Positions 1 to 64,000 of a stretch of DNA of 64,000 nt are shown in pieces (positions within the stretch are counted from its first letter, which is position 1; the number at the start of each line of letters is the position of its first letter). The position numbers and the translations under genes are program-made. The stretch is from Streptomyces sp. P3. GTDB lineage: Bacteria > Actinomycetota > Actinomycetes > Streptomycetales > Streptomycetaceae. The DNA lies in assembly GCF_003032475.1 (NCBI RefSeq), contig NZ_CP028369.1:8494001-8558000 (forward strand), read 5' to 3'. The notes under the pieces were generated by a model. The model saw nothing but the letters and a program-made list of their open reading frames with translations, searched no databases and was not told the origin of the DNA.

Positions 1-853
1 CGCGCGTCGCCCAGTGCAGTGAGTGCGCGGCCTCGGCGACCGGGACCGTCGGGCCGACCGCCGCCGGGCGTCCCTGCAGGCCGAGGACGAAGGACCGGCC
101 GCCGAACCGGCCCGCGCCCTCCGGGTCCGGGACCAGCACCCGCGGCGGCCGTGACTCCATGTCCACCAGCGCCCCGGGCGTCGCCGGCGGCGGGTCCTGT
201 GCGTTCGGATCGGCGCTGGCCGCGAGCACGACGACCGCGACCTGCGAGGGCACCCGCCAGCGTGCGGCGTGCGCCAGCTCCTGCACCGCCTCGGGGGACA
301 CCGGCCGCTCGCCCAGCAGCAGGCCGAGCAGGCGCAGGCGACGCCGCTCCAGCTCGTCGGCGCTGCGGGACCGGGCCTCGGCGTATCCGGCGGCGGCCGC
401 CTCCGCGACCTCGTGCACCGTCCTGAACGCCAGCTCACCGAGGGCGGCCACGGCCGTCGAGTCCAGCCCGACCTCCTCGGCCGTGCGGCTCAGCCGCCGC
501 CAGGCGTGCAGCCCGCCCACACGCAACGCCGACTGCAGCGCGTCCAGGCTGCGCCCCTCGAGGGCCTCACCGCGGCCGAGTTCGTAGTACGTCGCGGCGA
601 TGGCGGCGTCCTGGCCCCGCGGGTCGGCGATGTGGTCGACGAACAGGGTGAGGGCCTGGACCACGCCGGACCTGATGTGGCGGCCCTGGACCGCGGCGGC
701 AGGCCCCCCGTACTCGGGGACCTGTCTGCGGACCTCTTCCTCCACTTCGTCGGCCACGCCTTCGAGATCGGAGCGCAGCAGCTCGGCCAGGTCCGGCGGA
801 ACCGGAGCGGTTCGGGGGTCGACGGGTTCGCCGCGTGGAGCGGGGACAGCCAC
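1..853 (-). CDS. PucR-family transcriptional regulator (3' part cut off by window edge)
   Basis: A minus-strand reading frame stays open from a GTG at 853 to the window edge, giving 284 residues. AAAGGAG lies 8 nt before this GTG, which decides it over the in-frame GTG at 862. The protein is an all-alpha N-terminal region (VVQALTLFVDHIADP, ELGRGEALEGRSLDALQ) followed by the start of a CdaR/GGDEF-like module ending GPTVPVAEAAHSLHWA, as in Streptomyces PucR-type regulators. The C-terminal helix-turn-helix would lie outside the window. It is 122 bp downstream of the lipid operon on the same strand, so it may be co-regulated, but a regulatory role there is only inference. Confidence 0.8.
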   Translation of the reverse strand, partial: MAVPAPRGEPVDPRTAPVPPDLAELLRSDLEGVADEVEEEVRRQVPEYGGPAAAVQGRHIRSGVVQALTLFVDHIADPRGQDAAIAATYYELGRGEALEGRSLDALQSALRVGGLHAWRRLSRTAEEVGLDSTAVAALGELAFRTVHEVAEAAAAGYAEARSRSADELERRRLRLLGLLLGERPVSPEAVQELAHAARWRVPSQVAVVVLAASADPNAQDPPPATPGALVDMESRPPRVLVPDPEGAGRFGGRSFVLGLQGRPAAVGPTVPVAEAAHSLHWATR

Positions 854-975
854 GACGGACACTCCTTTCACCCGGAGACGGCTCGCCCACGCACCGGTGC
901 CCGTGGGACGAGGGGGCCGTCCTGTGTTGGACGGGCGACCCCTGCGCTCCGTTCCGTGCCCCGGCGGCACCGACA

Positions 976-1935
976 TCACTCCGGCACCCCCAGCGCACGG
1001 GCGATCATCGGCCAGGAGGCGGTGAACTCCCGTCGCCAGTAGGTCCAGCTGTGTCCTCCTCCCGGGTAGAAGTGGGTGGTGACCGCGACGCCGAGGAGCG
1101 CCAGCGCGCCGGTGAAACCGTGCGCCGAGGGCCACAGCGCGCTCTCCAGCGCCTCCGGCAGCCAGTCGCCGGTGCCGCCGACCACCCCGCTGCCGCTCGA
1201 CACGTACAGGGGAGTGCCCCGCAGTCCGGCCGCCCGGGCCCGCGGGTTGAAGTCGCGCCAGGTCGGGGCGTTAAGGATCGGGTTGCCCCACAGCGACGGA
1301 GGAAGCAGGTTCTCGCGGGCCACGATGGCGTCCACGAGGGGCTGCACCCCGGGGGCGGTGGTGTCGAGGATGCCGCTGTAGGAGGCTGCGGCGGCGAACG
1401 CGCCCGGGTGCCGTGCCGCGTGCGCCATCGCCCCGTAGCCGCCGGTGGAGACCCCGGCGACGGCCCGCACGCCGGAGGCCCGGTAGTCGCGGGCGAGGAG
1501 CGCCGGGACCTCCCGCATCTGGAAGGTCTCGTAGTCGGGGCCGCCGCGCCACGCGGACGGGATGCCGGTGGGGCCCGCGTCGGGCATGGCCACGATCAGG
1601 TCGCGGCCCTCGGTGAAGGCCTCGATGTCCGTCTCCCGGGTCCAGGACGTGTAGTCGTCGTGGGCGCCGTGCAGCAGATACAGCACGGGGTAGGTCCGCT
1701 CGGGCCGGGTGTCGAAGCCGGTGGGCAGGATCAGCCGCAGCGGCGCTCTGCGGCCCAGTGCGGGGGAGGCGACGGAGACGTCGACGGTGCGCGGTCCGAG
1801 CCGGGTCGCGGCACGGTCCGTCGCCGTGGCATGGGCCGTCGTCGTGGCACGGGCGCCGAACAGGGCGGCCAGCCCTGCGGCCGCGGCGGCTTTGGCGGCG
1901 GCGCGTCGGGATGGTCCGGCGGTGCGGTGCGGCAT
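976..1935 (-). CDS. secreted alpha/beta-hydrolase, Ag85/esterase D type
   Basis: The 319-residue protein has a twin-arginine-like signal (RR near residues 10-11, then an Ala-rich hydrophobic stretch ending about AHA36), so it should act outside the membrane. It shows the esterase fold of the Ag85/esterase D family: LYLLHG near 85-90, the nucleophile Ser163 in GVSTGGYG, and a C-terminal catalytic His295 in GGGHSWTYW. Ag85 proteins of mycobacteria transfer mycoloyl groups onto trehalose and arabinogalactan; many Streptomyces relatives are plain esterases. It follows the PKS gene by 9 bp and is the last gene of the operon, so I infer that it processes or transfers the lipid made by that PKS. A general carboxylesterase remains possible. 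Confidence 0.85.
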   Translation of the reverse strand: MPHRTAGPSRRAAAKAAAAAGLAALFGARATTTAHATATDRAATRLGPRTVDVSVASPALGRRAPLRLILPTGFDTRPERTYPVLYLLHGAHDDYTSWTRETDIEAFTEGRDLIVAMPDAGPTGIPSAWRGGPDYETFQMREVPALLARDYRASGVRAVAGVSTGGYGAMAHAARHPGAFAAAASYSGILDTTAPGVQPLVDAIVARENLLPPSLWGNPILNAPTWRDFNPRARAAGLRGTPLYVSSGSGVVGGTGDWLPEALESALWPSAHGFTGALALLGVAVTTHFYPGGGHSWTYWRREFTASWPMIARALGVPE

Positions 1936-1944
1936 GGCGGCTCC

Positions 1945-4900
1945 TCAGTGCGGTTGGGCGGTTCCGCCCGGCGCGGCGAGCAGCTGCCGCAGGTGGGCGG
2001 CGATCTCGTCGACGTGCGGGGGGTCGAGCAGTGACAGGTGGTGCCCCGGGACCGGCACCACTGTCAGATCCGGGCACACGGCGTCCCAGCCGAGGGCCTC
2101 GTCGTCGCGTTCGTAGGCCGGGTCGCGCACCGTGTGCGGTGCCGGCTCGGTGGCCCGGTACAGGACCACGGGACCGTCGTAGCGGCTCGGACGGTGGGCC
2201 TCGCCGATCCGCAGGTCCAGGTAGGAGGCCCGCTGGTGCTCCAGCGCGGCGGACGGCACGTCGGCCGCGGCGCGCAGGGCCCGCAGGACCAGGTCGATGC
2301 GCTCGTGGTCGTCGTCCGTCGCCGCGAGCTCGTCGTAGGGCAGCCGAAGACGGACCCCGTACACGTCTGCGACATGCCGGGTGAACCCCTCGAAGTGCGC
2401 GCGGAGGCGGTCGGCCCGAGCGGGACCGGGCGCCGGGAGCAGCGGGCGCACCGAGTCGATGAGCACGACCAGCGGTACGGTCCGCCCGGCGGCCGTGAGC
2501 AGCCGTGCCGTCTCCTGGGCCAGGAAGCCGCCGAAGGACCAGCCGCCCAGCAGCAGGGGCCCGGCGGGGTGGGCGGCGGTGATCGCCTCGGCGTAGCGGC
2601 GCGCCTTCTCCGGCACGGTGCCGGCCTCCTCGAGCCGTTCCACGCCCAGCACGGGGCGGGCGTCGCCCAGCCGTTCCGCGAGGGTGCGGTAGACGTCGGA
2701 GGTGCCCCCGGCCGCGTGGAAGAGGAACAGCGGCGGGTGCGCGCCGCCGGGGCGCAGGCGGCGCAGGAGGGGCTGCGGCGAAGGGCCGTCCTGCGGCGCG
2801 GGCAGGGCCTGCCGGATGCGTTCGGCCGCTTCGGCGACGTTGGCGGCGCCGAGGAGGTCGCGCAGCGGCAGCTCGATGGCGAACTCGCGCTCCACGGCGG
2901 TGCGGATGCGGACCGCCATCAGTGAGTCGAGACCGAGGTCGGCCAGCGCGGTGGCGGGCGTGATCCGGGCCGTCGGATGACCGGTGACGTCCGCGATGTG
3001 ACGGCCGAGACGGGCGGCGACCGAGGTGGCGCCGTCGGCCTCCCCGACGGGAGCAGGCTCCCCGACGGTGTCCGCGCGCACGGCCGGGTCAGCCTCCCGG
3101 GCAGTGGCAGTGGCAGTGGCAGTGGCAGCGCCAACGGCAGGGGCGGGAACCCGCGCCGCGGGGTCGGCCCATGCGACGGGAGCGGCTCGGCCGGCGGCTG
3201 CGGGCAGGCGGGCCGGTCCGGCGTGCCCCGCCGGGCGGTTCGTCGCGGGCCACGGGGCGCGGGGCCGGCCGTCCGTCCACCAGTGCCGGGTGTGCCGCCA
3301 GCGCGGCGCGGGCACGTCGACGACGCGGCCCGCCGGCGGCGCCAGGGGCAGCCCCGCCGCGTACAGGGAGCCCACCTGCGTGAGGAACGCGGCGGCGCCG
3401 TCCGCGTCGCGACGCAGGGAGCCCACGGCGAGGGCGCCGGGCACGGTCTCGGCGATGGGCCCCCTCAGGACCGGATGCGGTGAGATCTCCACGAACGCGG
3501 TGTGGCCGTCCGCCGCCGCTGCCGCGAGTGCCCGGTCCAGCCGCACCGGGCGACGCAGGTTGGCGGCCCAGTGGGCGGCGTCGAACGCGCAGTCGCCGCG
3601 CGGGTCGTCGAGGACGGTGGAGTAGACCGGCACCTGCGGACGCCGCCCCCGGACCTCGGCCAGCGCCGCGGTCAGCTCCGGCAGCAGCGGATCGACCTGG
3701 GACGAGTGCCCGGCGCCGGTCACCCGCATCACCCGCGCGACGCGTCCCTCCGCCTCGAGCCGGCGCACGAGCCCGCCGACCGCCGACCCCTCCCCGGTAA
3801 CCACCTTCTGCCTCGGCGAGGAGTGGACGGCGATCTGAACGCCGGGGAAGTCCCCCTGCAGGGCGGCGAGTTCGGCGTCGTCCACCTCGACCACGGCCAT
3901 CGCGCCGCCCCGCAGCCCGCTCAGCAGCCGGGCCCGTACGGCGATGACCCGGGCGGCCTCGGGCACTTCCAGCACGCCCGCGCAGACGGCGGCGGCCACC
4001 TCGCCCATCGAGTGGCCGATCACCGCAGCCGGTTCCACCCCGTACGCGCGCCACGCCTCGGCGAGCGCGACCTGCACCCCGAACAGCACGGGCTGGGCGA
4101 TCTCCAGGCAGTCCAGGGGGTCTTCGGAGGTCAGCCGGTCGTGCAGGGAGAACCCGCACTCCCCGGCGAGCTGCGCGTCGAGCTTCTCCACCGCGGCGGC
4201 GAACACCGGTTCCTCGGCCAGCAGCCGGCGTCCCATGCCGGGCCACTGGCCGCCGTATCCGGAGAACACCCACACCGGGCCGCGCCCGACGAGATCACGG
4301 TCACCGGTCACCGTGCGCGGGTGCGGGCGGCCCTGCGCCAACGCAACCAGGGCGTCGGCGAGTTCCTCCCCGTCGTGGGCGGCCACCGCGGCCCGCACGG
4401 GGCCGCGTCCGGTGCGTCCGGCGAGCGTACGCGCCACGTCAGCCGGGCGGACCGCCCTGCCCTCCGGCGTGCGGAGCCACGCGGCCAGCCGGCCCGCGGT
4501 GTCCCGGACCCGCTCGGCGTCGACGTCGGACAGCAGATGCAGCCGGGCGGCCGGCTCCTCGACCGGCCACGGGAGGACGTCGGGCCGCCATTCCTCCAGC
4601 ACCGCGTGGGCGTTGGAGCCGCTGAAGCCGAAACCCGAGACGCCGGCGGTGGCCGTGCCGCCGTAGCGGGGCCACGGCTCGGGCTCGGTCACCACCCGCA
4701 GCCGCGCCTCGCCCACGGCGCTCGCGTGCGTGCAGTGCAGGGACGGCGGGATCAGGTCGTGGTGGAGTGCGAGGACCGTCTTCACCAGCCCGGCGAGGCC
4801 CGCCGCGGCCTCCAGATGGCCGAGGTTGCCCTTGACCGAGCCGAGCAGCAGGGGTTGTTCGGGGTCGCGGCCCGCCCCCAGCACCGCGTCCAGCGCGCCC

Positions 4901-6198
4901 GCCTCGATCGGGTCGCCGAGCGGGGTGCCCGTGCCGTGCGCCTCGACGTAGTCGACCTGCGCCGCGATCATCCCGGCCCGCCCGTACGCGGTCGTCAGCA
5001 GGGCCTGCTGCGCCGCGGGGTTGGGGGCCAGCAGCCCGTTGGAGCGGCCGTCGGAGTTGACGGCGGTGGCCCGTACGACGGCGAGGACACGGTCGCCGTC
5101 GCGCTCGGCGTCGGAGAGCCGCTTCAGGAGCACGGCCGCGCAGCCCTCGCCGCGGCCGATGCCGTCGGCCGCAGCGGAGAACGGCTTGCAGCGCCCGTCC
5201 GGCGCGAGGGCGCCCGCCTGTCCGAACGCGACGCCGACGACGGGTGACAGGAGCAGGTTGACCCCGGCGACGACCGCCGTGTCGCTCTCGCCGGTGCGCA
5301 GACTGACGCAGGCGTGGTGCAGGGCGACCAGGGAGGACGAGCAGGCGGTGTCGACGGCCATGCTCGGCCCTCGGGTGTCGAGCGCGTAGGCGAGCCGTCC
5401 AGCCGTCACACTGAGCGCCGCGCCGGCCGGCGCCCAGGGGTCGACGGCCGCCGCGTCGGCACCGGTGAGCTGTCCGTACTCCGCGGCACTGACGCCGACG
5501 AAGACGCCGGTGGCCGTGCCGGCGAGCGCGGCGGCCGGCACCGCGGCGTGGTCGAGCGTCTCGCGGACCACCTCCAGGAGGATCCGCTGCTGCGGGTCCA
5601 TCACCGCGGCCTCACGCGGGGTGACCCGGAAGAAGTCGGCGTCGAATCCGGCCACGTCGTCGAGGTAGCCGCCGTGCGTCGGTGCGTCGTCCGGCGGGAA
5701 CGCGGCGAAGTCACGCCAGCGGTCCGCCGGGACCCGCCCGATCGCGTCGACGCCGTCGCACAGCAGCCGCCAGTAGCCGGCCGGCCCGCGCACCCCGCCC
5801 GGCAGCCGGCACCCCACCCCGATGACCGCGACGGGCTCGCCGAGCCCCGCCGGGACACCGGCCGCGACCGCCGAGGGAGCATGCTCCGCGGAGGTGTCCC
5901 GCACGGTGGTGGGCTGCGCCGCCGCCGCGCACAGGTGCGCCACCAGCGCCTCCACGGTGGGCGCCTCCCAGAGCAGCGTCGCGGGCAGCTCACGGCCCGT
6001 CAGCCGGGACAGCTCCCCGGCCAGCACGACGGCGTCCCGCGAGGACATCCCGAGGTCGGCCAGCGGCACGTCCATGGGCAGGTCCGCCGGCCCGTCGGCC
6101 GGCCCGTCCGCAGGCGCGGCGTCCGCGAGCCCGCCCTGCCAGGCGGTCACCCGGTCCGTGATCAGCCGGCGCAGCGCCTCCTCGTCGACGGCCCTCAT
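1945..6198 (-). CDS. Pks13-like polyketide synthase, ACP-KS-AT-ACP-TE
   Basis: The start ATG at 6198 overlaps the stop of the acyl-AMP ligase by four bases (ATGA), giving about 1417 residues. Domain order is: N-terminal ACP (carrier Ser near 53 in DLGMSSRDAV), ketosynthase (Cys near 286 in DTACSSSL, His near 421 in EAHGTGT, His near 461 in GNLGHLE), acyltransferase (Ser near 730 in GHSMGE), a low-complexity Ala/Pro/Thr linker, a second ACP (Ser near 1092 in LGLDSLMA) and a thioesterase (Ser near 1221 in GGWSFGG, His near 1387). No KR, DH or ER is present. This is the exact layout of Pks13, which joins a FadD32-supplied acyl chain to a carboxyacyl chain. Pks13 is longer (about 1730 residues). 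The product here is unknown; a 2-alkyl-3-oxo lipid is the natural inference. Confidence 0.92.
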   Translation of the reverse strand: MRAVDEEALRRLITDRVTAWQGGLADAAPADGPADGPADLPMDVPLADLGMSSRDAVVLAGELSRLTGRELPATLLWEAPTVEALVAHLCAAAAQPTTVRDTSAEHAPSAVAAGVPAGLGEPVAVIGVGCRLPGGVRGPAGYWRLLCDGVDAIGRVPADRWRDFAAFPPDDAPTHGGYLDDVAGFDADFFRVTPREAAVMDPQQRILLEVVRETLDHAAVPAAALAGTATGVFVGVSAAEYGQLTGADAAAVDPWAPAGAALSVTAGRLAYALDTRGPSMAVDTACSSSLVALHHACVSLRTGESDTAVVAGVNLLLSPVVGVAFGQAGALAPDGRCKPFSAAADGIGRGEGCAAVLLKRLSDAERDGDRVLAVVRATAVNSDGRSNGLLAPNPAAQQALLTTAYGRAGMIAAQVDYVEAHGTGTPLGDPIEAGALDAVLGAGRDPEQPLLLGSVKGNLGHLEAAAGLAGLVKTVLALHHDLIPPSLHCTHASAVGEARLRVVTEPEPWPRYGGTATAGVSGFGFSGSNAHAVLEEWRPDVLPWPVEEPAARLHLLSDVDAERVRDTAGRLAAWLRTPEGRAVRPADVARTLAGRTGRGPVRAAVAAHDGEELADALVALAQGRPHPRTVTGDRDLVGRGPVWVFSGYGGQWPGMGRRLLAEEPVFAAAVEKLDAQLAGECGFSLHDRLTSEDPLDCLEIAQPVLFGVQVALAEAWRAYGVEPAAVIGHSMGEVAAAVCAGVLEVPEAARVIAVRARLLSGLRGGAMAVVEVDDAELAALQGDFPGVQIAVHSSPRQKVVTGEGSAVGGLVRRLEAEGRVARVMRVTGAGHSSQVDPLLPELTAALAEVRGRRPQVPVYSTVLDDPRGDCAFDAAHWAANLRRPVRLDRALAAAAADGHTAFVEISPHPVLRGPIAETVPGALAVGSLRRDADGAAAFLTQVGSLYAAGLPLAPPAGRVVDVPAPRWRHTRHWWTDGRPRAPWPATNRPAGHAGPARLPAAAGRAAPVAWADPAARVPAPAVGAATATATATAREADPAVRADTVGEPAPVGEADGATSVAARLGRHIADVTGHPTARITPATALADLGLDSLMAVRIRTAVEREFAIELPLRDLLGAANVAEAAERIRQALPAPQDGPSPQPLLRRLRPGGAHPPLFLFHAAGGTSDVYRTLAERLGDARPVLGVERLEEAGTVPEKARRYAEAITAAHPAGPLLLGGWSFGGFLAQETARLLTAAGRTVPLVVLIDSVRPLLPAPGPARADRLRAHFEGFTRHVADVYGVRLRLPYDELAATDDDHERIDLVLRALRAAADVPSAALEHQRASYLDLRIGEAHRPSRYDGPVVLYRATEPAPHTVRDPAYERDDEALGWDAVCPDLTVVPVPGHHLSLLDPPHVDEIAAHLRQLLAAPGGTAQPH

Positions 6199-7946
6199 CC
6201 CGCGCTCCGCGCCCCGTAGACGCCCTCCAGATACCGGGTGCGGGTCAGCGCCCGCGACACCTTGCCACTGGACGTGCGGGGCACCGCGCCCGGGGGGACG
6301 AGGACGACGTCGGCGAGCCGCAGCCCGTGCCGGGCGGAGACGGCCGCGCGCACGGCCCGCGCCAGAGCAGGCACGTCGATCTCGTCGAGGCGCGCGGTCC
6401 GCGCGTGCTCGGCGACGAGCACCACCCGCTCGCCCTCGCCCTCGCCGCGTCGGACGCCCGGAACGCCGAAGGCGGCGAGCCGGTCGCGTCGCACGGCCGG
6501 ATGCGCGTCCTGGGCGGTGCCCTCCACGTCCTGCGGGTAGTGGTTGCGGCCGTCGACGACGATGAGGTCCTTCAGCCGTCCGGTGACCGTCAACTCCCCT
6601 TCCAGCAGTGTCCCCAGGTCGCCGGTGCGCAGCCAGCCGCCCGGGACGCCGGCGAGTTCGGCGCCGAACACCCGTCGGCTCTGCGGCCCGTTGTTCCAGT
6701 AGCCCCGGCCCACGTTGGGGCCCTGCACCCATATCTCCCCGACCTCTCCCTCGGAAAGGGCCGTGCGGGAGACGGGATCGACGATGCGGACCTGCTGGTC
6801 CACCGGAGCGCCGCAGCCCGTCAGCAGCACGGCGTCGGCGTCGTCCGGCCCGGCCGGCAGGGCCTTTCCGGCGGCGAGGGCGTCCCGGTCCAGGGTGAAC
6901 CGGCGCAGCGGCTCGCCGGGAGCGGACGCGCTGACGAAGACGGTGGCCTCGGCGAGCCCGTACGACGGACAGTGCACGTCGGCCGCGAGCCCCTGGGCGG
7001 CGAACGCGGCGTGGAAGCGGTCGGCGGTGCCGGGCCGCACCGGTTCGCTGCCGTTGACCAACGCGACGACGCCGTCCAGCCGGAGGTCCGCCTTCTGCGC
7101 GTCCGTGACGGCGGTCGCGCAGTACTCGTAGGCGAAGTTCGGCGCCGCGCTCACCGTGCGCGGATGCGCGGCGAGCAGTCGCAGCCAGCGGGCCGGTTCG
7201 TGCAGGAACGCGGCCGGGTCCATGAGGACCGACAGATGACCTCCGACGACCGGAGCCGCGACGCTCAGCACGAGCCCCATGTCGTGGTAGAGCGGCAGCC
7301 AGCCCACGCACGTCACCGGACGCGTGTCGGCGCCGTAGGCGGTGAGCGCCTGACGGGCGTTGGCGACCACGTTGGCGTGGGTGATCTCGACCCCCGCCGG
7401 CGCGCGGGTGGAACCGGAGGTGTACTGCAGATAGGCGGTCGCCCCGGCGTCCGACGCCGCGGGCGGCGCAGTCCCGGCAGCCGCGCCGGACCCCGGGTCC
7501 GCGGCGATCACCGACACCGGCCACCGCCGGCAGAAGGCCTCCACCTCCTCCAGGACGTGGCCCGAGGTCACCACGACCTCGGGGCGCGCGTCGGCCAGGA
7601 CGCCGGCGAGCCGGTCCGCGTGTCCGGCCAGGCCCGGCGGGTACAGCGGCACGGCGACCATCCCCGCGCTCAGCGCCGCGAGAAAGGCGGTGACGTAGTC
7701 CGTTCCCTGCGGGCACAGCAGCGCGACCCGGGCCCCCGGCCCGGCCTGGCCGGCGAGCCGGTCCGCGAGCGCGCGCACCCGCCGGTCCAGGCCCTGCCAG
7801 GTCAGGGTGCGGTGCACGCCGCGCGAGCTCGCGGCGGGATGGTCGACGAAGGTGAACGCCCGGCGGGCGGGAGTGGTTTCGGCCCAGTGGCGCACGTACT
7901 CGGGCAGAGTCCGGTACGCGGGTACGAGCGGGGGGCGGCTGTCCAT
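6195..7946 (-). CDS. fatty acyl-AMP ligase, FadD32-like
   Basis: This 583-residue adenylate-forming enzyme carries the FAAL hallmark YTSGSTRAPAGV at about 174-186; FadD32-type ligases share the STR-x-PAG form. WLPLYHDMGL, NGSEPVR, SYGLAEAT, GWLRTGDLG and a C-terminal RTSSGKVSR with the catalytic Lys near 561 are all present. FAALs activate a fatty acid as acyl-AMP and load it on a carrier protein rather than on CoA. The gene overlaps the PKS start by four bases, so the two are translationally coupled and the partner is almost certainly the PKS N-terminal ACP. The ATG at 7946 is used because no closer start fits the N-terminus of the family. Chain-length preference cannot be read from sequence. 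Confidence 0.93.
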   Translation of the reverse strand: MDSRPPLVPAYRTLPEYVRHWAETTPARRAFTFVDHPAASSRGVHRTLTWQGLDRRVRALADRLAGQAGPGARVALLCPQGTDYVTAFLAALSAGMVAVPLYPPGLAGHADRLAGVLADARPEVVVTSGHVLEEVEAFCRRWPVSVIAADPGSGAAAGTAPPAASDAGATAYLQYTSGSTRAPAGVEITHANVVANARQALTAYGADTRPVTCVGWLPLYHDMGLVLSVAAPVVGGHLSVLMDPAAFLHEPARWLRLLAAHPRTVSAAPNFAYEYCATAVTDAQKADLRLDGVVALVNGSEPVRPGTADRFHAAFAAQGLAADVHCPSYGLAEATVFVSASAPGEPLRRFTLDRDALAAGKALPAGPDDADAVLLTGCGAPVDQQVRIVDPVSRTALSEGEVGEIWVQGPNVGRGYWNNGPQSRRVFGAELAGVPGGWLRTGDLGTLLEGELTVTGRLKDLIVVDGRNHYPQDVEGTAQDAHPAVRRDRLAAFGVPGVRRGEGEGERVVLVAEHARTARLDEIDVPALARAVRAAVSARHGLRLADVVLVPPGAVPRTSSGKVSRALTRTRYLEGVYGARSAG

Positions 7947-7992
7947 CGGGCGTGGCTCCTCACATCACGGTGCGGCCGGCGGGTCGGGCGGA

Positions 7993-9561
7993 TCAGAGCG
8001 GGATGTTGCCGTGCCGGCGCTCCGGCATCGGGGCGCGCTTGCCGCGCAGCGCACGCAGCGCGCGGCACAGCTGCGCACGGGTGTCCCGGGGGGCGATGAC
8101 GGCGTCGACGTATCCGCGCTCGGCGGCGGGGTACGGGGTGCCGTGGACGGACTCGTACGCGGCGACGAGACGGGCCCGCAGCGCCTCGGGGTCGGCGGCG
8201 GCGGCCAGCTCACGCCGGTGCAGCACGCCGACGGCGCCCTCCGCGCCCATGACGGCGATCCGCGCCGTGGGCCAGGCCAGGTTGAGATCGGCGCCCAGGT
8301 GCTTGGAGCCCATCACCGCGTACCCGCCGCCGTACGCCTTGCGCACCACCACCGTGACCTTCGGCACCGTCGCCTCGGCGTACGCGTACAGCAGTTTGGC
8401 GCCGCGCCGGATGATGCCGGCCCGCTCCTGGTGGACGCCGGAGAGATAGCCGGGGACGTCGGCGAAGGTCACCAGCGGGATGCCGAACGCGTCGCAGAAC
8501 CGCACGAACCGGGCGGCCTTCTCGGAGGCGTCGATGTCGAGGACGCCGGCGGCGTGCAGCGGCTGGTTGGCGACCACGCCGACACTCGCGCCCTCGAGCC
8601 GCGCCAGCGCGCAGACGATGTTCGGTGCGAACAGCTCCTGCACCTCGAGCAGTTCACCGTCGTCGACGACGGCCCGCAGGATGTCGCGCATGTCGTAGGC
8701 CTGATCGGTCCGGTCGGGCACCACCTCGTCGAGCCCGGCCCCGCCGGGGGCGGGCGCGGTCGCGTACTCCGGGGGCCGCGCGAGGTTGTTGGCCGGCAGG
8801 TACGACAGCAGGTCGCGGACGATGTCGAGGGCGTCCTCGTCGTCGGCGGCGAGGAAGTGGGCGTTGCCGTTGACGGAGTTGCTGGCCCGGGCGCCGCCCA
8901 GCTCCTCCGCGGTGGCGCGCTCGCCGGTGACCGCCTCGATGACGTCGGGCCCGGTGACGAACATGTGCGAGACACCGTCCACCATCACCGTGAAGTCGGT
9001 GATGGCCGGCGAGTACGCGGCCCCGCCCGCGCAGGGCCCGAGGAGGACCGAGATCTGCGGGATGACCCCCGACGCCTTCACGTTGCGGCGCACCAGCTCG
9101 GCGTAGAGGGCGAGCGAGGCGACACCCTCCTGGATGCGGGCGCCGCCGGAGTCGTTGAGCCCGACGACCGGACAACCGGTCTTCAGCGCGAGGTCCATCA
9201 GGGCCACCGTCTTCTCGCCGAAGGCCTCGCCCATGCTGCCGCCGAAGACGGTGGAGTCCTGCGCGAACACACAGACGGGACGTCCGTCGACCGTGCCGTA
9301 CCCGGTGACCACCCCGTCGCCGTCGGGCCGGCGGGCGCCGTCCCCCGTCGGCCGGGCCCGGACGAACAGGCCGGTCTCGGTGAAGGAGCCCTGGTCCACG
9401 AGCCGTTCGATCCGCTCCCGCGCGCCGAGCGCTCCGCGTCTGCGCGGCGGTACCGTCACCGCGGCCTGTTCCTGACGGCGCGCCAGGCCGGCGATGCGTG
9501 CGGCGGTGCCGTCCGCCGAACCGGTCATGGTCGCCTGGGGCGTTGTCGCCTCTCGCGTCAC
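7993..9561 (-). CDS. acyl-CoA carboxylase beta subunit (carboxyltransferase), AccD4/PccB type
   Basis: The 522-residue protein is a complete carboxyltransferase: GGSMGEAFG near 108-115, NDSGGARIQEGV near 136-147, AGGAAYSPA near 178-186 and the typical end RRHGNIPL. It would move CO2 from a biotinylated alpha subunit, encoded elsewhere, to an acyl-CoA. GGAGG at 9567-9571 overlaps a GTG at 9567 but is spaced 5 nt from the GTG at 9561, so the latter is preferred. At residue 415 (GGGYAVMGSKHLG) it has Ala where propionyl-CoA carboxylases have Asp (AYDVM) and acetyl-type ones Ile. It is the first gene of the operon, 46 bp before the acyl-AMP ligase, and by analogy with AccD4 probably makes the carboxylated extender for the PKS. 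Confidence 0.9.
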   Translation of the reverse strand: MTREATTPQATMTGSADGTAARIAGLARRQEQAAVTVPPRRRGALGARERIERLVDQGSFTETGLFVRARPTGDGARRPDGDGVVTGYGTVDGRPVCVFAQDSTVFGGSMGEAFGEKTVALMDLALKTGCPVVGLNDSGGARIQEGVASLALYAELVRRNVKASGVIPQISVLLGPCAGGAAYSPAITDFTVMVDGVSHMFVTGPDVIEAVTGERATAEELGGARASNSVNGNAHFLAADDEDALDIVRDLLSYLPANNLARPPEYATAPAPGGAGLDEVVPDRTDQAYDMRDILRAVVDDGELLEVQELFAPNIVCALARLEGASVGVVANQPLHAAGVLDIDASEKAARFVRFCDAFGIPLVTFADVPGYLSGVHQERAGIIRRGAKLLYAYAEATVPKVTVVVRKAYGGGYAVMGSKHLGADLNLAWPTARIAVMGAEGAVGVLHRRELAAAADPEALRARLVAAYESVHGTPYPAAERGYVDAVIAPRDTRAQLCRALRALRGKRAPMPERRHGNIPL

Positions 9562-9849
9562 AGCCACCTCCGAAAGTGGTTCTCGAATATGGCAGCGATG
9601 CCGCTGAGGCCCCCGGTGATCGCCTTCGCGTTTGCGTGAGATGAGTCCCGGCGGGCGCGGCTTCGTCCTGTCGTGACAAGCAATCGCCGACCGGGCCCCT
9701 TCCGTCGCCCGCCCGCCGGGTGCTTCTTCGTGCGTTCAGGTCGCGCCCCGGTCGTTCCCCGGGACCCGGGCCTGGGATAGGGTCCCCCCGGTTCCGGCCG
9801 CGGATCGACGACGCGCCGGTATGGGGAGTGCCAAGGGGGCGGCAGAGCA
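9562..9849. other. divergent intergenic region, lipid operon / P450
   Basis: These 288 bp separate the start of the carboxyltransferase gene (minus) from the P450 gene (plus) and must hold both promoters. The part next to the carboxyltransferase (about 9575-9690) is slightly less GC-rich than the surroundings. I could not identify a confident -35/-10 pair or an operator here. Confidence 0.5.
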
Positions 9850-11274
9850 GTGGAATCGCAGGTGGACGACGGCGGATCCGTGGACCTCGACGGCGCGCGG
9901 TTGGAGTCGATGACTCTCGAACCGCTGCTGACCCGGGACTACGAGACGCGTCCCTCCCTCGTGTACGAGCGGCTGCGCCAACGCCACGGCCCGGTCGCGC
10001 CGGTCGACCTGCTGGGCGTGCCCGCCTGGCTGGTCCTCGGCTACCGCGAGTCGCTCGAGGTGCTCCAGGACGACGCCGCGTGGCCGAAGGGGCTGGAGAA
10101 CTGGCGGGCCCGCTCGGAGGGCAGGGTGCCGGCCGACTGGCCGCTCGGACCGTCCCTCGAGGTCAACCACGTGCTGATCCAGGGCGGTCCCGGCTACCCG
10201 GCGCTGCGCACGGCGTGGGACGCGGCGCTCAAGCCGTTCCAGGATCCGCGGCACCCCCAGGCCAAGCGTCTGAAGACGGCTGTCACCGCCTACGCCGACG
10301 AGCTGATCGGTCTGGTGGGCCAGGCCGGCGGCACCGGTCTGGCGGATCTGTCAGCCCAGTTCGCCCGTCCGCTGCCGTTGATGGTCGCCAGTCGTCTGCT
10401 CGGATTCCCCGGGTCCCAGGGCGACGACGCGCTGATGGACATGTGGCGGGTGCTCGACGCGGGACCGGACGCCGAGCCGGCGCTGGACCGCCTGTTGGCG
10501 GCGCTCGCGGAACTGGCGGCGGTGAAGCTGCGGACGCCGGGGGAGGACTTCCCCTCGTACCTGCTGGCGGCCCATCCCGACCTGTCGCTCGACGAGTTGG
10601 CCCGTGAGTTGTTCATGCTGCTGGGCATGACCTCCGACCACGTCGGCATCCTCATCTCCAACACCGTGGTCGAGGTCATCTCCGGCGAGGGCGGCGGCGC
10701 ACGGGCCAGCCTGTCCGCGGGAATGGTCCGGGAGAGCATGAACCGGGTGGTGATGCGTAAGCCGCCACTGGTCAACTTCGTGCCGCGGTTCGCGGCCGAG
10801 GACACTCCGCTGGGCAACCACGTCATCCGGGCGGGCGACCCGGTGTGGGTCTCCTCCGCGGCGGCGCACGCCGACCCGCTGTTCGCAGGTCATGTGGAGG
10901 CCGGCACCACGGTCAGCACACGGGCGCATCTCGCCTGGGGCGCGGGCCGCCGCCAGTGCCCGGCGCGCGAACTCGCCTCGACGGTCGCGGCGGTCGGCGT
11001 GGGCCGGCTGTTCGAGCGGTTCTCCCACCTGGAGCTCGCCCTGCCCGTCGACCAACTGCCGTGGCGCTCCTCCCCGTTCATGCGGGGCCTTCGCTCGCTG
11101 CCGGTACGGTACGAACTCGCCGCGACGCCCGGGCCGCAGTCGAGCCCGGTCCCGGAAACGGCCGAGCAGGCTGCGGACGCGGCGCTGCCGGACCTGACGC
11201 CGGCCGACCCGGCGATCCGGCAGCGCTCCTCCCTCTGGCGCTACCTGACGGGCCTCATCGGCGTGGGCCGCTGA
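9850..11274 (+). CDS. cytochrome P450 lacking a canonical EXXR motif
   Basis: The 474-residue protein ends its catalytic domain with the heme loop LAWGAGRRQCPARELA, giving Cys370 as thiolate ligand. The I-helix segment (ELFMLLGMTSDHVG, about 253-266) lacks the usual AGxxT pattern. In the K-helix, where P450s have EXXR, this protein has ESMNR at 295-299, so the Glu and Arg are one residue too far apart. CYP157 proteins of Streptomyces are known for such a missing EXXR motif, so CYP157 or a related family is a reasonable guess. A Pro/Ala-rich tail of about 60 residues follows the P450 fold. The GTG at 9850 is preceded by AAGGGGG. No ferredoxin gene is adjacent. A role with the divergent lipid operon is inferred from position only. 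Confidence 0.88.
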   Translation: MESQVDDGGSVDLDGARLESMTLEPLLTRDYETRPSLVYERLRQRHGPVAPVDLLGVPAWLVLGYRESLEVLQDDAAWPKGLENWRARSEGRVPADWPLGPSLEVNHVLIQGGPGYPALRTAWDAALKPFQDPRHPQAKRLKTAVTAYADELIGLVGQAGGTGLADLSAQFARPLPLMVASRLLGFPGSQGDDALMDMWRVLDAGPDAEPALDRLLAALAELAAVKLRTPGEDFPSYLLAAHPDLSLDELARELFMLLGMTSDHVGILISNTVVEVISGEGGGARASLSAGMVRESMNRVVMRKPPLVNFVPRFAAEDTPLGNHVIRAGDPVWVSSAAAHADPLFAGHVEAGTTVSTRAHLAWGAGRRQCPARELASTVAAVGVGRLFERFSHLELALPVDQLPWRSSPFMRGLRSLPVRYELAATPGPQSSPVPETAEQAADAALPDLTPADPAIRQRSSLWRYLTGLIGVGR

Positions 11275-11294
11275 GCCGGCGGCGGGGGCCGGCG

Positions 11295-11340
11295 GCGGGT
11301 GGCGGGGCCGCCACCCGCGGGGCGGCGCGTCAGCCGCCCC
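11295..11340. terminator. tandem inverted repeats between convergent P450 and DinB genes
   Basis: Two adjacent hairpins are visible: GCGGGTGGC (11295-11303) pairs with GCCACCCGC (11310-11318), and GGGGCGGC (11319-11326) pairs with GCCGCCCC (11333-11340). They lie between convergent genes and lack a T-run, as is usual for Streptomyces terminators. Confidence 0.6.
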
Positions 11341-11412
11341 GCCCGCGCGGAGAGCCGCCCCGCCCTTCGACCCGGCGGCCCGCAGGGCGCACGCCGACGA
11401 GGCCGGCCGGCC

Positions 11413-11952
11413 TCAGCCCATGCTCTTCGCCCCGTCGATGGCCTCGCGGATGATGTCCGCGTGCCCGGCGTGCTGGGCGGTCTCGGCGACGATGTGCAGC
11501 AGGACCCGGCGGGCCGTCTGCCGCGCCCCCGGCTCGAACCAGGGGGCCGGCGGCAGCGGCTGCTCCGCGTCCAGGTCGGGCAGCGTGGCGAGCAGTTCGT
11601 CCGTGCGGTAGGCCGCCTCGGCGTACTCCTTCAGCACGCCGGTCAGCGTCTCGCCGGGCAGCATCCGGAACTCGGCGGCTCGCGCGGCCCAGTCGTCCTG
11701 CGTCATCTTGGTGAAGTCGGGCATCGCCGACGGGCCCTCGAGGATGAAGCCGACCCAGTTCCGCTCGACGGAGGTGACGTGTTTGATCAGGCCCCCGAGA
11801 CACAGCTCGCTCACCGTGGTCCGCTGCCCGACCTGCTCGTCGGTGAGGTCACGGGTGGTGAAGCGCAGGAAGTGCCGGCTCTTGGTCAGCGCTGCCAGCA
11901 GATCGGCGCGCTCGCCGGTGAGGGACGGGGTGCGGGTGGGGGAGTCGCTCAT
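11413..11952 (-). CDS. DinB-family protein
   Basis: A 179-residue protein of the DinB/YfiT helical-bundle superfamily, with the pattern LIKHVTSVERNWVG in the middle and AETAQHAGHADIIREAIDG at the C-terminus; these supply the His residues that usually bind a metal. Family members include thiol-dependent transferases that use mycothiol or bacillithiol, but substrates are mostly unknown. The ATG at 11952 is chosen because GAGGA lies just upstream and the sequence MSDSPTRTPS fits a natural N-terminus; the frame is open further upstream but without family-like sequence. It is 71 bp downstream of the SWIM gene on the same strand and may be read through from that operon. Confidence 0.85.
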   Translation of the reverse strand: MSDSPTRTPSLTGERADLLAALTKSRHFLRFTTRDLTDEQVGQRTTVSELCLGGLIKHVTSVERNWVGFILEGPSAMPDFTKMTQDDWAARAAEFRMLPGETLTGVLKEYAEAAYRTDELLATLPDLDAEQPLPPAPWFEPGARQTARRVLLHIVAETAQHAGHADIIREAIDGAKSMG

Positions 11953-12023
11953 AGTTCTGTCCTCGGTCGATCCTGTTCCGCGGTCGAGGACCACAGTAGG
12001 AGCGATTGAGGTCAGATCCTGAC

Positions 12024-13856
12024 CTAAAACGCCGGGGCGGTGACATCCCTGCCGGTACCCCACGCCGCCGCGCACAGCGCCCGTTCGACCTCGCCCGTGT
12101 AGAGGGCCGAGGCCAGCCACGCGCGGGCGAAGCGGCCCGTGTCGGCGGGGAGCAGCCGGCCGAAGGCGTCGCGGGAGCGGTCCGCGGCGGCGGCCCCCAT
12201 CTCGGCCAGGAGGTCGCCCGCGGTACCGAGGCCCGCACCCCGCAGCCGCGTCCCGTCACCCGTCCCGCCGCCGGGGAAGGCCAGCACCCGGCGGCCCCCG
12301 GACACGGTCTGGTGCACGCGCCGGCGCAGCAGGTGCAGCGGTGCCTCGTCCGCCACGGGTGCGACGGCGGGTGCGGGGACGGCCGTCACGGCGGGCAGGT
12401 CGGCGTGGCGGAGCCGGTCCAGGCCCACGTCCACCCGGGCGTCGGACCTGCTCGGGTGTTCGGCGGCGAGCAGCAGCGCGCGGGGAAGCGGCCCCGGGGC
12501 GAGCCGGGCGACGATCCGCAGCCGGCTGCCGCGGGCGGCGGCCAGCAGCCGGAGGTTGTCGCGGCAGGGCAGGGCCGGATGGTCGTGCGCCGCGACGAGC
12601 CGCAGGGCATGCCCCTCGCAGTCGGCCAGCAGACAGTCGCCCGTCGCCTCCCGGACCGCGCCCGCCAGGGTCACGGTGAGGAACAGCAGGTCACGACCAC
12701 CGCCCAGGGCGCCGGCGACCTGCTCGCCGACGGGGACCCGCCACAGCCGGTCGAGCGGTTCCGCGCTCCAGTCGGCGCCCGAGGCGCGCACTGCCCGCAC
12801 CCGGGCCCCCGCGCCGAGCCGCCCGGTCGGGGAGACGGTCGCGCCGGACACCGCGAGGCCGGCGCGCGCCAGCTCGCGATGGGTCAGAGCGGTGTCGCCG
12901 ATCCGCACGGTCCGGTCGGCGGCACCGGTCGCCCGGCCGGGCCCGCCGGGAGCCACGTCGGAGACCGTGTACAGGCGGCCTTCGGCGTCGGCGGTCCAGG
13001 TGACCGCGCCCGCGTGGCCGGTCGCCGTGAGAACGGGTTCGGAGAAGACCCCGTACAGGCGCAGCGAACCGTCCGGGGTGTACGGCTGCCGTACCGTTCC
13101 CCGCAGTCCGGCCAGCTCCGGGCCGCTCGCGGAGGGCAGACGGTGGGCCACGGCGAGGACGTCCCTCAGCGCGTCCGCCAGTTCGGGCAGCCGGTAGGCA
13201 GGGTCTGCGCAGCGGGCCGCGCGCACCCCGGTGACCACGGAGACCGCCGCTGCGGCGGCCCGGGGCAGTCCCGCGAGCCGTGCGGAGTGCGCGGTGCGCA
13301 GCAGCGCCGCCTGGAGCACCGCGCCGGAACCGTCCGTCCCGGCGTCGAGCACGGCGGCCGCGGCGTCGAACACGGCTTGTGCGGCGGCGATCTGAGCGGG
13401 CGCGGGGAGATCGGCGGCGGGCGCGTCGGGGGCGGTGGGCGCGTCGACAGTGGTGGTCCCGGCGGACGGGCCCGACCGCGGTGACCGTCCTCGTCCGGGG
13501 CCGCCCTCCCGGCCCGGCCCGGGCTCCTGCCCGGCCGGGGCCGGCGTCGCGGGCGTCGGGGTGTCCTGCGCCACCGGCGCGGCGGAGGCCGCCGCCGCGC
13601 GGTGCAGACAGTCGGGCGCCAGCAGACAACCGCAGCGGATCGCCTCCGCGGTGGTCACCACGCCGTCCGGGGCGTGCAGTTCGAGGTCGGTGTCGTCGTC
13701 GACGGCGATCCGTACGGTGTCCCCGTCGCGGACGAGCGGGCGGGCCGCCAGTTTGGCGACGCCCGCGTCGAGACGCTTGCGCAGCCTCGGCGACAGCGCC
13801 TCGACCAGGTCGGCGGTGACCGACGGGGCGACCGGCGGCAACAGGTCCGGGCTCAT
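12024..13856 (-). CDS. SWIM zinc-finger protein of the MoxR-vWA locus
   Basis: This 610-residue protein has a compact CxC-x5-CxH cluster (Cys75, Cys77, Cys83, His85 in CGCLLAPDCLH), the signature of a SWIM zinc finger, which usually binds nucleic acid or protein. The rest is Ala-rich with no catalytic motif I recognise. Its ATG overlaps the stop of the vWA gene (ATGA), so it is translationally coupled. In E. coli the equivalent place in the yehI-yehQ region is held by yehQ, also a SWIM protein. I therefore treat it as a component of the same complex or pathway; its molecular role is not established. Confidence 0.8.
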   Translation of the reverse strand: MSPDLLPPVAPSVTADLVEALSPRLRKRLDAGVAKLAARPLVRDGDTVRIAVDDDTDLELHAPDGVVTTAEAIRCGCLLAPDCLHRAAAASAAPVAQDTPTPATPAPAGQEPGPGREGGPGRGRSPRSGPSAGTTTVDAPTAPDAPAADLPAPAQIAAAQAVFDAAAAVLDAGTDGSGAVLQAALLRTAHSARLAGLPRAAAAAVSVVTGVRAARCADPAYRLPELADALRDVLAVAHRLPSASGPELAGLRGTVRQPYTPDGSLRLYGVFSEPVLTATGHAGAVTWTADAEGRLYTVSDVAPGGPGRATGAADRTVRIGDTALTHRELARAGLAVSGATVSPTGRLGAGARVRAVRASGADWSAEPLDRLWRVPVGEQVAGALGGGRDLLFLTVTLAGAVREATGDCLLADCEGHALRLVAAHDHPALPCRDNLRLLAAARGSRLRIVARLAPGPLPRALLLAAEHPSRSDARVDVGLDRLRHADLPAVTAVPAPAVAPVADEAPLHLLRRRVHQTVSGGRRVLAFPGGGTGDGTRLRGAGLGTAGDLLAEMGAAAADRSRDAFGRLLPADTGRFARAWLASALYTGEVERALCAAAWGTGRDVTAPAF

Positions 13857-16800
13857 GCGATCTTCTCCCCTACCCAGCGGGCGAGTTCGAGCGGACTGAG
13901 GGCGGCGACGGGCATGCCCGCGGCGACGAGCTGCCCGGCGACGCCCGTGGAATAGCGCGGCCGGCCCGTGTCGTCCAGACTCGCGCAGCCCAGCACGTGG
14001 CAGCCCGACCCGACGAGCGCCCGCACCTCGGCGAGCAGCCCGCCGAGCGGATAGCCCTCCTCGAAGTCGCTGACGACCACGACCAGGGTCCGGGACGGCA
14101 CCGTGACGAGCTCGCGGGCCTGCCGCAGACCCGCCGCGATGTGCGTGCCCCCGCCCACACTGACCTCCAGCAGCAGCGACAGTGGGTCCGCGACGTGGCC
14201 GGTGAGGTCGATGACCTCCGTGGAGAAGGCCAGGAAGTGCGTCGACAGGGTCGGCACGCCGGCCAGCACCGACGCCGTCAGCGCGGCCCACACCGTGGAC
14301 GCCTCCATGGACCCCGACACGTCGGTGACCAGGATCAGCCGCCAGTCCGCGGCCCGCCGCGCCCGGCTGCGGAACACCGGCCGCTCGGGGACGACCCGCA
14401 CGACGCCGTCCGGGCCGCGCCGCGCGGTCGTCAGGTTGGCGCGCAGGGTGCGCGGCAGGTCGAGGCCGCCGCCGGGCCTTCGGCTCGGCCGCGGCAGGGC
14501 CGTACCGTGCAGGGCGGGACGCAGCCGGGTCGCCAGCTCCCGGGTCAGCTCCTCGACGAGCCGTCGTACGAGCGGGCGCAGCGCGGCGAGCCGGGCTTCG
14601 GGAAGCCCGCCCGCATGCCGCAGCACGGTCTGCAGGAGTTCCACCGAGGGGCGTACGCCGTCCGCGTCCAGCTCCGCGAGGACGTCCTTGCGCCCCGCCG
14701 CCGCGGCCGCCGCCAGCACCTCCTCCCGGATGCCCGGCCCGAACAGCGCGGCCAGCTCCTGCGACCACTCCCGCGCCCCGGGATACGGCGCCTCCCGCCC
14801 GCCGCCGGTCCCCGGGCCCGTCAGGTCGCCCCTGCTGCCCTCGCCGCGTCCGCTGCCGTACAGCTCGTCCAGGGCCGTCGCCAACGAGCGGGCGGACGCG
14901 GGCAGTCGGTCGGCGCGCCGCCCCAGCACGAGCCGCCACCGGTCGTCGGCGGCGAGGCGGCGGCCCTCCTCGCGGGACGCGGCCTCCTCGCCCCCGGCCG
15001 GGTGGGGGACGCTCCCGGCGGCGTGGTCGGGAGCGACGGCCGCAGGAGCGGGGGCGGCCTCCGCAGCGGGCGGTGCGCCGCCGTCGACGTCGATCGCCGG
15101 CAGCAGGCCCAGCGTGCGCAGGGCATCGCGCGCGACGAGGTCCGCCTCGGCCCAGACGGCGAGCGCGACCGGGTCGACGCCCTGCGTGTCCCCGATGTGC
15201 CGGACGCCGAGGCGTTCCTCGACGGAGGCGAGGAGCCGGTCGCGGGCCGCCGGGCTCAGCGTCTCGAAACCGCCCCGCAGCGCCGGCAGCCGGTCCAGGA
15301 ACTCCCGGTCGGGCAACGCGGCGACACGGTCGAGCAACGGCGTCAGAGCGGGTTCCGCGGCCTCCAGCAGGGGGCCCGCGGCGGTCAGCAGACCGCTCAG
15401 CCGGGCGGTCAGGGCCGAGCGGGAGTCGGGATCGACGGCCCCGTCCACCCAGGACGCGACGCGGTCGCCGAAGGCGCGCGCGTCCTCCTGTCCGAGCAGC
15501 ACCCGGACGGCTCCCGCGGCGCCGCGCATCAGGGGCGAGCCGCCGGCGGCCAGCCGGGCCAGGGCGTCGGTGAGCCGGACCCCGCCCAACAGGTCGGCCC
15601 GGTGGGCGAGTTCCAGCAGCGCGTGGGCGTCGGCCGGGTCCTCGGACCCGGTCAGCCCGTCGACCTGACGCACCGCCGCCGAGGTGAGCAGCTCGGCCAC
15701 GGCGGCCGCCCGCGCCGTCCGCGCCTCGTCGGCGCCGAGACCCGGCACATGGCCCGCGCGCAGGCGATCCGACAGGGCGAGACCGGCGAGAAGCCCGGGA
15801 AGCGTGCCGACCTGCGGCAGCACCTCGGCGATGTCGTCCAGCCGCTCGTCCGCGAGCACCGGCAACCCGCACTCCGCGGCCTCTGCGAGCCCCCGAAGGA
15901 CCTGGGCGGCGGTCGACCCGCCCTCCTCCCGTTCCGTGCGCAGGCGCTCCCGGAGCACGCCCTCGGCGGCCTGGGCCGCGGTGACGCCCCGTACGCCGGC
16001 CGCCGTCAGCATGGCCGCCGTCGCCGGTGTCCAGCGCACCTCCCAGCGCGAGGTGAGGGCCTGCGCGCCGCCCGCGCCGACCACCTCCTTCGCCTCCCCG
16101 TACGGCACCCCGCACACCGTCAGCCGGCGCAACAGCAGTTCCCGGCGCCGGTCGAGGTCGGACCGCAGCGGGTCGAGCCGCAGGTCCCGGGCCGCGCCGG
16201 CGCCGTCCTGCGGGCCCGGCAGGCCCAGCGCGGCCGTCTCGGCCTCGACCGCCGGGGCCAGTCCGCAGCGCGGCGCGTCCGGTGCGGGCCGGCCGGTGCG
16301 CGACCCGACGAGCACCCGTTCCATCGCCCGAGCGACGGCCCGCCCCCGTCCGTACGGCTCGCCCTGCGCGAGGACCGTCTGCACCGCCTCGACCAGCTCG
16401 CCCCGGCCCGGCGCGGGCAGCCCGCGCAGCCGGGCGAGGTCCGACGCCAGCCGGCTGATCTCGCGCGCGTCCGCCGGACCCGACGGATGTCCGAGCCCGC
16501 GCAGCTCCGCGCAGATCCGCACCGCGGCCCGGACCAGCGCCTCCTCCAGCGCCGCCGGATCGCCCGCCGCCCGCAGCACCGTCTCCTGCCACTGCGGATC
16601 CCGGATTCCCGCCGGGTACCCGGACCGTTCGTCGAGGAGGGCGTAGGTGTACGGGACGAGCGAGGTGATCCAGGCGGCACCGCGGCCGGCCGTGTCACCG
16701 TCCCGGCCGCCGTCCGTCGACGAAGTGCCGTCGCACCGCTCGGTCCCGGCCCGCCGTTCCTCCGCCCGCCCTTCGGTGTCCCCGCCTCCTTCGGCGAGGG

Positions 16801-17617
16801 CCGCTCCGGTCAGTGCCGGCGCGTGGAAGGCGCCGACGACCACGGCGGCCCGCTCGCCGTGCGCGGTGGCCTCGGCGATCCGCGACCGCATCCACCGCTC
16901 CCGCCGCAGGTCCAGCTCCGCAACCCCGCCCCCGGCGGCCGCCTCCTCGCGCAGCGCCCACCCGGTCAGCAGGGCCGCCCGGCGCAGCGCCTCGGGCTGT
17001 GAGCCCGGCGCGGCGGCCTCGACGAGCCGGTCCCACAGATCGTCCCCGGGGCGGCCGGTGAGCCCGGCCCGCAGCGCGCCGGTCAGCCCGAGTGCCTCGC
17101 CCTGCGCCGTGCCGCCGCGCCCCTCGCCCCACGCCCGGTCCGTGAGCGGCAGATCGCAGGCGATCAGCGGGACGCCGCGCCCGGCGGCCCAGCGCACGGC
17201 GGCCAGCTCCGGCGAGAAGTCGGCGAACGGGTAGAACGCCGGGCCGGCGCCTCCCCGTCCGTCGCCGGGTGCGGCGGCGAGCGCGACGGGGGCCCGGGTC
17301 TCCTCGTGTCCGAGCCAGCCCAGCCACTCCTGCATCTCCGCAGGCAGTTCCACGAGCACCACGTCCGGCCGCGCCGCGTCCAGCAGCGCGGGCACGGCGG
17401 CGGCCAGCGAGGGCGCGTGGTGCCGTACGCCGATGAGAAAGGGCGCGGCGGAGTCGGTGAGGACGGCGAGAGCCTCGCCGGGGGAGCCGATGTTGTTGAC
17501 GGAACCGAGGGGAGCGCGGGAGCCGGCGGAGCCGGGCAGGTCCGGAATGCCCGCGGAGTCCGGAAGGCCCGCGGCGTCCAGGCCGTCTGCGGTGGGGTGG
17601 AGGGACACGGTCGTCAC
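13853..17617 (-). CDS. DUF5682 protein fused to a C-terminal vWA (CoxE-like) domain
   Basis: A single frame of 1254 residues. The N-terminal half contains the DUF5682 hallmark FLIGVRHHAPSLA and LVELPAEM, and later AAVVVGAFHAPAL. The last 160 residues form a von Willebrand A domain with an intact MIDAS start (DVSGSM, Asp near 1099) and FSTEVIDLTG, VGGGTHIAAGL and VVSDFEEG. In E. coli the two parts are separate proteins (YehM, YehP); here they are one. The GTG at 17617 overlaps the stop of the MoxR gene (GTGA); a second in-frame GTG at 17608 sits at better distance from GGAGG and could be the real start. vWA proteins paired with MoxR ATPases act as substrate adaptors in metal-dependent chaperone systems; the target here is unknown. 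Confidence 0.85.
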   Translation of the reverse strand: MTTVSLHPTADGLDAAGLPDSAGIPDLPGSAGSRAPLGSVNNIGSPGEALAVLTDSAAPFLIGVRHHAPSLAAAVPALLDAARPDVVLVELPAEMQEWLGWLGHEETRAPVALAAAPGDGRGGAGPAFYPFADFSPELAAVRWAAGRGVPLIACDLPLTDRAWGEGRGGTAQGEALGLTGALRAGLTGRPGDDLWDRLVEAAAPGSQPEALRRAALLTGWALREEAAAGGGVAELDLRRERWMRSRIAEATAHGERAAVVVGAFHAPALTGAALAEGGGDTEGRAEERRAGTERCDGTSSTDGGRDGDTAGRGAAWITSLVPYTYALLDERSGYPAGIRDPQWQETVLRAAGDPAALEEALVRAAVRICAELRGLGHPSGPADAREISRLASDLARLRGLPAPGRGELVEAVQTVLAQGEPYGRGRAVARAMERVLVGSRTGRPAPDAPRCGLAPAVEAETAALGLPGPQDGAGAARDLRLDPLRSDLDRRRELLLRRLTVCGVPYGEAKEVVGAGGAQALTSRWEVRWTPATAAMLTAAGVRGVTAAQAAEGVLRERLRTEREEGGSTAAQVLRGLAEAAECGLPVLADERLDDIAEVLPQVGTLPGLLAGLALSDRLRAGHVPGLGADEARTARAAAVAELLTSAAVRQVDGLTGSEDPADAHALLELAHRADLLGGVRLTDALARLAAGGSPLMRGAAGAVRVLLGQEDARAFGDRVASWVDGAVDPDSRSALTARLSGLLTAAGPLLEAAEPALTPLLDRVAALPDREFLDRLPALRGGFETLSPAARDRLLASVEERLGVRHIGDTQGVDPVALAVWAEADLVARDALRTLGLLPAIDVDGGAPPAAEAAPAPAAVAPDHAAGSVPHPAGGEEAASREEGRRLAADDRWRLVLGRRADRLPASARSLATALDELYGSGRGEGSRGDLTGPGTGGGREAPYPGAREWSQELAALFGPGIREEVLAAAAAAGRKDVLAELDADGVRPSVELLQTVLRHAGGLPEARLAALRPLVRRLVEELTRELATRLRPALHGTALPRPSRRPGGGLDLPRTLRANLTTARRGPDGVVRVVPERPVFRSRARRAADWRLILVTDVSGSMEASTVWAALTASVLAGVPTLSTHFLAFSTEVIDLTGHVADPLSLLLEVSVGGGTHIAAGLRQARELVTVPSRTLVVVVSDFEEGYPLGGLLAEVRALVGSGCHVLGCASLDDTGRPRYSTGVAGQLVAAGMPVAALSPLELARWVGEKIA

Positions 17618-18801
17618 CCCTCCAGGGCCGTGCGCAGGTCCCACAGGGTGCGCCAGGTGGCCGACCCCTGCTCGGCCCGGCGTCGGACGGGCCCGTCCCA
17701 GTAGCCGCGCAGCCGGGCCGCGTCGGCGGGGTCGTCCTTGCGGACCACACCCAGCAGATGGCCCGGCAGCAGGCCCAGCACGTCCCGGTCCCCGGGGAAG
17801 TAGGCCGCGGCGAGGGCCAGCGCGCCCGCGACGGACACCGCCTCCGCGGTGCTCATCACGGTGGACGGCCGCTCCACCTCCCAGCCCTCCGCCGACCGGC
17901 CCTCCCGCAGGTCGCGGAAGGCGGTGACCAAGGCCTCCAGCACCGCGTCGTCGACCTGGAAGGGCGCGCCCGCCCGCTCCACCGAGGCCCGCGCCTGGCT
18001 GCGCACCAGCGCGGTCTCCGCGTCGAGGTCCGGGATCGGGCCGACCGTCTCGAAATTGAAGCGACGCTTGAGGGCCGCCGACATCTCCGACACGCCCTTG
18101 TCCCGCAGGTTGGCCGTGGCGATGAGGTTGAAGCCGGGTGCGGCATGAGCCAACGCGTCGCCGGTGCCGGCCAGTTCGGGAACGGCCATGCGCCGCTCGG
18201 ACAACAGGGAGACCAGCGAGTCCTGCACCTCCGGCAGGCACCGCGTGACCTCCTCGACGCGCGCGATGGCGCCCCGGGACATGGCGGTCAGCACCGGCGA
18301 CGGCACCAGCGCCTGCCTGCTCGGTCCCTGCGCCAGCAACAGGGCGTAGTTCCAGCCGTACTTGAGCTGGTCCTCCGTCGTGCCCGCGGTGCCCTGCACG
18401 ACCAGGCCGCTGGTGCCGCACACAGCGGTGGACAGCAGCTCGGACAGCATCGACTTGGCGGTGCCGGGCTCGCCGACGAGCAGCAGCCCGCGCTCGCCGG
18501 CGAGCGTCACCACACACCGTTCGACCAGCGCACGGTCGCCGACGAACTTGCCCTCCACCGTCATCCGGCGCGACACCCCTTCGGGCGTCTCCGCGTCGTC
18601 GGGGAGCTTCAGGGCACGGCCCGCGCTGCCCATGACGAACGTGACCACCGCACGTGGGGTGAGCCGCCAGGCGGGCGGCCGCGGCCCGTCGTCGTACGCG
18701 GCGAGGAAGGCCAGCTCGGCGGCGTACCGGTCCTCGGGCGGGACGATCTGGCGGACCGGGTCGGCGGGCGGGGCGGGGGAGGACGGGGCGGTGACGGTCA
18801 T
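17614..18801 (-). CDS. MoxR-type AAA+ ATPase
   Basis: A 395-residue AAA+ protein with Walker A GEPGTAKS at 110-117 and sensor-like NLIATANLRDKG. The Walker B region reads AIARVEEVTRCLPEVQ, with VEE in place of the usual DEE, while the following ..SLLSERRMAVPE is typical of MoxR proteins. MoxR ATPases work with vWA partners in remodelling or metal insertion. Such a partner is encoded directly downstream with a GTGA overlap. E. coli YehL is the equivalent protein in the similar yeh region. The ATG at 18801 is 34 bp after the stop of the large upstream gene and is preceded by a purine-rich GGAAGAG-type site. Confidence 0.9.
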   Translation of the reverse strand: MTVTAPSSPAPPADPVRQIVPPEDRYAAELAFLAAYDDGPRPPAWRLTPRAVVTFVMGSAGRALKLPDDAETPEGVSRRMTVEGKFVGDRALVERCVVTLAGERGLLLVGEPGTAKSMLSELLSTAVCGTSGLVVQGTAGTTEDQLKYGWNYALLLAQGPSRQALVPSPVLTAMSRGAIARVEEVTRCLPEVQDSLVSLLSERRMAVPELAGTGDALAHAAPGFNLIATANLRDKGVSEMSAALKRRFNFETVGPIPDLDAETALVRSQARASVERAGAPFQVDDAVLEALVTAFRDLREGRSAEGWEVERPSTVMSTAEAVSVAGALALAAAYFPGDRDVLGLLPGHLLGVVRKDDPADAARLRGYWDGPVRRRAEQGSATWRTLWDLRTALEG

Positions 18802-18835
18802 CGGCTCGCGCTCTTCCAGGGGGACGGGACGGTGG

Positions 18836-21800
18836 TCATCGGCGACGGCCCTTGCGGGTGGCGCGGGTGGTGAGCTCCTCGTAGGCCGGGGCGTCGCCGG
18901 CGCGGACGCGTTCCCACGCCCGCGTGAACAGCTCGGGCACCGGCGCCGGCGGCACGGCGCGCCCGTAGGCGGGAATCGGGTAGAGCCCCTTCTTCCAGAG
19001 CTCCACCGGCAGCGCCGGGGACCTGAGGTCGAGCCAGCCGCAGGGCAGGAACAACGTGCGCCCGGCGCGCGCCCGCTTGGCCTCGACGACCAGACCGCTC
19101 GCCGCCAGTTCGGCGCGGGCCCGTTTCGTCCGGGCCGGCTTCCAGCCGGTCCAGCGGACGCAGTTGCGGTCCGTGGGGTCCGGCAGTGCCAGCAGCTGGA
19201 GGTAGAAAGCCGCCGCGTCCTCGCCCAGCCCGTGGTGCGCCGCGACCTCGGCGACCAGCTCGGGTGCGCCGACGGTCGGGTCCTGGGCGTACCCGGGAGT
19301 CCCCGCGGGGTCGGCGCCGGCCGTGACCGCGCGGGTGAGATCCTCGTCGAGGAGGGTCCGCAGCGCCCGCATGCCGTGCCCCCGGCCCTCGCCGACGAGC
19401 CCCTCCACCAGGCCGAACACCGGGTCGTCGGGGGTGCGCAGCGCGCCCGGCCGGACCAGCACGGTCTCCCGTTCGCCGTACCAGGGGCGCAGCACCAGCG
19501 CCTCGCCCACGTGCGTCAGACCGTGCGCGTCGGCGCCGCCCACGGCCGGCAGCCCGTACGCCTTGCGCAGTTCGACGGCGGTCGAGGACCCCGTGTCCGT
19601 CCATGCGACGTCCAGGTCCAGCAGCAGCTGCGGATCGGCGAAGCGGCGCCGCAGTGCGGCGAGAGCCCCCGGCAGGAGCGCCCGCAGCGGGTGCGCGTAC
19701 GGCAACGAGTAGGCGAGGCCGGCCAGCGCGGCCACGGCCCGGGTCAGCTCGCTGCGGCCGGGCAGCGCCGCCGGGTCCTCCGCGACGAGGTTGCCGTCCT
19801 TGTCCGGCCGCTGGACGGTGGTGCGGCTGATCCAGGGGGTGCGCCCCGGGTTGAGGACCTCCTCCACCGAGCCGGTGGGCAGCCCGGCGAGCGAGAGCTC
19901 CCCGGCGAGGTCCTCGGGCAGCCGGACGACTCCGCCCAGCCGCTCGGCCCACTCCCGGCCGGCCGCCCCGATGTCCGGTCCGGCCGTCCACAGGTCGCCG
20001 GGATTCCCCGGCAGCAGCGCGCCGACCAGCGCCATCCGGTCGGCGGTGCCCACCGAGGACAGCAGGGCGTCGCCCAGCTCCTTCTGACGCGGCTTCAGTC
20101 CGGTCGCGGCGATCACCTCCGCCGTGAGCGGGACCGGTCCGCCGGCGATCACCAGGGCAGCCTGCATCGGTCCCAGCCCCCCGCCCGTCGCGTCGGCGAG
20201 TGCGGCGGGAGCCCCCGGCTGCCAGGGCGCAGGGCCCTTGTCCCGGACGAGTGCGGTGACCGCGCTCAGCGCCTCGGCGGGGAACACCGCAGGGTGCGCG
20301 GTCTCCTGCGTCAGGGTGAAGTGGGCGATCGCGCCGAAGGTGCCGCCCGGGTCGTGGTCCAGGGCGAGCCAGCGCACCTGTCCGGACTGCCGGTCGACGT
20401 TCTGGCAGCCGAGCACCACGACGGTCCGGCCGTCCCGGCGCAGGACCTGTCCGACCCGCTCCTGCTTCTCGTGCGGTTCGCTCAGCACGACTTCGCGCAG
20501 GACGCCGTCGGCCGCGGCGAGCGGCCCGTCCGCGACCGCCTCGCACAGCAGGAGCAGCGCCTCGCGGTGCGCCTCGGTCACCGTCGGCGAGGCGGCGCGG
20601 TAGGCGAGCGGTCGCAGCACGTCCAGCAGCGGCGTCCACATCAGGCCGATGCCGGGAACGGTGAACTCGTCGCTGCGCCATCCGTCGGCGGCGCCGGCGG
20701 ACCGGGCGGCCTCGCGCAGCGGTGTGCCGTCGGCGGGCTTCCCGGACAGCACGTGGTTGACCGAGCGGATCTGACGCAGTGCGCTCCAGCGCAACTCGCT
20801 GCCCCACCACCCGTGCGTGTGGGCGAGCCCCGCCGTGGCCTCGCGCAGCGTCTGGTCGTCACCGTGCTCGGGCTCCAGGTCGGCGTACATGCCGAGGACG
20901 CGTCGGCTCTGCGCCTTCGGCCGGTCCACCGGCGGCGCCACGAACGAGGCGGTCGACCCCGCGAGCCGCAGGACCGCGCGCAGCAGCGCGGCGACGCCCG
21001 TGGCGATTCCGGGGGCCTCCAGCGACGGCAGACAAGCGACCACGACCTGCTGAAGGACTTCGTCGGCGGACGGGACGGCGGCCTGTGCGTCCGTGGTCCC
21101 GTCGACCGCGCCGGCCGCCGCCAGCGCCTCCCGCCGTTGCGCCAGCGCCTCGGCCCCGGCCCGCACCAGGCCGGCCGCCTGCTCGTCGGTCAGCGCGCGC
21201 AGCACGGCCGACGCGGCCTCGTCGCGCGGGCGCAGCGCGTGCCAGAAGTCGACCGGCGGGACGAACCGGGTGCCGGCGGCGAACTCGCTGCCGCGCTCCA
21301 TCGGCGTCACCCGGCCGAGCTCACCGGCCGCGGCCGGGCCGTCGCCCGCGTACAGGGCGACCTGCCGGTGCAGGCCGACGGCCACCGGCTCGGCGCCGCC
21401 CGGCAGGCGCAGCGCGCCGAGCAGATCACCCGGCGCCCGCCCGTCGGCCCAGGGAAGGGCGACGGTCCGTCCGTCCGGCGTCCCGGCGACCGTGCGTGCC
21501 TCGGCGCCCTCGCCCTCGGTGCGCACCCAGCGCCCGAGAACCGTGCCGTCCGTGCCGAACGGACTCTGTTCCAGGCCCGGTTGCAGCGGCAGCACCTGGC
21601 ACAGGTCCTGGCGCAGGGTCGCGTCCTCCCGGATGCCGGACTGCAGGAACGCGGGCAGCGAGGCACGCCCGTGCGTGCCGGTGGCCGGGTCGTACTCGAG
21701 CCACACCTGCTGCCGGCCCTGCCTGCCCTGGCGCCACAGGGAGACACCGTCGCCGAGGACGCGCCGCCCGGCCGGCAGGACGGTGTCGCCGGCATGCAGG

Positions 21801-23845
21801 GTGCGCCCGCCGGTGGCCCGGCCGCCGCCGGGCAGCGGGATCGACGGGGCGCCGGCGTCGGAGCCGCCGTACCAGTAGTGGGGGATCTGCTCGCCGCCGA
21901 GCGGGAACACGTCGGCCGGGCGGGCGGACCAGTACCCGAACTGCTTGCCGTCCTGCCGCCACATCACCAGCAGTTCGCCGTCCGTGTAGCGGAACGCCGG
22001 ACGCTGCCACCGGTCCGGCTCCACGGGCAGCCGCAGGTCGTGCTCCAGCAGGATCTCCTGCGGGCCGACGACGAACACCTTGTGCTCGCGCGAGACGATC
22101 AGCGCGGGCCACGCCTCGTGGACGGTCATCGGGTTGTCGTGGTCGCGGCCCGGCCGGGTCTCGGCGTCGAGTCGGCGCAGTGCCTCGTCGAGCGCGGGCC
22201 AGCCCAGTTCGTCGAGGATGCCTGCCCGCAGCGTGTGTCCGAGCAGGGGGGCGACCTCGTGGGCGGCGACCGCGGCCACCGCCGCCGGGCTCACCCGGGC
22301 GGCCACCGCGCGGAAGGGACGCAGCCGTTCCAGCGCGGCCCGTGCGGCGGGCAGGCCGACCGCCGCCGTCAGTTCCGCGGCCGCGTCCTCCAGCCACTCG
22401 CGCAGGACGTCGCCGAGCACGGGGTGCGCGGCCAGGCCGTCCAGCACCCCGTCGGCGATCCGGTGGTCCTTGAGGGTGCCGATGTCGGTGTACAGCAGAC
22501 GCCGCATGCGCGGATCGGCCGCCATCGCCGCCAGGTCGCGCCGTTCGGGACCGGGCCTGCCGATCCAGTCGTCCAGGGAGAGGAAGACCACCTCGTTGGG
22601 GCCGGGCAGCGTCAGCGGCACGCCCTGCGCCACGCACAGGTCCAGCAGGTCCACCTCGGCGCCGGACCGCCAGCGGCCCGTGCACAGGTCCACGGGACGG
22701 CCCCGCCCGCGCAGGTGCGGCGCCATCCGCTCGACGAGGGCGAGGGTCGCCGGGGAGCGGCCGCTGACGTTCCCGCCGTGCTTGCGGTGCAGCGCCCAGC
22801 GGCCGAGCCAGTCCGCCGCGTCCACCTCGGCCGCCGTCTCGCCGGTGAGGAGCAGGTCGGCGCCGCACTCCGCGAGCAGCGCCAGCCAGAACTCGTCGTC
22901 CTCGACCGAGCGGCCCAGGCCGACCGGCATGATCTCCAGCAGACGCCCGCGCACCTCGGGCCGCTGCCCGGCGAGGACGGCGAGTGTCGGCCGGTAGGCG
23001 TTCCAGAAGGACGCGGGGGCCCGGACCGCCGCCGGCGAGGCGAGCAGGTCGGCGACCAGGGCGCACTCCTCGGCGACCCGGTCGAGACCGGCGGCCTTGA
23101 TCAGCCCGCGCGCGTCCTGCGGCAGCGAGGCGTAGGGCGGCATGCCGGCCGCGCAGCGCTCCACGGTCAACTGCCGGAACTGCGCCCAGGCCGCGGCCGG
23201 ATCGAGCCGCGCGGCGAGCGCCTTGACGTGCTCCTTGAGCGCCTTGACGGTCAGCGCCCCCGCGAAGGCGAACTCCAGGAACACGGCCCGCTGCCGCTCC
23301 TCGTCGACCGCCAGCGCGTGGACCCGCTCCGCCTCGCGGGCCTTGCCGAAGAACGCGGAGGCGTACGTCGTGTTCTCGTACTGCAGGAAGACGCGGGCCG
23401 CCTGCTCGTAGAAGGTGGGCAGGAAGTGCGGCACGGCCCGGCCGAGCCGGGCGCCGAGCTCCTCGAAGCCGTCCTTGGCGGTGCCGGGACGGGACTTGGC
23501 CTGCCGTGCGAGCCGCTCGACGTCCTTGACCAGCGCCAGCGCGTGGTGCCCGTTGGCCGGGTCGTTGACCAGCGCCCAGGCGGGGAAGCCGAGCGTCTCC
23601 CGGCGCACCTGACCGACCTCGGGTGTCTCCGTCCGGCGGGTCAGCCCGAGGAAGTCCAGAGCGAGGTCCTCGGCGTCGCCGAGGGTGTCCGGCACGAGCC
23701 GCACGACCGTCCGGTCGCCCAGAACGGGATGGGTGTACGAGCGGACCGTGAGAGTGTCGGCGTCCTCGCGGACCGTGCTGCCCGGAGGCAGGACGGCGCC
23801 GGCGTCGAGCAGCGTGGCCGCGGTGGCCTCGTCGTAGGTCGTCAT
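18836..23845 (-). CDS. very large uncharacterised protein of the MoxR-vWA operon (1669 aa)
   Basis: I do not recognise a defined domain in this 1669-residue protein. It begins MTTYDEATAATLLDAG, is Ala/Leu-rich with long helical stretches, has a beta-rich centre (several W/Y-containing motifs such as WDWIGRPG-like and FRYTDGELLVMWRQDGKQ), and ends with a basic region after CVRWTGWKPARTKRARAEL and the tail ATRKGRRR. Its ATG overlaps the stop of the DUF4132 gene (ATGA), and the MoxR gene follows after 34 bp, so it belongs to the operon. No transmembrane segment or signal peptide is visible, so it is probably cytoplasmic. The basic C-terminus could contact nucleic acid, but that is a guess. Confidence 0.75.
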   Translation of the reverse strand: MTTYDEATAATLLDAGAVLPPGSTVREDADTLTVRSYTHPVLGDRTVVRLVPDTLGDAEDLALDFLGLTRRTETPEVGQVRRETLGFPAWALVNDPANGHHALALVKDVERLARQAKSRPGTAKDGFEELGARLGRAVPHFLPTFYEQAARVFLQYENTTYASAFFGKAREAERVHALAVDEERQRAVFLEFAFAGALTVKALKEHVKALAARLDPAAAWAQFRQLTVERCAAGMPPYASLPQDARGLIKAAGLDRVAEECALVADLLASPAAVRAPASFWNAYRPTLAVLAGQRPEVRGRLLEIMPVGLGRSVEDDEFWLALLAECGADLLLTGETAAEVDAADWLGRWALHRKHGGNVSGRSPATLALVERMAPHLRGRGRPVDLCTGRWRSGAEVDLLDLCVAQGVPLTLPGPNEVVFLSLDDWIGRPGPERRDLAAMAADPRMRRLLYTDIGTLKDHRIADGVLDGLAAHPVLGDVLREWLEDAAAELTAAVGLPAARAALERLRPFRAVAARVSPAAVAAVAAHEVAPLLGHTLRAGILDELGWPALDEALRRLDAETRPGRDHDNPMTVHEAWPALIVSREHKVFVVGPQEILLEHDLRLPVEPDRWQRPAFRYTDGELLVMWRQDGKQFGYWSARPADVFPLGGEQIPHYWYGGSDAGAPSIPLPGGGRATGGRTLHAGDTVLPAGRRVLGDGVSLWRQGRQGRQQVWLEYDPATGTHGRASLPAFLQSGIREDATLRQDLCQVLPLQPGLEQSPFGTDGTVLGRWVRTEGEGAEARTVAGTPDGRTVALPWADGRAPGDLLGALRLPGGAEPVAVGLHRQVALYAGDGPAAAGELGRVTPMERGSEFAAGTRFVPPVDFWHALRPRDEAASAVLRALTDEQAAGLVRAGAEALAQRREALAAAGAVDGTTDAQAAVPSADEVLQQVVVACLPSLEAPGIATGVAALLRAVLRLAGSTASFVAPPVDRPKAQSRRVLGMYADLEPEHGDDQTLREATAGLAHTHGWWGSELRWSALRQIRSVNHVLSGKPADGTPLREAARSAGAADGWRSDEFTVPGIGLMWTPLLDVLRPLAYRAASPTVTEAHREALLLLCEAVADGPLAAADGVLREVVLSEPHEKQERVGQVLRRDGRTVVVLGCQNVDRQSGQVRWLALDHDPGGTFGAIAHFTLTQETAHPAVFPAEALSAVTALVRDKGPAPWQPGAPAALADATGGGLGPMQAALVIAGGPVPLTAEVIAATGLKPRQKELGDALLSSVGTADRMALVGALLPGNPGDLWTAGPDIGAAGREWAERLGGVVRLPEDLAGELSLAGLPTGSVEEVLNPGRTPWISRTTVQRPDKDGNLVAEDPAALPGRSELTRAVAALAGLAYSLPYAHPLRALLPGALAALRRRFADPQLLLDLDVAWTDTGSSTAVELRKAYGLPAVGGADAHGLTHVGEALVLRPWYGERETVLVRPGALRTPDDPVFGLVEGLVGEGRGHGMRALRTLLDEDLTRAVTAGADPAGTPGYAQDPTVGAPELVAEVAAHHGLGEDAAAFYLQLLALPDPTDRNCVRWTGWKPARTKRARAELAASGLVVEAKRARAGRTLFLPCGWLDLRSPALPVELWKKGLYPIPAYGRAVPPAPVPELFTRAWERVRAGDAPAYEELTTRATRKGRRR

Positions 23846-24696
23846 GCCGCCCGCTCCTCGTCCTCGACGTCGCGGCCCGCGTACAGTGCGGCCGCCATCC
23901 GCATGCCCTCCGACCAGGCCACCGGCCCGACCTGACCGAGTTTCAGCACCCGGCCCGCGGAGTCGGTGAACACCAGGGGGCCGGTCTCCGCCTCCTCGTA
24001 GCCCTCGTAGTCGCCGACCCACACCCGGGCCTCGACGGTCCGGCCGTCCTCCAGCACCGAACAGACGGCGTGACCGCCGCGCACGCGGTAGCCGAGCTGG
24101 GTGACCCGGCCGTGCAGGAACCGCTGCTCCTTGAAGGCGCCGCCCGCGTACTCCTCGACGGCCGTGTCCTGCGCGTCGAGCGCGGCGGGCCGCTTCCACA
24201 CTTCGCGGAAGAGCTGCTGGGCGCGCTGCTCGACGCCGAGATCGACGGCGAACTCCCGCAGCTCCTCGAGGTCCTCGAGGAGCACGGGGTGCGGGAGACG
24301 GACCAGGTCGGGGACGATGCGCACGGTGTCCCCGTCGAGGTCGACCAGGCCGAGTCCGCGCTCCACGTCGGCGTCCCGCAGGAACCCCGCGACCTCGCCG
24401 TCGGCCCCGGTGACCACCAGGTCGCGCAGGGCGGCCTGCCACGCGGGGTCGGGCCACACCCGCGCGACGACCTCGAACGGCACCGGAAGCGAACGCACCA
24501 TCCACCGCTCGACGTCGGCCAGGCACCGGCGTTCGTGGCGTTCCAGCCACTCGGTGAGCTGGCGCAGCCCCACCACCGCCGGATCGTCGGCGATCTTCGG
24601 CGGCACGGACTTCAGGCGCCGTCCGGCCGCGTTGCGGCACACCACCTTGCCGTCCTCGAGGGCGACTTCGTAGTCGCCGGCCGACACCCACCCCAT
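23842..24696 (-). CDS. DUF4132-domain protein, first gene of the MoxR-vWA operon
   Basis: The 284-residue protein has DUF4132-type features: YEVALEDGKVVCRNAAGRRLKSVPP near the start, VRIVPDLVRLPHPVLLEDLEELREF in the middle and QLGYRVRGGHAVCSVLEDGRTVEARVWV towards the end. DUF4132 is the domain of E. coli YehI (MolR), which stands at the head of a similar gene set. The ATG at 24696 is chosen because GGGAGG lies 5 nt upstream; an in-frame GTG at 24711 overlaps that site and is less likely. The stop overlaps the next gene's ATG. The role of DUF4132 is not settled. Confidence 0.75.
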   Translation of the reverse strand: MGWVSAGDYEVALEDGKVVCRNAAGRRLKSVPPKIADDPAVVGLRQLTEWLERHERRCLADVERWMVRSLPVPFEVVARVWPDPAWQAALRDLVVTGADGEVAGFLRDADVERGLGLVDLDGDTVRIVPDLVRLPHPVLLEDLEELREFAVDLGVEQRAQQLFREVWKRPAALDAQDTAVEEYAGGAFKEQRFLHGRVTQLGYRVRGGHAVCSVLEDGRTVEARVWVGDYEGYEEAETGPLVFTDSAGRVLKLGQVGPVAWSEGMRMAAALYAGRDVEDEERAA

Positions 24697-24818
24697 GCGT
24701 GCCTCCCGCACCCGCAGTGATCAAGTGACGGGAACTGTAGAGGAGGCCACTGACAACGGGCCCGTACGGGCGTCGACCTGGGGAAAGAGCCCGGTGAAGG
24801 GGCTTGCGGGCGGTCGGG

Positions 24819-25208
24819 TCAGCCCTCGACCCAGCCGTGGTTCTTGGCGAACTGCGCCAGCCCGGCCCGCACCTGCACGATCTGCTCGCCGGTGAGCGTG
24901 GGCGCCGCCGTCAGCAGCGCCTCGGTCACGTCCCGGACGAACTCCTCCGTGCTGAGGACGTCGCACAGGACGTCGTCGTCGGCGGCGAGGGGCTTGCCGT
25001 CCTCGCCCCGCGCGAGCCGTACCCCGGACGCCTTGGGGCCGCGCTCGCCGTCCTCGATCTCGAACTCCACCACGATGCCCCGGCGCACCTGGGACTCGGG
25101 CATCAGCATGTCGTTGACGTGCAGGAAGACATCCTCCCCGCCGTCGTCGGGAGCGATGAACCCGTAACCCCGCTGGCTGTCGAAGCGCACCACACGACCA
25201 GCAACCAT
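24819..25208 (-). CDS. cold-shock-domain protein with C-terminal extension
   Basis: Residues 1-65 form a cold-shock domain with both RNA-binding motifs: RGYGFIAPDD (RNP1) and DVFLHVND (RNP2). Cold-shock domains bind single-stranded RNA and DNA. Unlike the 67-residue CspA type, this 129-residue protein continues with a predicted helical tail (LSTEEFVRDVTEALLTAAPTL and following). The ATG at 25208 is preceded by a GGGGGTTGGG stretch. It stands alone, 122 bp upstream of the DUF4132 gene start on the same strand, probably with its own promoter. Confidence 0.9.
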   Translation of the reverse strand: MVAGRVVRFDSQRGYGFIAPDDGGEDVFLHVNDMLMPESQVRRGIVVEFEIEDGERGPKASGVRLARGEDGKPLAADDDVLCDVLSTEEFVRDVTEALLTAAPTLTGEQIVQVRAGLAQFAKNHGWVEG

Positions 25209-25310
25209 CCCAACCCCCAGCAACCTTGAAACACCCACGTCGGTGAACCTGCCCAGATGGTAGTCAAAACGATGGCGCGGGGGCGAGGCTCGGTGCGCAG
25301 AAGCAGAGCG

Positions 25311-25697
25311 TCAGTCCTCGGCCCGCTCGGCGTCCCGCTTCTTGAGGCGGGCGGTCTCCTTGCGGACCTCGGCCTGGGTGGCGCGCTCCTTCTCCAGCCA
25401 CTCCGGCTTCGCTTCCTTCAGCGCGTCGATCTGCTCGGAGGTCAGCGCCTCCGTCACCCCGCCGCGGGCCAGACCCGCGATGGACACGCCCAGCTTGGCC
25501 GCGACCACCGGACGGGGGTGCGGACCGCTCTCGCGCAGCTTCACCAGCCACTCGGGCGGGTTCGCCTGCAGCTCGTTCAGCTCGGCGCGCGAGACGTCGC
25601 CCTCCTGGAACTCGGCGGGCGTGGCGGGGAGGTACACACCCAGCTTCTTCGCCGCGGTGGCGGCCTTCATCGTCTGGGTGCTCTGCTGCGACTTCAT
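25311..25697 (-). CDS. DUF5997-family protein
   Basis: A 128-residue, charged, helical protein with MKAATAAKKLGVYLPATPAEFQ and VVAAKLGVSIAGLARGGV, which I recognise as the DUF5997 family found widely in actinobacteria. The last 30 residues are a Lys/Arg/Glu-rich helix, likely coiled. It is divergent from the LysR-like effector-domain gene across only 71 bp, a pairing that I recall as common in Streptomyces, so the two probably share a regulatory region. Function is not known. Confidence 0.85.
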   Translation of the reverse strand: MKSQQSTQTMKAATAAKKLGVYLPATPAEFQEGDVSRAELNELQANPPEWLVKLRESGPHPRPVVAAKLGVSIAGLARGGVTEALTSEQIDALKEAKPEWLEKERATQAEVRKETARLKKRDAERAED

Positions 25698-25768
25698 GCG
25701 GCCCAGGGTATCGGCCGTCGAGGAGACCGCCGACCACGGCCGGTGACCACAGCCGGTAGCCTGGCGGG

Positions 25769-26581
25769 ATGACCGACTCGGCGGACTCCCCCTCGTTCCG
25801 GCTCGCGTACGTCCCCGGAGTGACGCCCGCCAAGTGGGTGCGGATCTGGCAGGAGCGCCTGCCCGACATCCCCCTCACCCTCCTCCAGCTCGCCCCCGCC
25901 GAGGCCTGCGACGCCCTGCGTGACGGGGGCGCCGACGCGGCCCTGGTGCGCCTTCCCGTCGACCGGACGGTGCTCAGCGCGATCCCGCTCTACACGGAGA
26001 CGACCGTCGTCGTGGTCCCCAAGGACCACGTGATCACCGCCGCCGAGGAGATCACCCTGGACGACCTCGCCGACGAGGTGGTCCTGCACCCCCTCGACGA
26101 CGTCCTCGGCTGGGACCGGCCGCCCGGCGAGGCGGCGTTCGAACGCCCCGCGACCACCGAGGACGCGATCGAGCTGGTCGCGGCGAACATCGGCGTCCTG
26201 GTCGTGCCGCAGTCCCTGGCCCGCCTGCACCACCGCCGCGACCTGACGTACCGCACGGTCGTCGACGCCCCCGGGTCTCAGGTCGCGCTCTCCTGGCCCG
26301 AGGAGGCGACCACCGACCTGGTCGAGGACTTCATCGGGATCGTCCGCGGCCGCACGGTCAACAGCACGCGAGGGCGCACCCAGCCGACCCCGGCGAAGGA
26401 GCCGCAGCCGCGCAGGCCGCAGCCGGGCGGCGCGCCCCGCAAGGCCGGCGGGGGAGCGGGCGGGGCGCGTGGCCGCAGCGGCGGAGCGAAGGCCACAGGC
26501 GGCGGCAGGAGCGGCGGCGGCACGAAGGGCGGCGCCGGACGGCGCGGCACCGGCGGCGGCAAACCCCGCCGGCGGTCCTAG
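25769..26581 (+). CDS. LysR substrate-binding domain protein without HTH, basic Gly-rich tail
   Basis: Residues 8-200 match the effector-binding half of LysR regulators (LAYVPGVTPAKWVRIWQERLPDIPL, ADAALVRLPVD, LVAANIGVLVVPQSLARL), but there is no N-terminal helix-turn-helix. Instead about 70 residues of Gly/Arg/Lys/Ser repeats follow (GGARGRSGGAKATGGGRSGG and similar), a very basic disordered tail that may bind nucleic acid non-specifically. The ATG at 25769 is preceded only by GGCGGG, so translation may start close to the transcript end. The DUF5997 gene is divergent 71 bp away. The ligand is unknown. Confidence 0.85.
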   Translation: MTDSADSPSFRLAYVPGVTPAKWVRIWQERLPDIPLTLLQLAPAEACDALRDGGADAALVRLPVDRTVLSAIPLYTETTVVVVPKDHVITAAEEITLDDLADEVVLHPLDDVLGWDRPPGEAAFERPATTEDAIELVAANIGVLVVPQSLARLHHRRDLTYRTVVDAPGSQVALSWPEEATTDLVEDFIGIVRGRTVNSTRGRTQPTPAKEPQPRRPQPGGAPRKAGGGAGGARGRSGGAKATGGGRSGGGTKGGAGRRGTGGGKPRRRS

Positions 26582-26825
26582 AAGTGTCCTGAAGATCTTG
26601 AAACCATGCCCGGTCTGCACCGGCTCATGGTGATTGACATTTACCGGCGATCCGGGGCGAATCGATCGGGCCGGAGGGAGATCTTCATCGGTCTTCCAGA
26701 GTGCCCGAGCCGAGGCCGGCCGGCACACCGGGGTCGCACGACGCGCCGACGGGATCGTCGCGTCTGCCCGGCCGGGCAGGAAGGCCGCGGACGCGAGGGT
26801 GACCCCGTGGGCACGGGAGAGAGGG

Positions 26826-27302
26826 CTACCGCGCGGCCGTCCGCCCGATCGACCGCACCAGCGGCAGAAGCCGGTGCGGCACGCGTTCGCGCAGCGCCAC
26901 CTCTGTGCGGGTGCGGACCACCCCGGGCAGGCTGATCAGCTTCTGGATGACGTCCTCGAGGTGCGCGTTGTCCCGGGCCACGACCCGGGTGATGAGATCA
27001 CCGCCGCCGGTGATGGAGAAGGCCTCGACGATCTCCGGGACGGCGGCCAGCGCGTCGCCCACGTCGTCGAGGTGGCCCTGGGTGACCTCGATGTGCACGA
27101 ACGCGAGAACCGGGTGGCCCAGTGCGGCGGCGGAGAGCGTGGGTCCCGTGCCGGTGATCACCCCGTCCCGCTCCAGCCGGTCGAGGCGTGCCTGCAGCGT
27201 GCCGCGGGCGACTCCGAGCAGACGGGCGTACTCCCGCACGCTGGTCCGCGGCTGTTCGATGAGCAGCCGCAGTATGCGGGTGTCCAGCTCGTCCACGGCC
27301 AT
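26826..27302 (-). CDS. Lrp/AsnC-family transcriptional regulator
   Basis: The 158-residue protein has an N-terminal winged HTH (DELDTRILRLLIEQPRTSVREYARLLGVARGTLQARLDRL split across residues 3-43) and a C-terminal RAM ligand domain (AFSITGGGDLITRVVARDNAHLEDV). Lrp/AsnC proteins form octamers that sense amino acids or similar small molecules. The ATG at 27302 fits the family start; the frame is open upstream but the sequence there is not Lrp-like. It is divergent from a FUSC transporter gene, with two GGTTGAACC sites between, so control of that transporter is a reasonable inference. Confidence 0.92.
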   Translation of the reverse strand: MAVDELDTRILRLLIEQPRTSVREYARLLGVARGTLQARLDRLERDGVITGTGPTLSAAALGHPVLAFVHIEVTQGHLDDVGDALAAVPEIVEAFSITGGGDLITRVVARDNAHLEDVIQKLISLPGVVRTRTEVALRERVPHRLLPLVRSIGRTAAR

Positions 27303-27608
27303 GTGGTCGCCCGGTCCCTTCGTGCGCGCACCGCTCAGCGACGACAGTACCAACGGCCCGGCGGAGCGCGACTCGGAGACTTCCGACGGCGGCGGACCCG
27401 GTGGCCGGGACGGAACGGGGGGTTGAACCGGGCGGCCGGACGGGTGGGCCGTTGGCCGGTCCGCGGCCCGGGCGGACCCGGCTCGACTGTGCCATTGGCG
27501 CAGTGGTTTCGTGGCCGGTTGAACCATTCGCTCCCCTGATGCTGAGATGACCTCGTCGATGGCGCTGCGGACTCCGCGGCGCCTTTTCCGTGTCGACGGC
27601 GCATCGGG
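27303..27608. promoter_or_regulatory. divergent region Lrp / FUSC with two GGTTGAACC sites
   Basis: The 306-bp region between the divergent lrp-type and FUSC genes contains the near-palindrome GGTTGAACC twice, at 27421-27429 and 27517-27525, 96 bp apart start to start. This spacing is close to nine helical turns. No other feature was recognised. Binding by the adjacent Lrp-type protein is inferred. Confidence 0.4.
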
Positions 27609-29192
27609 GTGGGGAAAGGGCGGGGCAGCTTGCTGAAGAGGGCTTTCGTGGCGCCGGATCCGGGGCGGGTACGGCTGAGGTTCGCCTCGCGGGCCGTACT
27701 CGGCATCGGGCTCGCGGTCACCCTGTGCGGAGCCGCCGGGCACACGCTGACGGCGGCCGTCACAGGAGGGCTGGCCGCGCTGCTGGCCCTGTTCACGGTG
27801 ACCGACCCGACCGTGCGCGGCCAGGCCGTGACGACGGCACTGCTGCCCGCCGTCGGACTGCCGGTGCTCACCCTCGCGGCGTTCCTGCACGACCTACCCG
27901 TCGCCCGCGACCTGGCCTTCCTCGCCGTCGTGGGCGCCGGGGCCTATGCGCGCCGGTGGGGCCCGCGCGGGCACGCGCTCGGCGTGTTCGCCTTCATGAC
28001 CTACTTCGCCGCGCAGTTCCTCCACACGGTCCCCGCCCGGCTGCCGGAGCTCTGCGCGGCCGTGCTGCTGTCGTTGGCGACGTCGTCCGCGGTCCGGTTC
28101 GGGGCTTGGTGCTACGAGCGGCGCTCGCCCGCGCCGTCGGCCGTCGCCGTGCCGACCGGCGGCCGCGGGCTCGCGCGCGTCACGACCCGGCAGGCCGTCC
28201 AGGCGACCGTGGGCGCCGCGATCGCCCTGTTCGTCGGCCAGGCGCTCTCCGACCAGCGGTGGTACTGGGCCGTGGGCGCGACCTGGTGGGTGTTCGTGAA
28301 CACCGCCTCGCGCGGCGAGACCCTGGTGCGCGGGTTCCGGCGGTTCCTCGGGACCGTCCTCGGGATCGCGCTGGGACTCGTGGTGGCCGTGCCGTTGCAC
28401 GGGGAGCCCGTGGCGTCCGCCCTGGTCGTCGGCGCCGGGGTCTTCGGGATCTTCTACACGGCCGCCGTCTCCTACACGTGGATGATGCTGTCCGTCACGG
28501 TCATGGCCAGCGCGCTGTACGGGCTGCTGGGCCTGCTCGACCCGGCGCTGCTCGCCCTGCGGGCGGCCGAGACGGCGGTGGGCGCGTCGGGGGCCGTCCT
28601 GGCCGTGCTGCTGGTCCTCCCGGTGACCACGCACTCCGTCACCGACGCCTGGGTGGAGCGCGCGCTGCGCTGCGTGCACGCCTGCACCGCCGAGGCGGCC
28701 GCGCGGCTCGCGGGCGCGGCCACCGCGGACCCGTCCCGGCGGGTGGCCGAACTCGAACAGATCCTGGCCCGCGTCCGGATGTCGCTGGCGCCGCTGGTGC
28801 ATCCGCTCAGTCCCCTGCGCGCCCGCGGGGACCGGGCCCGCCACGTGCTCGCGCTCCTCGACGACTGCGCCCACGAGGTGCGCGGGCTCGCCGCGGTCGC
28901 CGCGGACCCGGAGGCCTCGCACGACGCCCGTCTCGTCGCCGCGTGCTGGCGGGTGGAGGCCGCGGTCGAGGCGCTCACGGCCCCGATGGCCGCCGGCCGT
29001 CACCCCGGCGCTGCCGACGCCGCCCCGCCAGTCGCACCCGCCCTGTCGGCCCCGCCCGTCGCACCAGCACTGCCAGCCTCGCCCGCCCTGCCCGTCGCGC
29101 CGGGGCTGGCCCACCTGCACGCCCTGGAACGCGCGCTCCTCGAACTCGCCGTCCCCCTGCGCCGCGCCGACCACATCCCGGCCGACGCCTGA
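27609..29192 (+). CDS. FUSC-family membrane transporter
   Basis: A 527-residue membrane protein with two sets of closely packed hydrophobic helices (about residues 28-130 and 195-330) and a soluble helical C-terminal half, as in the FUSC/aromatic acid exporter family. Motifs include WYWAVGATWWVFVNTASRGET and RGFRRFLGTVLGI, which match the FUSC domain core. These proteins export aromatic or other small acids. The last 60 residues are Ala/Pro-rich repeats (PPVAPALxAPP). The GTG at 27609 has a weak ribosome site; a TTG at 27630 preceded by AAAGGG is a plausible alternative start. The divergent Lrp-type gene may control it. Confidence 0.85.
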   Translation: MGKGRGSLLKRAFVAPDPGRVRLRFASRAVLGIGLAVTLCGAAGHTLTAAVTGGLAALLALFTVTDPTVRGQAVTTALLPAVGLPVLTLAAFLHDLPVARDLAFLAVVGAGAYARRWGPRGHALGVFAFMTYFAAQFLHTVPARLPELCAAVLLSLATSSAVRFGAWCYERRSPAPSAVAVPTGGRGLARVTTRQAVQATVGAAIALFVGQALSDQRWYWAVGATWWVFVNTASRGETLVRGFRRFLGTVLGIALGLVVAVPLHGEPVASALVVGAGVFGIFYTAAVSYTWMMLSVTVMASALYGLLGLLDPALLALRAAETAVGASGAVLAVLLVLPVTTHSVTDAWVERALRCVHACTAEAAARLAGAATADPSRRVAELEQILARVRMSLAPLVHPLSPLRARGDRARHVLALLDDCAHEVRGLAAVAADPEASHDARLVAACWRVEAAVEALTAPMAAGRHPGAADAAPPVAPALSAPPVAPALPASPALPVAPGLAHLHALERALLELAVPLRRADHIPADA

Positions 29193-29234
29193 CATGCGAG
29201 CGCTCTCGGCCGCAGGCGGTCGCGCCGTGCGGCA

Positions 29235-29277
29235 CTGAGGCTTCCGGGGGCCTCAGGCCTCAGGCCTCAGGCCTCAG
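29235..29277. repeat. hairpin followed by four GCCTCAG tandem repeats
   Basis: CTGAGGC at 29235-29241 can pair with GCCTCAG at 29250-29256, and GCCTCAG is then repeated three more times without spacer (29257-29277). It stands after the FUSC gene and could act as a terminator with several alternative 3' arms. Confidence 0.6.
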
Positions 29278-29334
29278 GCTGCGGGCTGCGGGCGCGGGCC
29301 GTGCGATGCCGGTCGGCGGGCCGTGCGGAGCATG

Positions 29335-29350
29335 TCTGGTCTAGACCGCT
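29335..29350. promoter_or_regulatory. DasR-type (dre) site upstream of lactonase gene
   Basis: TCTGGTCTAGACCGCT at 29335-29350 matches the dre consensus AGTGGTCTAGACCACT at 13 of 16 positions, including the whole palindromic core GGTCTAGACC. DasR is the GntR-family regulator of aminosugar metabolism and development in Streptomyces. The site lies about 75 nt before the lactonase GTG, in promoter position. Confidence 0.65.
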
Positions 29351-29423
29351 GGTGATCGACTGCTACCGTCACCTCCGAGCAGCAGCGTCAGCAGCGGCAG
29401 CGGCGACCCGGGAGGCGACAGCG

Positions 29424-30470
29424 GTGGCAGACCTCGGCGGAAGACGACGGCGGGCGTTCATCGGCTCGTTCACGGCGGCGGGAGGGCCCGGCGTCGTGAT
29501 CGCCGACGTGGACCGGACCAGCGGCGCCCTGACCCTTCTGGGCAGCTTGAACGGCGTCCCGGACCCCTCCTACCTGGCCCTGTCGCCCACCGGGGAGACG
29601 CTGTACGCGGTCAGCGACACGACGGACGGCGCGGTGGCCGCGTACCGGGTCACGGGCGACGTGCCCGAACAGACCGGGCCGCCGGTGCCGGTCGGCGGCA
29701 GCGGACCCACCCACCTCAGTGTGTTCGACGGGCACGTCCTGACCGCCAACTACGGCTCGGGAAGCGTGACGGCCGTCCCGGTCCGGGCCGACGGCACCCT
29801 CGCCCGCGTCGCCTCCGGCATCCTGCGGCACAGCGGCTCGGGCCCGCACGCGCGGCGCCAGCAGAGCCCGCACGTCCATCATGTGCAGCCCGATCCGAGC
29901 GGCCGGTGGGCGGTCAGCGTGGACCTCGGCACGGACTCGGTGCGGGTCTGCGCGCTGCGCGACGGCGCGCCCGTCCTGCACCGGGAGCACGCCCTGCGCC
30001 CGGGGTCCGGGCCGCGCCACCTCGCCTTCCACCCGGCGGGCCGGCACGCCTACGTCGTCAACGAACTCACGCCGACGGTCACCGTCTGCCGCTGGGACGC
30101 GGTGGACGGTTCCCTCAAGCCGCTGGCCGAGGCCGCCGTGCTGCCGGGCGCGCCGGCCGGCGACGCCTATCCCTCGGGCCTCGTCGTCTCGCCGGACGGC
30201 CGTTTCGTGTGGGCCGCCACCCGCGGCGAGGACGTGCTCTCGGTGTTCGCCGTCGAAGCCGGGGGCGAGGTGCTGCGCCTCGTAGGGACCGTGCCCTGCC
30301 ACGGGCGGTGGCCGCGGGCGGTCGCCCTCACCGACTCCGGAGACTTCCTCTACGTCGCCAACGAGCGCTCCGGCGACGTCACCTGGTTCACCCTGGACCC
30401 GACGACCGGACTGCCCCGCCGCGCGGGTTCGGTCGCGGTCCCCGCCGCCTCCTGCGTGGTCCTCGACTGA
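29424..30470 (+). CDS. lactonase family protein (6-phosphogluconolactonase-like beta-propeller)
   Basis: The 348-residue protein shows the repeated blade pattern of the YbhE-type lactonase family: RAFIGSFTAAGGPGV, PSYLALSPTGETLYAVSD, HHVQPDPSGRWAVSVDLGTD, GPRHLAFHPAGRHAYVVNEL, PSGLVVSPDGRFVWAATRG and FLYVANERSGDV. Such proteins hydrolyse sugar lactones, 6-phosphogluconolactone in E. coli Pgl. The GTG at 29424 is chosen for GGAGG 8 nt upstream. No signal peptide is seen, so it should be cytoplasmic. A DasR-like site in front suggests regulation by aminosugar availability. Confidence 0.88.
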   Translation: MADLGGRRRRAFIGSFTAAGGPGVVIADVDRTSGALTLLGSLNGVPDPSYLALSPTGETLYAVSDTTDGAVAAYRVTGDVPEQTGPPVPVGGSGPTHLSVFDGHVLTANYGSGSVTAVPVRADGTLARVASGILRHSGSGPHARRQQSPHVHHVQPDPSGRWAVSVDLGTDSVRVCALRDGAPVLHREHALRPGSGPRHLAFHPAGRHAYVVNELTPTVTVCRWDAVDGSLKPLAEAAVLPGAPAGDAYPSGLVVSPDGRFVWAATRGEDVLSVFAVEAGGEVLRLVGTVPCHGRWPRAVALTDSGDFLYVANERSGDVTWFTLDPTTGLPRRAGSVAVPAASCVVLD

Positions 30471-30669
30471 TCCGATCGTCCGTGCCCCGGCCCTCGGCCG
30501 ATCCGGTGCTGGGCCGTCCCGGTCCTCGGCCGTCCCCGTCGCGGCCCGCGTGCCGCCGTGGCCGTGTCGGCAGGGGAGTCGGCGAACCGCCTCGGGCTTC
30601 CTGCACCGGGTCTGCTATGTCCCGTCCGCGCGGGACCGGTCGTCCGGTCCGCCCGCGCGGAGCGTGACG

Positions 30670-30705
30670 CGAAGGGCCCCCTCCCGGCCGGGAGGGGGCC
30701 CTTCG
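30670..30705. terminator. perfect 36-bp palindrome, bidirectional terminator
   Basis: CGAAGGGCCCCCTCCCGG (30670-30687) is followed directly by its exact reverse complement to 30705. It sits between the convergent lactonase and sirohydrochlorin chelatase genes and should terminate both. Confidence 0.85.
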
Positions 30706-30733
30706 TCGGCGTCCTGAGGTGGTGCCGGTCGGC

Positions 30734-31657
30734 TCAGCGGACCGGCGCGCCCTGCTGCTGCGGCGGCGCGATGCCGAGAGCCGTCGTGTACTTGGCCAGG
30801 GCGAGCTTGCCGATGGCCGGGTAGGGGCCGAGCGCGTCGGCGGCGGGGCAGCCCGCCTCCTTGGCCGCCTCCTCGATCAGGGTGGCATCGATCTCCGGGC
30901 CGATCAGGTAGGGCGCCAACGCCAGCTGCTGGGAGCCGGAGGAGCGCAGCTGCTCGGCGACGGAGGCGATGGAACCCTCCTGGTCGAGAGCGGCGGCCAT
31001 CACCGGAACGGCCAGACGCGCGGCGAGCAGCATGCCGGTGATGCCGGCGGCCTGCACGGCCTCCTCGCCGCCCACAGAGGCGAGGATGATGCCGTCCGCG
31101 GCCGTCGCCACGGTGAACAGCCGGGCGCGGTCCGCGCGGGCCAGACCGGCCTCGGACAGCCGCACGTGCAGCGCCTCGGCGAGCAGCGGGTGCGGGCCGA
31201 GCACATCGGTCAGCTCGGCCGCGATCCGGCTCTCCATGACGGCCTGGCGGACCTGGCGCAGCAGCGCGCTGTCCGGACCGGCCAGCAGCGGCACGACCAC
31301 GGCGACCGGGCCGTCGGGCTCCTTGACGTCCAGACCGGCGGCGCGGGCCTGCTCGAAGCGGGCGGTGCGCTCCTCGGCGGTGTACGTCAGCACGGACTGC
31401 AGGGTGGGGAACTCGGTGTCGTCCCCGTCGAGGTAGCCGATGCGCGCGTCCAGGCCGGGGAGCTCGGAGCGGGCGATGCTCACGACCTCCTCGGCGAGAC
31501 CGCGGACGGCGACGCTCGGCGAGCCCGGCACCGCGAGGACGAGCGCGGGCGCGCCCTCGGGAGCCGCCAGCGGCTCGGGTCGGCGGTGCCGCCCGGGCTG
31601 GCGAGGTCGCGGCATTCGTACTGGCAGGCCGGACGCGGGCCCAGTGGGGGAGCTCAT
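30734..31657 (-). CDS. sirohydrochlorin chelatase (CbiX)-like protein
   Basis: A 307-residue protein with two related halves of the chelatase fold: PALVLAVPGSPSVAVRGLAEEV in the first and VMAAALDQEGSIASVAEQL with APYLIGPEIDATL in the second. CbiX/SirB enzymes insert iron or cobalt into sirohydrochlorin for siroheme or cobalamin. The first-half His that most CbiX proteins have (HGSR) is not present here (PGSP), so activity should be checked. The first 45 residues are Pro/Arg-rich and probably disordered. The ATG at 31657 has a weak ribosome site. No siroheme or sulfite reductase genes are adjacent. Confidence 0.7.
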   Translation of the reverse strand: MSSPTGPASGLPVRMPRPRQPGRHRRPEPLAAPEGAPALVLAVPGSPSVAVRGLAEEVVSIARSELPGLDARIGYLDGDDTEFPTLQSVLTYTAEERTARFEQARAAGLDVKEPDGPVAVVVPLLAGPDSALLRQVRQAVMESRIAAELTDVLGPHPLLAEALHVRLSEAGLARADRARLFTVATAADGIILASVGGEEAVQAAGITGMLLAARLAVPVMAAALDQEGSIASVAEQLRSSGSQQLALAPYLIGPEIDATLIEEAAKEAGCPAADALGPYPAIGKLALAKYTTALGIAPPQQQGAPVR

Positions 31658-32093
31658 GGCGACGCATGTTACTGGCTTCCTGGGCTCCCCTGTTCGGGGA
31701 GGGTGCACGTGAGCGGTATCCGTCCGGTTTTGTCTGATGAGTTACGTACGGATCAGAAGTGATCAGCGTGTTTTCCAGGCGACTTGCCCTCGAAGGGGGT
31801 AATCCCCCTTTTGGGACATGACGCACGTTCCCTACGCACGATGCATTACCCGGACTGCGACACCGGCAGCAGCGTCTCCTCACGCGGCAACCCCGGGGCG
31901 CCCGCGGCCAGATCGGCGACGATGCGTACGGCGCCGTCCGGCGGACCGCCCTCGGCGGGCGCCCGCACGGCATGCGGCAGCAGGAGGACCGGCGCCGGGG
32001 ACGACGTCCGCGGGCGAGGCGGTCTGTGGCTGTGCGGGGGCGGGCTACGTGCCGGTGCCGGGGACAGGTTATGTGCCAGTAAGGTGACGCTCT
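31658..32093. other. divergent intergenic region with a hairpin at 31793-31812
   Basis: This 436-bp region separates the chelatase-like gene from ung. AAGGGGG (31793-31799) pairs with CCCCCTT (31804-31810) and is followed by TT, a compact terminator- or attenuator-like hairpin upstream of ung. The AT-richer part 31700-31790 probably holds promoters. A minus-strand frame at 31846-31990 reads protein-like at its end but has no homology I recognise. Confidence 0.45.
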
Positions 32094-32771
32094 GTGGCAC
32101 GACGACCTTTGCATGAACTTGTTGAAGCGGGCTGGGCTGAGGCTCTTGAACCGGCGGCCGAACGCATCGCGGCCATGGGGGACTTCCTACGGGCGGAGAT
32201 AGCGGCCGGCCGGACCTATCTGCCGTCCGGGGCGAATGTCCTGCGGGCCTTCCAGCAGCCTTTCGACGACGTCCGCGTCCTGATCGTCGGCCAGGATCCC
32301 TACCCGACGCCGGGAATGGCGATCGGGTTGAGTTTCGCGGTCTCGCCGGAGGTGCGGTCGTTGCCGGGGAGTCTGGAGAACATCTTCCGGGAACTGCACT
32401 CCGACCTCGACCTGCCCAGGCCGTCGAACGGCGATCTGACGCCCTGGACCGAGCAGGGTGTGCTGCTGCTCAACCGGGCGTTGACCACGGCTCCCCGCAA
32501 ACCGGCGGCGCACCGCGGCAAGGGCTGGGAAGAGGTCACCGAGCAGGCGATCAGGGCGTTGGCCGGGCGCGGCAAGCCGCTGGTGTCCATCCTGTGGGGG
32601 CGTGACGCCCGTAACCTGCGACCGCTGCTGGGCGACCTTCCGGCGATCGAGTCCGCCCATCCGTCCCCGATGTCCGCGGACCGCGGCTTCTTCGGCTCGC
32701 GACCGTTCAGCAGGGCCAACGACCTGCTGCTGCGGCAGGGCGCCCAGCCCGTGGACTGGCGACTGCCGTAG
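32094..32771 (+). CDS. ung: uracil-DNA glycosylase, family 1
   Basis: The 225-residue protein carries all family-1 motifs: the catalytic water-activating Asp in [16 protein letters not shown], the LLLNRALTT strand and the [20 protein letters not shown]-insertion loop with the catalytic His. It removes uracil from DNA to start base-excision repair. The GTG at 32094 follows AAGGTGA by 6 nt. Streptomyces genomes commonly carry two ung genes. The gene stands alone between a long upstream region and a regulator remnant. Confidence 0.96.
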
Positions 32772-32807
32772 GCCACCGCCCACCGGGGTGAAGGACGATC
32801 GGGAGTG

Positions 32808-33083
32808 CTACCCGACGTCCTCCGGCACGCGCCGTTCCGCCGCTCGCAGTGCTTGTAGTGCCCCGGCGGCCGTGGTGTCCGACGCGGCGAGGACACCGTC
32901 GATCTCCGGGTGCTGCTCGAGCAGGGGGGCCATGGCGCGACGCCCGCTGTCCTGCGTGAAGCCGCTCTCGGCGACCAGGGAAGGCGCGCTGTTCAGGCCG
33001 GCCGGCGCCAGAGCCTCCCGGTCACCGCGCAGCCGGCGCTGGGCGACGTACATGTCCAGCGGGCCCGTCACGGTGGCCGGACG
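32808..33083 (-). pseudogene. remnant of a LacI-family regulator
   Basis: About 90 codons read VTGPLDMYVAQRRLRGDREAL, then LLEQHPEIDGVLAASDTTAAGALQALR and ERRVPEDVG before a stop. This is the middle of the LacI/GalR ligand-binding domain. The N-terminal HTH and the first half of the ligand domain are missing, and the usual continuation (ALVGFDD) is replaced by a stop. No start codon or ribosome site belongs to it. It lies between ung and the BNR protein gene and is best read as a gene fragment left after deletion. Confidence 0.8.
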
Positions 33084-33121
33084 CGGGGGCCGGCCCGCGC
33101 CCCCTGTGCGTCCGGTCCGTC

Positions 33122-34210
33122 TCACCCGATCACCGCGGCTCGTACGCACAGCACGTCCGGCAGGTGCGAGGCCACCTGCTCCCAGCTGTCCCCGTCGTCC
33201 GCCGACGCGAACACCTCGCCGTTGCGGTTGCCGAAGTACACGCCGGCCTGTTCCGCGACGTCGTCGGTGCACAGCGCGTCCCGCAGGACCGTGCCGTAGT
33301 GGTCCTCCTGCGGCAGGCCCGCGGAGAGGGGCTCCCAGCTCCTGCCCGCGTCCGCGGTGCGGAAGACCCGGCATCGGCGGTCCGCCGGCACCCGGTCCGC
33401 GTCGGCGTTGATCGGGAACACGTACGCCGTGTCCCCACGGGTCGGGTGCGCTGCGACGGCGAAGCCGAAGGTGGAGGGCAGGCCCGGGCCGATATCGGTC
33501 CACTGCCCGCCCGCGTCGTCGCTCCGGTACACCCCCCAGTGGTTCTGGAGGTAGAGACGGTCCGGGTTCGCCGCGTCCCGCGCCACCTTGTGCACGCACT
33601 GGCCGAACTCCGGGTTCGGGTCGGGCAGGAACACCGCGGAGACGCCCGAGTTGGCGGGCGCCCAGTTCGCCCCGCCGTCGGCCGTGCGGAACACGCCGGC
33701 CGTCGAGACGGCCACGGTCACCGATCGAGGGTCGCGCCGGTCGGTGAGGATCGTGTGCAGGCCTTCCCCGCCGCCACCCGGCACCCACCGGGAACGTGTC
33801 GGATGTTCCCACAGGGGGCGGACCAGCTCGAAGCTCTCGCCGCGGTCCTCCGAGCGGTAGAGCGCCGCAGGCTCGGTGCCCGCGTAGACCACGTCCGGCT
33901 CGGCCACGGCCGGGTGCAGCTGCCACACCCGCTCCAGCGAGGCACCGGTGTCCTGGGGGAACCGGACGGCCGGCGCGGCCGGTTCGGTCCACGTCCGGCC
34001 GAGGTCGTCGGAGTGGAACACCGACGGCCCCCAGTGCGCGCTGTCGCCGCCGGCGAGCAGCCGAGGGCGGTCGCCGCGGGTGTCGAGGGCGACCGAGTAG
34101 ATCGCCTGTGCGTTGAAGTAGGGGGCTTCGTCGAACTCCCACACGCCGCCCCGCCGACGCCCGACGAAGAGGCCTTTGCGCGTGCCCACGGCGAGCAGTA
34201 CCTCGGTCAT
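33122..34210 (-). CDS. BNR/sialidase-like repeat protein
   Basis: A 362-residue beta-propeller with repeated Asp-box motifs: SDDLGRTWTEP, SEDRGESFELV, TADGGANWAPA, SDDAGGQWTDI, TADAGRSWEPL and SADDGDSWEQV. Streptomyces relatives are often named exo-alpha-sialidase or glycosyl hydrolase, but Asp boxes are structural and do not prove enzymatic activity. There is no signal peptide with the chosen ATG at 34210, which has GGAGG 8 nt upstream. The frame is open upstream to 34276 without a ribosome site. Function is unknown; a WD40-like scaffold role is equally possible. Confidence 0.85.
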   Translation of the reverse strand: MTEVLLAVGTRKGLFVGRRRGGVWEFDEAPYFNAQAIYSVALDTRGDRPRLLAGGDSAHWGPSVFHSDDLGRTWTEPAAPAVRFPQDTGASLERVWQLHPAVAEPDVVYAGTEPAALYRSEDRGESFELVRPLWEHPTRSRWVPGGGGEGLHTILTDRRDPRSVTVAVSTAGVFRTADGGANWAPANSGVSAVFLPDPNPEFGQCVHKVARDAANPDRLYLQNHWGVYRSDDAGGQWTDIGPGLPSTFGFAVAAHPTRGDTAYVFPINADADRVPADRRCRVFRTADAGRSWEPLSAGLPQEDHYGTVLRDALCTDDVAEQAGVYFGNRNGEVFASADDGDSWEQVASHLPDVLCVRAAVIG

Positions 34211-34489
34211 GCCGATCACCTCCGCTGCGTCTTCGACGCCTTCGTCCCAGACACCGGCCAGTCTGCACCCAGCCACTGACAGTCACCTCCGCAGACGCGG
34301 TCGTCGCAGGTCACAACGGCCCTGGCGGCCCTCGACCGGATGACTTCGGCCACCTCCGCCTCGACGCCCGTGGACCGAGTGCACGCCGTGGGACGGCCGG
34401 CACGCGGACTCGCCCTGAGCATCAAGCCCGCCCGCCCCGTATGGGAGGGCGGCTGGGATGTACATGTGCTCACGAGGAGGATGCCTTCG

Positions 34490-35071
34490 ATGGCGTTCCG
34501 TGGTCGGAAGGTGTGGCTGTGGCGGTGGCGGCGCAACCCGCTCAAGCGCCGCGCCGACGTGGTGGAGTCCTGGGTCGTGCTCGGCGTGTGGGCGCTGACC
34601 GTACTCGCCGGGGTTCTGGGGGGATGGGCGACGGCGGGGTCAGTCGAGGACGGTCTCGCGCGCGAGCGCGTCGAGTGGCGGCCGCTGATGGGCCGTCTGA
34701 CCGACCGGGCTCCCGGCACGCCCGCCGCGAGCGGGTCCGCGAGCGGCGACCGCGTGTGGGCGAGGGTGGGCTGGACGGGGCCGGACGGCTCCGCGCACAC
34801 CGGTCAGGTCAGGGTCGGGCCGGGGAGCGCCGCCGGCACGCCCGTCACGGTCTGGACGGACACCCGGGGCCGCATGGTGACCGAACCCGTCGGCGCAGAC
34901 CAGGCCAGACTTCGGGCGGCGCTCGTCGGCGGTGTGGCGGGCCTCGGAGTGGCGACGCTGCCTTTCGCGGGCGGCCGCGTCCTGCGCGGTCGTCTGGAAC
35001 GCCGCCGAGTCGCCCAGTGGGACATCGACTGGGCCCGCTTCGACGCCCTGCGGGGACGTCCGGCGGGTTGA
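34490..35071 (+). CDS. Rv1733c-family membrane protein
   Basis: This 193-residue protein has a basic N-terminus (WRWRRNPLKRRAD), a first membrane helix (SWVVLGVWALTVLAGVLGGW), an extracytoplasmic domain (WARVGWTGPDGSAHTGQVRV, TPVTVWTDTRGRMVTEP) and a second helix (ALVGGVAGLGVATLPF) followed by a basic tail. This is the layout of the mycobacterial Rv1733c family, which is common in Streptomyces. The ATG at 34490 is preferred over the one at 34481 because GAGGAGG is 9 nt upstream of it. Function is unknown. Confidence 0.88.
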   Translation: MAFRGRKVWLWRWRRNPLKRRADVVESWVVLGVWALTVLAGVLGGWATAGSVEDGLARERVEWRPLMGRLTDRAPGTPAASGSASGDRVWARVGWTGPDGSAHTGQVRVGPGSAAGTPVTVWTDTRGRMVTEPVGADQARLRAALVGGVAGLGVATLPFAGGRVLRGRLERRRVAQWDIDWARFDALRGRPAG

Positions 35072-35177
35072 CCGCGGGTCGACCCGCCCGGCGGGCCGGC
35101 TCACCCGGCCCTCGCCCTCGCAGGGTTTCGGCACGGGCCGCTCCGCTGTCCTTCCTATGCCCTACGTCCCCACTTCC

Positions 35178-37337
35178 CTACGTCGTTTCCACCACCCTGC
35201 GGCACAGTCGCAGCAGTTCCTCGTCCACGGGGACGTCGTGGCTGCCGTGTCCGCCGGGCCGGGCGGTGTGGCGGCGGGGAGCGGTGAGTTCTGAGGCGGC
35301 CAGGTCCCGCAGGGGGGCGGCGCGGGAGCCCAGGGACGTGAGGCAGGCGGCGACGGCCGGGCGGGAACGGGGATGCTCCGTCCAGGCGGAGCGCAGCGCC
35401 GCGACGACCGTCGGGTCCGCCTCGCCGGTGATCTCGCAGACGGCGCACGCGGCGGCCGTGCTCACCGCGCCGCCGTCCGCCTCGACGGTGTGGCGCAGTG
35501 CGTGCAGCGCCGTGCGGGCAGCCGGGCCGAGCCGGGACAGCGAGCGCGCGGCGAGCACCTGGCGCGATGCCTCCCTGCGCCCCAACTCCCGCAGCAACAC
35601 GGGCAGGACGACGGCCGGGTCGCCCTCGACGGCCCACAGGGTGTCCGCCGCCGCGAGCGCGTGCTCACCGTCCAGCAGGGCCCGCAGCGAGGGCGCCGCC
35701 TCACGCGCGGCCCCGCCCAAGGCGGCCAGGGCGGAGAGGAGGGCAGGCACGAGCCGTCCCCCGGCGGCGGGACGGGCGCCGTCCAGCAGGCGCAGCACCA
35801 CGGGCAGGGACTGGGCGTCGCGCAGGGCCCGCAGCGCGGACACCAGGGGCGTCGCAGTGTCGGGCGCGTCCAGGGGCACGGCGGCGAGCGCCCGCCGCAC
35901 CACCGGCGTGAGCGGCGCCGCCCGGGCGCCGAGTGCGGAGACCGCCGCTCCGAGGTCCCGGGGAACGACCGGGCCCGCCACCACCCGGGCCAGCAGGGGC
36001 ACGGCCCGCGGGTCTCCGGTCCGGGCCAGGGCCCGGAGCGCTCCGCCGAGCAGGGGAGCCTCACAGGGCCACCGCTGGACCCACCGGTCGGGGCGCGCGA
36101 CGGCCAGCGCGTGGAGCCGGTCGGCGGCCGGGGCGGCCAGCGCGAACAGTTCGGCGAGGACGGCCACGGTGATGTCGCGCAGCCGGCCCTCCTCCTCGGC
36201 TTCCCGGTCCCGCAGTTGCTCCCCGAGCAGGGCGATCGTGCGGCTGTGGTCGCCGCGCCGTTCACGCACCAGCGCGGCGGCCAGCAGTACGGCGTTGCAC
36301 CGGTCGACGGGTCCCGCGCCCGCCAACTGGCCGTGCAGCAGGGCGATCCGGTCGGCCGGCCGGTCGTCGAGCGCCGAGTGCAGGGTGCGCAGCAGGCGGT
36401 TCCCCTCCTCGTCGGAGGGGCGCAGCCGCCGTATCCGGTCGACGAGGGAGTGCACGGCGGCCGCACCCGCCGCTCCCGGGCGGCAGGGGCGGTCGGCGGA
36501 ACGCTCATCGAGCAGGCGCAGGACCACGGGCACCAGATCGCCCGGGAGCCGCTCGGGTGCGCAGACGGCGAGCTGGCCCAGCGCGGCGAGCCGCGGTCCC
36601 GGCCCGTGAGCCGGCCCGCTCCGCGCGACGAGGAGGTCCACGGCCTCGGCCGCCCGACCCGGATGCCGTCGCGCGAAGTGACCCAGGCACTCGACGAGGG
36701 CGACCACCAGCCGCTCGTCCCGCTCGAGCGCGAGGCGCTCGCGCAACAGCCCCAGGACGCGCGGCGGTTCGTCGAGGAACCGCACCACGGCCGTGGCCGC
36801 CGCCCGGCGGACCGCCGGGTCGACGTCCGCGGTCAGCCGGACGAAGACCTCCGCCCCCGCCCGGACCGCAGTCTCCGCCGCCGCCCGGACCGCAGTCTCC
36901 GCATCCGCCCGGACCACAGCCTCCGCATCCGCCCGGACCACAGCCTGCGCACCCACGCCTGGCGGGCCTGCCGCTTCCACGCCCGCCGGTCCCGCGCCCA
37001 CTGCTGCCCGGGCCGCCGGATCAGCCCCCGCGACCGCCGCCCCCTCGGCCCCCTCGACGGGCGTGCCCTCCCCGATGCTCACCAACAGGTCGAGCAGCAC
37101 GCCCCGTTCCGGCACCCGTTCGTCCGCGGCCAGCACGAGCAGAAACGGAACGCAGGCGAGCGTCGAGTCGTACACCCGCCCCTCCTGGTGCACCGCGCCG
37201 TACATGCCGTCCAGCGCGGCGGCCCGGGCGAGCGGCTCCGCGGAGGTGAGGCCTCGGAGCAGTTCCGGCACGTCCCGGGCGCTGCCGTGCGCGTGCCGCA
37301 GTGAGGCCCAGTCGACCTCGTCGATCCCCGTGAACAC
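35178..37337 (-). CDS. HEAT-repeat protein
   Basis: The 719-residue protein is built of alpha-alpha repeats (for example DPAVRRAAATAVVRFLDEPPRV, RLAALGQLAVCAPERL, RRALAAVPLDAPDTATPLVSALRAL), as in HEAT/PBS-lyase repeat scaffolds. The GTG at 37337 gives MFTGIDEVDWASLRHAHGSA, the usual start of this family in Streptomyces, and has GGGGGAGG 5 nt upstream. Residues about 130-165 are a run of eight-residue repeats encoded by a 24-bp tandem repeat at 36851-36946. It probably acts as a cytoplasmic protein-binding scaffold; the partner is unknown. Confidence 0.85.
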   Translation of the reverse strand: MFTGIDEVDWASLRHAHGSARDVPELLRGLTSAEPLARAAALDGMYGAVHQEGRVYDSTLACVPFLLVLAADERVPERGVLLDLLVSIGEGTPVEGAEGAAVAGADPAARAAVGAGPAGVEAAGPPGVGAQAVVRADAEAVVRADAETAVRAAAETAVRAGAEVFVRLTADVDPAVRRAAATAVVRFLDEPPRVLGLLRERLALERDERLVVALVECLGHFARRHPGRAAEAVDLLVARSGPAHGPGPRLAALGQLAVCAPERLPGDLVPVVLRLLDERSADRPCRPGAAGAAAVHSLVDRIRRLRPSDEEGNRLLRTLHSALDDRPADRIALLHGQLAGAGPVDRCNAVLLAAALVRERRGDHSRTIALLGEQLRDREAEEEGRLRDITVAVLAELFALAAPAADRLHALAVARPDRWVQRWPCEAPLLGGALRALARTGDPRAVPLLARVVAGPVVPRDLGAAVSALGARAAPLTPVVRRALAAVPLDAPDTATPLVSALRALRDAQSLPVVLRLLDGARPAAGGRLVPALLSALAALGGAAREAAPSLRALLDGEHALAAADTLWAVEGDPAVVLPVLLRELGRREASRQVLAARSLSRLGPAARTALHALRHTVEADGGAVSTAAACAVCEITGEADPTVVAALRSAWTEHPRSRPAVAACLTSLGSRAAPLRDLAASELTAPRRHTARPGGHGSHDVPVDEELLRLCRRVVETT
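36851..36946. repeat. four 24-bp tandem repeats inside the HEAT-repeat gene
   Basis: Four contiguous 24-bp units (36851-36874, 36875-36898, 36899-36922, 36923-36946) differ at a few positions; the last two are identical. Because 24 is a multiple of three, copy number changes would keep the reading frame. Confidence 0.9.
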
Positions 37338-37427
37338 GTTGTCCTCCCCCGGACGAGGTGCCAGAAGTGCCAACTACTCATGAGTCTGCACCACTTCACC
37401 GATGACGAAGCGGAATCGAGCGATGAC

Positions 37428-39200
37428 TCACAGGAGGGAGGAACCGTCCGGATGGCTCCGCTCGAGGATTCCGCCGAGATCGGCGCCGTCCGGAAGGGTG
37501 CCGAAGGCGTGTCCCCAGTCGCCGCCCAGTCGGGTCGCGCAGAAGGCGTCGGCGACGGCAGGCGGGGCGTACCGGACTAGGAGGGAGCCCTGCAGGGTGA
37601 GGGCCATCTGCTCGACCAGCCGGCGGGCGCCGGCCGGCGTAGCCTCGCCCAGCCCGGTGCGCAGCCGTGCGACGGCCGCGTCGAGACGGGCGTCCGCCCC
37701 CCGCGCCAGGGCGAGTTCACCGAACAGGGCTTCCGCGGTCGCCGGCTCGCGAGTCAACGCCCGCAGCACATCAAGGGCGTTGACGTTGCCCGAGCCCTCC
37801 CAGACGGACAGCAGGGGCGCTTCGCGGTAGTGCCGGGGCATGCCCGAGTCCTCCACGTAGCCGTTGCCGCCGAGACACTCCAGGGCCTCGGCGGTGAAGG
37901 CCGGCCCCCGCTTGGTCACCCAGTACTTGCCGACGGCGGTCGCGATCCGACGGAAGGCCTGCTCACCGGCGTCGCCGCGCGCCGCTCGGTCGGCCGCGCC
38001 CGCCAGCCGCAGCGTGAGCGTGGTGGCGGCCTCCGATTCCAGCGCCAGATCGGCCAGCACGTTGCGCATCAACGGCTGGTCGAACAGCCGCGCCCCGAAC
38101 GCGCTGCGGTGGCGCGCATGATGCCCCGCCTCGACGAGCGTCTTGCGCATCAGCGTCGCCGACATCATCACGCAGTCCAGCCGTGTGCAGTTGACCATCT
38201 CGATGATGGTCTTGACGCCCTGCCCCTCCGGCCCGACCAGCCACGCCACGGTCCCGTCGAACTCGGGCTCGGAGGACGCGTTGGAGCGGTTGCCGAGTTT
38301 CTCCTTCAGCCGCTGGACGCGGAAGGTGTTGCGCGTGCCGTCCGGCAGCACGCGCGGGACGAGGAAGCAGGACAGGCCGCCGGGCGCCTGGGCCAGCACC
38401 AGGAACAGGTCGCACATCGGCGCGGACGTGAACCACTTGTGCCCGCGCAGGGTGTACAGCCCGGGCTCCGCCGTAGGCGTGGCCGCGGTCGTGTTCGTGC
38501 GGACGTCGGAGCCGCCCTGCTTCTCGGTCATCCCCATGCCGGCGAGCAGCCCGCGCTTCTCGGCCGGCGGTCGCAGCCCCGGGTCGTACGTGCGGCTGGT
38601 GAGCAGCGGTTCGTAGACCGCGGCCAGCTCCGGCCGGCGTCGCAGTGCGGGGACGGCCGCGTACGTCATCGAGGTGGGGCAGCCGTGCCCGGCGTCCGTG
38701 TGCCCCCACGCCAGCCCACCCGCCGTGCGTGCCACGTGGGCGCCGGGCCGGTCGTCGGCCCAGGGCGCCCCGGCCAGCCCTTCGGCGACGGCGACCCGCA
38801 TCAGCTCGTGCCAGCTGGGATGGAAGTCGACCTCGTCGACGCGATGGCCGTACCGGTCGTGCGTGCGCAGCACGGGCTCGTGCCGGTTGGCCAGCTCGCC
38901 CCACTCCTGCGCCTCGACGCCGCCGGCCAGGAGACCGATCCGGCGCACGTCCGCCTCCGCCCACCCCGCGCCCTCGCGGCGGAGTCCCTCCAGCAGGGCG
39001 GCGTCCTCGGAGGCGTCGTACGGAGCGAGCGGCGGCGGCTGATTGGTGACGTCGTGCGTCACCTGCGACGGGACGGGCGGCAGGGGCGCCGACTGCGACT
39101 GCGACGTCGACCGCGACTCCTGCCGGTCCTGTTCCCGGTTCTGTTCGCGGTCTTGGTCCTGGCTCTGGTTGCGCTGGCTCTGGGCGGGTGTCTGGGACAT
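37428..39200 (-). CDS. acyl-CoA dehydrogenase, AidB-like
   Basis: The 590-residue protein has the acyl-CoA dehydrogenase core with AidB-type sequence: GMGMTEKQGGSDVRTNTT, LRGHKWFTSAPMCDLFLVLAQ, RLKEKLGNRSNASSE and ECLGGNGYVEDSGMPRHYREAPLLSVWEGSGN. E. coli AidB is an FAD protein of the adaptive response to alkylation. The first 60 residues are a Gln/Arg/Asp/Ser-rich disordered extension absent from E. coli AidB. The ATG at 39200 is used. It is divergent from a paaX-type gene over 73 bp with an inverted repeat between, so the PaaX protein may control it. Confidence 0.88.
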   Translation of the reverse strand: MSQTPAQSQRNQSQDQDREQNREQDRQESRSTSQSQSAPLPPVPSQVTHDVTNQPPPLAPYDASEDAALLEGLRREGAGWAEADVRRIGLLAGGVEAQEWGELANRHEPVLRTHDRYGHRVDEVDFHPSWHELMRVAVAEGLAGAPWADDRPGAHVARTAGGLAWGHTDAGHGCPTSMTYAAVPALRRRPELAAVYEPLLTSRTYDPGLRPPAEKRGLLAGMGMTEKQGGSDVRTNTTAATPTAEPGLYTLRGHKWFTSAPMCDLFLVLAQAPGGLSCFLVPRVLPDGTRNTFRVQRLKEKLGNRSNASSEPEFDGTVAWLVGPEGQGVKTIIEMVNCTRLDCVMMSATLMRKTLVEAGHHARHRSAFGARLFDQPLMRNVLADLALESEAATTLTLRLAGAADRAARGDAGEQAFRRIATAVGKYWVTKRGPAFTAEALECLGGNGYVEDSGMPRHYREAPLLSVWEGSGNVNALDVLRALTREPATAEALFGELALARGADARLDAAVARLRTGLGEATPAGARRLVEQMALTLQGSLLVRYAPPAVADAFCATRLGGDWGHAFGTLPDGADLGGILERSHPDGSSLL

Positions 39201-39209
39201 GCGACCATG

Positions 39210-39243
39210 TTGCACTTTGCCGACAGTCGCAGCAATAGTGCAA
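39210..39243. promoter_or_regulatory. inverted repeat TTGCACT-N20-AGTGCAA
   Basis: TTGCACT at 39210-39216 and AGTGCAA at 39237-39243 form a perfect inverted repeat centred in the 73-bp space between the divergent AidB-like and PaaX genes. It is a good candidate operator for the PaaX-type protein. Confidence 0.55.
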
Positions 39244-39273
39244 TACGCGCAGGCGCACGTACAGTACGGTCCT

Positions 39274-40032
39274 ATGCGGAGCAACGTGTCGGCGCAGTCC
39301 GGTGAGGTCGAGGTCGACCTGCCCCCGCTGTCCGCACGGTCGGTGGTCCTGAGCCTGCTGCTGGGCTCGCACCCGCCCGAACTGGCCGCGAGGGATCTGG
39401 TGCGCGGGGTGGAGCCGTTCGGTGTCGGCGGATCGACGGTGCGGGCGGCGCTGAGTCGGATGGTCGCCGCGGGCGATCTGCGCCGGACCGACGGCGTCTA
39501 CCGTCTGAGCGACCGGCTGCTGGAGCGCCGACGACGCCAGGACGACGCCCTTCACCCGGACACGCGCGCGTGGGACGGCGACTGGGAGATGGCCGTGATC
39601 ACCGCGACCGGTCGCGGCCCGACGGAACGGGCCGAACTGCGCACCAGGCTGAGCGCCCTGCGGCTCGCCGAGCTCCGCGAGGGCGTCTGGCTGCGGCCGG
39701 CGAACCTGAGCCGGTCCTGGCCCGTGGAGCCGGACGCGGTTCTGCAGTACTTCGTCACTCGGCCCGCGACGCCCGCCCGCGAGCTGGCCGCGAGCCTGTG
39801 GCCGCTCGACGCGTGGGCGCGGACGGCGCGGGCTCTGCTGGCCCACGTCGAGCGGGCGCGAGGGTCCGCCGACCGGTTCACGGCGCTCGCGGCGGTGGTA
39901 CGGCATCTGCTGGCCGATCCGGTGCTGCCCGCCGCGCTCCTGCCCGCCGACTGGCCGGGTCCGGTCCTGCGCAGCGCCTACGAGCGTTACCGGCGCGAGA
40001 TCGCCGCCACGGCGGCCGGGCCGGGCCGGTAG
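39274..40032 (+). CDS. PaaX-family transcriptional regulator
   Basis: A 252-residue protein with N-terminal winged HTH (ARSVVLSLLLGSHPPELAARDLV, STVRAALSRMVAAGDLRRT) and the PaaX C-terminal part (DWEMAVITATGRGPTERAELRTRLSALRLAELREGVWLRPAN). PaaX of E. coli represses phenylacetate catabolism and senses phenylacetyl-CoA; actinobacterial relatives control various acyl-CoA pathways. The ATG at 39274 has no clear ribosome site, so the mRNA may be leaderless. The divergent neighbour encodes an acyl-CoA dehydrogenase-like protein, fitting acyl-CoA sensing. Confidence 0.9.
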   Translation: MRSNVSAQSGEVEVDLPPLSARSVVLSLLLGSHPPELAARDLVRGVEPFGVGGSTVRAALSRMVAAGDLRRTDGVYRLSDRLLERRRRQDDALHPDTRAWDGDWEMAVITATGRGPTERAELRTRLSALRLAELREGVWLRPANLSRSWPVEPDAVLQYFVTRPATPARELAASLWPLDAWARTARALLAHVERARGSADRFTALAAVVRHLLADPVLPAALLPADWPGPVLRSAYERYRREIAATAAGPGR

Positions 40033-40038
40033 GCCGGG

Positions 40039-40080
40039 CGGCCGTGCGAAGCGTCGTGCGGGGACGCTTCGTACGGCCGC
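40039..40080. terminator. 17-bp stem terminator between paaX and pectate lyase genes
   Basis: GCGGCCGTGCGAAGCGT (40039-40055) pairs with ACGCTTCGTACGGCCGC (40064-40080) with a single mismatch and an 8-nt loop, between convergent genes. Confidence 0.8.
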
Positions 40081-40125
40081 CGTCTCACCGTGGGGGGTGG
40101 TGGGGGAACCGGCGGGCCCGGCGGA

Positions 40126-40944
40126 TCACCGGTAGGTGATGTCGGAGGACGAGTACTTGCAGTACGTCCCGTCCGCGTTGCTGCCGTTGGTGGTCGGCTC
40201 CTTGCCGGTGTTGTTGCCGATGTACTTCTGGCAGGGAGTGATCTTCTTGCTGCTGTCCCCGACGATGGTGATCTTCCTGAGTGTGGCGCTGTCGCCGTAG
40301 TTGGTGTTGATGCCGACGAGCTTGTTGCCCTTGTACGTCGCCTCGATGGTGTTGAGATTGATCGTGCGCTTGTACTGGCCGCTCTTGCAGTTGCCGCAAC
40401 TGCGCACGAAGGTCCCGAAGTTCTTCACGGCGAAGTTGGAGACGTTCAGCGTGCCGCCGCCGTTGAACTGGAACACCTTGTCGCTGGCCTCCTTCGCCCC
40501 GCCGCCGGAGACGGTGTAGACGTTGGACGACGAGGAGCCGAGGAAGGTCGCCGCGTCCTCGCCGACGTCCTCCCACCACACGTTCTGCAGGGTGCAGCTG
40601 CCGAGGCAGTGGATGCCGTCGGCGGCGGGCGCGCCGATGATGACGTTCTTCAGGACGGCGCCGGGCTTGAGCTCCAGGATCGGGTCCTGGTCCTCGTTCT
40701 GGCCGCCGCTGCCGAGGTCGCCGCTGCCGTAGAGGCGCTGCATCCCGTAGTCCTTGGTGCCGGAGACCGTGATGGTGGCGGTCACCGGTTTGCTGCTGGT
40801 GGGGGTGGGCCAGGTGGCGGCGGCCGCGGGGGTGAGCGCCCCGCTAGTCATGATCATGCCAACCGTGAGGCCGATGGCGGCCAGCCCTCCGGTGAGGGCG
40901 CGCCCGCGGGTGTGAAGAGGTGCGGAAGCTGCCGGTGAAGTCAT
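40126..40944 (-). CDS. secreted pectate lyase, PL3 family
   Basis: The 272-residue precursor has a signal peptide (GGLAAIGLTVGMIMTSGAL, cleavage near AAAA44-T). The mature protein matches PL3 pectate lyases: EDQDPILELKPGAVLKNVIIG, GIHCLGSCTLQNVWWEDVGEDAATF, FVRSCGNCKSGQYKRTINL. These enzymes cut polygalacturonate by beta-elimination with calcium. The ATG at 40944 gives the whole signal. There is no extra binding module. It is divergent from a CBM2-linked esterase, and a GAAAGCGCTTGC palindrome lies upstream, pointing to carbon-source control of both plant-polymer genes. Confidence 0.92.
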   Translation of the reverse strand: MTSPAASAPLHTRGRALTGGLAAIGLTVGMIMTSGALTPAAAATWPTPTSSKPVTATITVSGTKDYGMQRLYGSGDLGSGGQNEDQDPILELKPGAVLKNVIIGAPAADGIHCLGSCTLQNVWWEDVGEDAATFLGSSSSNVYTVSGGGAKEASDKVFQFNGGGTLNVSNFAVKNFGTFVRSCGNCKSGQYKRTINLNTIEATYKGNKLVGINTNYGDSATLRKITIVGDSSKKITPCQKYIGNNTGKEPTTNGSNADGTYCKYSSSDITYR

Positions 40945-41373
40945 GTCCCGATGCCTTCTTCCAAGCGGTGAGGAGGATCAAGTATGTGAATGACTTACGC
41001 GAATCTGAACGGCTTGATCAAGCAGTGCGCCCTGTGTGGGGTTCGGCTGAGCGGCTCGGTCACACTGCTGAACGGAACGTAGGGGGCAAGCGCTTTCTAG
41101 TCAACGCTTCGCGCAGAACGTGTTCCGGCCGTCAGGGCTCCCTCCGGTCAAGTCGGGAAGTCGGGCGGGAGTTGGCGTGGGAGCGCTTCCATGACGGGCA
41201 TGTGCATGCCACCATGCGAGGCGGACGTGGCCCTGACGCCCCTGTCGGCCGCCGGCCCCGTCCACCCCGGCGGACCCGTCCTACCGAGCCTGCCGCTGCC
41301 TCCGCTTCGCCGGTCGGCCGCCCGCGGACCTCGTACGACGTCTCCCGAGCCTCTACCGGAAAGGGACAGCCAC
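40945..41373. promoter_or_regulatory. divergent region pectate lyase / esterase with two LacI-type operators
   Basis: Two operators of the GC-centred LacI type are visible: GCAAGCGCTTTC at 41086-41097 (GAAAGCGCTTGC on the minus strand) and TGGGAGCGCTTCCA at 41178-41191. The second differs by one base from TGGGAGCGCTCCCA, the site of CebR, the cellobiose-responsive repressor of Streptomyces. The region is otherwise non-coding. Confidence 0.65.
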
Positions 41374-42684
41374 ATGATCGATCGGGTCAACTCCCTCGGC
41401 AGGGCGCTGCGCCCCCTGTTAGGCGCCCTCCTGCTCCTGCTCACGGCCGCCCTTCTCACCGCTCCCGCCGCCTCCGCGGCGCCGAGGGCCGCCGCGCCGG
41501 TGCCCGCCGCCACACTGACCGAGGTCACCGGCTTCGGCACCAACCCCAGCAACCTCCAGATGTACGTCTACGCGCCGGCGAACGTCACCGCGCACCCGGC
41601 CGTACTCGTCGCGGTGCACTGGTGCGGAGGATCCGGACCCGCGATGCACTCCGGCACCGAGTACGCCCAACTGGCCGACCGGTACGGGTTCGTGATCGTG
41701 TACCCGTCCGTCACCCGCAGCAGCAAGTGTTTCGACGTCTCGTCGCCCCAGGCGCTCAGGCGCGGCGGCGGCAGTGACCCCGTCGGCGTCAAGTCGATGA
41801 TCGACTGGGTGACCGCCGCGTACGCCGCCGACACCGCCCGCGTCTACGCCACCGGCATCTCCTCCGGGGCGATGATGACCAACGTCCTGCTCGGTGACTA
41901 CCCCGACGTGTTCGCGGCCGGCTCCGCCTTCTCCGGCGTCCCCTTCGGCTGCTTCGCCACGTCCGACGGCTCCGAGTGGAACAGCGCCTGCTCCGGCGGC
42001 GGCGTCGTCCACACCGCGCAGGAGTGGGGCGACCTCGTGCGGGGGGCCTATCCGGGCTACACCGGGACCCGGCCGCGCATGCAGGTGTGGCACGGCACCG
42101 AGGACGACGTGCTGCGCTACCCCAACTTCGGCGAGGAGATCAAGCAGTGGACCAATGTCCGGGGCGTGAGCCAGACCCCGGCCGCCACCGACTCGCCCGC
42201 CTCCGGCTGGACCCGCACCCGCTACGGCGGCACCGGTGACCAGGCCCCGGTCGAGGCCGTCAGTCTGGGGGGCGTCGGGCACAACCTGTACGCCTGGGGC
42301 ATGGCCGCCCGCGTCCTGACCTTCTTCGGCCTGGACTCCGCCGGACCCACCCCGCAACCGCAGCCCACCGGCTGCAAGGTGACCGCGACGACCAGCGCCT
42401 GGAGCACCGGTCTGACCGCCTCCGTGACCCTCACCAACACCGGGTCGAGCGCGATCGACGGCTGGCGGCTCGGCTTCACGCTGCCCTCCGGCCAGACCAT
42501 CACCAACGGCTGGGGCGCCACGTACGCGCCGGCCTCCGGAGCGGTCACGGCCACGAACGCGACCTACAACGGCACACTCGCAGCCGGTGCGAGCGTCACC
42601 ATCGGCTACCAGGCCAACCACACCGGAAACAGCGCGGCGCCAGGTACTTTCACGCTCAACGGTGCTTCCTGCACGCGGAGTTGA
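41374..42684 (+). CDS. secreted CE1-type esterase (PHB depolymerase/feruloyl esterase family) with CBM2
   Basis: The 436-residue precursor has a signal peptide (LLGALLLLLTAALLTAPAASA). The catalytic domain shows LVAVHWCGGSG, the nucleophile elbow ATGISSGAMMTNV and the later VWHGTEDDVLRYPNF and GVGHNLYAW carrying acid and His. The last about 100 residues are a CBM2 cellulose-binding module (CKVTATTSAWSTGLTASVTL, GWRLGFTLPSGQ, closing Cys at the C-terminus). It probably removes acetyl or feruloyl groups from xylan. The ATG at 41374 follows AAGGGA; an ATG at 41191 lies inside the operator and is rejected. Codon 16 is TTA (41419-41421), so translation should depend on the bldA tRNA. Confidence 0.9.
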   Translation: MIDRVNSLGRALRPLLGALLLLLTAALLTAPAASAAPRAAAPVPAATLTEVTGFGTNPSNLQMYVYAPANVTAHPAVLVAVHWCGGSGPAMHSGTEYAQLADRYGFVIVYPSVTRSSKCFDVSSPQALRRGGGSDPVGVKSMIDWVTAAYAADTARVYATGISSGAMMTNVLLGDYPDVFAAGSAFSGVPFGCFATSDGSEWNSACSGGGVVHTAQEWGDLVRGAYPGYTGTRPRMQVWHGTEDDVLRYPNFGEEIKQWTNVRGVSQTPAATDSPASGWTRTRYGGTGDQAPVEAVSLGGVGHNLYAWGMAARVLTFFGLDSAGPTPQPQPTGCKVTATTSAWSTGLTASVTLTNTGSSAIDGWRLGFTLPSGQTITNGWGATYAPASGAVTATNATYNGTLAAGASVTIGYQANHTGNSAAPGTFTLNGASCTRS

Positions 42685-42690
42685 CGTTCG

Positions 42691-42719
42691 AGGAGCGGCC
42701 GGCGACCCCGGCCGCTCCT
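42691..42719. terminator. 12-bp perfect stem after the esterase gene
   Basis: AGGAGCGGCCGG (42691-42702) pairs with CCGGCCGCTCCT (42708-42719) over a 5-nt loop, a few bases after the esterase stop. Confidence 0.8.
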
Positions 42720-42834
42720 GGGGCACGCGTACGATCTCGGGAGTCCGGAGGAACCGCCCGACCGCGGCGGACGAAAGGAAAGGGCAACGGAGGAAGACCA
42801 CACTCCTTGCCACTTTCAACGTATAGCGCACCCG

Positions 42835-42854
42835 GGGGCTTGCGGCAAGACCCC
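42835..42854. promoter_or_regulatory. rifamycin-associated element (RAE) upstream of helR
   Basis: GGGGCTTGCGGCAAGACCCC is the inverted repeat known as the RAE, found upstream of rifamycin-resistance genes (rph, rox, arr, helR) in actinobacteria. A TATAGC-like -10 (42822-42827) precedes it. Its position 47 bp before the helR start fits induction by rifamycins. Confidence 0.85.
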
Positions 42855-42901
42855 CGTCGTACCGCAGAATCGCAGGCCGAGGCCCGAACCTGCGGAAATG
42901 A

Positions 42902-45097
42902 GTGATCTACGAAGTGCATGTCGACCACATGGCCCCCTCGACCGCCGGCGCGTTCGACCTTCCCGACCGGCTGTCCGCCAAAGCCGACCCGAAGCTGATC
43001 GCCCGCGACGAGCAGCACTTCGCGGCGATCGCGGAGAGCCTCGAGCAGACGATCGCCGAACTCTCCGCCCGCCTCGACGCCGAGCGCCGGGCCCCCGGCG
43101 GCCTCGGCCGGGAGGCGATGGACCGCGACCAGGAGATCCACCGGCTGACGGGCCGGCTGCGCTCACTGAACCGCTTCGGCCTGGACCTGTGCCTCGGGCA
43201 CATGGTCGGCGCCGACGACCCCGAGCCCCTGTACGTCGGACGCATCGGCCTCACCGACAGCACGGGCCACCGACTGCTGATCGACTGGCGTTCCCCGGCG
43301 GCCGAGCCGTTCTTCGCGGCCACCCATGCCGACCCGATGGGCCTGGTGAGCCGCCGCCGCTACCGCTGGACGCGCGGCCGGATCAGCGACTACTGGGACG
43401 AGGTGTTCACCGCCGACGGCCTCGAAGGGCATGCCGCGCTCGACGACCAGTCGGCCTTCATCGCCAGTCTGGGCGGCCGGCGGTCGGGCCGGATGCGCGA
43501 CGTGCTCGCCACCATCCAGGCCGACCAGGACGCCGTCATCCGCGCCGGTTCGCGGGGCGCGCTCGTCGTCGACGGAGGCCCGGGCACCGGGAAGACCGTC
43601 GTGGCCCTGCACCGGTCGGCCTATCTCCTCTACTCCGACCCCCGCCTCGGGCACCGCCGGGGCGGTGTGCTGTTCGTCGGCCCGCACCGGCCCTACCTGG
43701 CCTATGTGGCCGACGTCCTGCCGAGCCTCGGCGAGGAGGGCGTGCAGACCTGCGTCCTGCGCGACCTCGTCACCGAGGGGGCCGACGCGGCGGTCGAGGC
43801 AGACCCGACGGCGGCCCGGCTGAAGTCGTCCGCCGACATGGTGAAGGCGATCGAGACGGCCGTCCGCTTCTACGAGTCGCCCCCGACCGAGGCGATGACG
43901 GTCACCGTCTCGGACGCCGACGTCCGGCTCGACGCCGATGACTGGGCCGAGGCGTTCGACGCGCCGTCGCCGGGCACTCCGCACAACGAGGCGCGCGACG
44001 TCGTCTGGGAGGAACTGGTCACGATCCTGCTGGACAAGCACGGCGGAGACGTCGCACCGGAGCTGTTCCGCAAGGCGCTGCGGCACGACCGCGAACTGGT
44101 CGACGCCCTCAACCGGGCATGGCCGCTGCTGGAAGCGGCCGACCTGGTGGGCGACCTGTGGTCGGTGCCCGCGTATCTGCGGATGTGCGCCCCCTGGCTC
44201 ACCCCGGACGAGGTGCGCGCGCTGCAACGGGCGGACCCCCAGGCCTGGACGGTCTGCGACCTGCCGCTCCTGGACGCGGCACGCCAGCGGCTCGGCGACC
44301 CGAGGGAGGCCCGGCGCAAGGTCCGGCACAAGGCCGTCCTCGCGGCCCAGCGCGAGCGCATGACGCAGGTCGTCGACAACCTGATCGCGGCCGTGGCCGA
44401 CTCCGGGGCCGACGGTGACGACGGCGAAGGCCTGGTCACCATGCTGCGCGGCGAGGACGCCCAGGTCAGCCTGGTCGACGAGAGCGAACTGTCCATCGCC
44501 GACCCGGACCTGCTGGCCGGCCCGTTCGCCCACATCGTGGTGGACGAGGCGCAGGAGCTGACCGACGCGGAGTGGCAGATGCTGCTGCTGCGCTGCCCGT
44601 CCCGGAGTTTCACCATCGTCGGGGACCGTGCCCAGGCCCGGCACGGGTTCACCGAGTCCTGGCAGGAACGGCTCGAGCGGATCGGGCTCGACCGGATCAG
44701 CGTGGCGTCCCTGACCGTCAACTACCGGACCCCTGAGGAGGTCATGGCGGAGGCCGAACCGGTCATCCGGGCCGCGCTTGCGGACGCCAACGTCCCGACC
44801 TCCATCCGCAGCAGCGGCGTCCCGGTCGTGCACGGGGACGTGTCGGAGCTGGAGCCGGTCCTCCAGGCCTGGCTCGCCGAGCACGACGACGGGATCGCCT
44901 GCGTCATCGGCGACCCCGCGTTCCGGCCGACCTCGCGCGTGCGGTCGCTGACGCCGGAACTGTCCAAGGGGCTCGAGTTCGACCTGGTCGTCCTGATCGA
45001 CCCGGAGACCTTCGGGACGGGCGTCGAGGGAGCGGTCGACCGCTATGTCGCGATGACCCGGGCCACCCAGCGCCTGGTCGTCCTCACGAGCTCCTGA
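42902..45097 (+). CDS. helR: HelR, RNA polymerase-recycling ATPase (HelD family), rifamycin resistance
   Basis: The 731-residue protein is a UvrD-like superfamily-1 ATPase of the HelD class: N-terminal helical arm (EQHFAAIAESLEQTIAELSARLDAE), GRIGLTD, WRSPAAEPFF, Walker A GGPGTGKTVVALHR near 224-237, HIVVDEAQELTDAEWQML with Walker B, and ELSKGLEFDLVVLIDP with YVAMTRATQRLVVL at the end. HelR proteins displace rifampicin from RNA polymerase and recycle the enzyme. The RAE just upstream strongly supports this role over generic HelD. The start is uncertain: GTG at 42902 is used, but a GTG at 42914 and an ATG at 42929 are also in frame and no site shows a clear ribosome site. Confidence 0.92.
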   Translation: MIYEVHVDHMAPSTAGAFDLPDRLSAKADPKLIARDEQHFAAIAESLEQTIAELSARLDAERRAPGGLGREAMDRDQEIHRLTGRLRSLNRFGLDLCLGHMVGADDPEPLYVGRIGLTDSTGHRLLIDWRSPAAEPFFAATHADPMGLVSRRRYRWTRGRISDYWDEVFTADGLEGHAALDDQSAFIASLGGRRSGRMRDVLATIQADQDAVIRAGSRGALVVDGGPGTGKTVVALHRSAYLLYSDPRLGHRRGGVLFVGPHRPYLAYVADVLPSLGEEGVQTCVLRDLVTEGADAAVEADPTAARLKSSADMVKAIETAVRFYESPPTEAMTVTVSDADVRLDADDWAEAFDAPSPGTPHNEARDVVWEELVTILLDKHGGDVAPELFRKALRHDRELVDALNRAWPLLEAADLVGDLWSVPAYLRMCAPWLTPDEVRALQRADPQAWTVCDLPLLDAARQRLGDPREARRKVRHKAVLAAQRERMTQVVDNLIAAVADSGADGDDGEGLVTMLRGEDAQVSLVDESELSIADPDLLAGPFAHIVVDEAQELTDAEWQMLLLRCPSRSFTIVGDRAQARHGFTESWQERLERIGLDRISVASLTVNYRTPEEVMAEAEPVIRAALADANVPTSIRSSGVPVVHGDVSELEPVLQAWLAEHDDGIACVIGDPAFRPTSRVRSLTPELSKGLEFDLVVLIDPETFGTGVEGAVDRYVAMTRATQRLVVLTSS

Positions 45098-45238
45098 CAC
45101 GACAGGCTGCCGCACACGATCACGAGCGGGCCGTGACGGAGGTGTCCGCCGGAGGGCCGCGACCGGCAGTGTTCTCCGGAGGGGCGCGACCGGCGGTGCA
45201 CACCGAGAAGGCGTGATCGGCGGTGAGCACCCGCGGTG

Positions 45239-46609
45239 TCACCGGAGGGGCGGCGGGTCCTGGAGGCCGACGGAGGCCGGGCCCGCCGCCGCCCGCAGTG
45301 AGGGCCAGTCCGGTAGTTTGACCGCCCCGCGGCCCAGCGAGGCGCCGAGCTCGGCCTCGGCCCGTTCGATCGCCAGCCAGCCGGCCCACCCGACGGGCTC
45401 GGTCCCGGCGGCCCGCAGCAGCGCGAGCGGGTCGCCGGGCAGCTCCCGGCGCACGAGGGCGGGAGCATCCGCCAGCAGGGACGTCGCTGTCTCCTTCGCG
45501 CACGGCCGGTTGGTGCCGATGACACCGGTCGGGCCACGCTTGATCCAGCCCGCCACGTACTCGCCCGGCGCCACCTCACCGCCACGCACCACCCGTCCCG
45601 CCAGATGCGGCACGGTGCCCTGCCCGACGTCGAACGGCAGGCCCTCCAGCGGGGTGCCCCGGTAGCCCACCGACCGCAGGGCCAACTGCGCCGGGACGTC
45701 CTCGTACCGGCCGGTGCCGGTCACCCCGCCGCGCCCGTCAGGCGCTGTCCGCTCGAACCGCGCCACGCCCAACCGGCCTTCGACGGCGCGCAGTTCGACG
45801 GGCCGCAGGAAGAACCGCAGCCGGATGCGCCGCCGGGCGCCGCGCGCCGGCGACGCCGCCCAGCCGCGCAGCACCTCCACGTTGCGGCGCTGCGCCGCCG
45901 CAAGCCCGGAAGGATCCGTGTACGCCGGATCGAGCGCCAGCTCCGCCTCGTCGACGACGACCTCGGCGTCCGGCAGAGTGCCCAGCTCCCGCAGTTCCTT
46001 GGTGGTGAACCGGGCCTGCGACGGGCCGCGCCGTCCCACCATGTGGATCTCGCTCACCTCGCTCGCCGCGAGCGCGGCCAGCGCCGCCTGAGGCATGTCG
46101 GTGGGGCTCAGTTCGGCGGCGCCCCGCGCCAGGATCCGGGTGACGTCCACCGCTACGTTCCCGATCCCCACCACCACCGCCGAGTCGACGCCGTGCAGGA
46201 ACCGTGCGGGTACGGCGTCCGGGTGGGCGCTGTACCAGGAGACGAACTCCGTCGCCGACCAGCTGCCGGGCAGCTCTTCACCGGGGATGCCGAGGTGCCG
46301 GTCGGTCGCGGCGCCGACGCAGTACACGACCGCGTGGTAGAGCTCGCGCAGATGTGCCGCAGGCACGCCGTCCGCGCCCACCCGTACGCCGCCGAGGAAA
46401 CGGACCCGTTCGTGCTCGAGCACGGCGCGCAGGTTCTGCTGCAGGGACTTGATCTTCTCGTGGTCCGGGGCGACGCCGTACCGCACCAGCCCGTACGGGC
46501 AGGGCAGGCGGTCCAGGACGTCGACGAGGACGTCCGGGTCAAGCTGGACCAGACTCTGGGCGGTGTAGACACCACTCGGCCCGGAGCCGACGACGGCGAC
46601 ACGGAGCAC
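45239..46609 (-). CDS. FAD-dependent NADPH-ferredoxin reductase, FprA/adrenodoxin reductase type
   Basis: The 456-residue enzyme has an N-terminal FAD Rossmann motif (VVGSGPSGVYTAQSL), CPYGLVRYGVAPDH, YCVGAATDRHLGIPGEELPG, the NADP-binding VVVGIGNVAVDVTRIL and the C-terminal GWIKRGPTGVIGTNRPCA, all typical of mycobacterial FprA and adrenodoxin reductase. It transfers electrons from NADPH to ferredoxin, often for cytochromes P450. The GTG at 46609 has AAGGAG 7 nt upstream. No ferredoxin or P450 is adjacent; the P450 at 9850 could use it, but nothing shows that. Confidence 0.93.
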   Translation of the reverse strand: MLRVAVVGSGPSGVYTAQSLVQLDPDVLVDVLDRLPCPYGLVRYGVAPDHEKIKSLQQNLRAVLEHERVRFLGGVRVGADGVPAAHLRELYHAVVYCVGAATDRHLGIPGEELPGSWSATEFVSWYSAHPDAVPARFLHGVDSAVVVGIGNVAVDVTRILARGAAELSPTDMPQAALAALAASEVSEIHMVGRRGPSQARFTTKELRELGTLPDAEVVVDEAELALDPAYTDPSGLAAAQRRNVEVLRGWAASPARGARRRIRLRFFLRPVELRAVEGRLGVARFERTAPDGRGGVTGTGRYEDVPAQLALRSVGYRGTPLEGLPFDVGQGTVPHLAGRVVRGGEVAPGEYVAGWIKRGPTGVIGTNRPCAKETATSLLADAPALVRRELPGDPLALLRAAGTEPVGWAGWLAIERAEAELGASLGRGAVKLPDWPSLRAAAGPASVGLQDPPPLR

Positions 46610-46810
46610 GGCGGAACTCCTTACCCCGAAGGTCGGAGGAGATTCGCTGGTGTCTCCAGCATGGCACCGTCACGGCTCCGCTGACAGGGCGCCGTACGGT
46701 CGCGCCGTACGCGTGTCCGTTCGTGCGCAAAGTGATCACGTGGTTACGTTGCGGATGTGCTGGGAGCGTCGTTTCTTAATCTTTCTGATCGTTCCGCCGA
46801 GGACTGCGCG

Positions 46811-47443
46811 GTGTCAGTGCGGCCGGCGTGGGAGGTCCGGGAGGAGGGGAGCGCCACTTCCTGGTCCTATGTCCGGCTGTCGTTCACCGACGGGGCGCGT
46901 GTCGACCTGCTCGCCGTCGTCGGTGAGGGCCGGGTCTGCGTCGAGGACATCCGGGCCCGGCCCGCCCTCTCGCTCGTCGACCTGACCCTGCTCGCGGACT
47001 GGATCGAGGGACCCCTCCTCGACGGGTCCGAAGGCTACGAAGGCGACGAAGGCGGCGACGAACCCGTGCCGGACGCGACGCCGGACGGGCGGGACGCGAG
47101 GGCCGCAGACCGCACGGGGACGGCGGGCCCTTCGGGAGCCGCGGAAGGGATGGGGATCGCGGACCGCACGAAGGGTGTGGGGGGTGCGGGCCGCCCGGCG
47201 GTGGTGGAGGCCGGGCACTGCGCCGGGGAACTCTTCGGGGCCCGGCGGGCCCGCCGGTTGTGGCCGCGCGCCGTCGAGGGGCTGTGGCTGGCGGCGCAGG
47301 AGTACCGCGCGGCCCAGGGCGAGGGGATGGATCCCGTCCTCGCGGTGATGTACGCGACGGGGCGCAGCAGGCGACGGTCGCTGCGGCTGATCGGGAGGGC
47401 GCGCGACGCCGGATACCTGACGCCGCGTCACGCCCGCCGCTGA
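46811..47443 (+). CDS. DUF6214-family protein
   Basis: A 210-residue protein with two conserved ends: PAWEVREEGSATSWSYVRLSFTDGARVDLLAVV and GLWLAAQEYRAAQGEGMDP-VLAVMYATGRSRRRSLRLIGRARDAGYLTPRHARR. This is the DUF6214 family, known only from Streptomyces and relatives. The middle is Gly/Glu/Asp-rich and probably disordered. The GTG at 46811 is chosen for GAGGA 7 nt upstream; the frame is open to a GTG at 46757. The C-terminal basic helical part resembles a small nucleic-acid-binding module, but function is unknown. Confidence 0.8.
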   Translation: MSVRPAWEVREEGSATSWSYVRLSFTDGARVDLLAVVGEGRVCVEDIRARPALSLVDLTLLADWIEGPLLDGSEGYEGDEGGDEPVPDATPDGRDARAADRTGTAGPSGAAEGMGIADRTKGVGGAGRPAVVEAGHCAGELFGARRARRLWPRAVEGLWLAAQEYRAAQGEGMDPVLAVMYATGRSRRRSLRLIGRARDAGYLTPRHARR

Positions 47444-47450
47444 CGTTCCG

Positions 47451-47481
47451 CCCGGCGCCGAACATCGCGCACGGCGCCGGG
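47451..47481. terminator. 10-bp perfect stem between DUF6214 and DUF305 genes
   Basis: CCCGGCGCCG (47451-47460) pairs with CGGCGCCGGG (47472-47481) across 11 nt, between convergent genes. Confidence 0.75.
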
Positions 47482-47535
47482 AGTTCCGCTCCTTCCCCGG
47501 TTCGGTGGCGATCCCTCACGGGGCGTCGGGAAACG

Positions 47536-48174
47536 TCAGCGCATCCCGTTCATCCGTGTGATCTCGCTCGTCTGCTGCGCGATCACGTCGTCCGCCATCT
47601 CCTCGACCCGTTCGTTGTTGCCCTGCGCCTTGACGTCCGCGGCCATCGTGAGCGCACCTTCGTGGTGAGTGATCATCAGGGTGAGGAAGAGCGTGTCGAA
47701 CGCCTTCCCGCGGGCCGCCCGCAGCGCGGTCAGCTGGGCCGCGGTCGCCATGCCGGGCATCGCCGTGTGCGTGTGCCCGCCGCCCGTCGTCTTTCGGCCA
47801 TGAGTGGTGAGCCAGCCCTCCATGGCCTTGATCTCCGGCCCCTGCGCCGCGGAGATGCGCAGCGCGAGGCGTTTGACGTCCCCCGATGCGGCGCGGTCCG
47901 GCACAAGTGCGGTCATCTCCAGAGCCTGGGCGTGGTGTTCGATCATCTTCCGCGTGTAGGTCACGTCGGCGGAGTTGGGTGTGTCGTCGTCGGCGCGCTG
48001 CTCGGCCGCGTCCTGTGCCGAGAGGGTGCGGTTCGCCTCGCCCGGCTTGCCCGGAGCGATCACCGAAGGGCCGCTCACCGCGCCCGACCCGGCATCCGTC
48101 CCCGAGTCGCAGCCGGCGAGGGCCAGGGCGAGGAGCAGCGAGGCTGACACGAGGGGTACGCGGCGGACGAGCAC
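47536..48174 (-). CDS. DUF305-domain lipoprotein
   Basis: The 212-residue precursor begins with a lipoprotein signal (SLLLALALAGC, lipobox LAGC with the lipid Cys near 22). The mature part has the DUF305 ferritin-like helical pattern with paired His: TRKMIEHHAQALEM and LMITHHEGALTMA, plus Met/His-rich stretches (GGGHTHTAMPGMA). DUF305 proteins are surface-exposed and often linked to copper handling. The GTG at 48174 has GGAGG 5 nt upstream. It is divergent from the secreted LVIVD protein gene. Confidence 0.92.
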   Translation of the reverse strand: MLVRRVPLVSASLLLALALAGCDSGTDAGSGAVSGPSVIAPGKPGEANRTLSAQDAAEQRADDDTPNSADVTYTRKMIEHHAQALEMTALVPDRAASGDVKRLALRISAAQGPEIKAMEGWLTTHGRKTTGGGHTHTAMPGMATAAQLTALRAARGKAFDTLFLTLMITHHEGALTMAADVKAQGNNERVEEMADDVIAQQTSEITRMNGMR

Positions 48175-48363
48175 AACGACCTCCTGGAGCAGGCGAGTCG
48201 AGGGCGGGCCCGCCCTCGTCCGAATTCATGCACCGCCGACAGCGCCGCCGAACCGAATCAGTTCATGACGAGTGCCTTGCCGACCCTTGATATGTGCATG
48301 ATGAAGACGATACTCGGAGCACCGCGAACCGTTCCCGCGTGAACGGTGACTAGGGAGGATGCA

Positions 48364-49866
48364 GTGACACTGTCGAACGATCCTCGAACACGACGCAGAC
48401 GGTGGAAAGCCGCCGCCGCCTGCACCGGGCTCCTGGCCGCGCTGCTCACGGCGGTCCCGGCGGCCGCGACCCCCGACCCGGGGGACGGCCCCGCCGCCGA
48501 GCGGCAGGTGACCAGCGACGCCCGGACCCGGGCGAGCGCCGCGATCGCCGCCGGCGAGATACCCGGGCAGGACGAGATCGTCCACTCCGACAACATCCAG
48601 CACCTCACGAACATCCCCAAGGACGTCCTGCCGGGCATCAATTCGGACCTGGCCTTCCAGGGGCGGTACGCCTTCGCCGGCAACTACGACGGCTTCCGCA
48701 TCTTCGACATCGGCAACCCGAAGGCACCGAAGACCGTGGCCCAGGTGCTCTGTCCCGGCTCGCAGAACGACGTCTCCGTCTCCGGCAACCTGCTCTTCCT
48801 GTCGACCGACTCCTCGCGCAGCGACAGCAGTTGCAACAGCACCACGCAGCCGGTCACCGAGAAGTCCTCGTGGGAGGGCATGAAGGTCTTCGACATCAGC
48901 GACAAGAGGAACCCGAGATACGTCGCCGCCGTCGAGACCGCGTGCGGTTCGCACACACACACCCTGGTGCCCGAGCGCAAGAACGTCTACATCTACGTCT
49001 CCTCGTACTCGCCCAACGCCGCCTACCCCGACTGTCAGCCCCCGCACGACGGCATCTCCGTCATCAAGGTGCCGCGCAACGCGCCCGAGAAGGCGGCGGT
49101 CGTCGGCTTCCCCGTGCTGTTCCCCGGCGAGGGCCCGGACGGCGGCGGCAACCCGGGCGGTCCGACCAATCCCGGCGTGTCCAAGACGACCGGCTGCCAC
49201 GACATCACCGTGCTGCCCGGGAAGGGCCTGGCGGCCGGCGCCTGCATGGGCGACGGCATCCTGTTCTCCATCAGGGACCCGGAGCACCCGAAGGTCATCG
49301 ACCGGGTGCAGGACAACGTCAACTTCGCCTTCTGGCACTCGGCCACCTTCAACCAGAAGGCGAACAAGGTCGTCTTCACCGATGAGCTGGGCGGCGGCGG
49401 CGCGGCCACCTGTGACGCGGCGACCGGCCCCACCCGTGGCGCCGACGGCATCTACGACATCACCGGCAAGGGCGACAAGCGCAAGCTCGTCTTCCGCAGC
49501 TACTACAAGATCCCGCGCTACCAGGCGGCCACCGAGAACTGCGTCGCCCACAACGGCTCGCTGATCCCGGTCAAGGGCAAGGACCTCATGGTCCAGGCCT
49601 GGTACCAGGGCGGCGTCTCCGTCTGGGACTTCACCGACTCGGCGAAGCCGAGGGAGATCGCCTACTTCGAGCGCGGTCCGCTGAGCACCACGACCCTGCA
49701 GACCGGTGGCGCGTGGTCGGCGTACTACTACAACGGCTACATCTACTCGAACGACATCGCCAAGGGCTTCGACGTGCTCAAGCTCAGCGACCGGCGCACG
49801 GATCCGGCCGGTCGGATCCATCTGGGCGAGCTCAACGTCCAGACCCAGCCGGACTACTTCGACTGA
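48364..49866 (+). CDS. secreted LVIVD-repeat protein
   Basis: A 500-residue precursor with a signal peptide (RRRRWKAAAACTGLLAALL, cleavage after PAAA). The mature part is a beta-propeller of LVIVD-type repeats (GRYAFAGNYDGFRIFDIGNPKAPKTVAQV split into blades, GMKVFDISDKRNPRYVAAV, ILFSIRDPEHPKVIDRV, GVSVWDFTDSAKPREIAYF). Function is unknown; the fold suggests an extracellular binding protein. The GTG at 48364 has GGGAGG 5 nt upstream. A TTGATA - GATACT pair at about 48288-48316 may be its promoter. The last 13 bases overlap the end of the convergent TetR gene. Confidence 0.88.
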   Translation: MTLSNDPRTRRRRWKAAAACTGLLAALLTAVPAAATPDPGDGPAAERQVTSDARTRASAAIAAGEIPGQDEIVHSDNIQHLTNIPKDVLPGINSDLAFQGRYAFAGNYDGFRIFDIGNPKAPKTVAQVLCPGSQNDVSVSGNLLFLSTDSSRSDSSCNSTTQPVTEKSSWEGMKVFDISDKRNPRYVAAVETACGSHTHTLVPERKNVYIYVSSYSPNAAYPDCQPPHDGISVIKVPRNAPEKAAVVGFPVLFPGEGPDGGGNPGGPTNPGVSKTTGCHDITVLPGKGLAAGACMGDGILFSIRDPEHPKVIDRVQDNVNFAFWHSATFNQKANKVVFTDELGGGGAATCDAATGPTRGADGIYDITGKGDKRKLVFRSYYKIPRYQAATENCVAHNGSLIPVKGKDLMVQAWYQGGVSVWDFTDSAKPREIAYFERGPLSTTTLQTGGAWSAYYYNGYIYSNDIAKGFDVLKLSDRRTDPAGRIHLGELNVQTQPDYFD

Positions 49867-50528
49867 TCACCGGGCGTCGGGCCGGTCGCGAAGAACCGCG
49901 ACAGGTCGGCGCCGCACCCCCCGCCGGGCGCCTCGGCGTCCGGCGGGACCCCCAGCTCCCAGTCGAGCCGGTAGCGCGCGAAGAGCTCGGCGCGCAGCGT
50001 CGTCAGCGGCAGGGGCACGTTGGGCAGGACCATCGCGTAGACGGCGCCCATCAACTGGGAGCGCAGTATCGGATAGTCGTGGTCGAGGTCCTGCGCCCCG
50101 TGCCGGGCCGCGGTCTCCCGCAGCAGCTCTGCCAGTCGCTGCTGCTCCGGGCACTGCACGAAGCCCTCGGCCTGCAGCATGCCCGCCATGTGCTGGCGCA
50201 TCAGCACGGTACGGTCCCGGGCCAGCCCCATGATCGCGTCGATGGCCCGCGCCATCCGTTCCCGGCCGTCCTCGGTGTGCGGCTCGCGCTCCAGCGCCTC
50301 CTCCAGGGTGCGGTGCATCAGCCGGTGCACCGCCGACTGCACCAGCTGCCGCTTCCCGGGAAAGTAGTACGACACGAGACCGCGTGCCGAGCCGGCCCGG
50401 TCCGCGATGTCGCCGAGCGTGGTCGCCTCGTAACCGCGCTCGCCCACCAGCTCCACGGCCGCCTGCAGGAGCCGCTCCCGGGAACGACGCCGCAATTCTT
50501 CATTGACCGAGGCGCTGCGCGGGGACAT
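49854..50528 (-). CDS. TetR-family transcriptional regulator
   Basis: The 224-residue protein has an N-terminal TetR HTH (RERLLQAAVELVGERGYEATTLGDIADRAGSARGLVSYYF split over residues 17-56) and a helical ligand domain. The ligand is unknown. Immediately upstream, a 21-bp near-palindrome (50543-50563) overlaps a TATAGT -10 on the minus strand, the normal arrangement for autorepression. The 3' end overlaps the LVIVD gene end by 13 bp. Confidence 0.92.
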   Translation of the reverse strand: MSPRSASVNEELRRRSRERLLQAAVELVGERGYEATTLGDIADRAGSARGLVSYYFPGKRQLVQSAVHRLMHRTLEEALEREPHTEDGRERMARAIDAIMGLARDRTVLMRQHMAGMLQAEGFVQCPEQQRLAELLRETAARHGAQDLDHDYPILRSQLMGAVYAMVLPNVPLPLTTLRAELFARYRLDWELGVPPDAEAPGGGCGADLSRFFATGPTPGDQSK

Positions 50529-50542
50529 CCTGTAACTCCTGC

Positions 50543-50563
50543 GTTGACTGGCTGCCAGCCAAC
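50543..50563. promoter_or_regulatory. palindromic operator of the TetR gene
   Basis: GTTGACTGGC (50543-50552) and GCCAGCCAAC (50554-50563) form an inverted repeat around one central base, with one mismatch. It lies 15 bp before the TetR ATG and next to a TATAGT -10 read on the minus strand. Confidence 0.7.
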
Positions 50564-50714
50564 TATACTCAGGACGTCCCGGCCGCTCCGGCGGAGCGCA
50601 CCGGGCCGGCGCCTGCTCTGGGCGACGCGGGGGATCGTCCAGAGTGGGCGCACTGTTCGTCTGATGGTGTCCTCGGGCTACTGATGCCGACGTTCCGACA
50701 CCGCCGTACGCCGG

Positions 50715-51404
50715 TCAGCCCACGAGGTCCAGCACCGGGCGCAGCCCGTCCGGACGCTCGGCCGCAGGCAGATGATCCACGAAGTGCACCGCGCAGCCCA
50801 GCGCCGCGGCGCCGCCGTCCGCCCTGCGGTCGTCGCCCACCATCAGCGTGTCGCGGGGATCGGCGTCCAGCGCCTCGCACGCGACCGTGAACAGCCGCCG
50901 GTCGGGCTTCTGCACACCGTGCTCGTACGACAGCACGTACGCGTCGACGTACCGGTCGAGACCGTGCGCGCGGAACACCGGGCGCAGATCCCAGCCGATG
51001 TTGCTGACGACGCCGATCCGGGACCCACGCTCGCGCAACCCGCTCAGCACCTCGCGGGCGTCGGGATACGGCGTCCAGGCCGCCGGCGTCCGGTGCCGGT
51101 CGTAGAGGGCCTCGTGCAGCGCCGGATCCGGCAGCGGCACCTGACGGGACAGGCCCGTGTACGCGGCCCGGTGCAGCTCGGCGCTCTGATCCCGGACTCC
51201 CCACACCCCGGCCATCTCCTCGGGCAGACGGGCCGGAGCCGCCCCGCCCGGCAGGGCGCCCGCCGCCTCCAGCGCCCGCGCCTTCTCGGCGAGCTCCGGT
51301 TCGGCGAGCGCGATGCCCGCGGCGTCGAGCACCGCGCTGAGCCACCGCCGGGTGGACTCGATGCGGAAGAGGGTCCCGGAGAAGTCGAACAGCACGGTGG
51401 TCAT
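50715..51404 (-). CDS. HAD-superfamily hydrolase
   Basis: The 229-residue protein has HAD motif I as FDFSGTLF (nucleophile Asp7, with Ser where many members have the second Asp), motif II VVSNIGWD, a Lys in YEHGVQKPDRRLF and motif IV LMVGDDRRADG. A cap domain is inserted after motif I. It is probably a small-molecule phosphatase; the substrate cannot be told. The gene overlaps the upstream gene's stop by four bases (ATGA-type coupling at 51401-51404), so the two are cotranslated. Confidence 0.9.
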   Translation of the reverse strand: MTTVLFDFSGTLFRIESTRRWLSAVLDAAGIALAEPELAEKARALEAAGALPGGAAPARLPEEMAGVWGVRDQSAELHRAAYTGLSRQVPLPDPALHEALYDRHRTPAAWTPYPDAREVLSGLRERGSRIGVVSNIGWDLRPVFRAHGLDRYVDAYVLSYEHGVQKPDRRLFTVACEALDADPRDTLMVGDDRRADGGAAALGCAVHFVDHLPAAERPDGLRPVLDLVG

Positions 51405-51931
51405 GCGGAAATCCTAGGAACCCCGTGCGGCTGCGGCTGCCGAGAAGCGGCCATGTTCCAGTCCGGCGGAAGATCGTCGTCGCGGAAGACGCAGACCGCC
51501 TCGCGCACCACGTTGTGCTCCCCGCGTCCCTCGCAGCGCCGGAACACCAGGGCGTGCGTGAAACCGTCGGGCCGGGCGATGCCTGCCCGGTCCAGCGCGG
51601 CGGCGACGGTCGGCCAGGAGTCGGGATCGGGGCGGTAACCGGTGGACTGGTTGCTGACCTCGTGCACCTGGGGCCCGCCCGGGGTGCGGCGGAAGGAGAT
51701 CTCGCCCGCACCGAGGACGTCCTGACCCTCGGCGCAGGCCACGTGCTCGCTGCGGCGGGGCGCGAGCCGCAGCAGCCCGTCGCGGCCGGCGACGTGGGTG
51801 AACGGCTTCCCGCCGTCGTCCGCGGCCGTGCCGCCGTCCCGTTCCGGCTCGCCTTCCAGGTCCGCGGCGCTGCGGATCACCCGGCCGCCTGCCCCGTCGA
51901 CGACCGTCCGACGCAGCTCCGGCGGCCCCAC
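51401..51931 (-). CDS. hypothetical protein, 5' end apparently disrupted by an 11-bp duplication
   Basis: I do not recognise a domain in this 176-residue protein (GPPELRRTVVDGAGGRVIRSAADLEG at the start, FTHALVFRRCEGRGEHNVVREAVCVFRDDDLPPDWNMAA at the end). The first in-frame start is the GTG at 51931, without ribosome site. Upstream codons in the same frame continue to read protein-like (APGRRYAYVGPPEL) but have no start codon. An ATG at 51981 would connect in frame (MAAVTAPGRRYAYVG) if one copy of an 11-bp tandem duplication at 51947-51968 were removed. It is coupled to the HAD gene downstream and overlaps or abuts the PAP2 gene upstream. Confidence 0.65.
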   Translation of the reverse strand: MGPPELRRTVVDGAGGRVIRSAADLEGEPERDGGTAADDGGKPFTHVAGRDGLLRLAPRRSEHVACAEGQDVLGAGEISFRRTPGGPQVHEVSNQSTGYRPDPDSWPTVAAALDRAGIARPDGFTHALVFRRCEGRGEHNVVREAVCVFRDDDLPPDWNMAASRQPQPHGVPRISA

Positions 51932-51968
51932 GTAGGCGTACCGCCGTCCAGGCGCCGTCCAGGCGCCG

Positions 51969-52640
51969 TCACGGCCGCCATCGCAGCTTCACCGCGATCG
52001 CCAGGGCCACCAGCATCGCCCCGAGCAGCCAGCCGCCCAGGACGTCCGAGGGCCAGTGCACGCCCAGCCAGACCCGGGTGAGCCCCACGCCCGCCACGGA
52101 CAGCGCCGCCACGGACAGTGCCCCCCGCCACAGCGCGCGGCCGACACCCTGCCGGTGCAGCAGCCACAGCAGGAGCCCTAGGACGACGGTGGCGGTCAGG
52201 GCGTGCCCCGAGGGGTAGGCCGCATAGTGGGCGGAGTCGACGGGGTCGGGCCAGGACGGCCGGGCCCGGCCCACCGCGGCCTTGAGCCCCTGCTGGAGAA
52301 GCGTGCCCAGGGCGGCCGTGACGACCAGCCATCCGGCCGTCCACCAGTCCGCATGGCGCCACACCAGCCACACGGCCACCGCAGCCCCCAGCAGTCGCAT
52401 CGTCACCGGGTCCCAGACCCAGTCGGTGAGGATGCGGCAGGCCTGCGTGACGTCGGGGTCGGCGAGGGCCCAGCGATGCGTGGTGCGGGAGACGTCGTCG
52501 TCGGCGGAGATCAGGGGACGCCACTCGACCGCTACCAGCACGAGCAGCAGCACGGAACACAGCCCCAGTACCGCCGCGGTGCGGAGGAACATGTGCAGGG
52601 CCGCGGGACGGGGCGGGGAGTCGAGGGGCGCATGGTGCAT
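51969..52640 (-). CDS. PAP2-family membrane phosphatase
   Basis: A 223-residue membrane protein with about five to six helices and the three phosphatase motifs: KAAVGRARP, YPSGHA and TRVWLGVHWPSD, giving the catalytic His pair and Arg residues on the outer face. PAP2 enzymes remove phosphate from lipid phosphates such as phosphatidic acid or undecaprenyl diphosphate. The ATG at 52640 has GAGGA 7 nt upstream. It is followed at once by the disrupted hypothetical gene and the HAD gene on the same strand. Confidence 0.92.
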   Translation of the reverse strand: MHHAPLDSPPRPAALHMFLRTAAVLGLCSVLLLVLVAVEWRPLISADDDVSRTTHRWALADPDVTQACRILTDWVWDPVTMRLLGAAVAVWLVWRHADWWTAGWLVVTAALGTLLQQGLKAAVGRARPSWPDPVDSAHYAAYPSGHALTATVVLGLLLWLLHRQGVGRALWRGALSVAALSVAGVGLTRVWLGVHWPSDVLGGWLLGAMLVALAIAVKLRWRP

Positions 52641-52722
52641 AACCAGATCCTCGCCGACCCGTGGTACCGGAAACCCGTGCGGGGCTGCCGACACGGGATT
52701 CGGAGGGCCCGATCCGGGAAGT

Positions 52723-52760
52723 GCTCCCGCCTCGGGGGAGGAGATCCCCGAGGCGGGAGC
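52723..52760. terminator. 15-bp perfect stem downstream of the M56 gene
   Basis: GCTCCCGCCTCGGGG (52723-52737) pairs exactly with CCCCGAGGCGGGAGC (52746-52760) over an 8-nt loop, in the 302-bp gap between the M56 stop and the PAP2 start. Confidence 0.85.
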
Positions 52761-52816
52761 GGGGGTCCGGCCCGGCCGCCCGACCCGGGTACGGCCGGCG
52801 CCGCTCGCCCGGCGGT

Positions 52817-52945
52817 GGACGCTCACCCTGACACGGTGCACGCGTCGGCGGACCCCGGCGCCGTGGTGTGCCGGAGGACGCTCACCCAGGCTGCCCGTGC
52901 GTCTGAGGACGCTCACCCAGCGCTGCCCGCGCTTCTGGACGCTCA
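52817..52945. repeat. repeated GGACGCTCA motif at the 3' end of the M56 gene
   Basis: GGACGCTCA occurs at 52817, 52876, 52907 and 52937. The last three are 31 and 30 bp apart and share surrounding sequence (CCCAG then CTGCCCG), so they form an imperfect tandem repeat. The final copy overlaps the M56 stop codon. Confidence 0.8.
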
Positions 52946-53878
52946 GTCCAGCGCCCGCAGACCCGGTACCAGGGTCACCAGAACCGGGATCACCGGCAGC
53001 AGCGCGGCCGCGACCGTCAGTGCGAGCCGACGGGTCGCGGTGAGGCGGTCGGGCGGTGCGAGCAACCGGCCCACCCGCGGCGGGACATGGGCCTGCGAGG
53101 CGGGAGCGGGGCCGAACACCCCCCGGTCCTCGTTGAGTTCGACCAGCGCCAGCGCGGTCGTCCGCCGGCCGAAGCGGCGCGACGCGGTGTCGTCGGCGGC
53201 GAGCTCGACCAGCCGGTGCATCTCGCCGCGGAACGCGGCGAACACCGGAACCCGCGGGAACCCGGTGGCCAGCGCTGCCGAGCAGCGCAACAGCCAGTCG
53301 TGCCGCGCCCGGGCGTGTCCCTGCTCGTGTGCGAGTACGGCATCGAGCTGACGCCCCTTCAGGCGCCGCAACGCGGCCGTGGTGACGACCAGTCGGGGCC
53401 GTGCGCCCGACAGCCACCAGGCGTCGGGGCGCTCACCCTCCACCACGAGCAGCCCGCCGGAGGAGGCCGCCTCGCCCGGCAACAGCGGTGCCCGCAACCG
53501 CAGTTCGGCCTGGCGGGACCGGTGTCCGGCCCGGCTGCGCAGGATCTCCCGCACGAGCATCGTTCCGCTCCACATCCCGCCGCAGGCCAGCGCCATCGCG
53601 GTCGCCGGGGCCCAGGGGCCGGCCCCACCCGCCGTGTACGCCTCCACGACCTCCTGCGGAGCCGGCGCGAAGACCTGTCGGCGCACCCCCTGCCAGGCGG
53701 CCTCCGCACTCAGTGTCATGGACAGCGCGCAGCACAACAGGATCGCGGCCACCACGCACTGCCACGCCCACAGGGCGACCACCGGTTCACGGTCGGGCCA
53801 GTCGGCCCGGGCGAGCAGTCGGGGGGCGACCACTGCGGTCAGAGCCCCGAGCAGCAGCAGGACCGCGGTGACCGTCAT
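52943..53878 (-). CDS. M56-family membrane metallopeptidase (BlaR1-like)
   Basis: The 311-residue protein has N-terminal membrane helices, a cytoplasmic zinc-peptidase domain with LAHEQGHARARHDWLL (HExxH) and the third ligand region LVELAADDTAS, and a last membrane helix (LTVAAALLPVIPVLVTLV). It lacks the extracytoplasmic beta-lactam sensor of BlaR1. Many Streptomyces pair such proteins with a BlaI-type repressor, but none is adjacent here. The ATG at 53878 is preferred (AGGG 8 nt upstream); a GTG at 53887 is also in frame. Confidence 0.9.
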   Translation of the reverse strand: MTVTAVLLLLGALTAVVAPRLLARADWPDREPVVALWAWQCVVAAILLCCALSMTLSAEAAWQGVRRQVFAPAPQEVVEAYTAGGAGPWAPATAMALACGGMWSGTMLVREILRSRAGHRSRQAELRLRAPLLPGEAASSGGLLVVEGERPDAWWLSGARPRLVVTTAALRRLKGRQLDAVLAHEQGHARARHDWLLRCSAALATGFPRVPVFAAFRGEMHRLVELAADDTASRRFGRRTTALALVELNEDRGVFGPAPASQAHVPPRVGRLLAPPDRLTATRRLALTVAAALLPVIPVLVTLVPGLRALD

Positions 53879-53953
53879 GAACAGCACCCTATGAGCGTGC
53901 CGCCACCCGGAGTGCGGCTGTCCGCGGCGAAGTGACGCAGGCCGTCGCGCGGA

Positions 53954-54502
53954 TCACATCGTCAGAAGCATCGCCAGCATGCCGATTCCCATGGACAGAC
54001 GGCACGCCCGGACGACTTCCGGCCGGTCGCTCCAGGGCGCGGCGGACGTGCCCGCCCCGGCAGCCGGCACCAGCCGGACCCCCGAGACGAGGACGTAGCC
54101 GGCGAAGTACAGCAGCAGCACGCCCGTCAACAGCGGCACCCCTGCGCCGCCGTGCTCGTGCGCGTGGGCCGGGGCGGGGGAGACGGCCATCGCGGCGGCC
54201 ATGTAGACCATGGCCCCGGCGCCGACCAGGTGATGCAGATGGCATGCGCTCGCCCGGGCCGCCCACAGCGCCCGCAGCGCGGCTGTGCCGAAGACAGCGG
54301 CGTACGCGGGCCAGGCCCAGGCCGGAGGGGTGAACACGGCCGGGGGCACGGCCATCACGGCCATCCCGAATCCCATCAGCGCCTCGCCGCCCGCGGCCCG
54401 ACGCTGTTCCTCGACCCTGCTGCGCATGCGCAGCAGGCAGTACGCCCCGGTCGCCGCACACAACGCCACCAGCAGCCAGCCGGACGAAGCCGGTCCGTGC
54501 AC
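53954..54502 (-). CDS. DUF5134-family membrane protein
   Basis: A 182-residue protein with about five hydrophobic helices and a His-rich segment (ACHLHHLVGAGAMVYMAAAM, PAHAHEHGGAG) characteristic of DUF5134. The paired His residues suggest metal or heme binding, but function is unknown. The GTG at 54502 has GGGGAGG 5 nt upstream. It lies 75 bp upstream of the M56 gene on the same strand, a common neighbour in Streptomyces, so the two are probably one operon. Confidence 0.85.
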   Translation of the reverse strand: MHGPASSGWLLVALCAATGAYCLLRMRSRVEEQRRAAGGEALMGFGMAVMAVPPAVFTPPAWAWPAYAAVFGTAALRALWAARASACHLHHLVGAGAMVYMAAAMAVSPAPAHAHEHGGAGVPLLTGVLLLYFAGYVLVSGVRLVPAAGAGTSAAPWSDRPEVVRACRLSMGIGMLAMLLTM

Positions 54503-54989
54503 GCGTACCTCCCCGCTCGACGTCGCCGGTCACCGAATGCCGCAATCACCGAATGCGATGCCCGCGACACGCAGCGCGCACGCGGGCGCAAGGAGGTACA
54601 TGGGGAGCGCCGGGCGGAGCGCGGTGAATCGTCCATGAGAAAAAACAGGCTAAAGAAGCCGAAATGCGCAATATGCCCCCATCGCGGTCTCCGCCGAGTC
54701 CGGTCCGGGGCCGAGCCGAGTCCGGTCCGGCACGCTCCGGCAGCAGGGCGAGAGCGAGACCGAAGTCCTTCCCGAAGACGGCCACCAGCCCGGCCGGAGA
54801 CCCTTGCGGCACACGGTCGCCCTGCGACCACCGCCGACGTCGCGTCCGGCCAGTGGTGGCAGGGCGCGACGCCCGAGGAGCGGGTCGTGGCGGCCGAGTG
54901 GTCGGGACACCGTACGCTCGCGGCGACGGTACGGCGCCAGGGCTGCTCCTGGACCGGGACGCGAAGGCGAGAGTGGAGGACGTACGGGG
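54503..54989. other. divergent intergenic region with a 12-codon reading frame
   Basis: These 487 bp separate the DUF5134 and MarR genes. AAGGAGG at 54590-54596 precedes ATG at 54600, opening a 12-codon frame (MGSAGRSAVNRP) that stops at 54636-54638. It is followed by an AT-richer stretch at 54637-54680. TCACCGAATGC occurs twice near 54531 and 54546. No larger gene is supported here. Confidence 0.45.
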
Positions 54990-55835
54990 ATGACGGGGAA
55001 GCAGGGGCGTACAGCGGCCGGGGACGGAACACCGGAACAGCCCGCGACCGGGGAAGCGCCGCGGCGGACCCCCGCAGCCGGCGCCCCGGACACGCCCGAG
55101 GAGCGACCGGGCGGCGGCGACCGGTCGAGTGGTGACCGGTCCAGTCGGCCGGTCGGCGACGGGGGAGCCGGGAACGCCGACGACGGGGCGTCCCGGAGCG
55201 CGGACGGGAACCGGGACATGGACGACGGGCGGTCCCGGAGCGGAAACGGGAACAGGGACGGGGCCGGGGACGACGGGCGGTCCGGAAACGGGGACGGAAA
55301 CGGGAACGGAAACGGGAACGGCGGCCCGGCGCGGAACGACACGGTGTCGGCCGTCGTCCGGCAGTGGCAGGCCGTCCGGCCGGACCTGGACACCGGTCCC
55401 ATGGAGATCATCGGCCGCGTGAACCGCTGCGCCGCCCTCCTGCAGCAGGCCGAGGACGCGCCACTGCGGCGGGCCGGACTGAGCCGCCCCGAGTTCGACG
55501 TGCTCGGCGCGCTGCGCCGCAAGGGCCACGAGCTGACCCCCGGCGAACTGGCCCGCGAGACCTACTCGTCCGGTGCGGCCGTCACCAAGCGCCTCAAGCA
55601 GCTCACCGCACGCGGTCTGGTGGAACGCCGGGGCGACAGCCGCGACCGTCGTGTCGCGCACCTCCGGCTCACCGACGCCGGCCGGGACCTCGTCGACGGC
55701 ATCATGCCCGAGCAACTCGCCTACGAGAGCGCCGCACTGTCCGCCATGGACGACGGGCGGCAGGGTGAACTGGCCGACCTGCTCGGGGAGTTGCTCAGCC
55801 GACTGGAGGGACAGATGCGGTCGCTGGGCGTCTGA
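54990..55835 (+). CDS. MarR-family regulator with long low-complexity N-terminus
   Basis: Residues about 125-281 are a MarR winged-helix regulator (GRVNRCAALLQQAEDAPLRRAGLSRPEFDVLGALRR, then ELARETYSSGAAVTKRLKQLTARGLVERRGDSRDRRVAHLRLTDAG). The first 110 residues are disordered and rich in Gly, Asp, Asn, Arg and Ser, ending in NGDGNGNGNGNGG. The underlying DNA is a run of GGAACGGAAAC-like repeats near 55245-55322. The ATG at 54990 has GGAGGA about 9 nt upstream. The real start could lie further inside, but no ribosome site supports that. Ligand and targets are unknown. Confidence 0.85.
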   Translation: MTGKQGRTAAGDGTPEQPATGEAPRRTPAAGAPDTPEERPGGGDRSSGDRSSRPVGDGGAGNADDGASRSADGNRDMDDGRSRSGNGNRDGAGDDGRSGNGDGNGNGNGNGGPARNDTVSAVVRQWQAVRPDLDTGPMEIIGRVNRCAALLQQAEDAPLRRAGLSRPEFDVLGALRRKGHELTPGELARETYSSGAAVTKRLKQLTARGLVERRGDSRDRRVAHLRLTDAGRDLVDGIMPEQLAYESAALSAMDDGRQGELADLLGELLSRLEGQMRSLGV

Positions 55836-55997
55836 CCGAGGCGCTGGAGATACGCCGACGGGGCGCTCCGCGACGCCCTCCGGCGCTCGCGGGGTCGCGG
55901 GACCACCGGGCGATGGTCTCCACGGTTTCGGCGCCGGAGCTCGGCAAACCCGGCCTGGACAGCGGCCCGCAGATGTTCGGACAGCGGCCCGCAGGCG

Positions 55998-56762
55998 TTA
56001 TCTGTCGTGTCCGGCGACGCACACCCCGAACGCCGCGCCCTGGGGATCGCGCAGCACGGCGATCCGCGGGCCGCCCTGCACCGTCGTCGGCTCCATGAGC
56101 GCGGCACCGCCGGCCCCGAGGGCGGTCCTCGTGGTGGCGTCCACGTCGGCCACCGCGAAGTACGGCAGCCAGTGTGGGGGCACCTCGGGCGGGAACTTGT
56201 CGTCCATCCTGATCATGCCGCCGAAGTCCGCGCCGCCGACGCCCCACTGCAGGTAGTTCTCCGACGAGTGGACGGTCCAGCCGAAGACCGTGGTGTAGAA
56301 GGTCTCCGCCCGGTCGGGATCACGGGTCAGCAACTCGACCCAGCCGAGCGAGCCGGGCGCGTTGAACAGGCCGGCGCCGGAGAAGGACCGCGCCTGCCAC
56401 AACTGGAACGCGGCCCCGTCAGGGTCGAGGACGACCACGAACCGGCCCACTTCGAAGACGTCCATCGGTCCGACGAGCACCCTGCCGCCGGCCTCCGTGG
56501 CCAGCCGGGCGCTGACGTCCGCGTCGGTCGCGGCGAACGACACGCTCCAGGCGCAGGGCTGCACCTCCCGGTGTCGGGGAGTGAGCGCGGCGACGGCCGC
56601 GTCACCGAGGTGCGCGACCGAGTAGCCGCCGGCCTCCTGACGCGGATCCGTCTCCGCGCGCCAGCCGAACAGCCCCGCGTAGAACCGCTTCGCCGCTTCC
56701 AGATCACCGGTCCCCAGCTCGGCCCAGCAGGGCCCGCCCGGCACCGGCGCGTCGAGCTTCAT
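55998..56762 (-). CDS. VOC-family protein with two glyoxalase-like domains
   Basis: A 254-residue protein with two tandem vicinal-oxygen-chelate domains: first GGPCWAELGTGDLEAAKRFYAGLFGW through VVVLDPDGAAFQLW, second GWVELLTRDPDRAETFYTTVFGW through IAVLRDPQGAAFGV. The usual metal His/Glu positions are only partly kept, so it may be a binding protein. The ATG at 56762 has GGAGG 6 nt upstream. Confidence 0.92.
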   Translation of the reverse strand: MKLDAPVPGGPCWAELGTGDLEAAKRFYAGLFGWRAETDPRQEAGGYSVAHLGDAAVAALTPRHREVQPCAWSVSFAATDADVSARLATEAGGRVLVGPMDVFEVGRFVVVLDPDGAAFQLWQARSFSGAGLFNAPGSLGWVELLTRDPDRAETFYTTVFGWTVHSSENYLQWGVGGADFGGMIRMDDKFPPEVPPHWLPYFAVADVDATTRTALGAGGAALMEPTTVQGGPRIAVLRDPQGAAFGVCVAGHDR

Positions 56763-56974
56763 GGCGTTCCTCCGAAAGGTCACCCCCTCAGCACGCTATG
56801 CCCCGCCCGGCCGCACGGCATCCGCTGACCTCTGAGCCCCCGCGCACCCGCCGGACCGCCGGGCGCCCGGCCGGGCTTCGGACCGCCGGGCGCCCGGCCG
56901 GGCCGGCCGCCGTCGCGCAGGGCGCGGCCCGCGGTGTCCGGGGAAGCCTGCCCCGCCCACCCGGGCGGGGACTC

Positions 56975-57385
56975 TCAGATGCCCGGCCGGTACCGCATCG
57001 GGTGATCAGCCGGTACCTCCACGAGCACGATCGGGATGCCGTCCGGGTCGGCAATCCACATCTCGATCAGACCCCAGGGCTCCTGCACCGGCGGACGCGT
57101 GATCTCGACGCCCTTCGCCCGCAACTCGTCGTGTGCCGCCGCGGCGTCCGGCACCTGCAGCCACAGACGCACGGGAGCGCCCGCACGCTCGGCCGCCGTC
57201 GGCGGATCCTCGGCGCGGCCCGAGAGTTCCAGATGGCCGCCGCCGAGGAAGTAGACGGTCCCGCGGTCCGGGCCCGTGCCGAACTCACGGGAGACGGCCA
57301 GGCCCAGCCGCTCCCCGTAGAAGACCCGGGAACGCTCGGGATCGGTCGGTCGAAGCAGGGTCCTGCTGCTCAGTACGTGCACCAT
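56975..57385 (-). CDS. VOC-family protein (single glyoxalase-like domain)
   Basis: The 136-residue protein has one VOC domain (TLLRPTDPERSRVFYGERLGLAV, YFLGGGHLELSG, VQEPWGLIEMWIADPDGIPIVLVEVP). His in GGGHLEL and Glu in LIEMWI fit metal ligands. The ATG at 57385 has no ribosome site and the intergenic inverted repeat lies only 9 bp upstream, so the transcript may be leaderless and repressed from that site. The GNAT gene is divergent. Confidence 0.9.
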   Translation of the reverse strand: MVHVLSSRTLLRPTDPERSRVFYGERLGLAVSREFGTGPDRGTVYFLGGGHLELSGRAEDPPTAAERAGAPVRLWLQVPDAAAAHDELRAKGVEITRPPVQEPWGLIEMWIADPDGIPIVLVEVPADHPMRYRPGI

Positions 57386-57393
57386 GCGGCGGC

Positions 57394-57417
57394 AGCCTAA
57401 CGGGACGAGGTTAGGCT
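57394..57417. promoter_or_regulatory. inverted repeat AGCCTAAC-N8-GTTAGGCT
   Basis: Perfect 8-bp arms at 57394-57401 and 57410-57417 sit in the 74-bp space between the divergent VOC and GNAT genes. The half-site GTTAGGCT resembles half of an IdeR/DmdR iron box, but the arrangement differs from the known box. Confidence 0.6.
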
Positions 57418-57459
57418 CGGACGGACCCCAGCCCGTGTCAGAGACCGGAGACCGCCCCC

Positions 57460-58011
57460 ATGGACACCGCAGCCACCGACCTCGTCTTCCGTACCGCCAC
57501 CGACGCCGACGTGGACGAGCTGGTCGCACTCATCGAGTCCGCCTACCGCGGGGACTCCAGCCGTGCGGGGTGGACGACGGAGGCGGACATCCTCGAGGGG
57601 CAGCGCACCGATCCCGACGGTGTGCGCGCGGTCATCAAGGCGGCGGACAGCCGACTGATCACCGTCGAACAGGACGGCCGTGTGGTCGCCTGCTGCCAGC
57701 TGGCCCACCGCGGCGACCACGCCTACTTCGGCATGTTCGCGGTGAGCCCCACGGTGCAGGGCGCCGGTCTCGGCAGGACGGTCATGGCGGAGGCCGAGCG
57801 GCAGGCCCGCGAGGACTGGGGCGTCGGTGAGATGCGGATGACGGTGATCTCCGTACGCGAGGACCTCATCGCCTGGTACGAGCGGCGCGGCTACCGCCGT
57901 ACGGGACGCATGACCCCGTTCCCGTACGGCGACGAGCGTTTCGGCATTCCGCGGCGCGACGACCTCCAGTTCGAGCTGCTGGTCAAGCCGCTGGCCGTGC
58001 AGCCGGCCTGA
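57460..58011 (+). CDS. GNAT-family N-acetyltransferase
   Basis: The 183-residue protein has the GNAT core: FRTATDADVDELVALIESAYR at the start, FGMFAVSPTVQGAGLGRTVMAEAE with the acetyl-CoA pyrophosphate loop (QGAGLG), and WYERRGYRRTGR near the end. It should transfer an acetyl group from acetyl-CoA to an amine; the substrate is unknown. The ATG at 57460 follows GGAGA-type sequence. Divergent from a VOC gene across an inverted repeat. Confidence 0.93.
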   Translation: MDTAATDLVFRTATDADVDELVALIESAYRGDSSRAGWTTEADILEGQRTDPDGVRAVIKAADSRLITVEQDGRVVACCQLAHRGDHAYFGMFAVSPTVQGAGLGRTVMAEAERQAREDWGVGEMRMTVISVREDLIAWYERRGYRRTGRMTPFPYGDERFGIPRRDDLQFELLVKPLAVQPA

Positions 58012-58157
58012 GCGCACCCGGGCTCCCCGGACCTCCCGGGTCCGGCTGAACCCGGGAGGCCCCGGGAGGCCCGAGCCTCCGCCGAACCGGCAGGCCCCAG
58101 GGCCCCGCCGGACCCGCAGGACCGTCGGATCCCCGCCGAACCGCCGAACCCGAACCG

Positions 58158-58185
58158 CCGAGCCCCGCAGGCCCGTGGGGCTCGG
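58158..58185. terminator. 9-bp perfect stem between GNAT and GDPD genes
   Basis: CCGAGCCCC (58158-58166) pairs with GGGGCTCGG (58177-58185). The preceding 58020-58155 is a stretch of degenerate CCGCCGAACC and GGGAGGCCC repeats without coding signal. Confidence 0.75.
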
Positions 58186-58188
58186 CTC

Positions 58189-58872
58189 TCAGGCGGTGAA
58201 CCGGCCGGTGCGCCTGATGTCGGGATAGTCGGTGGTCGCGCCGTCCAGCTCCAGGGCTCGCACCAGCCGCAACTGTTCCTGTGTGTTGACCACCCAGCCG
58301 ATGATCCGCAGGTCACGCTTGCGCGCCTCCTCGACGATCTCCAGGGTGAGGCGCCGCAGATTGAGGCAGACCGTCGCGGCGCCGGCCGCGACGGCCCGGT
58401 CCACGATGTCGAGGCCGTAGCGGCTGCCGATGAGCGCGGTGCGCACCCCCGGCACCAGCCGTGCGACCTCCGCGACGGCCTCGTCGTGGAAGGAGGACAC
58501 CTCCACCCGACGCACGAGGTCCCGTGCGAGCATCACCTCGGCCAGTGCCCGTGCCGCCTGCACGTCCTTGATCTCGGCCTGCAGCGGCGCCTGTACGACG
58601 TCCAGCACCTCCTCGAACCGCGGGACGCGTTCCCCGCGTCCGGCGTCGAGGGTGCGCAGTTCCGTGAGCGTCTGGTCGGCGATGGGACCGGTGCCGTCGG
58701 TCGTGCGGTCCACCTCGGGGTCGTGCATGACCACGAGGGCGCCGTCCTTGCTCAGGTGCAGGTCGAGTTCGATGGCGTCGAGGCCCGCCTGCTCGGCGGC
58801 GACGAAGGAACGCAGGGTGTTCTCGGGCTCGACGCCCATGACGCCACGGTGGCCGATGGTGAGGAAGTTCAA
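58189..58872 (-). CDS. glycerophosphodiester phosphodiesterase
   Basis: A 227-residue GDPD enzyme with all signature residues: IGHRGVMGVEPENTLRSF (catalytic His and metal Glu), AIELDLHLSKDG, VVMHDPEVDRTTDGTG and LQAEIKD. It splits glycerophosphodiesters to glycerol-3-phosphate and an alcohol. No signal peptide is visible, so it is probably cytoplasmic. The start is a TTG at 58872, the only start that keeps the conserved N-terminal strand. Confidence 0.94.
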   Translation of the reverse strand: MNFLTIGHRGVMGVEPENTLRSFVAAEQAGLDAIELDLHLSKDGALVVMHDPEVDRTTDGTGPIADQTLTELRTLDAGRGERVPRFEEVLDVVQAPLQAEIKDVQAARALAEVMLARDLVRRVEVSSFHDEAVAEVARLVPGVRTALIGSRYGLDIVDRAVAAGAATVCLNLRRLTLEIVEEARKRDLRIIGWVVNTQEQLRLVRALELDGATTDYPDIRRTGRFTA

Positions 58873-59081
58873 GACGCGACTCGCTTCCGGCGACGGGGGC
58901 TTGAGGGGCGGGCCGCGTGGCGGCCCCGGACGGGGTGGGGACAGGTGCGTGCGGGCGTGCGCGCACCGACGTGTTCCCTACCCGCCCTGCCCCGCCGGAA
59001 GCCGACACTCCTCCGATGCCCGACAGGAAAAAGTGCGGTGAAGGAGCGGCTGAGCAGGATAATTTCCCGAGAGGTCACTTG

Positions 59082-59130
59082 CTGAAGGAAACCTCATATG
59101 TCTACGGTGTGGTGACGCGAGGTTCTTCAG
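59082..59130 (+). promoter_or_regulatory. long stem in the leader of the DUF6421 gene
   Basis: CTGAAG-GA-AACCTC (59082-59095) can pair with GAGGTTCTTCAG (59119-59130), a 12-bp stem with a 2-nt bulge, ending 13 nt before the ATG. It may affect translation or mRNA stability. Confidence 0.5.
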
Positions 59131-59143
59131 CGGAGGATGGGAC

Positions 59144-60541
59144 ATGACGGAAATTCTTGTGCAGGCAGCATCGGGGGAGCAGGTTCCTCCGGCGTCCAGG
59201 GTGGTGGAGCACCCGGCGTGGCGCGTGCTCAAGGATGCCGTGGAGCAGGTTCGGCCCTGGCAGGCGAAGGACGGGTCGATCGACTTCTCGGCCGAGGGCG
59301 CTCCGGCGCGGGGCGAGGCCGAAGAGGCCGTGCGACGGGTGATCGAGGCCGTCGAGGAGCTGTCCCCGCTGCTCCCGCACGACGCCGACTACCACCACGC
59401 CCTGGTCAAGGACCTGCGGATGTGGGCCGAGGGCGGTTTCGAGGTACCGGACTTCCTCGACTCGCTGCTGGCCTTCCAGCCCGCCGCGAGCCGCGCGGAC
59501 GGACTTCAGCACCTGGTCGTCTTCGCGATGTACACGCAGAACGGCAACCCGGACCGCAACCTGGAGGCGGTCGTGCTCCGGATGGTCTGGCCCGAGTGGC
59601 TGGCGGAGCTGGAGCGCACCCGCTACGACAACCCGCTGTTCTGCGGTATCACCTTCGAGGACTTCACGTCCGGCTATGACACCAACTCGGCCGTCCTCTT
59701 CCCGGAGACCATCGCCGTCCGGGAAGCGCCGGAACGTTTCTCCTGGGGTGGCATCTTCTGTGACCGCGAGGCCGCCCGCTTCCGCCGCGTGACCGACGCC
59801 GCCGTCGACATCCTGGGCCTGGAGCTGCCCGAGGACGTCGCCGACATGGTGCACGACCAGAAGCGCTGCGAAGAGGCCTTCGTGCTGTGGGACATGGTCC
59901 ACGACCGCACCCACAGCCACGGCGACCTGCCCTTCGACCCGTTCATGATCAAGCAGCGCCAGCCCTTCTGGATGTACGGCCTCGAGGAGCTGCGCTGCGA
60001 CCTCACCGCCTTCAAGGAGGCCGTGAAGCTGCAGGCCGACGGCGTCTCGCAGGCCCGTGACGTGCAGTACGCGGTCCTCTTCGACCGGATGTTCCGCTTC
60101 CCCGTCACCGGCGAGCGCGTGCGCAACTACGACGGCCTCGGCGGCCAGCTGCTCTTCGCCTACCTGCACAAGCACGGGGTCGTGCGCTGGACCGACAACC
60201 GGCTGCACATCGACTGGGAGCGCGCCCCGCAGGTCACCAACCAGCTGTGCGCCGACATCGAGACGCTGTACCGCGAAGGCATCGACCGTCCCAAGCTCGT
60301 GCACTGGTTCGCCGGCTACGAGCTGGTCTCGGCCTACCTCGCCCCGCACCCGGGTTCCAAGTGGGCCAAGGGTCCCGACGCCCTCGACCTGACCCAGCCG
60401 CCGCGCAGGCTCGTCGATGACGTGCTTCCCGACGAGTTTCCGCTGAGCATGTTCTATGAGGCACTGTCCAAGAAGCTGAAGAACGTGATCGCCTCCACCA
60501 AGGGCATCACGGCGGACGGCGCCGAGCGGATCGCCGCGTGA
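59144..60541 (+). CDS. DUF6421-family protein
   Basis: The 465-residue protein has conserved segments I recognise as DUF6421: HLVVFAMYTQNGNPDRNLEAVVLRMVWPEW, CGITFEDFTSGYDTNSAVLFPETIAVRE, LWDMVHDRTHSHGDLPFDPFMIKQRQPFW and HWFAGYELVSAYLAPHPGSKWAKG. The HDRTHSHGD stretch could bind a metal. The ATG at 59144 has GGAGG 8 nt upstream. It is first in a run with an SDR and a threonine-aldolase-like gene, an arrangement I recall as conserved in Streptomyces, so a shared metabolic pathway is likely but unnamed. Confidence 0.88.
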   Translation: MTEILVQAASGEQVPPASRVVEHPAWRVLKDAVEQVRPWQAKDGSIDFSAEGAPARGEAEEAVRRVIEAVEELSPLLPHDADYHHALVKDLRMWAEGGFEVPDFLDSLLAFQPAASRADGLQHLVVFAMYTQNGNPDRNLEAVVLRMVWPEWLAELERTRYDNPLFCGITFEDFTSGYDTNSAVLFPETIAVREAPERFSWGGIFCDREAARFRRVTDAAVDILGLELPEDVADMVHDQKRCEEAFVLWDMVHDRTHSHGDLPFDPFMIKQRQPFWMYGLEELRCDLTAFKEAVKLQADGVSQARDVQYAVLFDRMFRFPVTGERVRNYDGLGGQLLFAYLHKHGVVRWTDNRLHIDWERAPQVTNQLCADIETLYREGIDRPKLVHWFAGYELVSAYLAPHPGSKWAKGPDALDLTQPPRRLVDDVLPDEFPLSMFYEALSKKLKNVIASTKGITADGAERIAA

Positions 60542-60612
60542 GCGACCTGCGAACCGAGAACACTGCTCCGCGGGGCACTGCGGGGCAGAACACTGCTCAG
60601 GAGGCGAAGACC

Positions 60613-61359
60613 ATGGGGAACGGGGCTCTCAGCGGTGCGGTGGTCGTGGTGGCAGGCGCGGGCGGACCCGCCGGCCGGGCGGCGCTGCTCAGGCTCGCCG
60701 AAGCCGGCGCGACCGTCGTCGGCGCGGACAACGATCCCGAGCGCCTGGCGGAGGCCGTCGACGCGGCCCGCTACGGGGCCGGTGGCGCCATGGTCACCGG
60801 CGAGCCGGTGGATCTGCTCGACCTGGACTCCACCCGGGACTGGGCGCAGCGCGTCGAGAAGGACTTCGGCCGGATCGACGGCGTGGTCCACCTCGTCGGC
60901 GGCTGGCGGGGGAGCGAGACGTTCATCAAGACCAGCCTGGACGACTGGGACTTCCTGGAACTGCTGCTCGTCAAGACCGTGCAGCACACCTCGCTCGCCT
61001 TCTTCGAGGCCCTCCAGCGCAGTGCGCTCGGCCGGTACGTGCTGATCAGCGCCTCCGGGGCCACGAAGCCCAGCGCGGGCAACGCCGCGTACGCCGCCGC
61101 CAAGGCCGCCGCCGAGGCCTGGACGCTCGCGCTCGCCGACGCCTTCCGCAAGGCCGGGGGCGCCGAGGGGCCGACCTCCGCGGCTGTGATCCTGGTGGTG
61201 AAGGCGTTGGTGCACGACGCGATGCGCGCCGACCGCCCCAACGCGAAGTTCGCGGGCTTCACGGACGTCAAGGACCTGGCCGAGGCCATCACCGGCGTCT
61301 GGGAGAAGTCCGCCCAGGAAGTGAACGGACAGCGTCTGTGGCTCACCGAGAAGCCGTGA
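60613..61359 (+). CDS. short-chain dehydrogenase/reductase
   Basis: The 248-residue protein is an SDR with nucleotide-binding VVVAGAGGPAGRAALLRL, the NNAG-equivalent HLVGGWRGS, catalytic Ser in LISASGATKP and YAAAK (Tyr and Lys). It oxidises or reduces a hydroxyl/keto group with NAD(P). The ATG at 60613 has GGAGG 8 nt upstream and fits the family N-terminus; a GTG at 60538 that overlaps the previous stop is in frame and would add 25 residues. The stop overlaps the next gene's GTG. Confidence 0.88.
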   Translation: MGNGALSGAVVVVAGAGGPAGRAALLRLAEAGATVVGADNDPERLAEAVDAARYGAGGAMVTGEPVDLLDLDSTRDWAQRVEKDFGRIDGVVHLVGGWRGSETFIKTSLDDWDFLELLLVKTVQHTSLAFFEALQRSALGRYVLISASGATKPSAGNAAYAAAKAAAEAWTLALADAFRKAGGAEGPTSAAVILVVKALVHDAMRADRPNAKFAGFTDVKDLAEAITGVWEKSAQEVNGQRLWLTEKP

Positions 61360-62426
61360 ACCCCGCGAAGACCGACGCCCGTCGCCGCCATGACCCCGAG
61401 GTCCGCGGTTTCGCCAGCGACAACTACGCCGGGGCCCACCCGGAGGTGATGGCCGCCCTGGCCCTGGCCAACGGCGGCCATCAGGTGGCGTACGGCGAGG
61501 ACGACTACACGGGGAACCTCCAGGGGATCATCCGCAGCCACTTCGGTCCTACGGCCGAGGCGTTCCCGGTCTTCAACGGCACCGGGGCCAACGTCGTGGC
61601 GCTCCAGGCGGTCACCGACCGCTGGGGCGCGGTGATCTGTGCGGAGAGCGCCCACATCAACGTGGACGAGGGCGGCGCGCCCGAGCGCATGGGCGGCCTC
61701 AAGCTGCTCACCGTCCCCACGCCCGACGGCAAGCTCACGCCCGAGCTGATCGACCGGCAGGCCTGGGGATGGGAGGACGAGCACCGCGCGATGCCGCAGG
61801 TCGTCTCGATCACCCAGAGCACGGAACTCGGCACGCTCTACACGCCCGAGGAGATCCGCGCGATCTGCGACCACGCCCACGAGCACGGCATGAAGGTCCA
61901 CCTCGACGGCTCCCGGATAGCCAACGCGGCCGCCTCCCTGGACGTCCCGATGCGGACGTTCACCAACGCGGTCGGCGTCGACATCCTGTCCCTGGGCGGG
62001 ACCAAGAACGGCGCGCTGTTCGGCGAGGCCGTCGTGGTCATCGACCAGGACGCCGTGCGCCGTATGAAGCACCTGCGCAAGCTGTCCATGCAGCTCGCCT
62101 CCAAGATGCGCTTCGTGTCGGTGCAGCTGGAGGCCCTGCTCGCCAAGGATCTGTGGCTGCGCAACGCGCGCCACGCCAACGAGATGGCGCAGCGCCTCGC
62201 GGAGGGCGTGCGGGCCGTGCACGGCGTGGAGATCCTCTACCCGGTGCAGGCCAACGGCGTCTTCGCGCGGCTCCCGCACGACGTGAGCGAGCGGCTGCAG
62301 AAGAAGTTCCGGTTCTACTTCTGGGACGAGGCGGCGGGCGACGTGCGGTGGATGTGCGCGTTCGACACGACCGAGGAGGACGTGGACGCGTTCGTAGCCG
62401 CCCTGAAGGAGGAGATGGCCCGGTAG
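61356..62426 (+). CDS. low-specificity L-threonine aldolase-like PLP enzyme
   Basis: The 356-residue protein belongs to the beta-eliminating lyase/threonine aldolase family: FASDNYAGAHPEVMAAL, YGEDDYT, FNGTGANV, HLDGSRIANA (Asp184 binding the pyridine N) and LSLGGTKNGA with the PLP lysine Lys217. Threonine aldolases split L-threonine to glycine and acetaldehyde. The GTG at 61356 overlaps the SDR stop (GTGA), so the genes are coupled; the SDR could act on the aldehyde or on a beta-hydroxy amino acid, which is inference. Confidence 0.92.
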   Translation: MNPAKTDARRRHDPEVRGFASDNYAGAHPEVMAALALANGGHQVAYGEDDYTGNLQGIIRSHFGPTAEAFPVFNGTGANVVALQAVTDRWGAVICAESAHINVDEGGAPERMGGLKLLTVPTPDGKLTPELIDRQAWGWEDEHRAMPQVVSITQSTELGTLYTPEEIRAICDHAHEHGMKVHLDGSRIANAAASLDVPMRTFTNAVGVDILSLGGTKNGALFGEAVVVIDQDAVRRMKHLRKLSMQLASKMRFVSVQLEALLAKDLWLRNARHANEMAQRLAEGVRAVHGVEILYPVQANGVFARLPHDVSERLQKKFRFYFWDEAAGDVRWMCAFDTTEEDVDAFVAALKEEMAR

Positions 62427-62462
62427 AGCCTCCCGCCTTGCGGCACGGCACCGACAGTTATT

Positions 62463-62521
62463 GCATAGGTATGCGATCATCTGGAAAGTCATTGACTACT
62501 GGGTGATCGTTTTCCTATGCT
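62463..62521 (+). promoter_or_regulatory. promoter of the transglutaminase-like gene
   Basis: TTGACT (62492-62497) and TATGCT (62516-62521), 18 bp apart, look like a vegetative promoter. The predicted start point lies only 1-3 nt before the ATG at 62530, so the mRNA is probably leaderless. Upstream, GCATA-GG-TATGC (62463-62474) is a possible operator. Confidence 0.65.
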
Positions 62522-62529
62522 CTCCAGCC

Positions 62530-63123
62530 ATGGAGCTGATCCAGGAGAACCCCGACCTGTCCGCCTATTTGGCTGCCGACGAGGTCATCGACCACGCTCA
62601 CCCGGTGGTGCGGGCCACCGCCGAACGCCTCGCGTGGGACGCCGAGAACTCGTATGTCTATGCGCGACTGGCCTTCGAGTTCGTACGCGACGCCATTACC
62701 CATTCCCAGGACGCCGACGACCCGCGGGTGACCTGGCGCGCCTCGGACGTCCTGGAGCAGCGGACGGGCATCTGCTACGCCAAGGCCCACGCGCTGGCCG
62801 CGCTGCTGCGGGCCGAGGACATCCCGACCGCCCTGTGCTACCAGCGGTTCGCCCGCGACGAGGGGGACGGGCACGTCCTGCACGGACTCGTCGCGGTGCG
62901 CTTTCGCGGGGCGTGGCACCGCCAGGACCCGCGGGGCAACAAACCGGGTGTGGACGCGCGGTTCTCGCTGGACGGCGAACGGCTCGCCTTCCGTACCGAC
63001 GCCGGGGCGGGCGAGAGGGACTACCCGGGCCTCTACGCCGCGCCGCATCCGGGCGTCCTCGAAGCGCTGCGCACCGCTTCCGACCGGCCGCGGCTGTGGA
63101 AGAACCTCCCCACCGCGCTGTGA
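62530..63123 (+). CDS. transglutaminase-like cysteine protease-fold protein
   Basis: A 197-residue protein of the transglutaminase-like superfamily with a complete catalytic triad: Cys82 in RTGICYAKAHALAALLRA, His118 in HVLHGLVAV and Asp133 in WHRQDPRG. Members act as proteases, amidases or in crosslinking; the substrate is unknown. No signal peptide is visible. No ribosome site precedes the ATG, in line with a leaderless mRNA from the promoter described. It stands apart from the aldolase gene by about 100 bp. Confidence 0.88.
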   Translation: MELIQENPDLSAYLAADEVIDHAHPVVRATAERLAWDAENSYVYARLAFEFVRDAITHSQDADDPRVTWRASDVLEQRTGICYAKAHALAALLRAEDIPTALCYQRFARDEGDGHVLHGLVAVRFRGAWHRQDPRGNKPGVDARFSLDGERLAFRTDAGAGERDYPGLYAAPHPGVLEALRTASDRPRLWKNLPTAL

Positions 63124-63169
63124 GCCCCCTCGCGCTCGCCCGGCGCGCTCCGTCCGGCCCCGGAAAACG

Positions 63170-63199
63170 CGTAGGCCCTCTCCGCGGAGAGGGCCTACG
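63170..63199. terminator. perfect 30-bp palindrome, bidirectional terminator
   Basis: CGTAGGCCCTCTCCG (63170-63184) is followed directly by its exact reverse complement. AAAA precedes it, giving a U-run for the minus-strand transcript. It lies between convergent genes. Confidence 0.88.
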
Positions 63200-63216
63200 T
63201 CGCAGGAGGGGCGGGC

Positions 63217-63945
63217 TCAGCCGGCCTCGGCCGCGCGCACCTGCTCGGCGGTGGGCGCGGTGCCGCCCAGATGGGCCGGCATCCACCACGTGTCGTTCGC
63301 GTCCTTGGGGCGCACCGGGTAGGCACGCTGAGCGGCCTCCAGCAACTCCTGGACGCGCTCACGCAGCTGACGGGTGAGGGCGCCCGCGTACTTGTCGCGT
63401 GAGGCCTCGACGGCCTCGCCGACGCGGATGGTGATGGGGGTGTGGCTGCGCTTGAAGTTGCGCGGCTGGCCCTTGGTCCACAGGCGCTGCGTACCCCACA
63501 GGGCCACCGGGATCAGCGGGACGCCCGCCTCCTGGGCCATCCGGGCAGCGCCGGACTTGAAGCTCTTCAGCGTGAAGGACTGGGAGATGGTCGCCTCGGG
63601 GAAGACCCCGACGATCTCGCCGGAGCGCAGCGAGTCCAGCGCGTGCTGGTAGGCCGTCTCGCCCTGGTTGCGGTCCACCGGGATGTGCTTCATTCCGCGC
63701 ATCAGCGGGCCGGAGATCCGGTGGCGGAAGACGGACTCCTTCGCCATGAAGCGCACGAGACGCTTCTGCGGGAGGGCGGCCAGGCCGTCGAAGATGAAGT
63801 CGAGGTAGCTGATGTGATTGCTCACCAGCACGGCTCCACCCGAGCGCGGGATGTTCTCCGACCCCTTGCAGTCGATCTTGAGGTCCCAGACCTTGAACAA
63901 CGTCTGAGCGAGGCCGACGACGGGGCGGTAGACAAGCTCTGCCAT
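63217..63945 (-). CDS. plsC: lysophospholipid acyltransferase, PlsC-like
   Basis: The 242-residue protein has the acyltransferase motifs VLVSNHISYLDF (NHx4D), FMAKESVF, GEIVGVFPEATIS and PLIPVALWGTQ. It should acylate lysophosphatidic acid or a related acceptor at the inner membrane face. The ATG at 63945 is preceded by GGGTGGGG-type purines. The sequence up to 64000 is upstream region with no other gene seen. Confidence 0.92.
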   Translation of the reverse strand: MAELVYRPVVGLAQTLFKVWDLKIDCKGSENIPRSGGAVLVSNHISYLDFIFDGLAALPQKRLVRFMAKESVFRHRISGPLMRGMKHIPVDRNQGETAYQHALDSLRSGEIVGVFPEATISQSFTLKSFKSGAARMAQEAGVPLIPVALWGTQRLWTKGQPRNFKRSHTPITIRVGEAVEASRDKYAGALTRQLRERVQELLEAAQRAYPVRPKDANDTWWMPAHLGGTAPTAEQVRAAEAG

Positions 63946-64000
63946 GGGTGGGGCGGACCCTTCTTTCTCTCTGCCGAGGAGACTTCCGACGGCAAAGTTA

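Follow-up and report, generated by a model that had tools for sequence, protein, structure and literature searches.

A four-gene block of Streptomyces sp. P3, conserved across many members of the genus, encodes cousins of the enzymes with which mycobacteria join two fatty chains into mycolic acid; sequence comparisons suggest that it makes a related, hitherto unseen waxy lipid. The block lies in a window (the whole stretch of DNA analyzed here, 64,000 nucleotides) that corresponds to positions 8494001–8558000 of a single-contig 9.85 Mb genome. A first-pass annotation had proposed a mycolate-condensation-like operon at this site, and our results support that proposal in the sense that the block would work like mycolate condensation, not in the sense that its proteins are Pks13, FadD32 and AccD4: the PKS, FAAL and CT appear to be the sister groups of these three proteins, respectively, and not members of them. 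The four minus-strand genes called in that annotation were all confirmed, down to the GTG start at 9561. Read from right to left, the order is CT, FAAL, PKS, esterase and PucR-type regulator, with the following features:

7993..9561, minus strand: carboxyltransferase (CT), PF01039 at 611.7 bits, sister to AccD4, presumed maker of a 2-carboxyacyl-CoA extender
6195..7946, minus strand: fatty acyl-AMP ligase (FAAL), sister to FadD32, presumed loader of the N-terminal ACP
1945..6198, minus strand: type I PKS of 1417 aa, ACP-KS-AT-ACP-TE by Pfam, without a reductive domain
5923..6177, minus strand: N-terminal ACP domain of the PKS (bounds approximate), with GMSSRD at residue 50, common to Pks13 and relatives
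4576..5838, minus strand: KS domain, with DTACSSS at 283, HGTGT at 421 and GHLE at 460
3355..4275, minus strand: AT domain, with GHSMGE at 728, Arg755 and GAGH at 828-831
2815..3009, minus strand: C-terminal ACP (PF00550), with GLDSL at 1089
1987..2733, minus strand: TE domain (PF00975, 84.4 bits), with Ser1221, Asp1248 and His1387
976..1935, minus strand: predicted exported Ag85-fold esterase (PF00756), with Ser163-Glu264-His295, HSWTYW and a Tat-like leader
2..853, continuing past the window edge, minus strand: PucR-type regulator, 413 aa in the genome (PF13556 on L121:15612-16853)

The GTG at 9561 was preferred as the CT start over the longer open reading frame start at 9567 because it better fits the GGAGG at 9571-9567. 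The CT and FAAL genes are separated by 46 bases, the PKS gene overlaps the FAAL stop by 4 bases, and the esterase gene begins 9 bases after the PKS stop; from this overlap and the 9-base gap, at least the last three genes look translationally coupled. Leftward, the block extends through the PucR-type regulator to a cutinase gene outside the window.

A Pfam scan assigned Carboxyl_trans to the CT, AMP-binding to the FAAL, ketoacyl-synt N and C, Acyl_transf_1, two PP-binding stretches and Thioesterase to the PKS, and Esterase (PF00756) to the esterase. The same search returned no KR, DH or ER in the PKS, in agreement with the earlier description of an ACP-KS-AT-ACP-TE enzyme devoid of reductive domains. 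Two other features of that description were recovered: the STR-x-PAG motif of the FAAL, present as YTSGSTRAPAG at residue 175, and the gene for a putatively secreted Ag85-fold esterase, in which the PF00756 match is accompanied by a Tat-like SRRAAAK at residue 9. The suggestion that the window contains no ketoreductase stands for the PKS and falls for the window as a whole, where an SDR reductase is encoded at 60538-61359. This reductase gene lies approximately 50 kb from the block and is unlinked to it. MMPL stretches number 31 in the genome and none within the 64-kb window.

Among the NCBIfam models listed for the PKS, the best was mycolic_Pks13 (NF040607), at 1165.4 bits, a sum over several stretches of the model that falls below the equivalog cut-off of 2100. 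The best PDB match was Pks13 itself (813 bits), whose domain order, ACP-KS-AT-ACP-TE without KR, DH or ER, is the same. Likeness to the Pks13 model is not specific, since a second, KR-bearing PKS of the same genome also matches it, with 1014.8 bits in one stretch. In a class-wide survey, in which this second PKS and not the window PKS represented the genome, Pks13 exceeded the curated cut-off in 34 of 394 genomes, all belonging to one family.

Phylogenetic analysis of the KS domain (76 rows; L157 dropped as too short or absent) recovered a 45-row clade at 100/99 that holds both the window family and Pks13: 17 window-family rows, 14 relatives, the second own PKS, one row from genome G284 and 12 Pks13. 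Within the joint clade, the 12 Pks13 rows are united at 100/100 to the exclusion of the window KS. Outside the joint clade fall eight modular KS of the same genome and 23 other mycobacterial-group KS, one of which (L145) adjoins it. When 13 sequences from another actinomycete family were added and ten rows (long branches and near copies) were omitted, the grouping was kept with an SH-aLRT of 91, and seven of the 13 added sequences, one of them duplicating that of G284, fell inside it (the added row L258 duplicates L170). Rather than being restricted to Pks13, the clade is therefore a broader PKS family of which Pks13 is one part.

For the FAAL, the best NCBIfam models are all FAALs (PRK05850, 549 bits; PRK12476, 540 bits; FadD32, 497 bits), and the best model named as a CoA ligase, PRK07768, reached 296 bits. 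The score against the FadD32 model NF038339, 496.9 bits, is below its cut-off of 975. In the FAAL tree (56 rows, without L077, L078, L085 and L206, too short or absent), a FadD32 side of 12 FadD32 and five other mycobacterial-group FAALs joins a window-and-relatives side of 25 rows in one 42-row clade (100/97), placing the window FAAL beside FadD32, not inside it. The branch uniting these 25 rows is weak (89/59), and five rows that exceed the PRK05850 cut-off lie outside the joint clade. The CT tree (49 rows) has the same shape: an AccD4 side of 12 AccD4 and two further rows joins 19 window-and-relatives rows in a 33-row clade (98/94), the AccD4 side is 100/100 without the window CT, which is thus its sister, and the PccB-like and AccD5-like rows, labels assigned here from likeness, fall outside. 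The first-pass annotation had named clustering of the KS, FAAL and CT with unrelated FAAL-PKS systems as the outcome that would tell against it; what was found instead are joint clades with Pks13, FadD32 and AccD4.

Related loci were collected in a scan of one genome per species (84,980 species), which yielded 483 confirmed loci. The best 80 were kept, comprising 66 Streptomyces-family loci (L009–L073 and L088) and 14 more distant ones (L074–L087) from Amycolatopsis, Lentzea, Streptosporangium and kin; L064, filed as 'Actinobacteria bacterium', was counted with the former, and L082, a Streptomyces, with the latter. Two signatures derived in this analysis, not curated and common to the KR-bearing relatives as well, link the window PKS to Pks13, namely GxSSRD in the N-terminal ACP and GA[GS]H in the AT, both of which it carries. 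Among the best 80 of 483 loci, the ACP motif G[LM][SA]SR was present in 65/66 Streptomyces-family ORFs and, with variants, in all 14 distant relatives; ORFs from Pks13 loci carried it in 41 of 42 cases, some genomes being counted twice. The AT motif read GAGH in 63 of 65 Streptomyces-family matches and xAGH in 14/14 distant relatives of the same 80 loci, and GASH or GAGH in 42 of 44 Pks13-locus matches. GA[GS]H was found in none of 23 AT matches from mycobacterial-group KS loci and eight from own modular loci; 11 matches had no readable motif, four of them from truncated Pks13 loci. The G284 PKS, inside the KS clade, reads GAAH rather than GA[GS]H, and the seven matches of the added family read GAAH once, VASH three times and VAFH once, with two unreadable. 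The TE residues Ser1221, Asp1248 and His1387 align to the Pks13 TE and are invariant in a nine-row alignment. The Pks13 KS residue Asp264 (PMC13324839) sits in the DTAC motif common to most KS here and so does not discriminate.

A short-branch lipid was weighed as an alternative. By PDB sequence score the CT is nearest S. coelicolor PccB (691 bits, against 496 bits for the AccD4 chain); were it to make methylmalonyl-CoA, the block would yield a 2-methyl-3-oxo fatty acid instead of a two-chain mycolate-like lipid. We consider this quite improbable, given that the CT tree groups the protein with AccD4, apart from the PccB-like and AccD5-like rows, and that the pocket Asp of PccB is replaced by Ala, as in AccD4. 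At the position of ScPccB D422, the window CT has Ala (residue 417 in the 9567-start reading), as do 19/19 family and relative rows and 12/12 AccD4; of the remaining two AccD4-side rows, one has Ala and the other Gly. Elsewhere, the PccB-like CT of the same genome has Asp, its two other CTs have Ile, and AccD5-like rows have Cys or Asp. Asp or Ile at this position affects the choice of acyl-CoA without being its sole determinant (PMC7835884). The simple identification of the CT as PccB from raw PDB scores was rejected, because tree placement and pocket residue disagree with it. The AT also speaks against a short branch: it reads GAGH, whereas three of the eight own modular AT matches read YASH, which marks methylmalonyl ATs. 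Small residues at this motif position go with bulky extender units.

The region between AT and TE separates the three kinds of PKS. The gap measures 171 aa in the window PKS, with one ACP motif, and 111-171 aa across seven Streptomyces-family PKSs, compared with 343-484 aa in the 12 Pks13 and 693-1115 aa in 15/16 KR-bearing PKSs (L086 being the one without a measurement). In M. tuberculosis Pks13, the segment separating AT from TE holds an inactive ACP and half a dehydratase devoid of catalytic activity (PMC11649247); by its AT-TE gap, the window PKS has no such stretch. KR was present in all 14 distant relatives, the second own PKS and the G284 PKS, and in none of the 66 Streptomyces-family loci (best 80 of 483), in six of which the match ends before the C-terminal ACP, or of the 12 Pks13 loci. 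In our reading, Pks13 and the Streptomyces PKS both derive from a DH-KR-bearing ancestor, the former partly and the latter fully stripped. A concatenated tree (40 rows) nested the Streptomyces family among KR-bearing rows with an SH-aLRT of 98, and this nesting implies two KR losses. Two losses are the history that the tree prefers; a single loss is not rejected (AU test, p 0.236 for joining the Streptomyces PKS and Pks13), and joining all KR-bearing rows gave p 0.235. With KR, and in some cases DH, in their PKSs, the distant relatives may make a product different from that of the Streptomyces block.

The locus comparison across Streptomyces that had been proposed as a check showed that the block is kept as a unit: the four genes have the same order and strand in 54/54 of the Streptomyces-family loci with enough flank (of 66; best 80 of 483), which rules out a chance neighbourhood. 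In the same set, the PucR-type regulator was present in 55/55 loci with enough flank, and the cutinase followed it in 52 of 53; a second detection method missed the cutinase in L040 and additionally in L049. By a crude measure, amino-acid difference was below four-fold-site difference in 12 of 12 comparisons (four genes, three relatives). In an even draw of 199 Streptomyces genomes, esterase matches of 79-100% identity occurred in 21 (own included) and of 55-59% in six more, a patchy distribution of 27/199; another 33 genomes had matches of only 39-45% identity, which represent a second type.

Such patchy presence is usual for secondary metabolism, and the block could accordingly serve a diffusible metabolite, in which the same condensation would be followed by hydrolysis by the TE, loss of CO2 to a long-chain ketone or cyclisation, with esterase and cutinase acting elsewhere. 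Free beta-oxo acids of this type do lose CO2 to give ketones (PMC2568869), MmpL was near only one of the 66 Streptomyces-family loci in the fetched flanks (best 80 of 483), and the wider KS clade includes KR-bearing PKSs without an assigned product. We nevertheless regard this explanation as rather unlikely, because coupling to the gene for an exported Ag85-fold enzyme is strict in the 54 loci and no tailoring gene set was seen: besides the block, the cutinase and a 573-aa neighbour, the other called gene families each recur in at most 11/66 of these loci. Two flanking genes were dropped as parts of the block, a P450 near 4/66 Streptomyces-family loci (L018, L038, L063 and L064) and a mycothiol-transferase near 1/66 (L064, partly).

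The esterase has as its best PDB match C. glutamicum PS1, a mycoloyltransferase, and its structure model, an Ag85-type fold with Ser-Glu-His and HxWxYW, is closest to mycoloyltransferases. The triad columns are invariant even with a generic own esterase included, so the triad does not discriminate. The protein differs from Ag85 and the corynebacterial mycoloyltransferases in its 25-32% identity in compared rows and in its Tat-like leader, which is called for the window esterase only because the crude Tat pattern, matching 46/57 esterase N-termini, sometimes lies upstream of the likely start. In a midpoint-rooted esterase tree (55 rows, without L170, L243, L247 and L251, too short or absent), one side holds 26 of the 27 rows from Pks13-bearing genomes, and the opposite side the window family, its relatives, two other own esterases and the 27th row; this ambiguous branching does not settle the origin of the esterase.

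Cutinase genes are also found in other settings, immediately ahead of fadD32 in a single Pks13 locus of the mycobacterial group (L158:3541-4548, 60.4 bits), where the product is presumably Rv3802c/Culp6, and together with MmpL and PucR in the distant loci L083 and L084. The Streptomyces cutinase query returned no match at E 1e-10 in the 12 Pks13 loci, so that the Streptomyces and Pks13-locus cutinases are distant from each other. The constancy of the cutinase after the regulator (52/53 loci, best 80 of 483) would also fit a plant-polymer module, in which a PucR-controlled cutinase frees cutin or suberin acids, the FAAL and PKS convert these acids to a surfactant or a coat, and the esterase serves as another polymer hydrolase; Sub1 of S. 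scabies is indeed a suberin-induced cutinase (PMC7104285). This explanation is very improbable in our assessment: cutinase accompanies the Pks13 and MmpL-PucR loci just described, and the esterase model resembles Ag85 more closely than it does feruloyl esterases. Equating the S. scabiei cutinase beside the block with Sub1 was abandoned, as the accessible part of PMC7104285 gives no usable locus link.

Compared with the fadD32-pks13-accD4 cluster of Corynebacteriales, the Streptomyces block has the same gene set of FAAL, KR-less ACP-KS-AT-ACP-TE PKS and CT, joint clades for all three proteins and common N-terminal ACP and AT motifs, and PF00756 (Ag85-family) and cutinase genes lie nearby in L158 too. 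It differs in its order, CT-FAAL-PKS-EST-PucR-cutinase, in a PKS devoid of the pseudo-DH and additional ACP stretch, in PKS and FAAL scores below the curated cut-offs, and in having no linked reductase or MmpL. The KR-bearing loci L074-L087 share the KS clade and xAGH motif with the block, as well as the PucR family (9/14), FAAL (10/14, one partial), CT (3/14) and esterase (12/14); unlike it, their PKSs carry KR (14/14) and sometimes DH, and MmpL is nearby in 6/14.

These relationships point to a chain of reactions whose first three steps we consider likely. Helped by biotin carboxylase subunits encoded at other sites of the genome, the CT would carboxylate an acyl-CoA longer than propionyl-CoA; the FAAL, judging by its family, would adenylate a second fatty acid and load it on the N-terminal ACP; and the AT would charge the C-terminal ACP with the 2-carboxyacyl unit, after which the KS would carry out one Claisen condensation, leaving an unreduced 2-alkyl-3-oxo acyl chain. 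The domains for this third step are present, and the chemistry assigned to them is predicted. In analogy to the transfer to trehalose by the TE of Pks13, the TE of the block would then hand the chain to an acceptor, since such an acid, if set free, would lose CO2. An unlinked transporter would export the product, and the secreted Ag85-fold enzyme would move the chain to its final acceptor at the cell surface. That the operon both makes and places a mycolate-like lipid by Pks13 logic, through the whole chain, is a reading toward which we lean with modest confidence; the product, its chain lengths, its acceptor and its export are what we infer from sequence. Counted against this reading were the CT PDB score, the unspecific Pks13 model, the GAAH of G284, MmpL at 1/66, the esterase tree and the missing pseudo-DH, together with PMC6194230, which in its accessible part restricts mycolates to Corynebacteriales and Ag85 genes to mycolate-positive species.

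A bolder proposal, which we put forward tentatively and with some doubt, is that a native envelope lipid built like a mycolate, yet left in the unreduced 2-alkyl-3-oxo form, is produced by many Streptomyces and has been missed because alkaline hydrolysis in mycolic acid tests yields ketones, and that the cassette is a surviving cousin of the one that founded the mycomembrane, in-module ketoreduction having been lost along both lines. M. smegmatis deprived of the mycolate reductase continues to export 2-alkyl-3-oxo chains and to esterify them to its wall; these lipids break down in base, their free acids becoming ketones (PMC2568869). These mutant lipids suggest that an unreduced lipid is viable in principle and would escape alkaline mycolate tests, and because of this result the proposal was rated no lower. 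Among the matches listed in a search of open-access titles and abstract starts, with subscription journals mostly outside it, there was no report of a Pks13-type locus in Streptomyces. PMC6194230 treats as open how the mycobacterial envelope arose, and a Streptomyces sister cassette for all three condensation proteins, together with the KR-bearing actinomycete relatives, would supply concrete outgroups for the origin of Pks13. A further prediction is that a genus both well studied and easy to handle contains a lipid that has been overlooked.

One further gene accompanies the block. The downstream protein of 591/573 aa has no Pfam matches, and its L010 copy has no PDB matches either; as a convergent 573-aa neighbour, it recurs in 48 of the 66 Streptomyces-family loci (best 80 of 483).

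The conserved neighbourhood of the operon continues beyond the left edge of the window, where a cutinase gene follows the PucR-type regulator and is kept together with the block in Streptomyces. A second neighbour encodes a protein of 573-591 aa that looks exported, and its gene is convergent to the block in 48 of the 66 Streptomyces-family loci found within the best 80 of 483 confirmed loci. No Pfam match was found for this protein, and a search of the PDB with the L010 copy likewise returned none. The two neighbours lie as follows, L121 being the own-genome stretch that reaches left of the window and L010 a Streptomyces-family locus:

L121:14859-15500 (genome about 8492859-8493500), immediately left of the window: cutinase (PF01083)
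L121:7722-9497 and L010:17182-18903: 573-591 aa protein, exported-looking

The whole operon occurs twice, as divergent copies, in S. xylophagus (L039/L040) and in Streptomyces sp. SID12488 (L049/L065), the two copies in each representing the ~73% and ~60% PKS types.

Outside the window, the same genome carries a second Pks13-like system at 8984787-9022879 (L129, L119 and L120), with these genes:

8984793-8985677: Ag85-type esterase
9000113-9001822: FAAL
open frame of ~2.7 kaa after the FAAL, ending at 9008583: PKS with KR
9020723-9022879: MmpL

In the KS trees, the mycobacterial-group PKS L145 (genome G290) and L267, a PKS from another family, are positioned directly outside the clade containing Pks13.

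Elsewhere in the window, an SDR reductase at 60538-61359 is ~50 kb off the operon and has no evident link to it. On the minus strand, a 1962-aa ORF without a clear Pfam family (18836-24724) adjoins a gene for a MoxR-like AAA protein (17614-18801).
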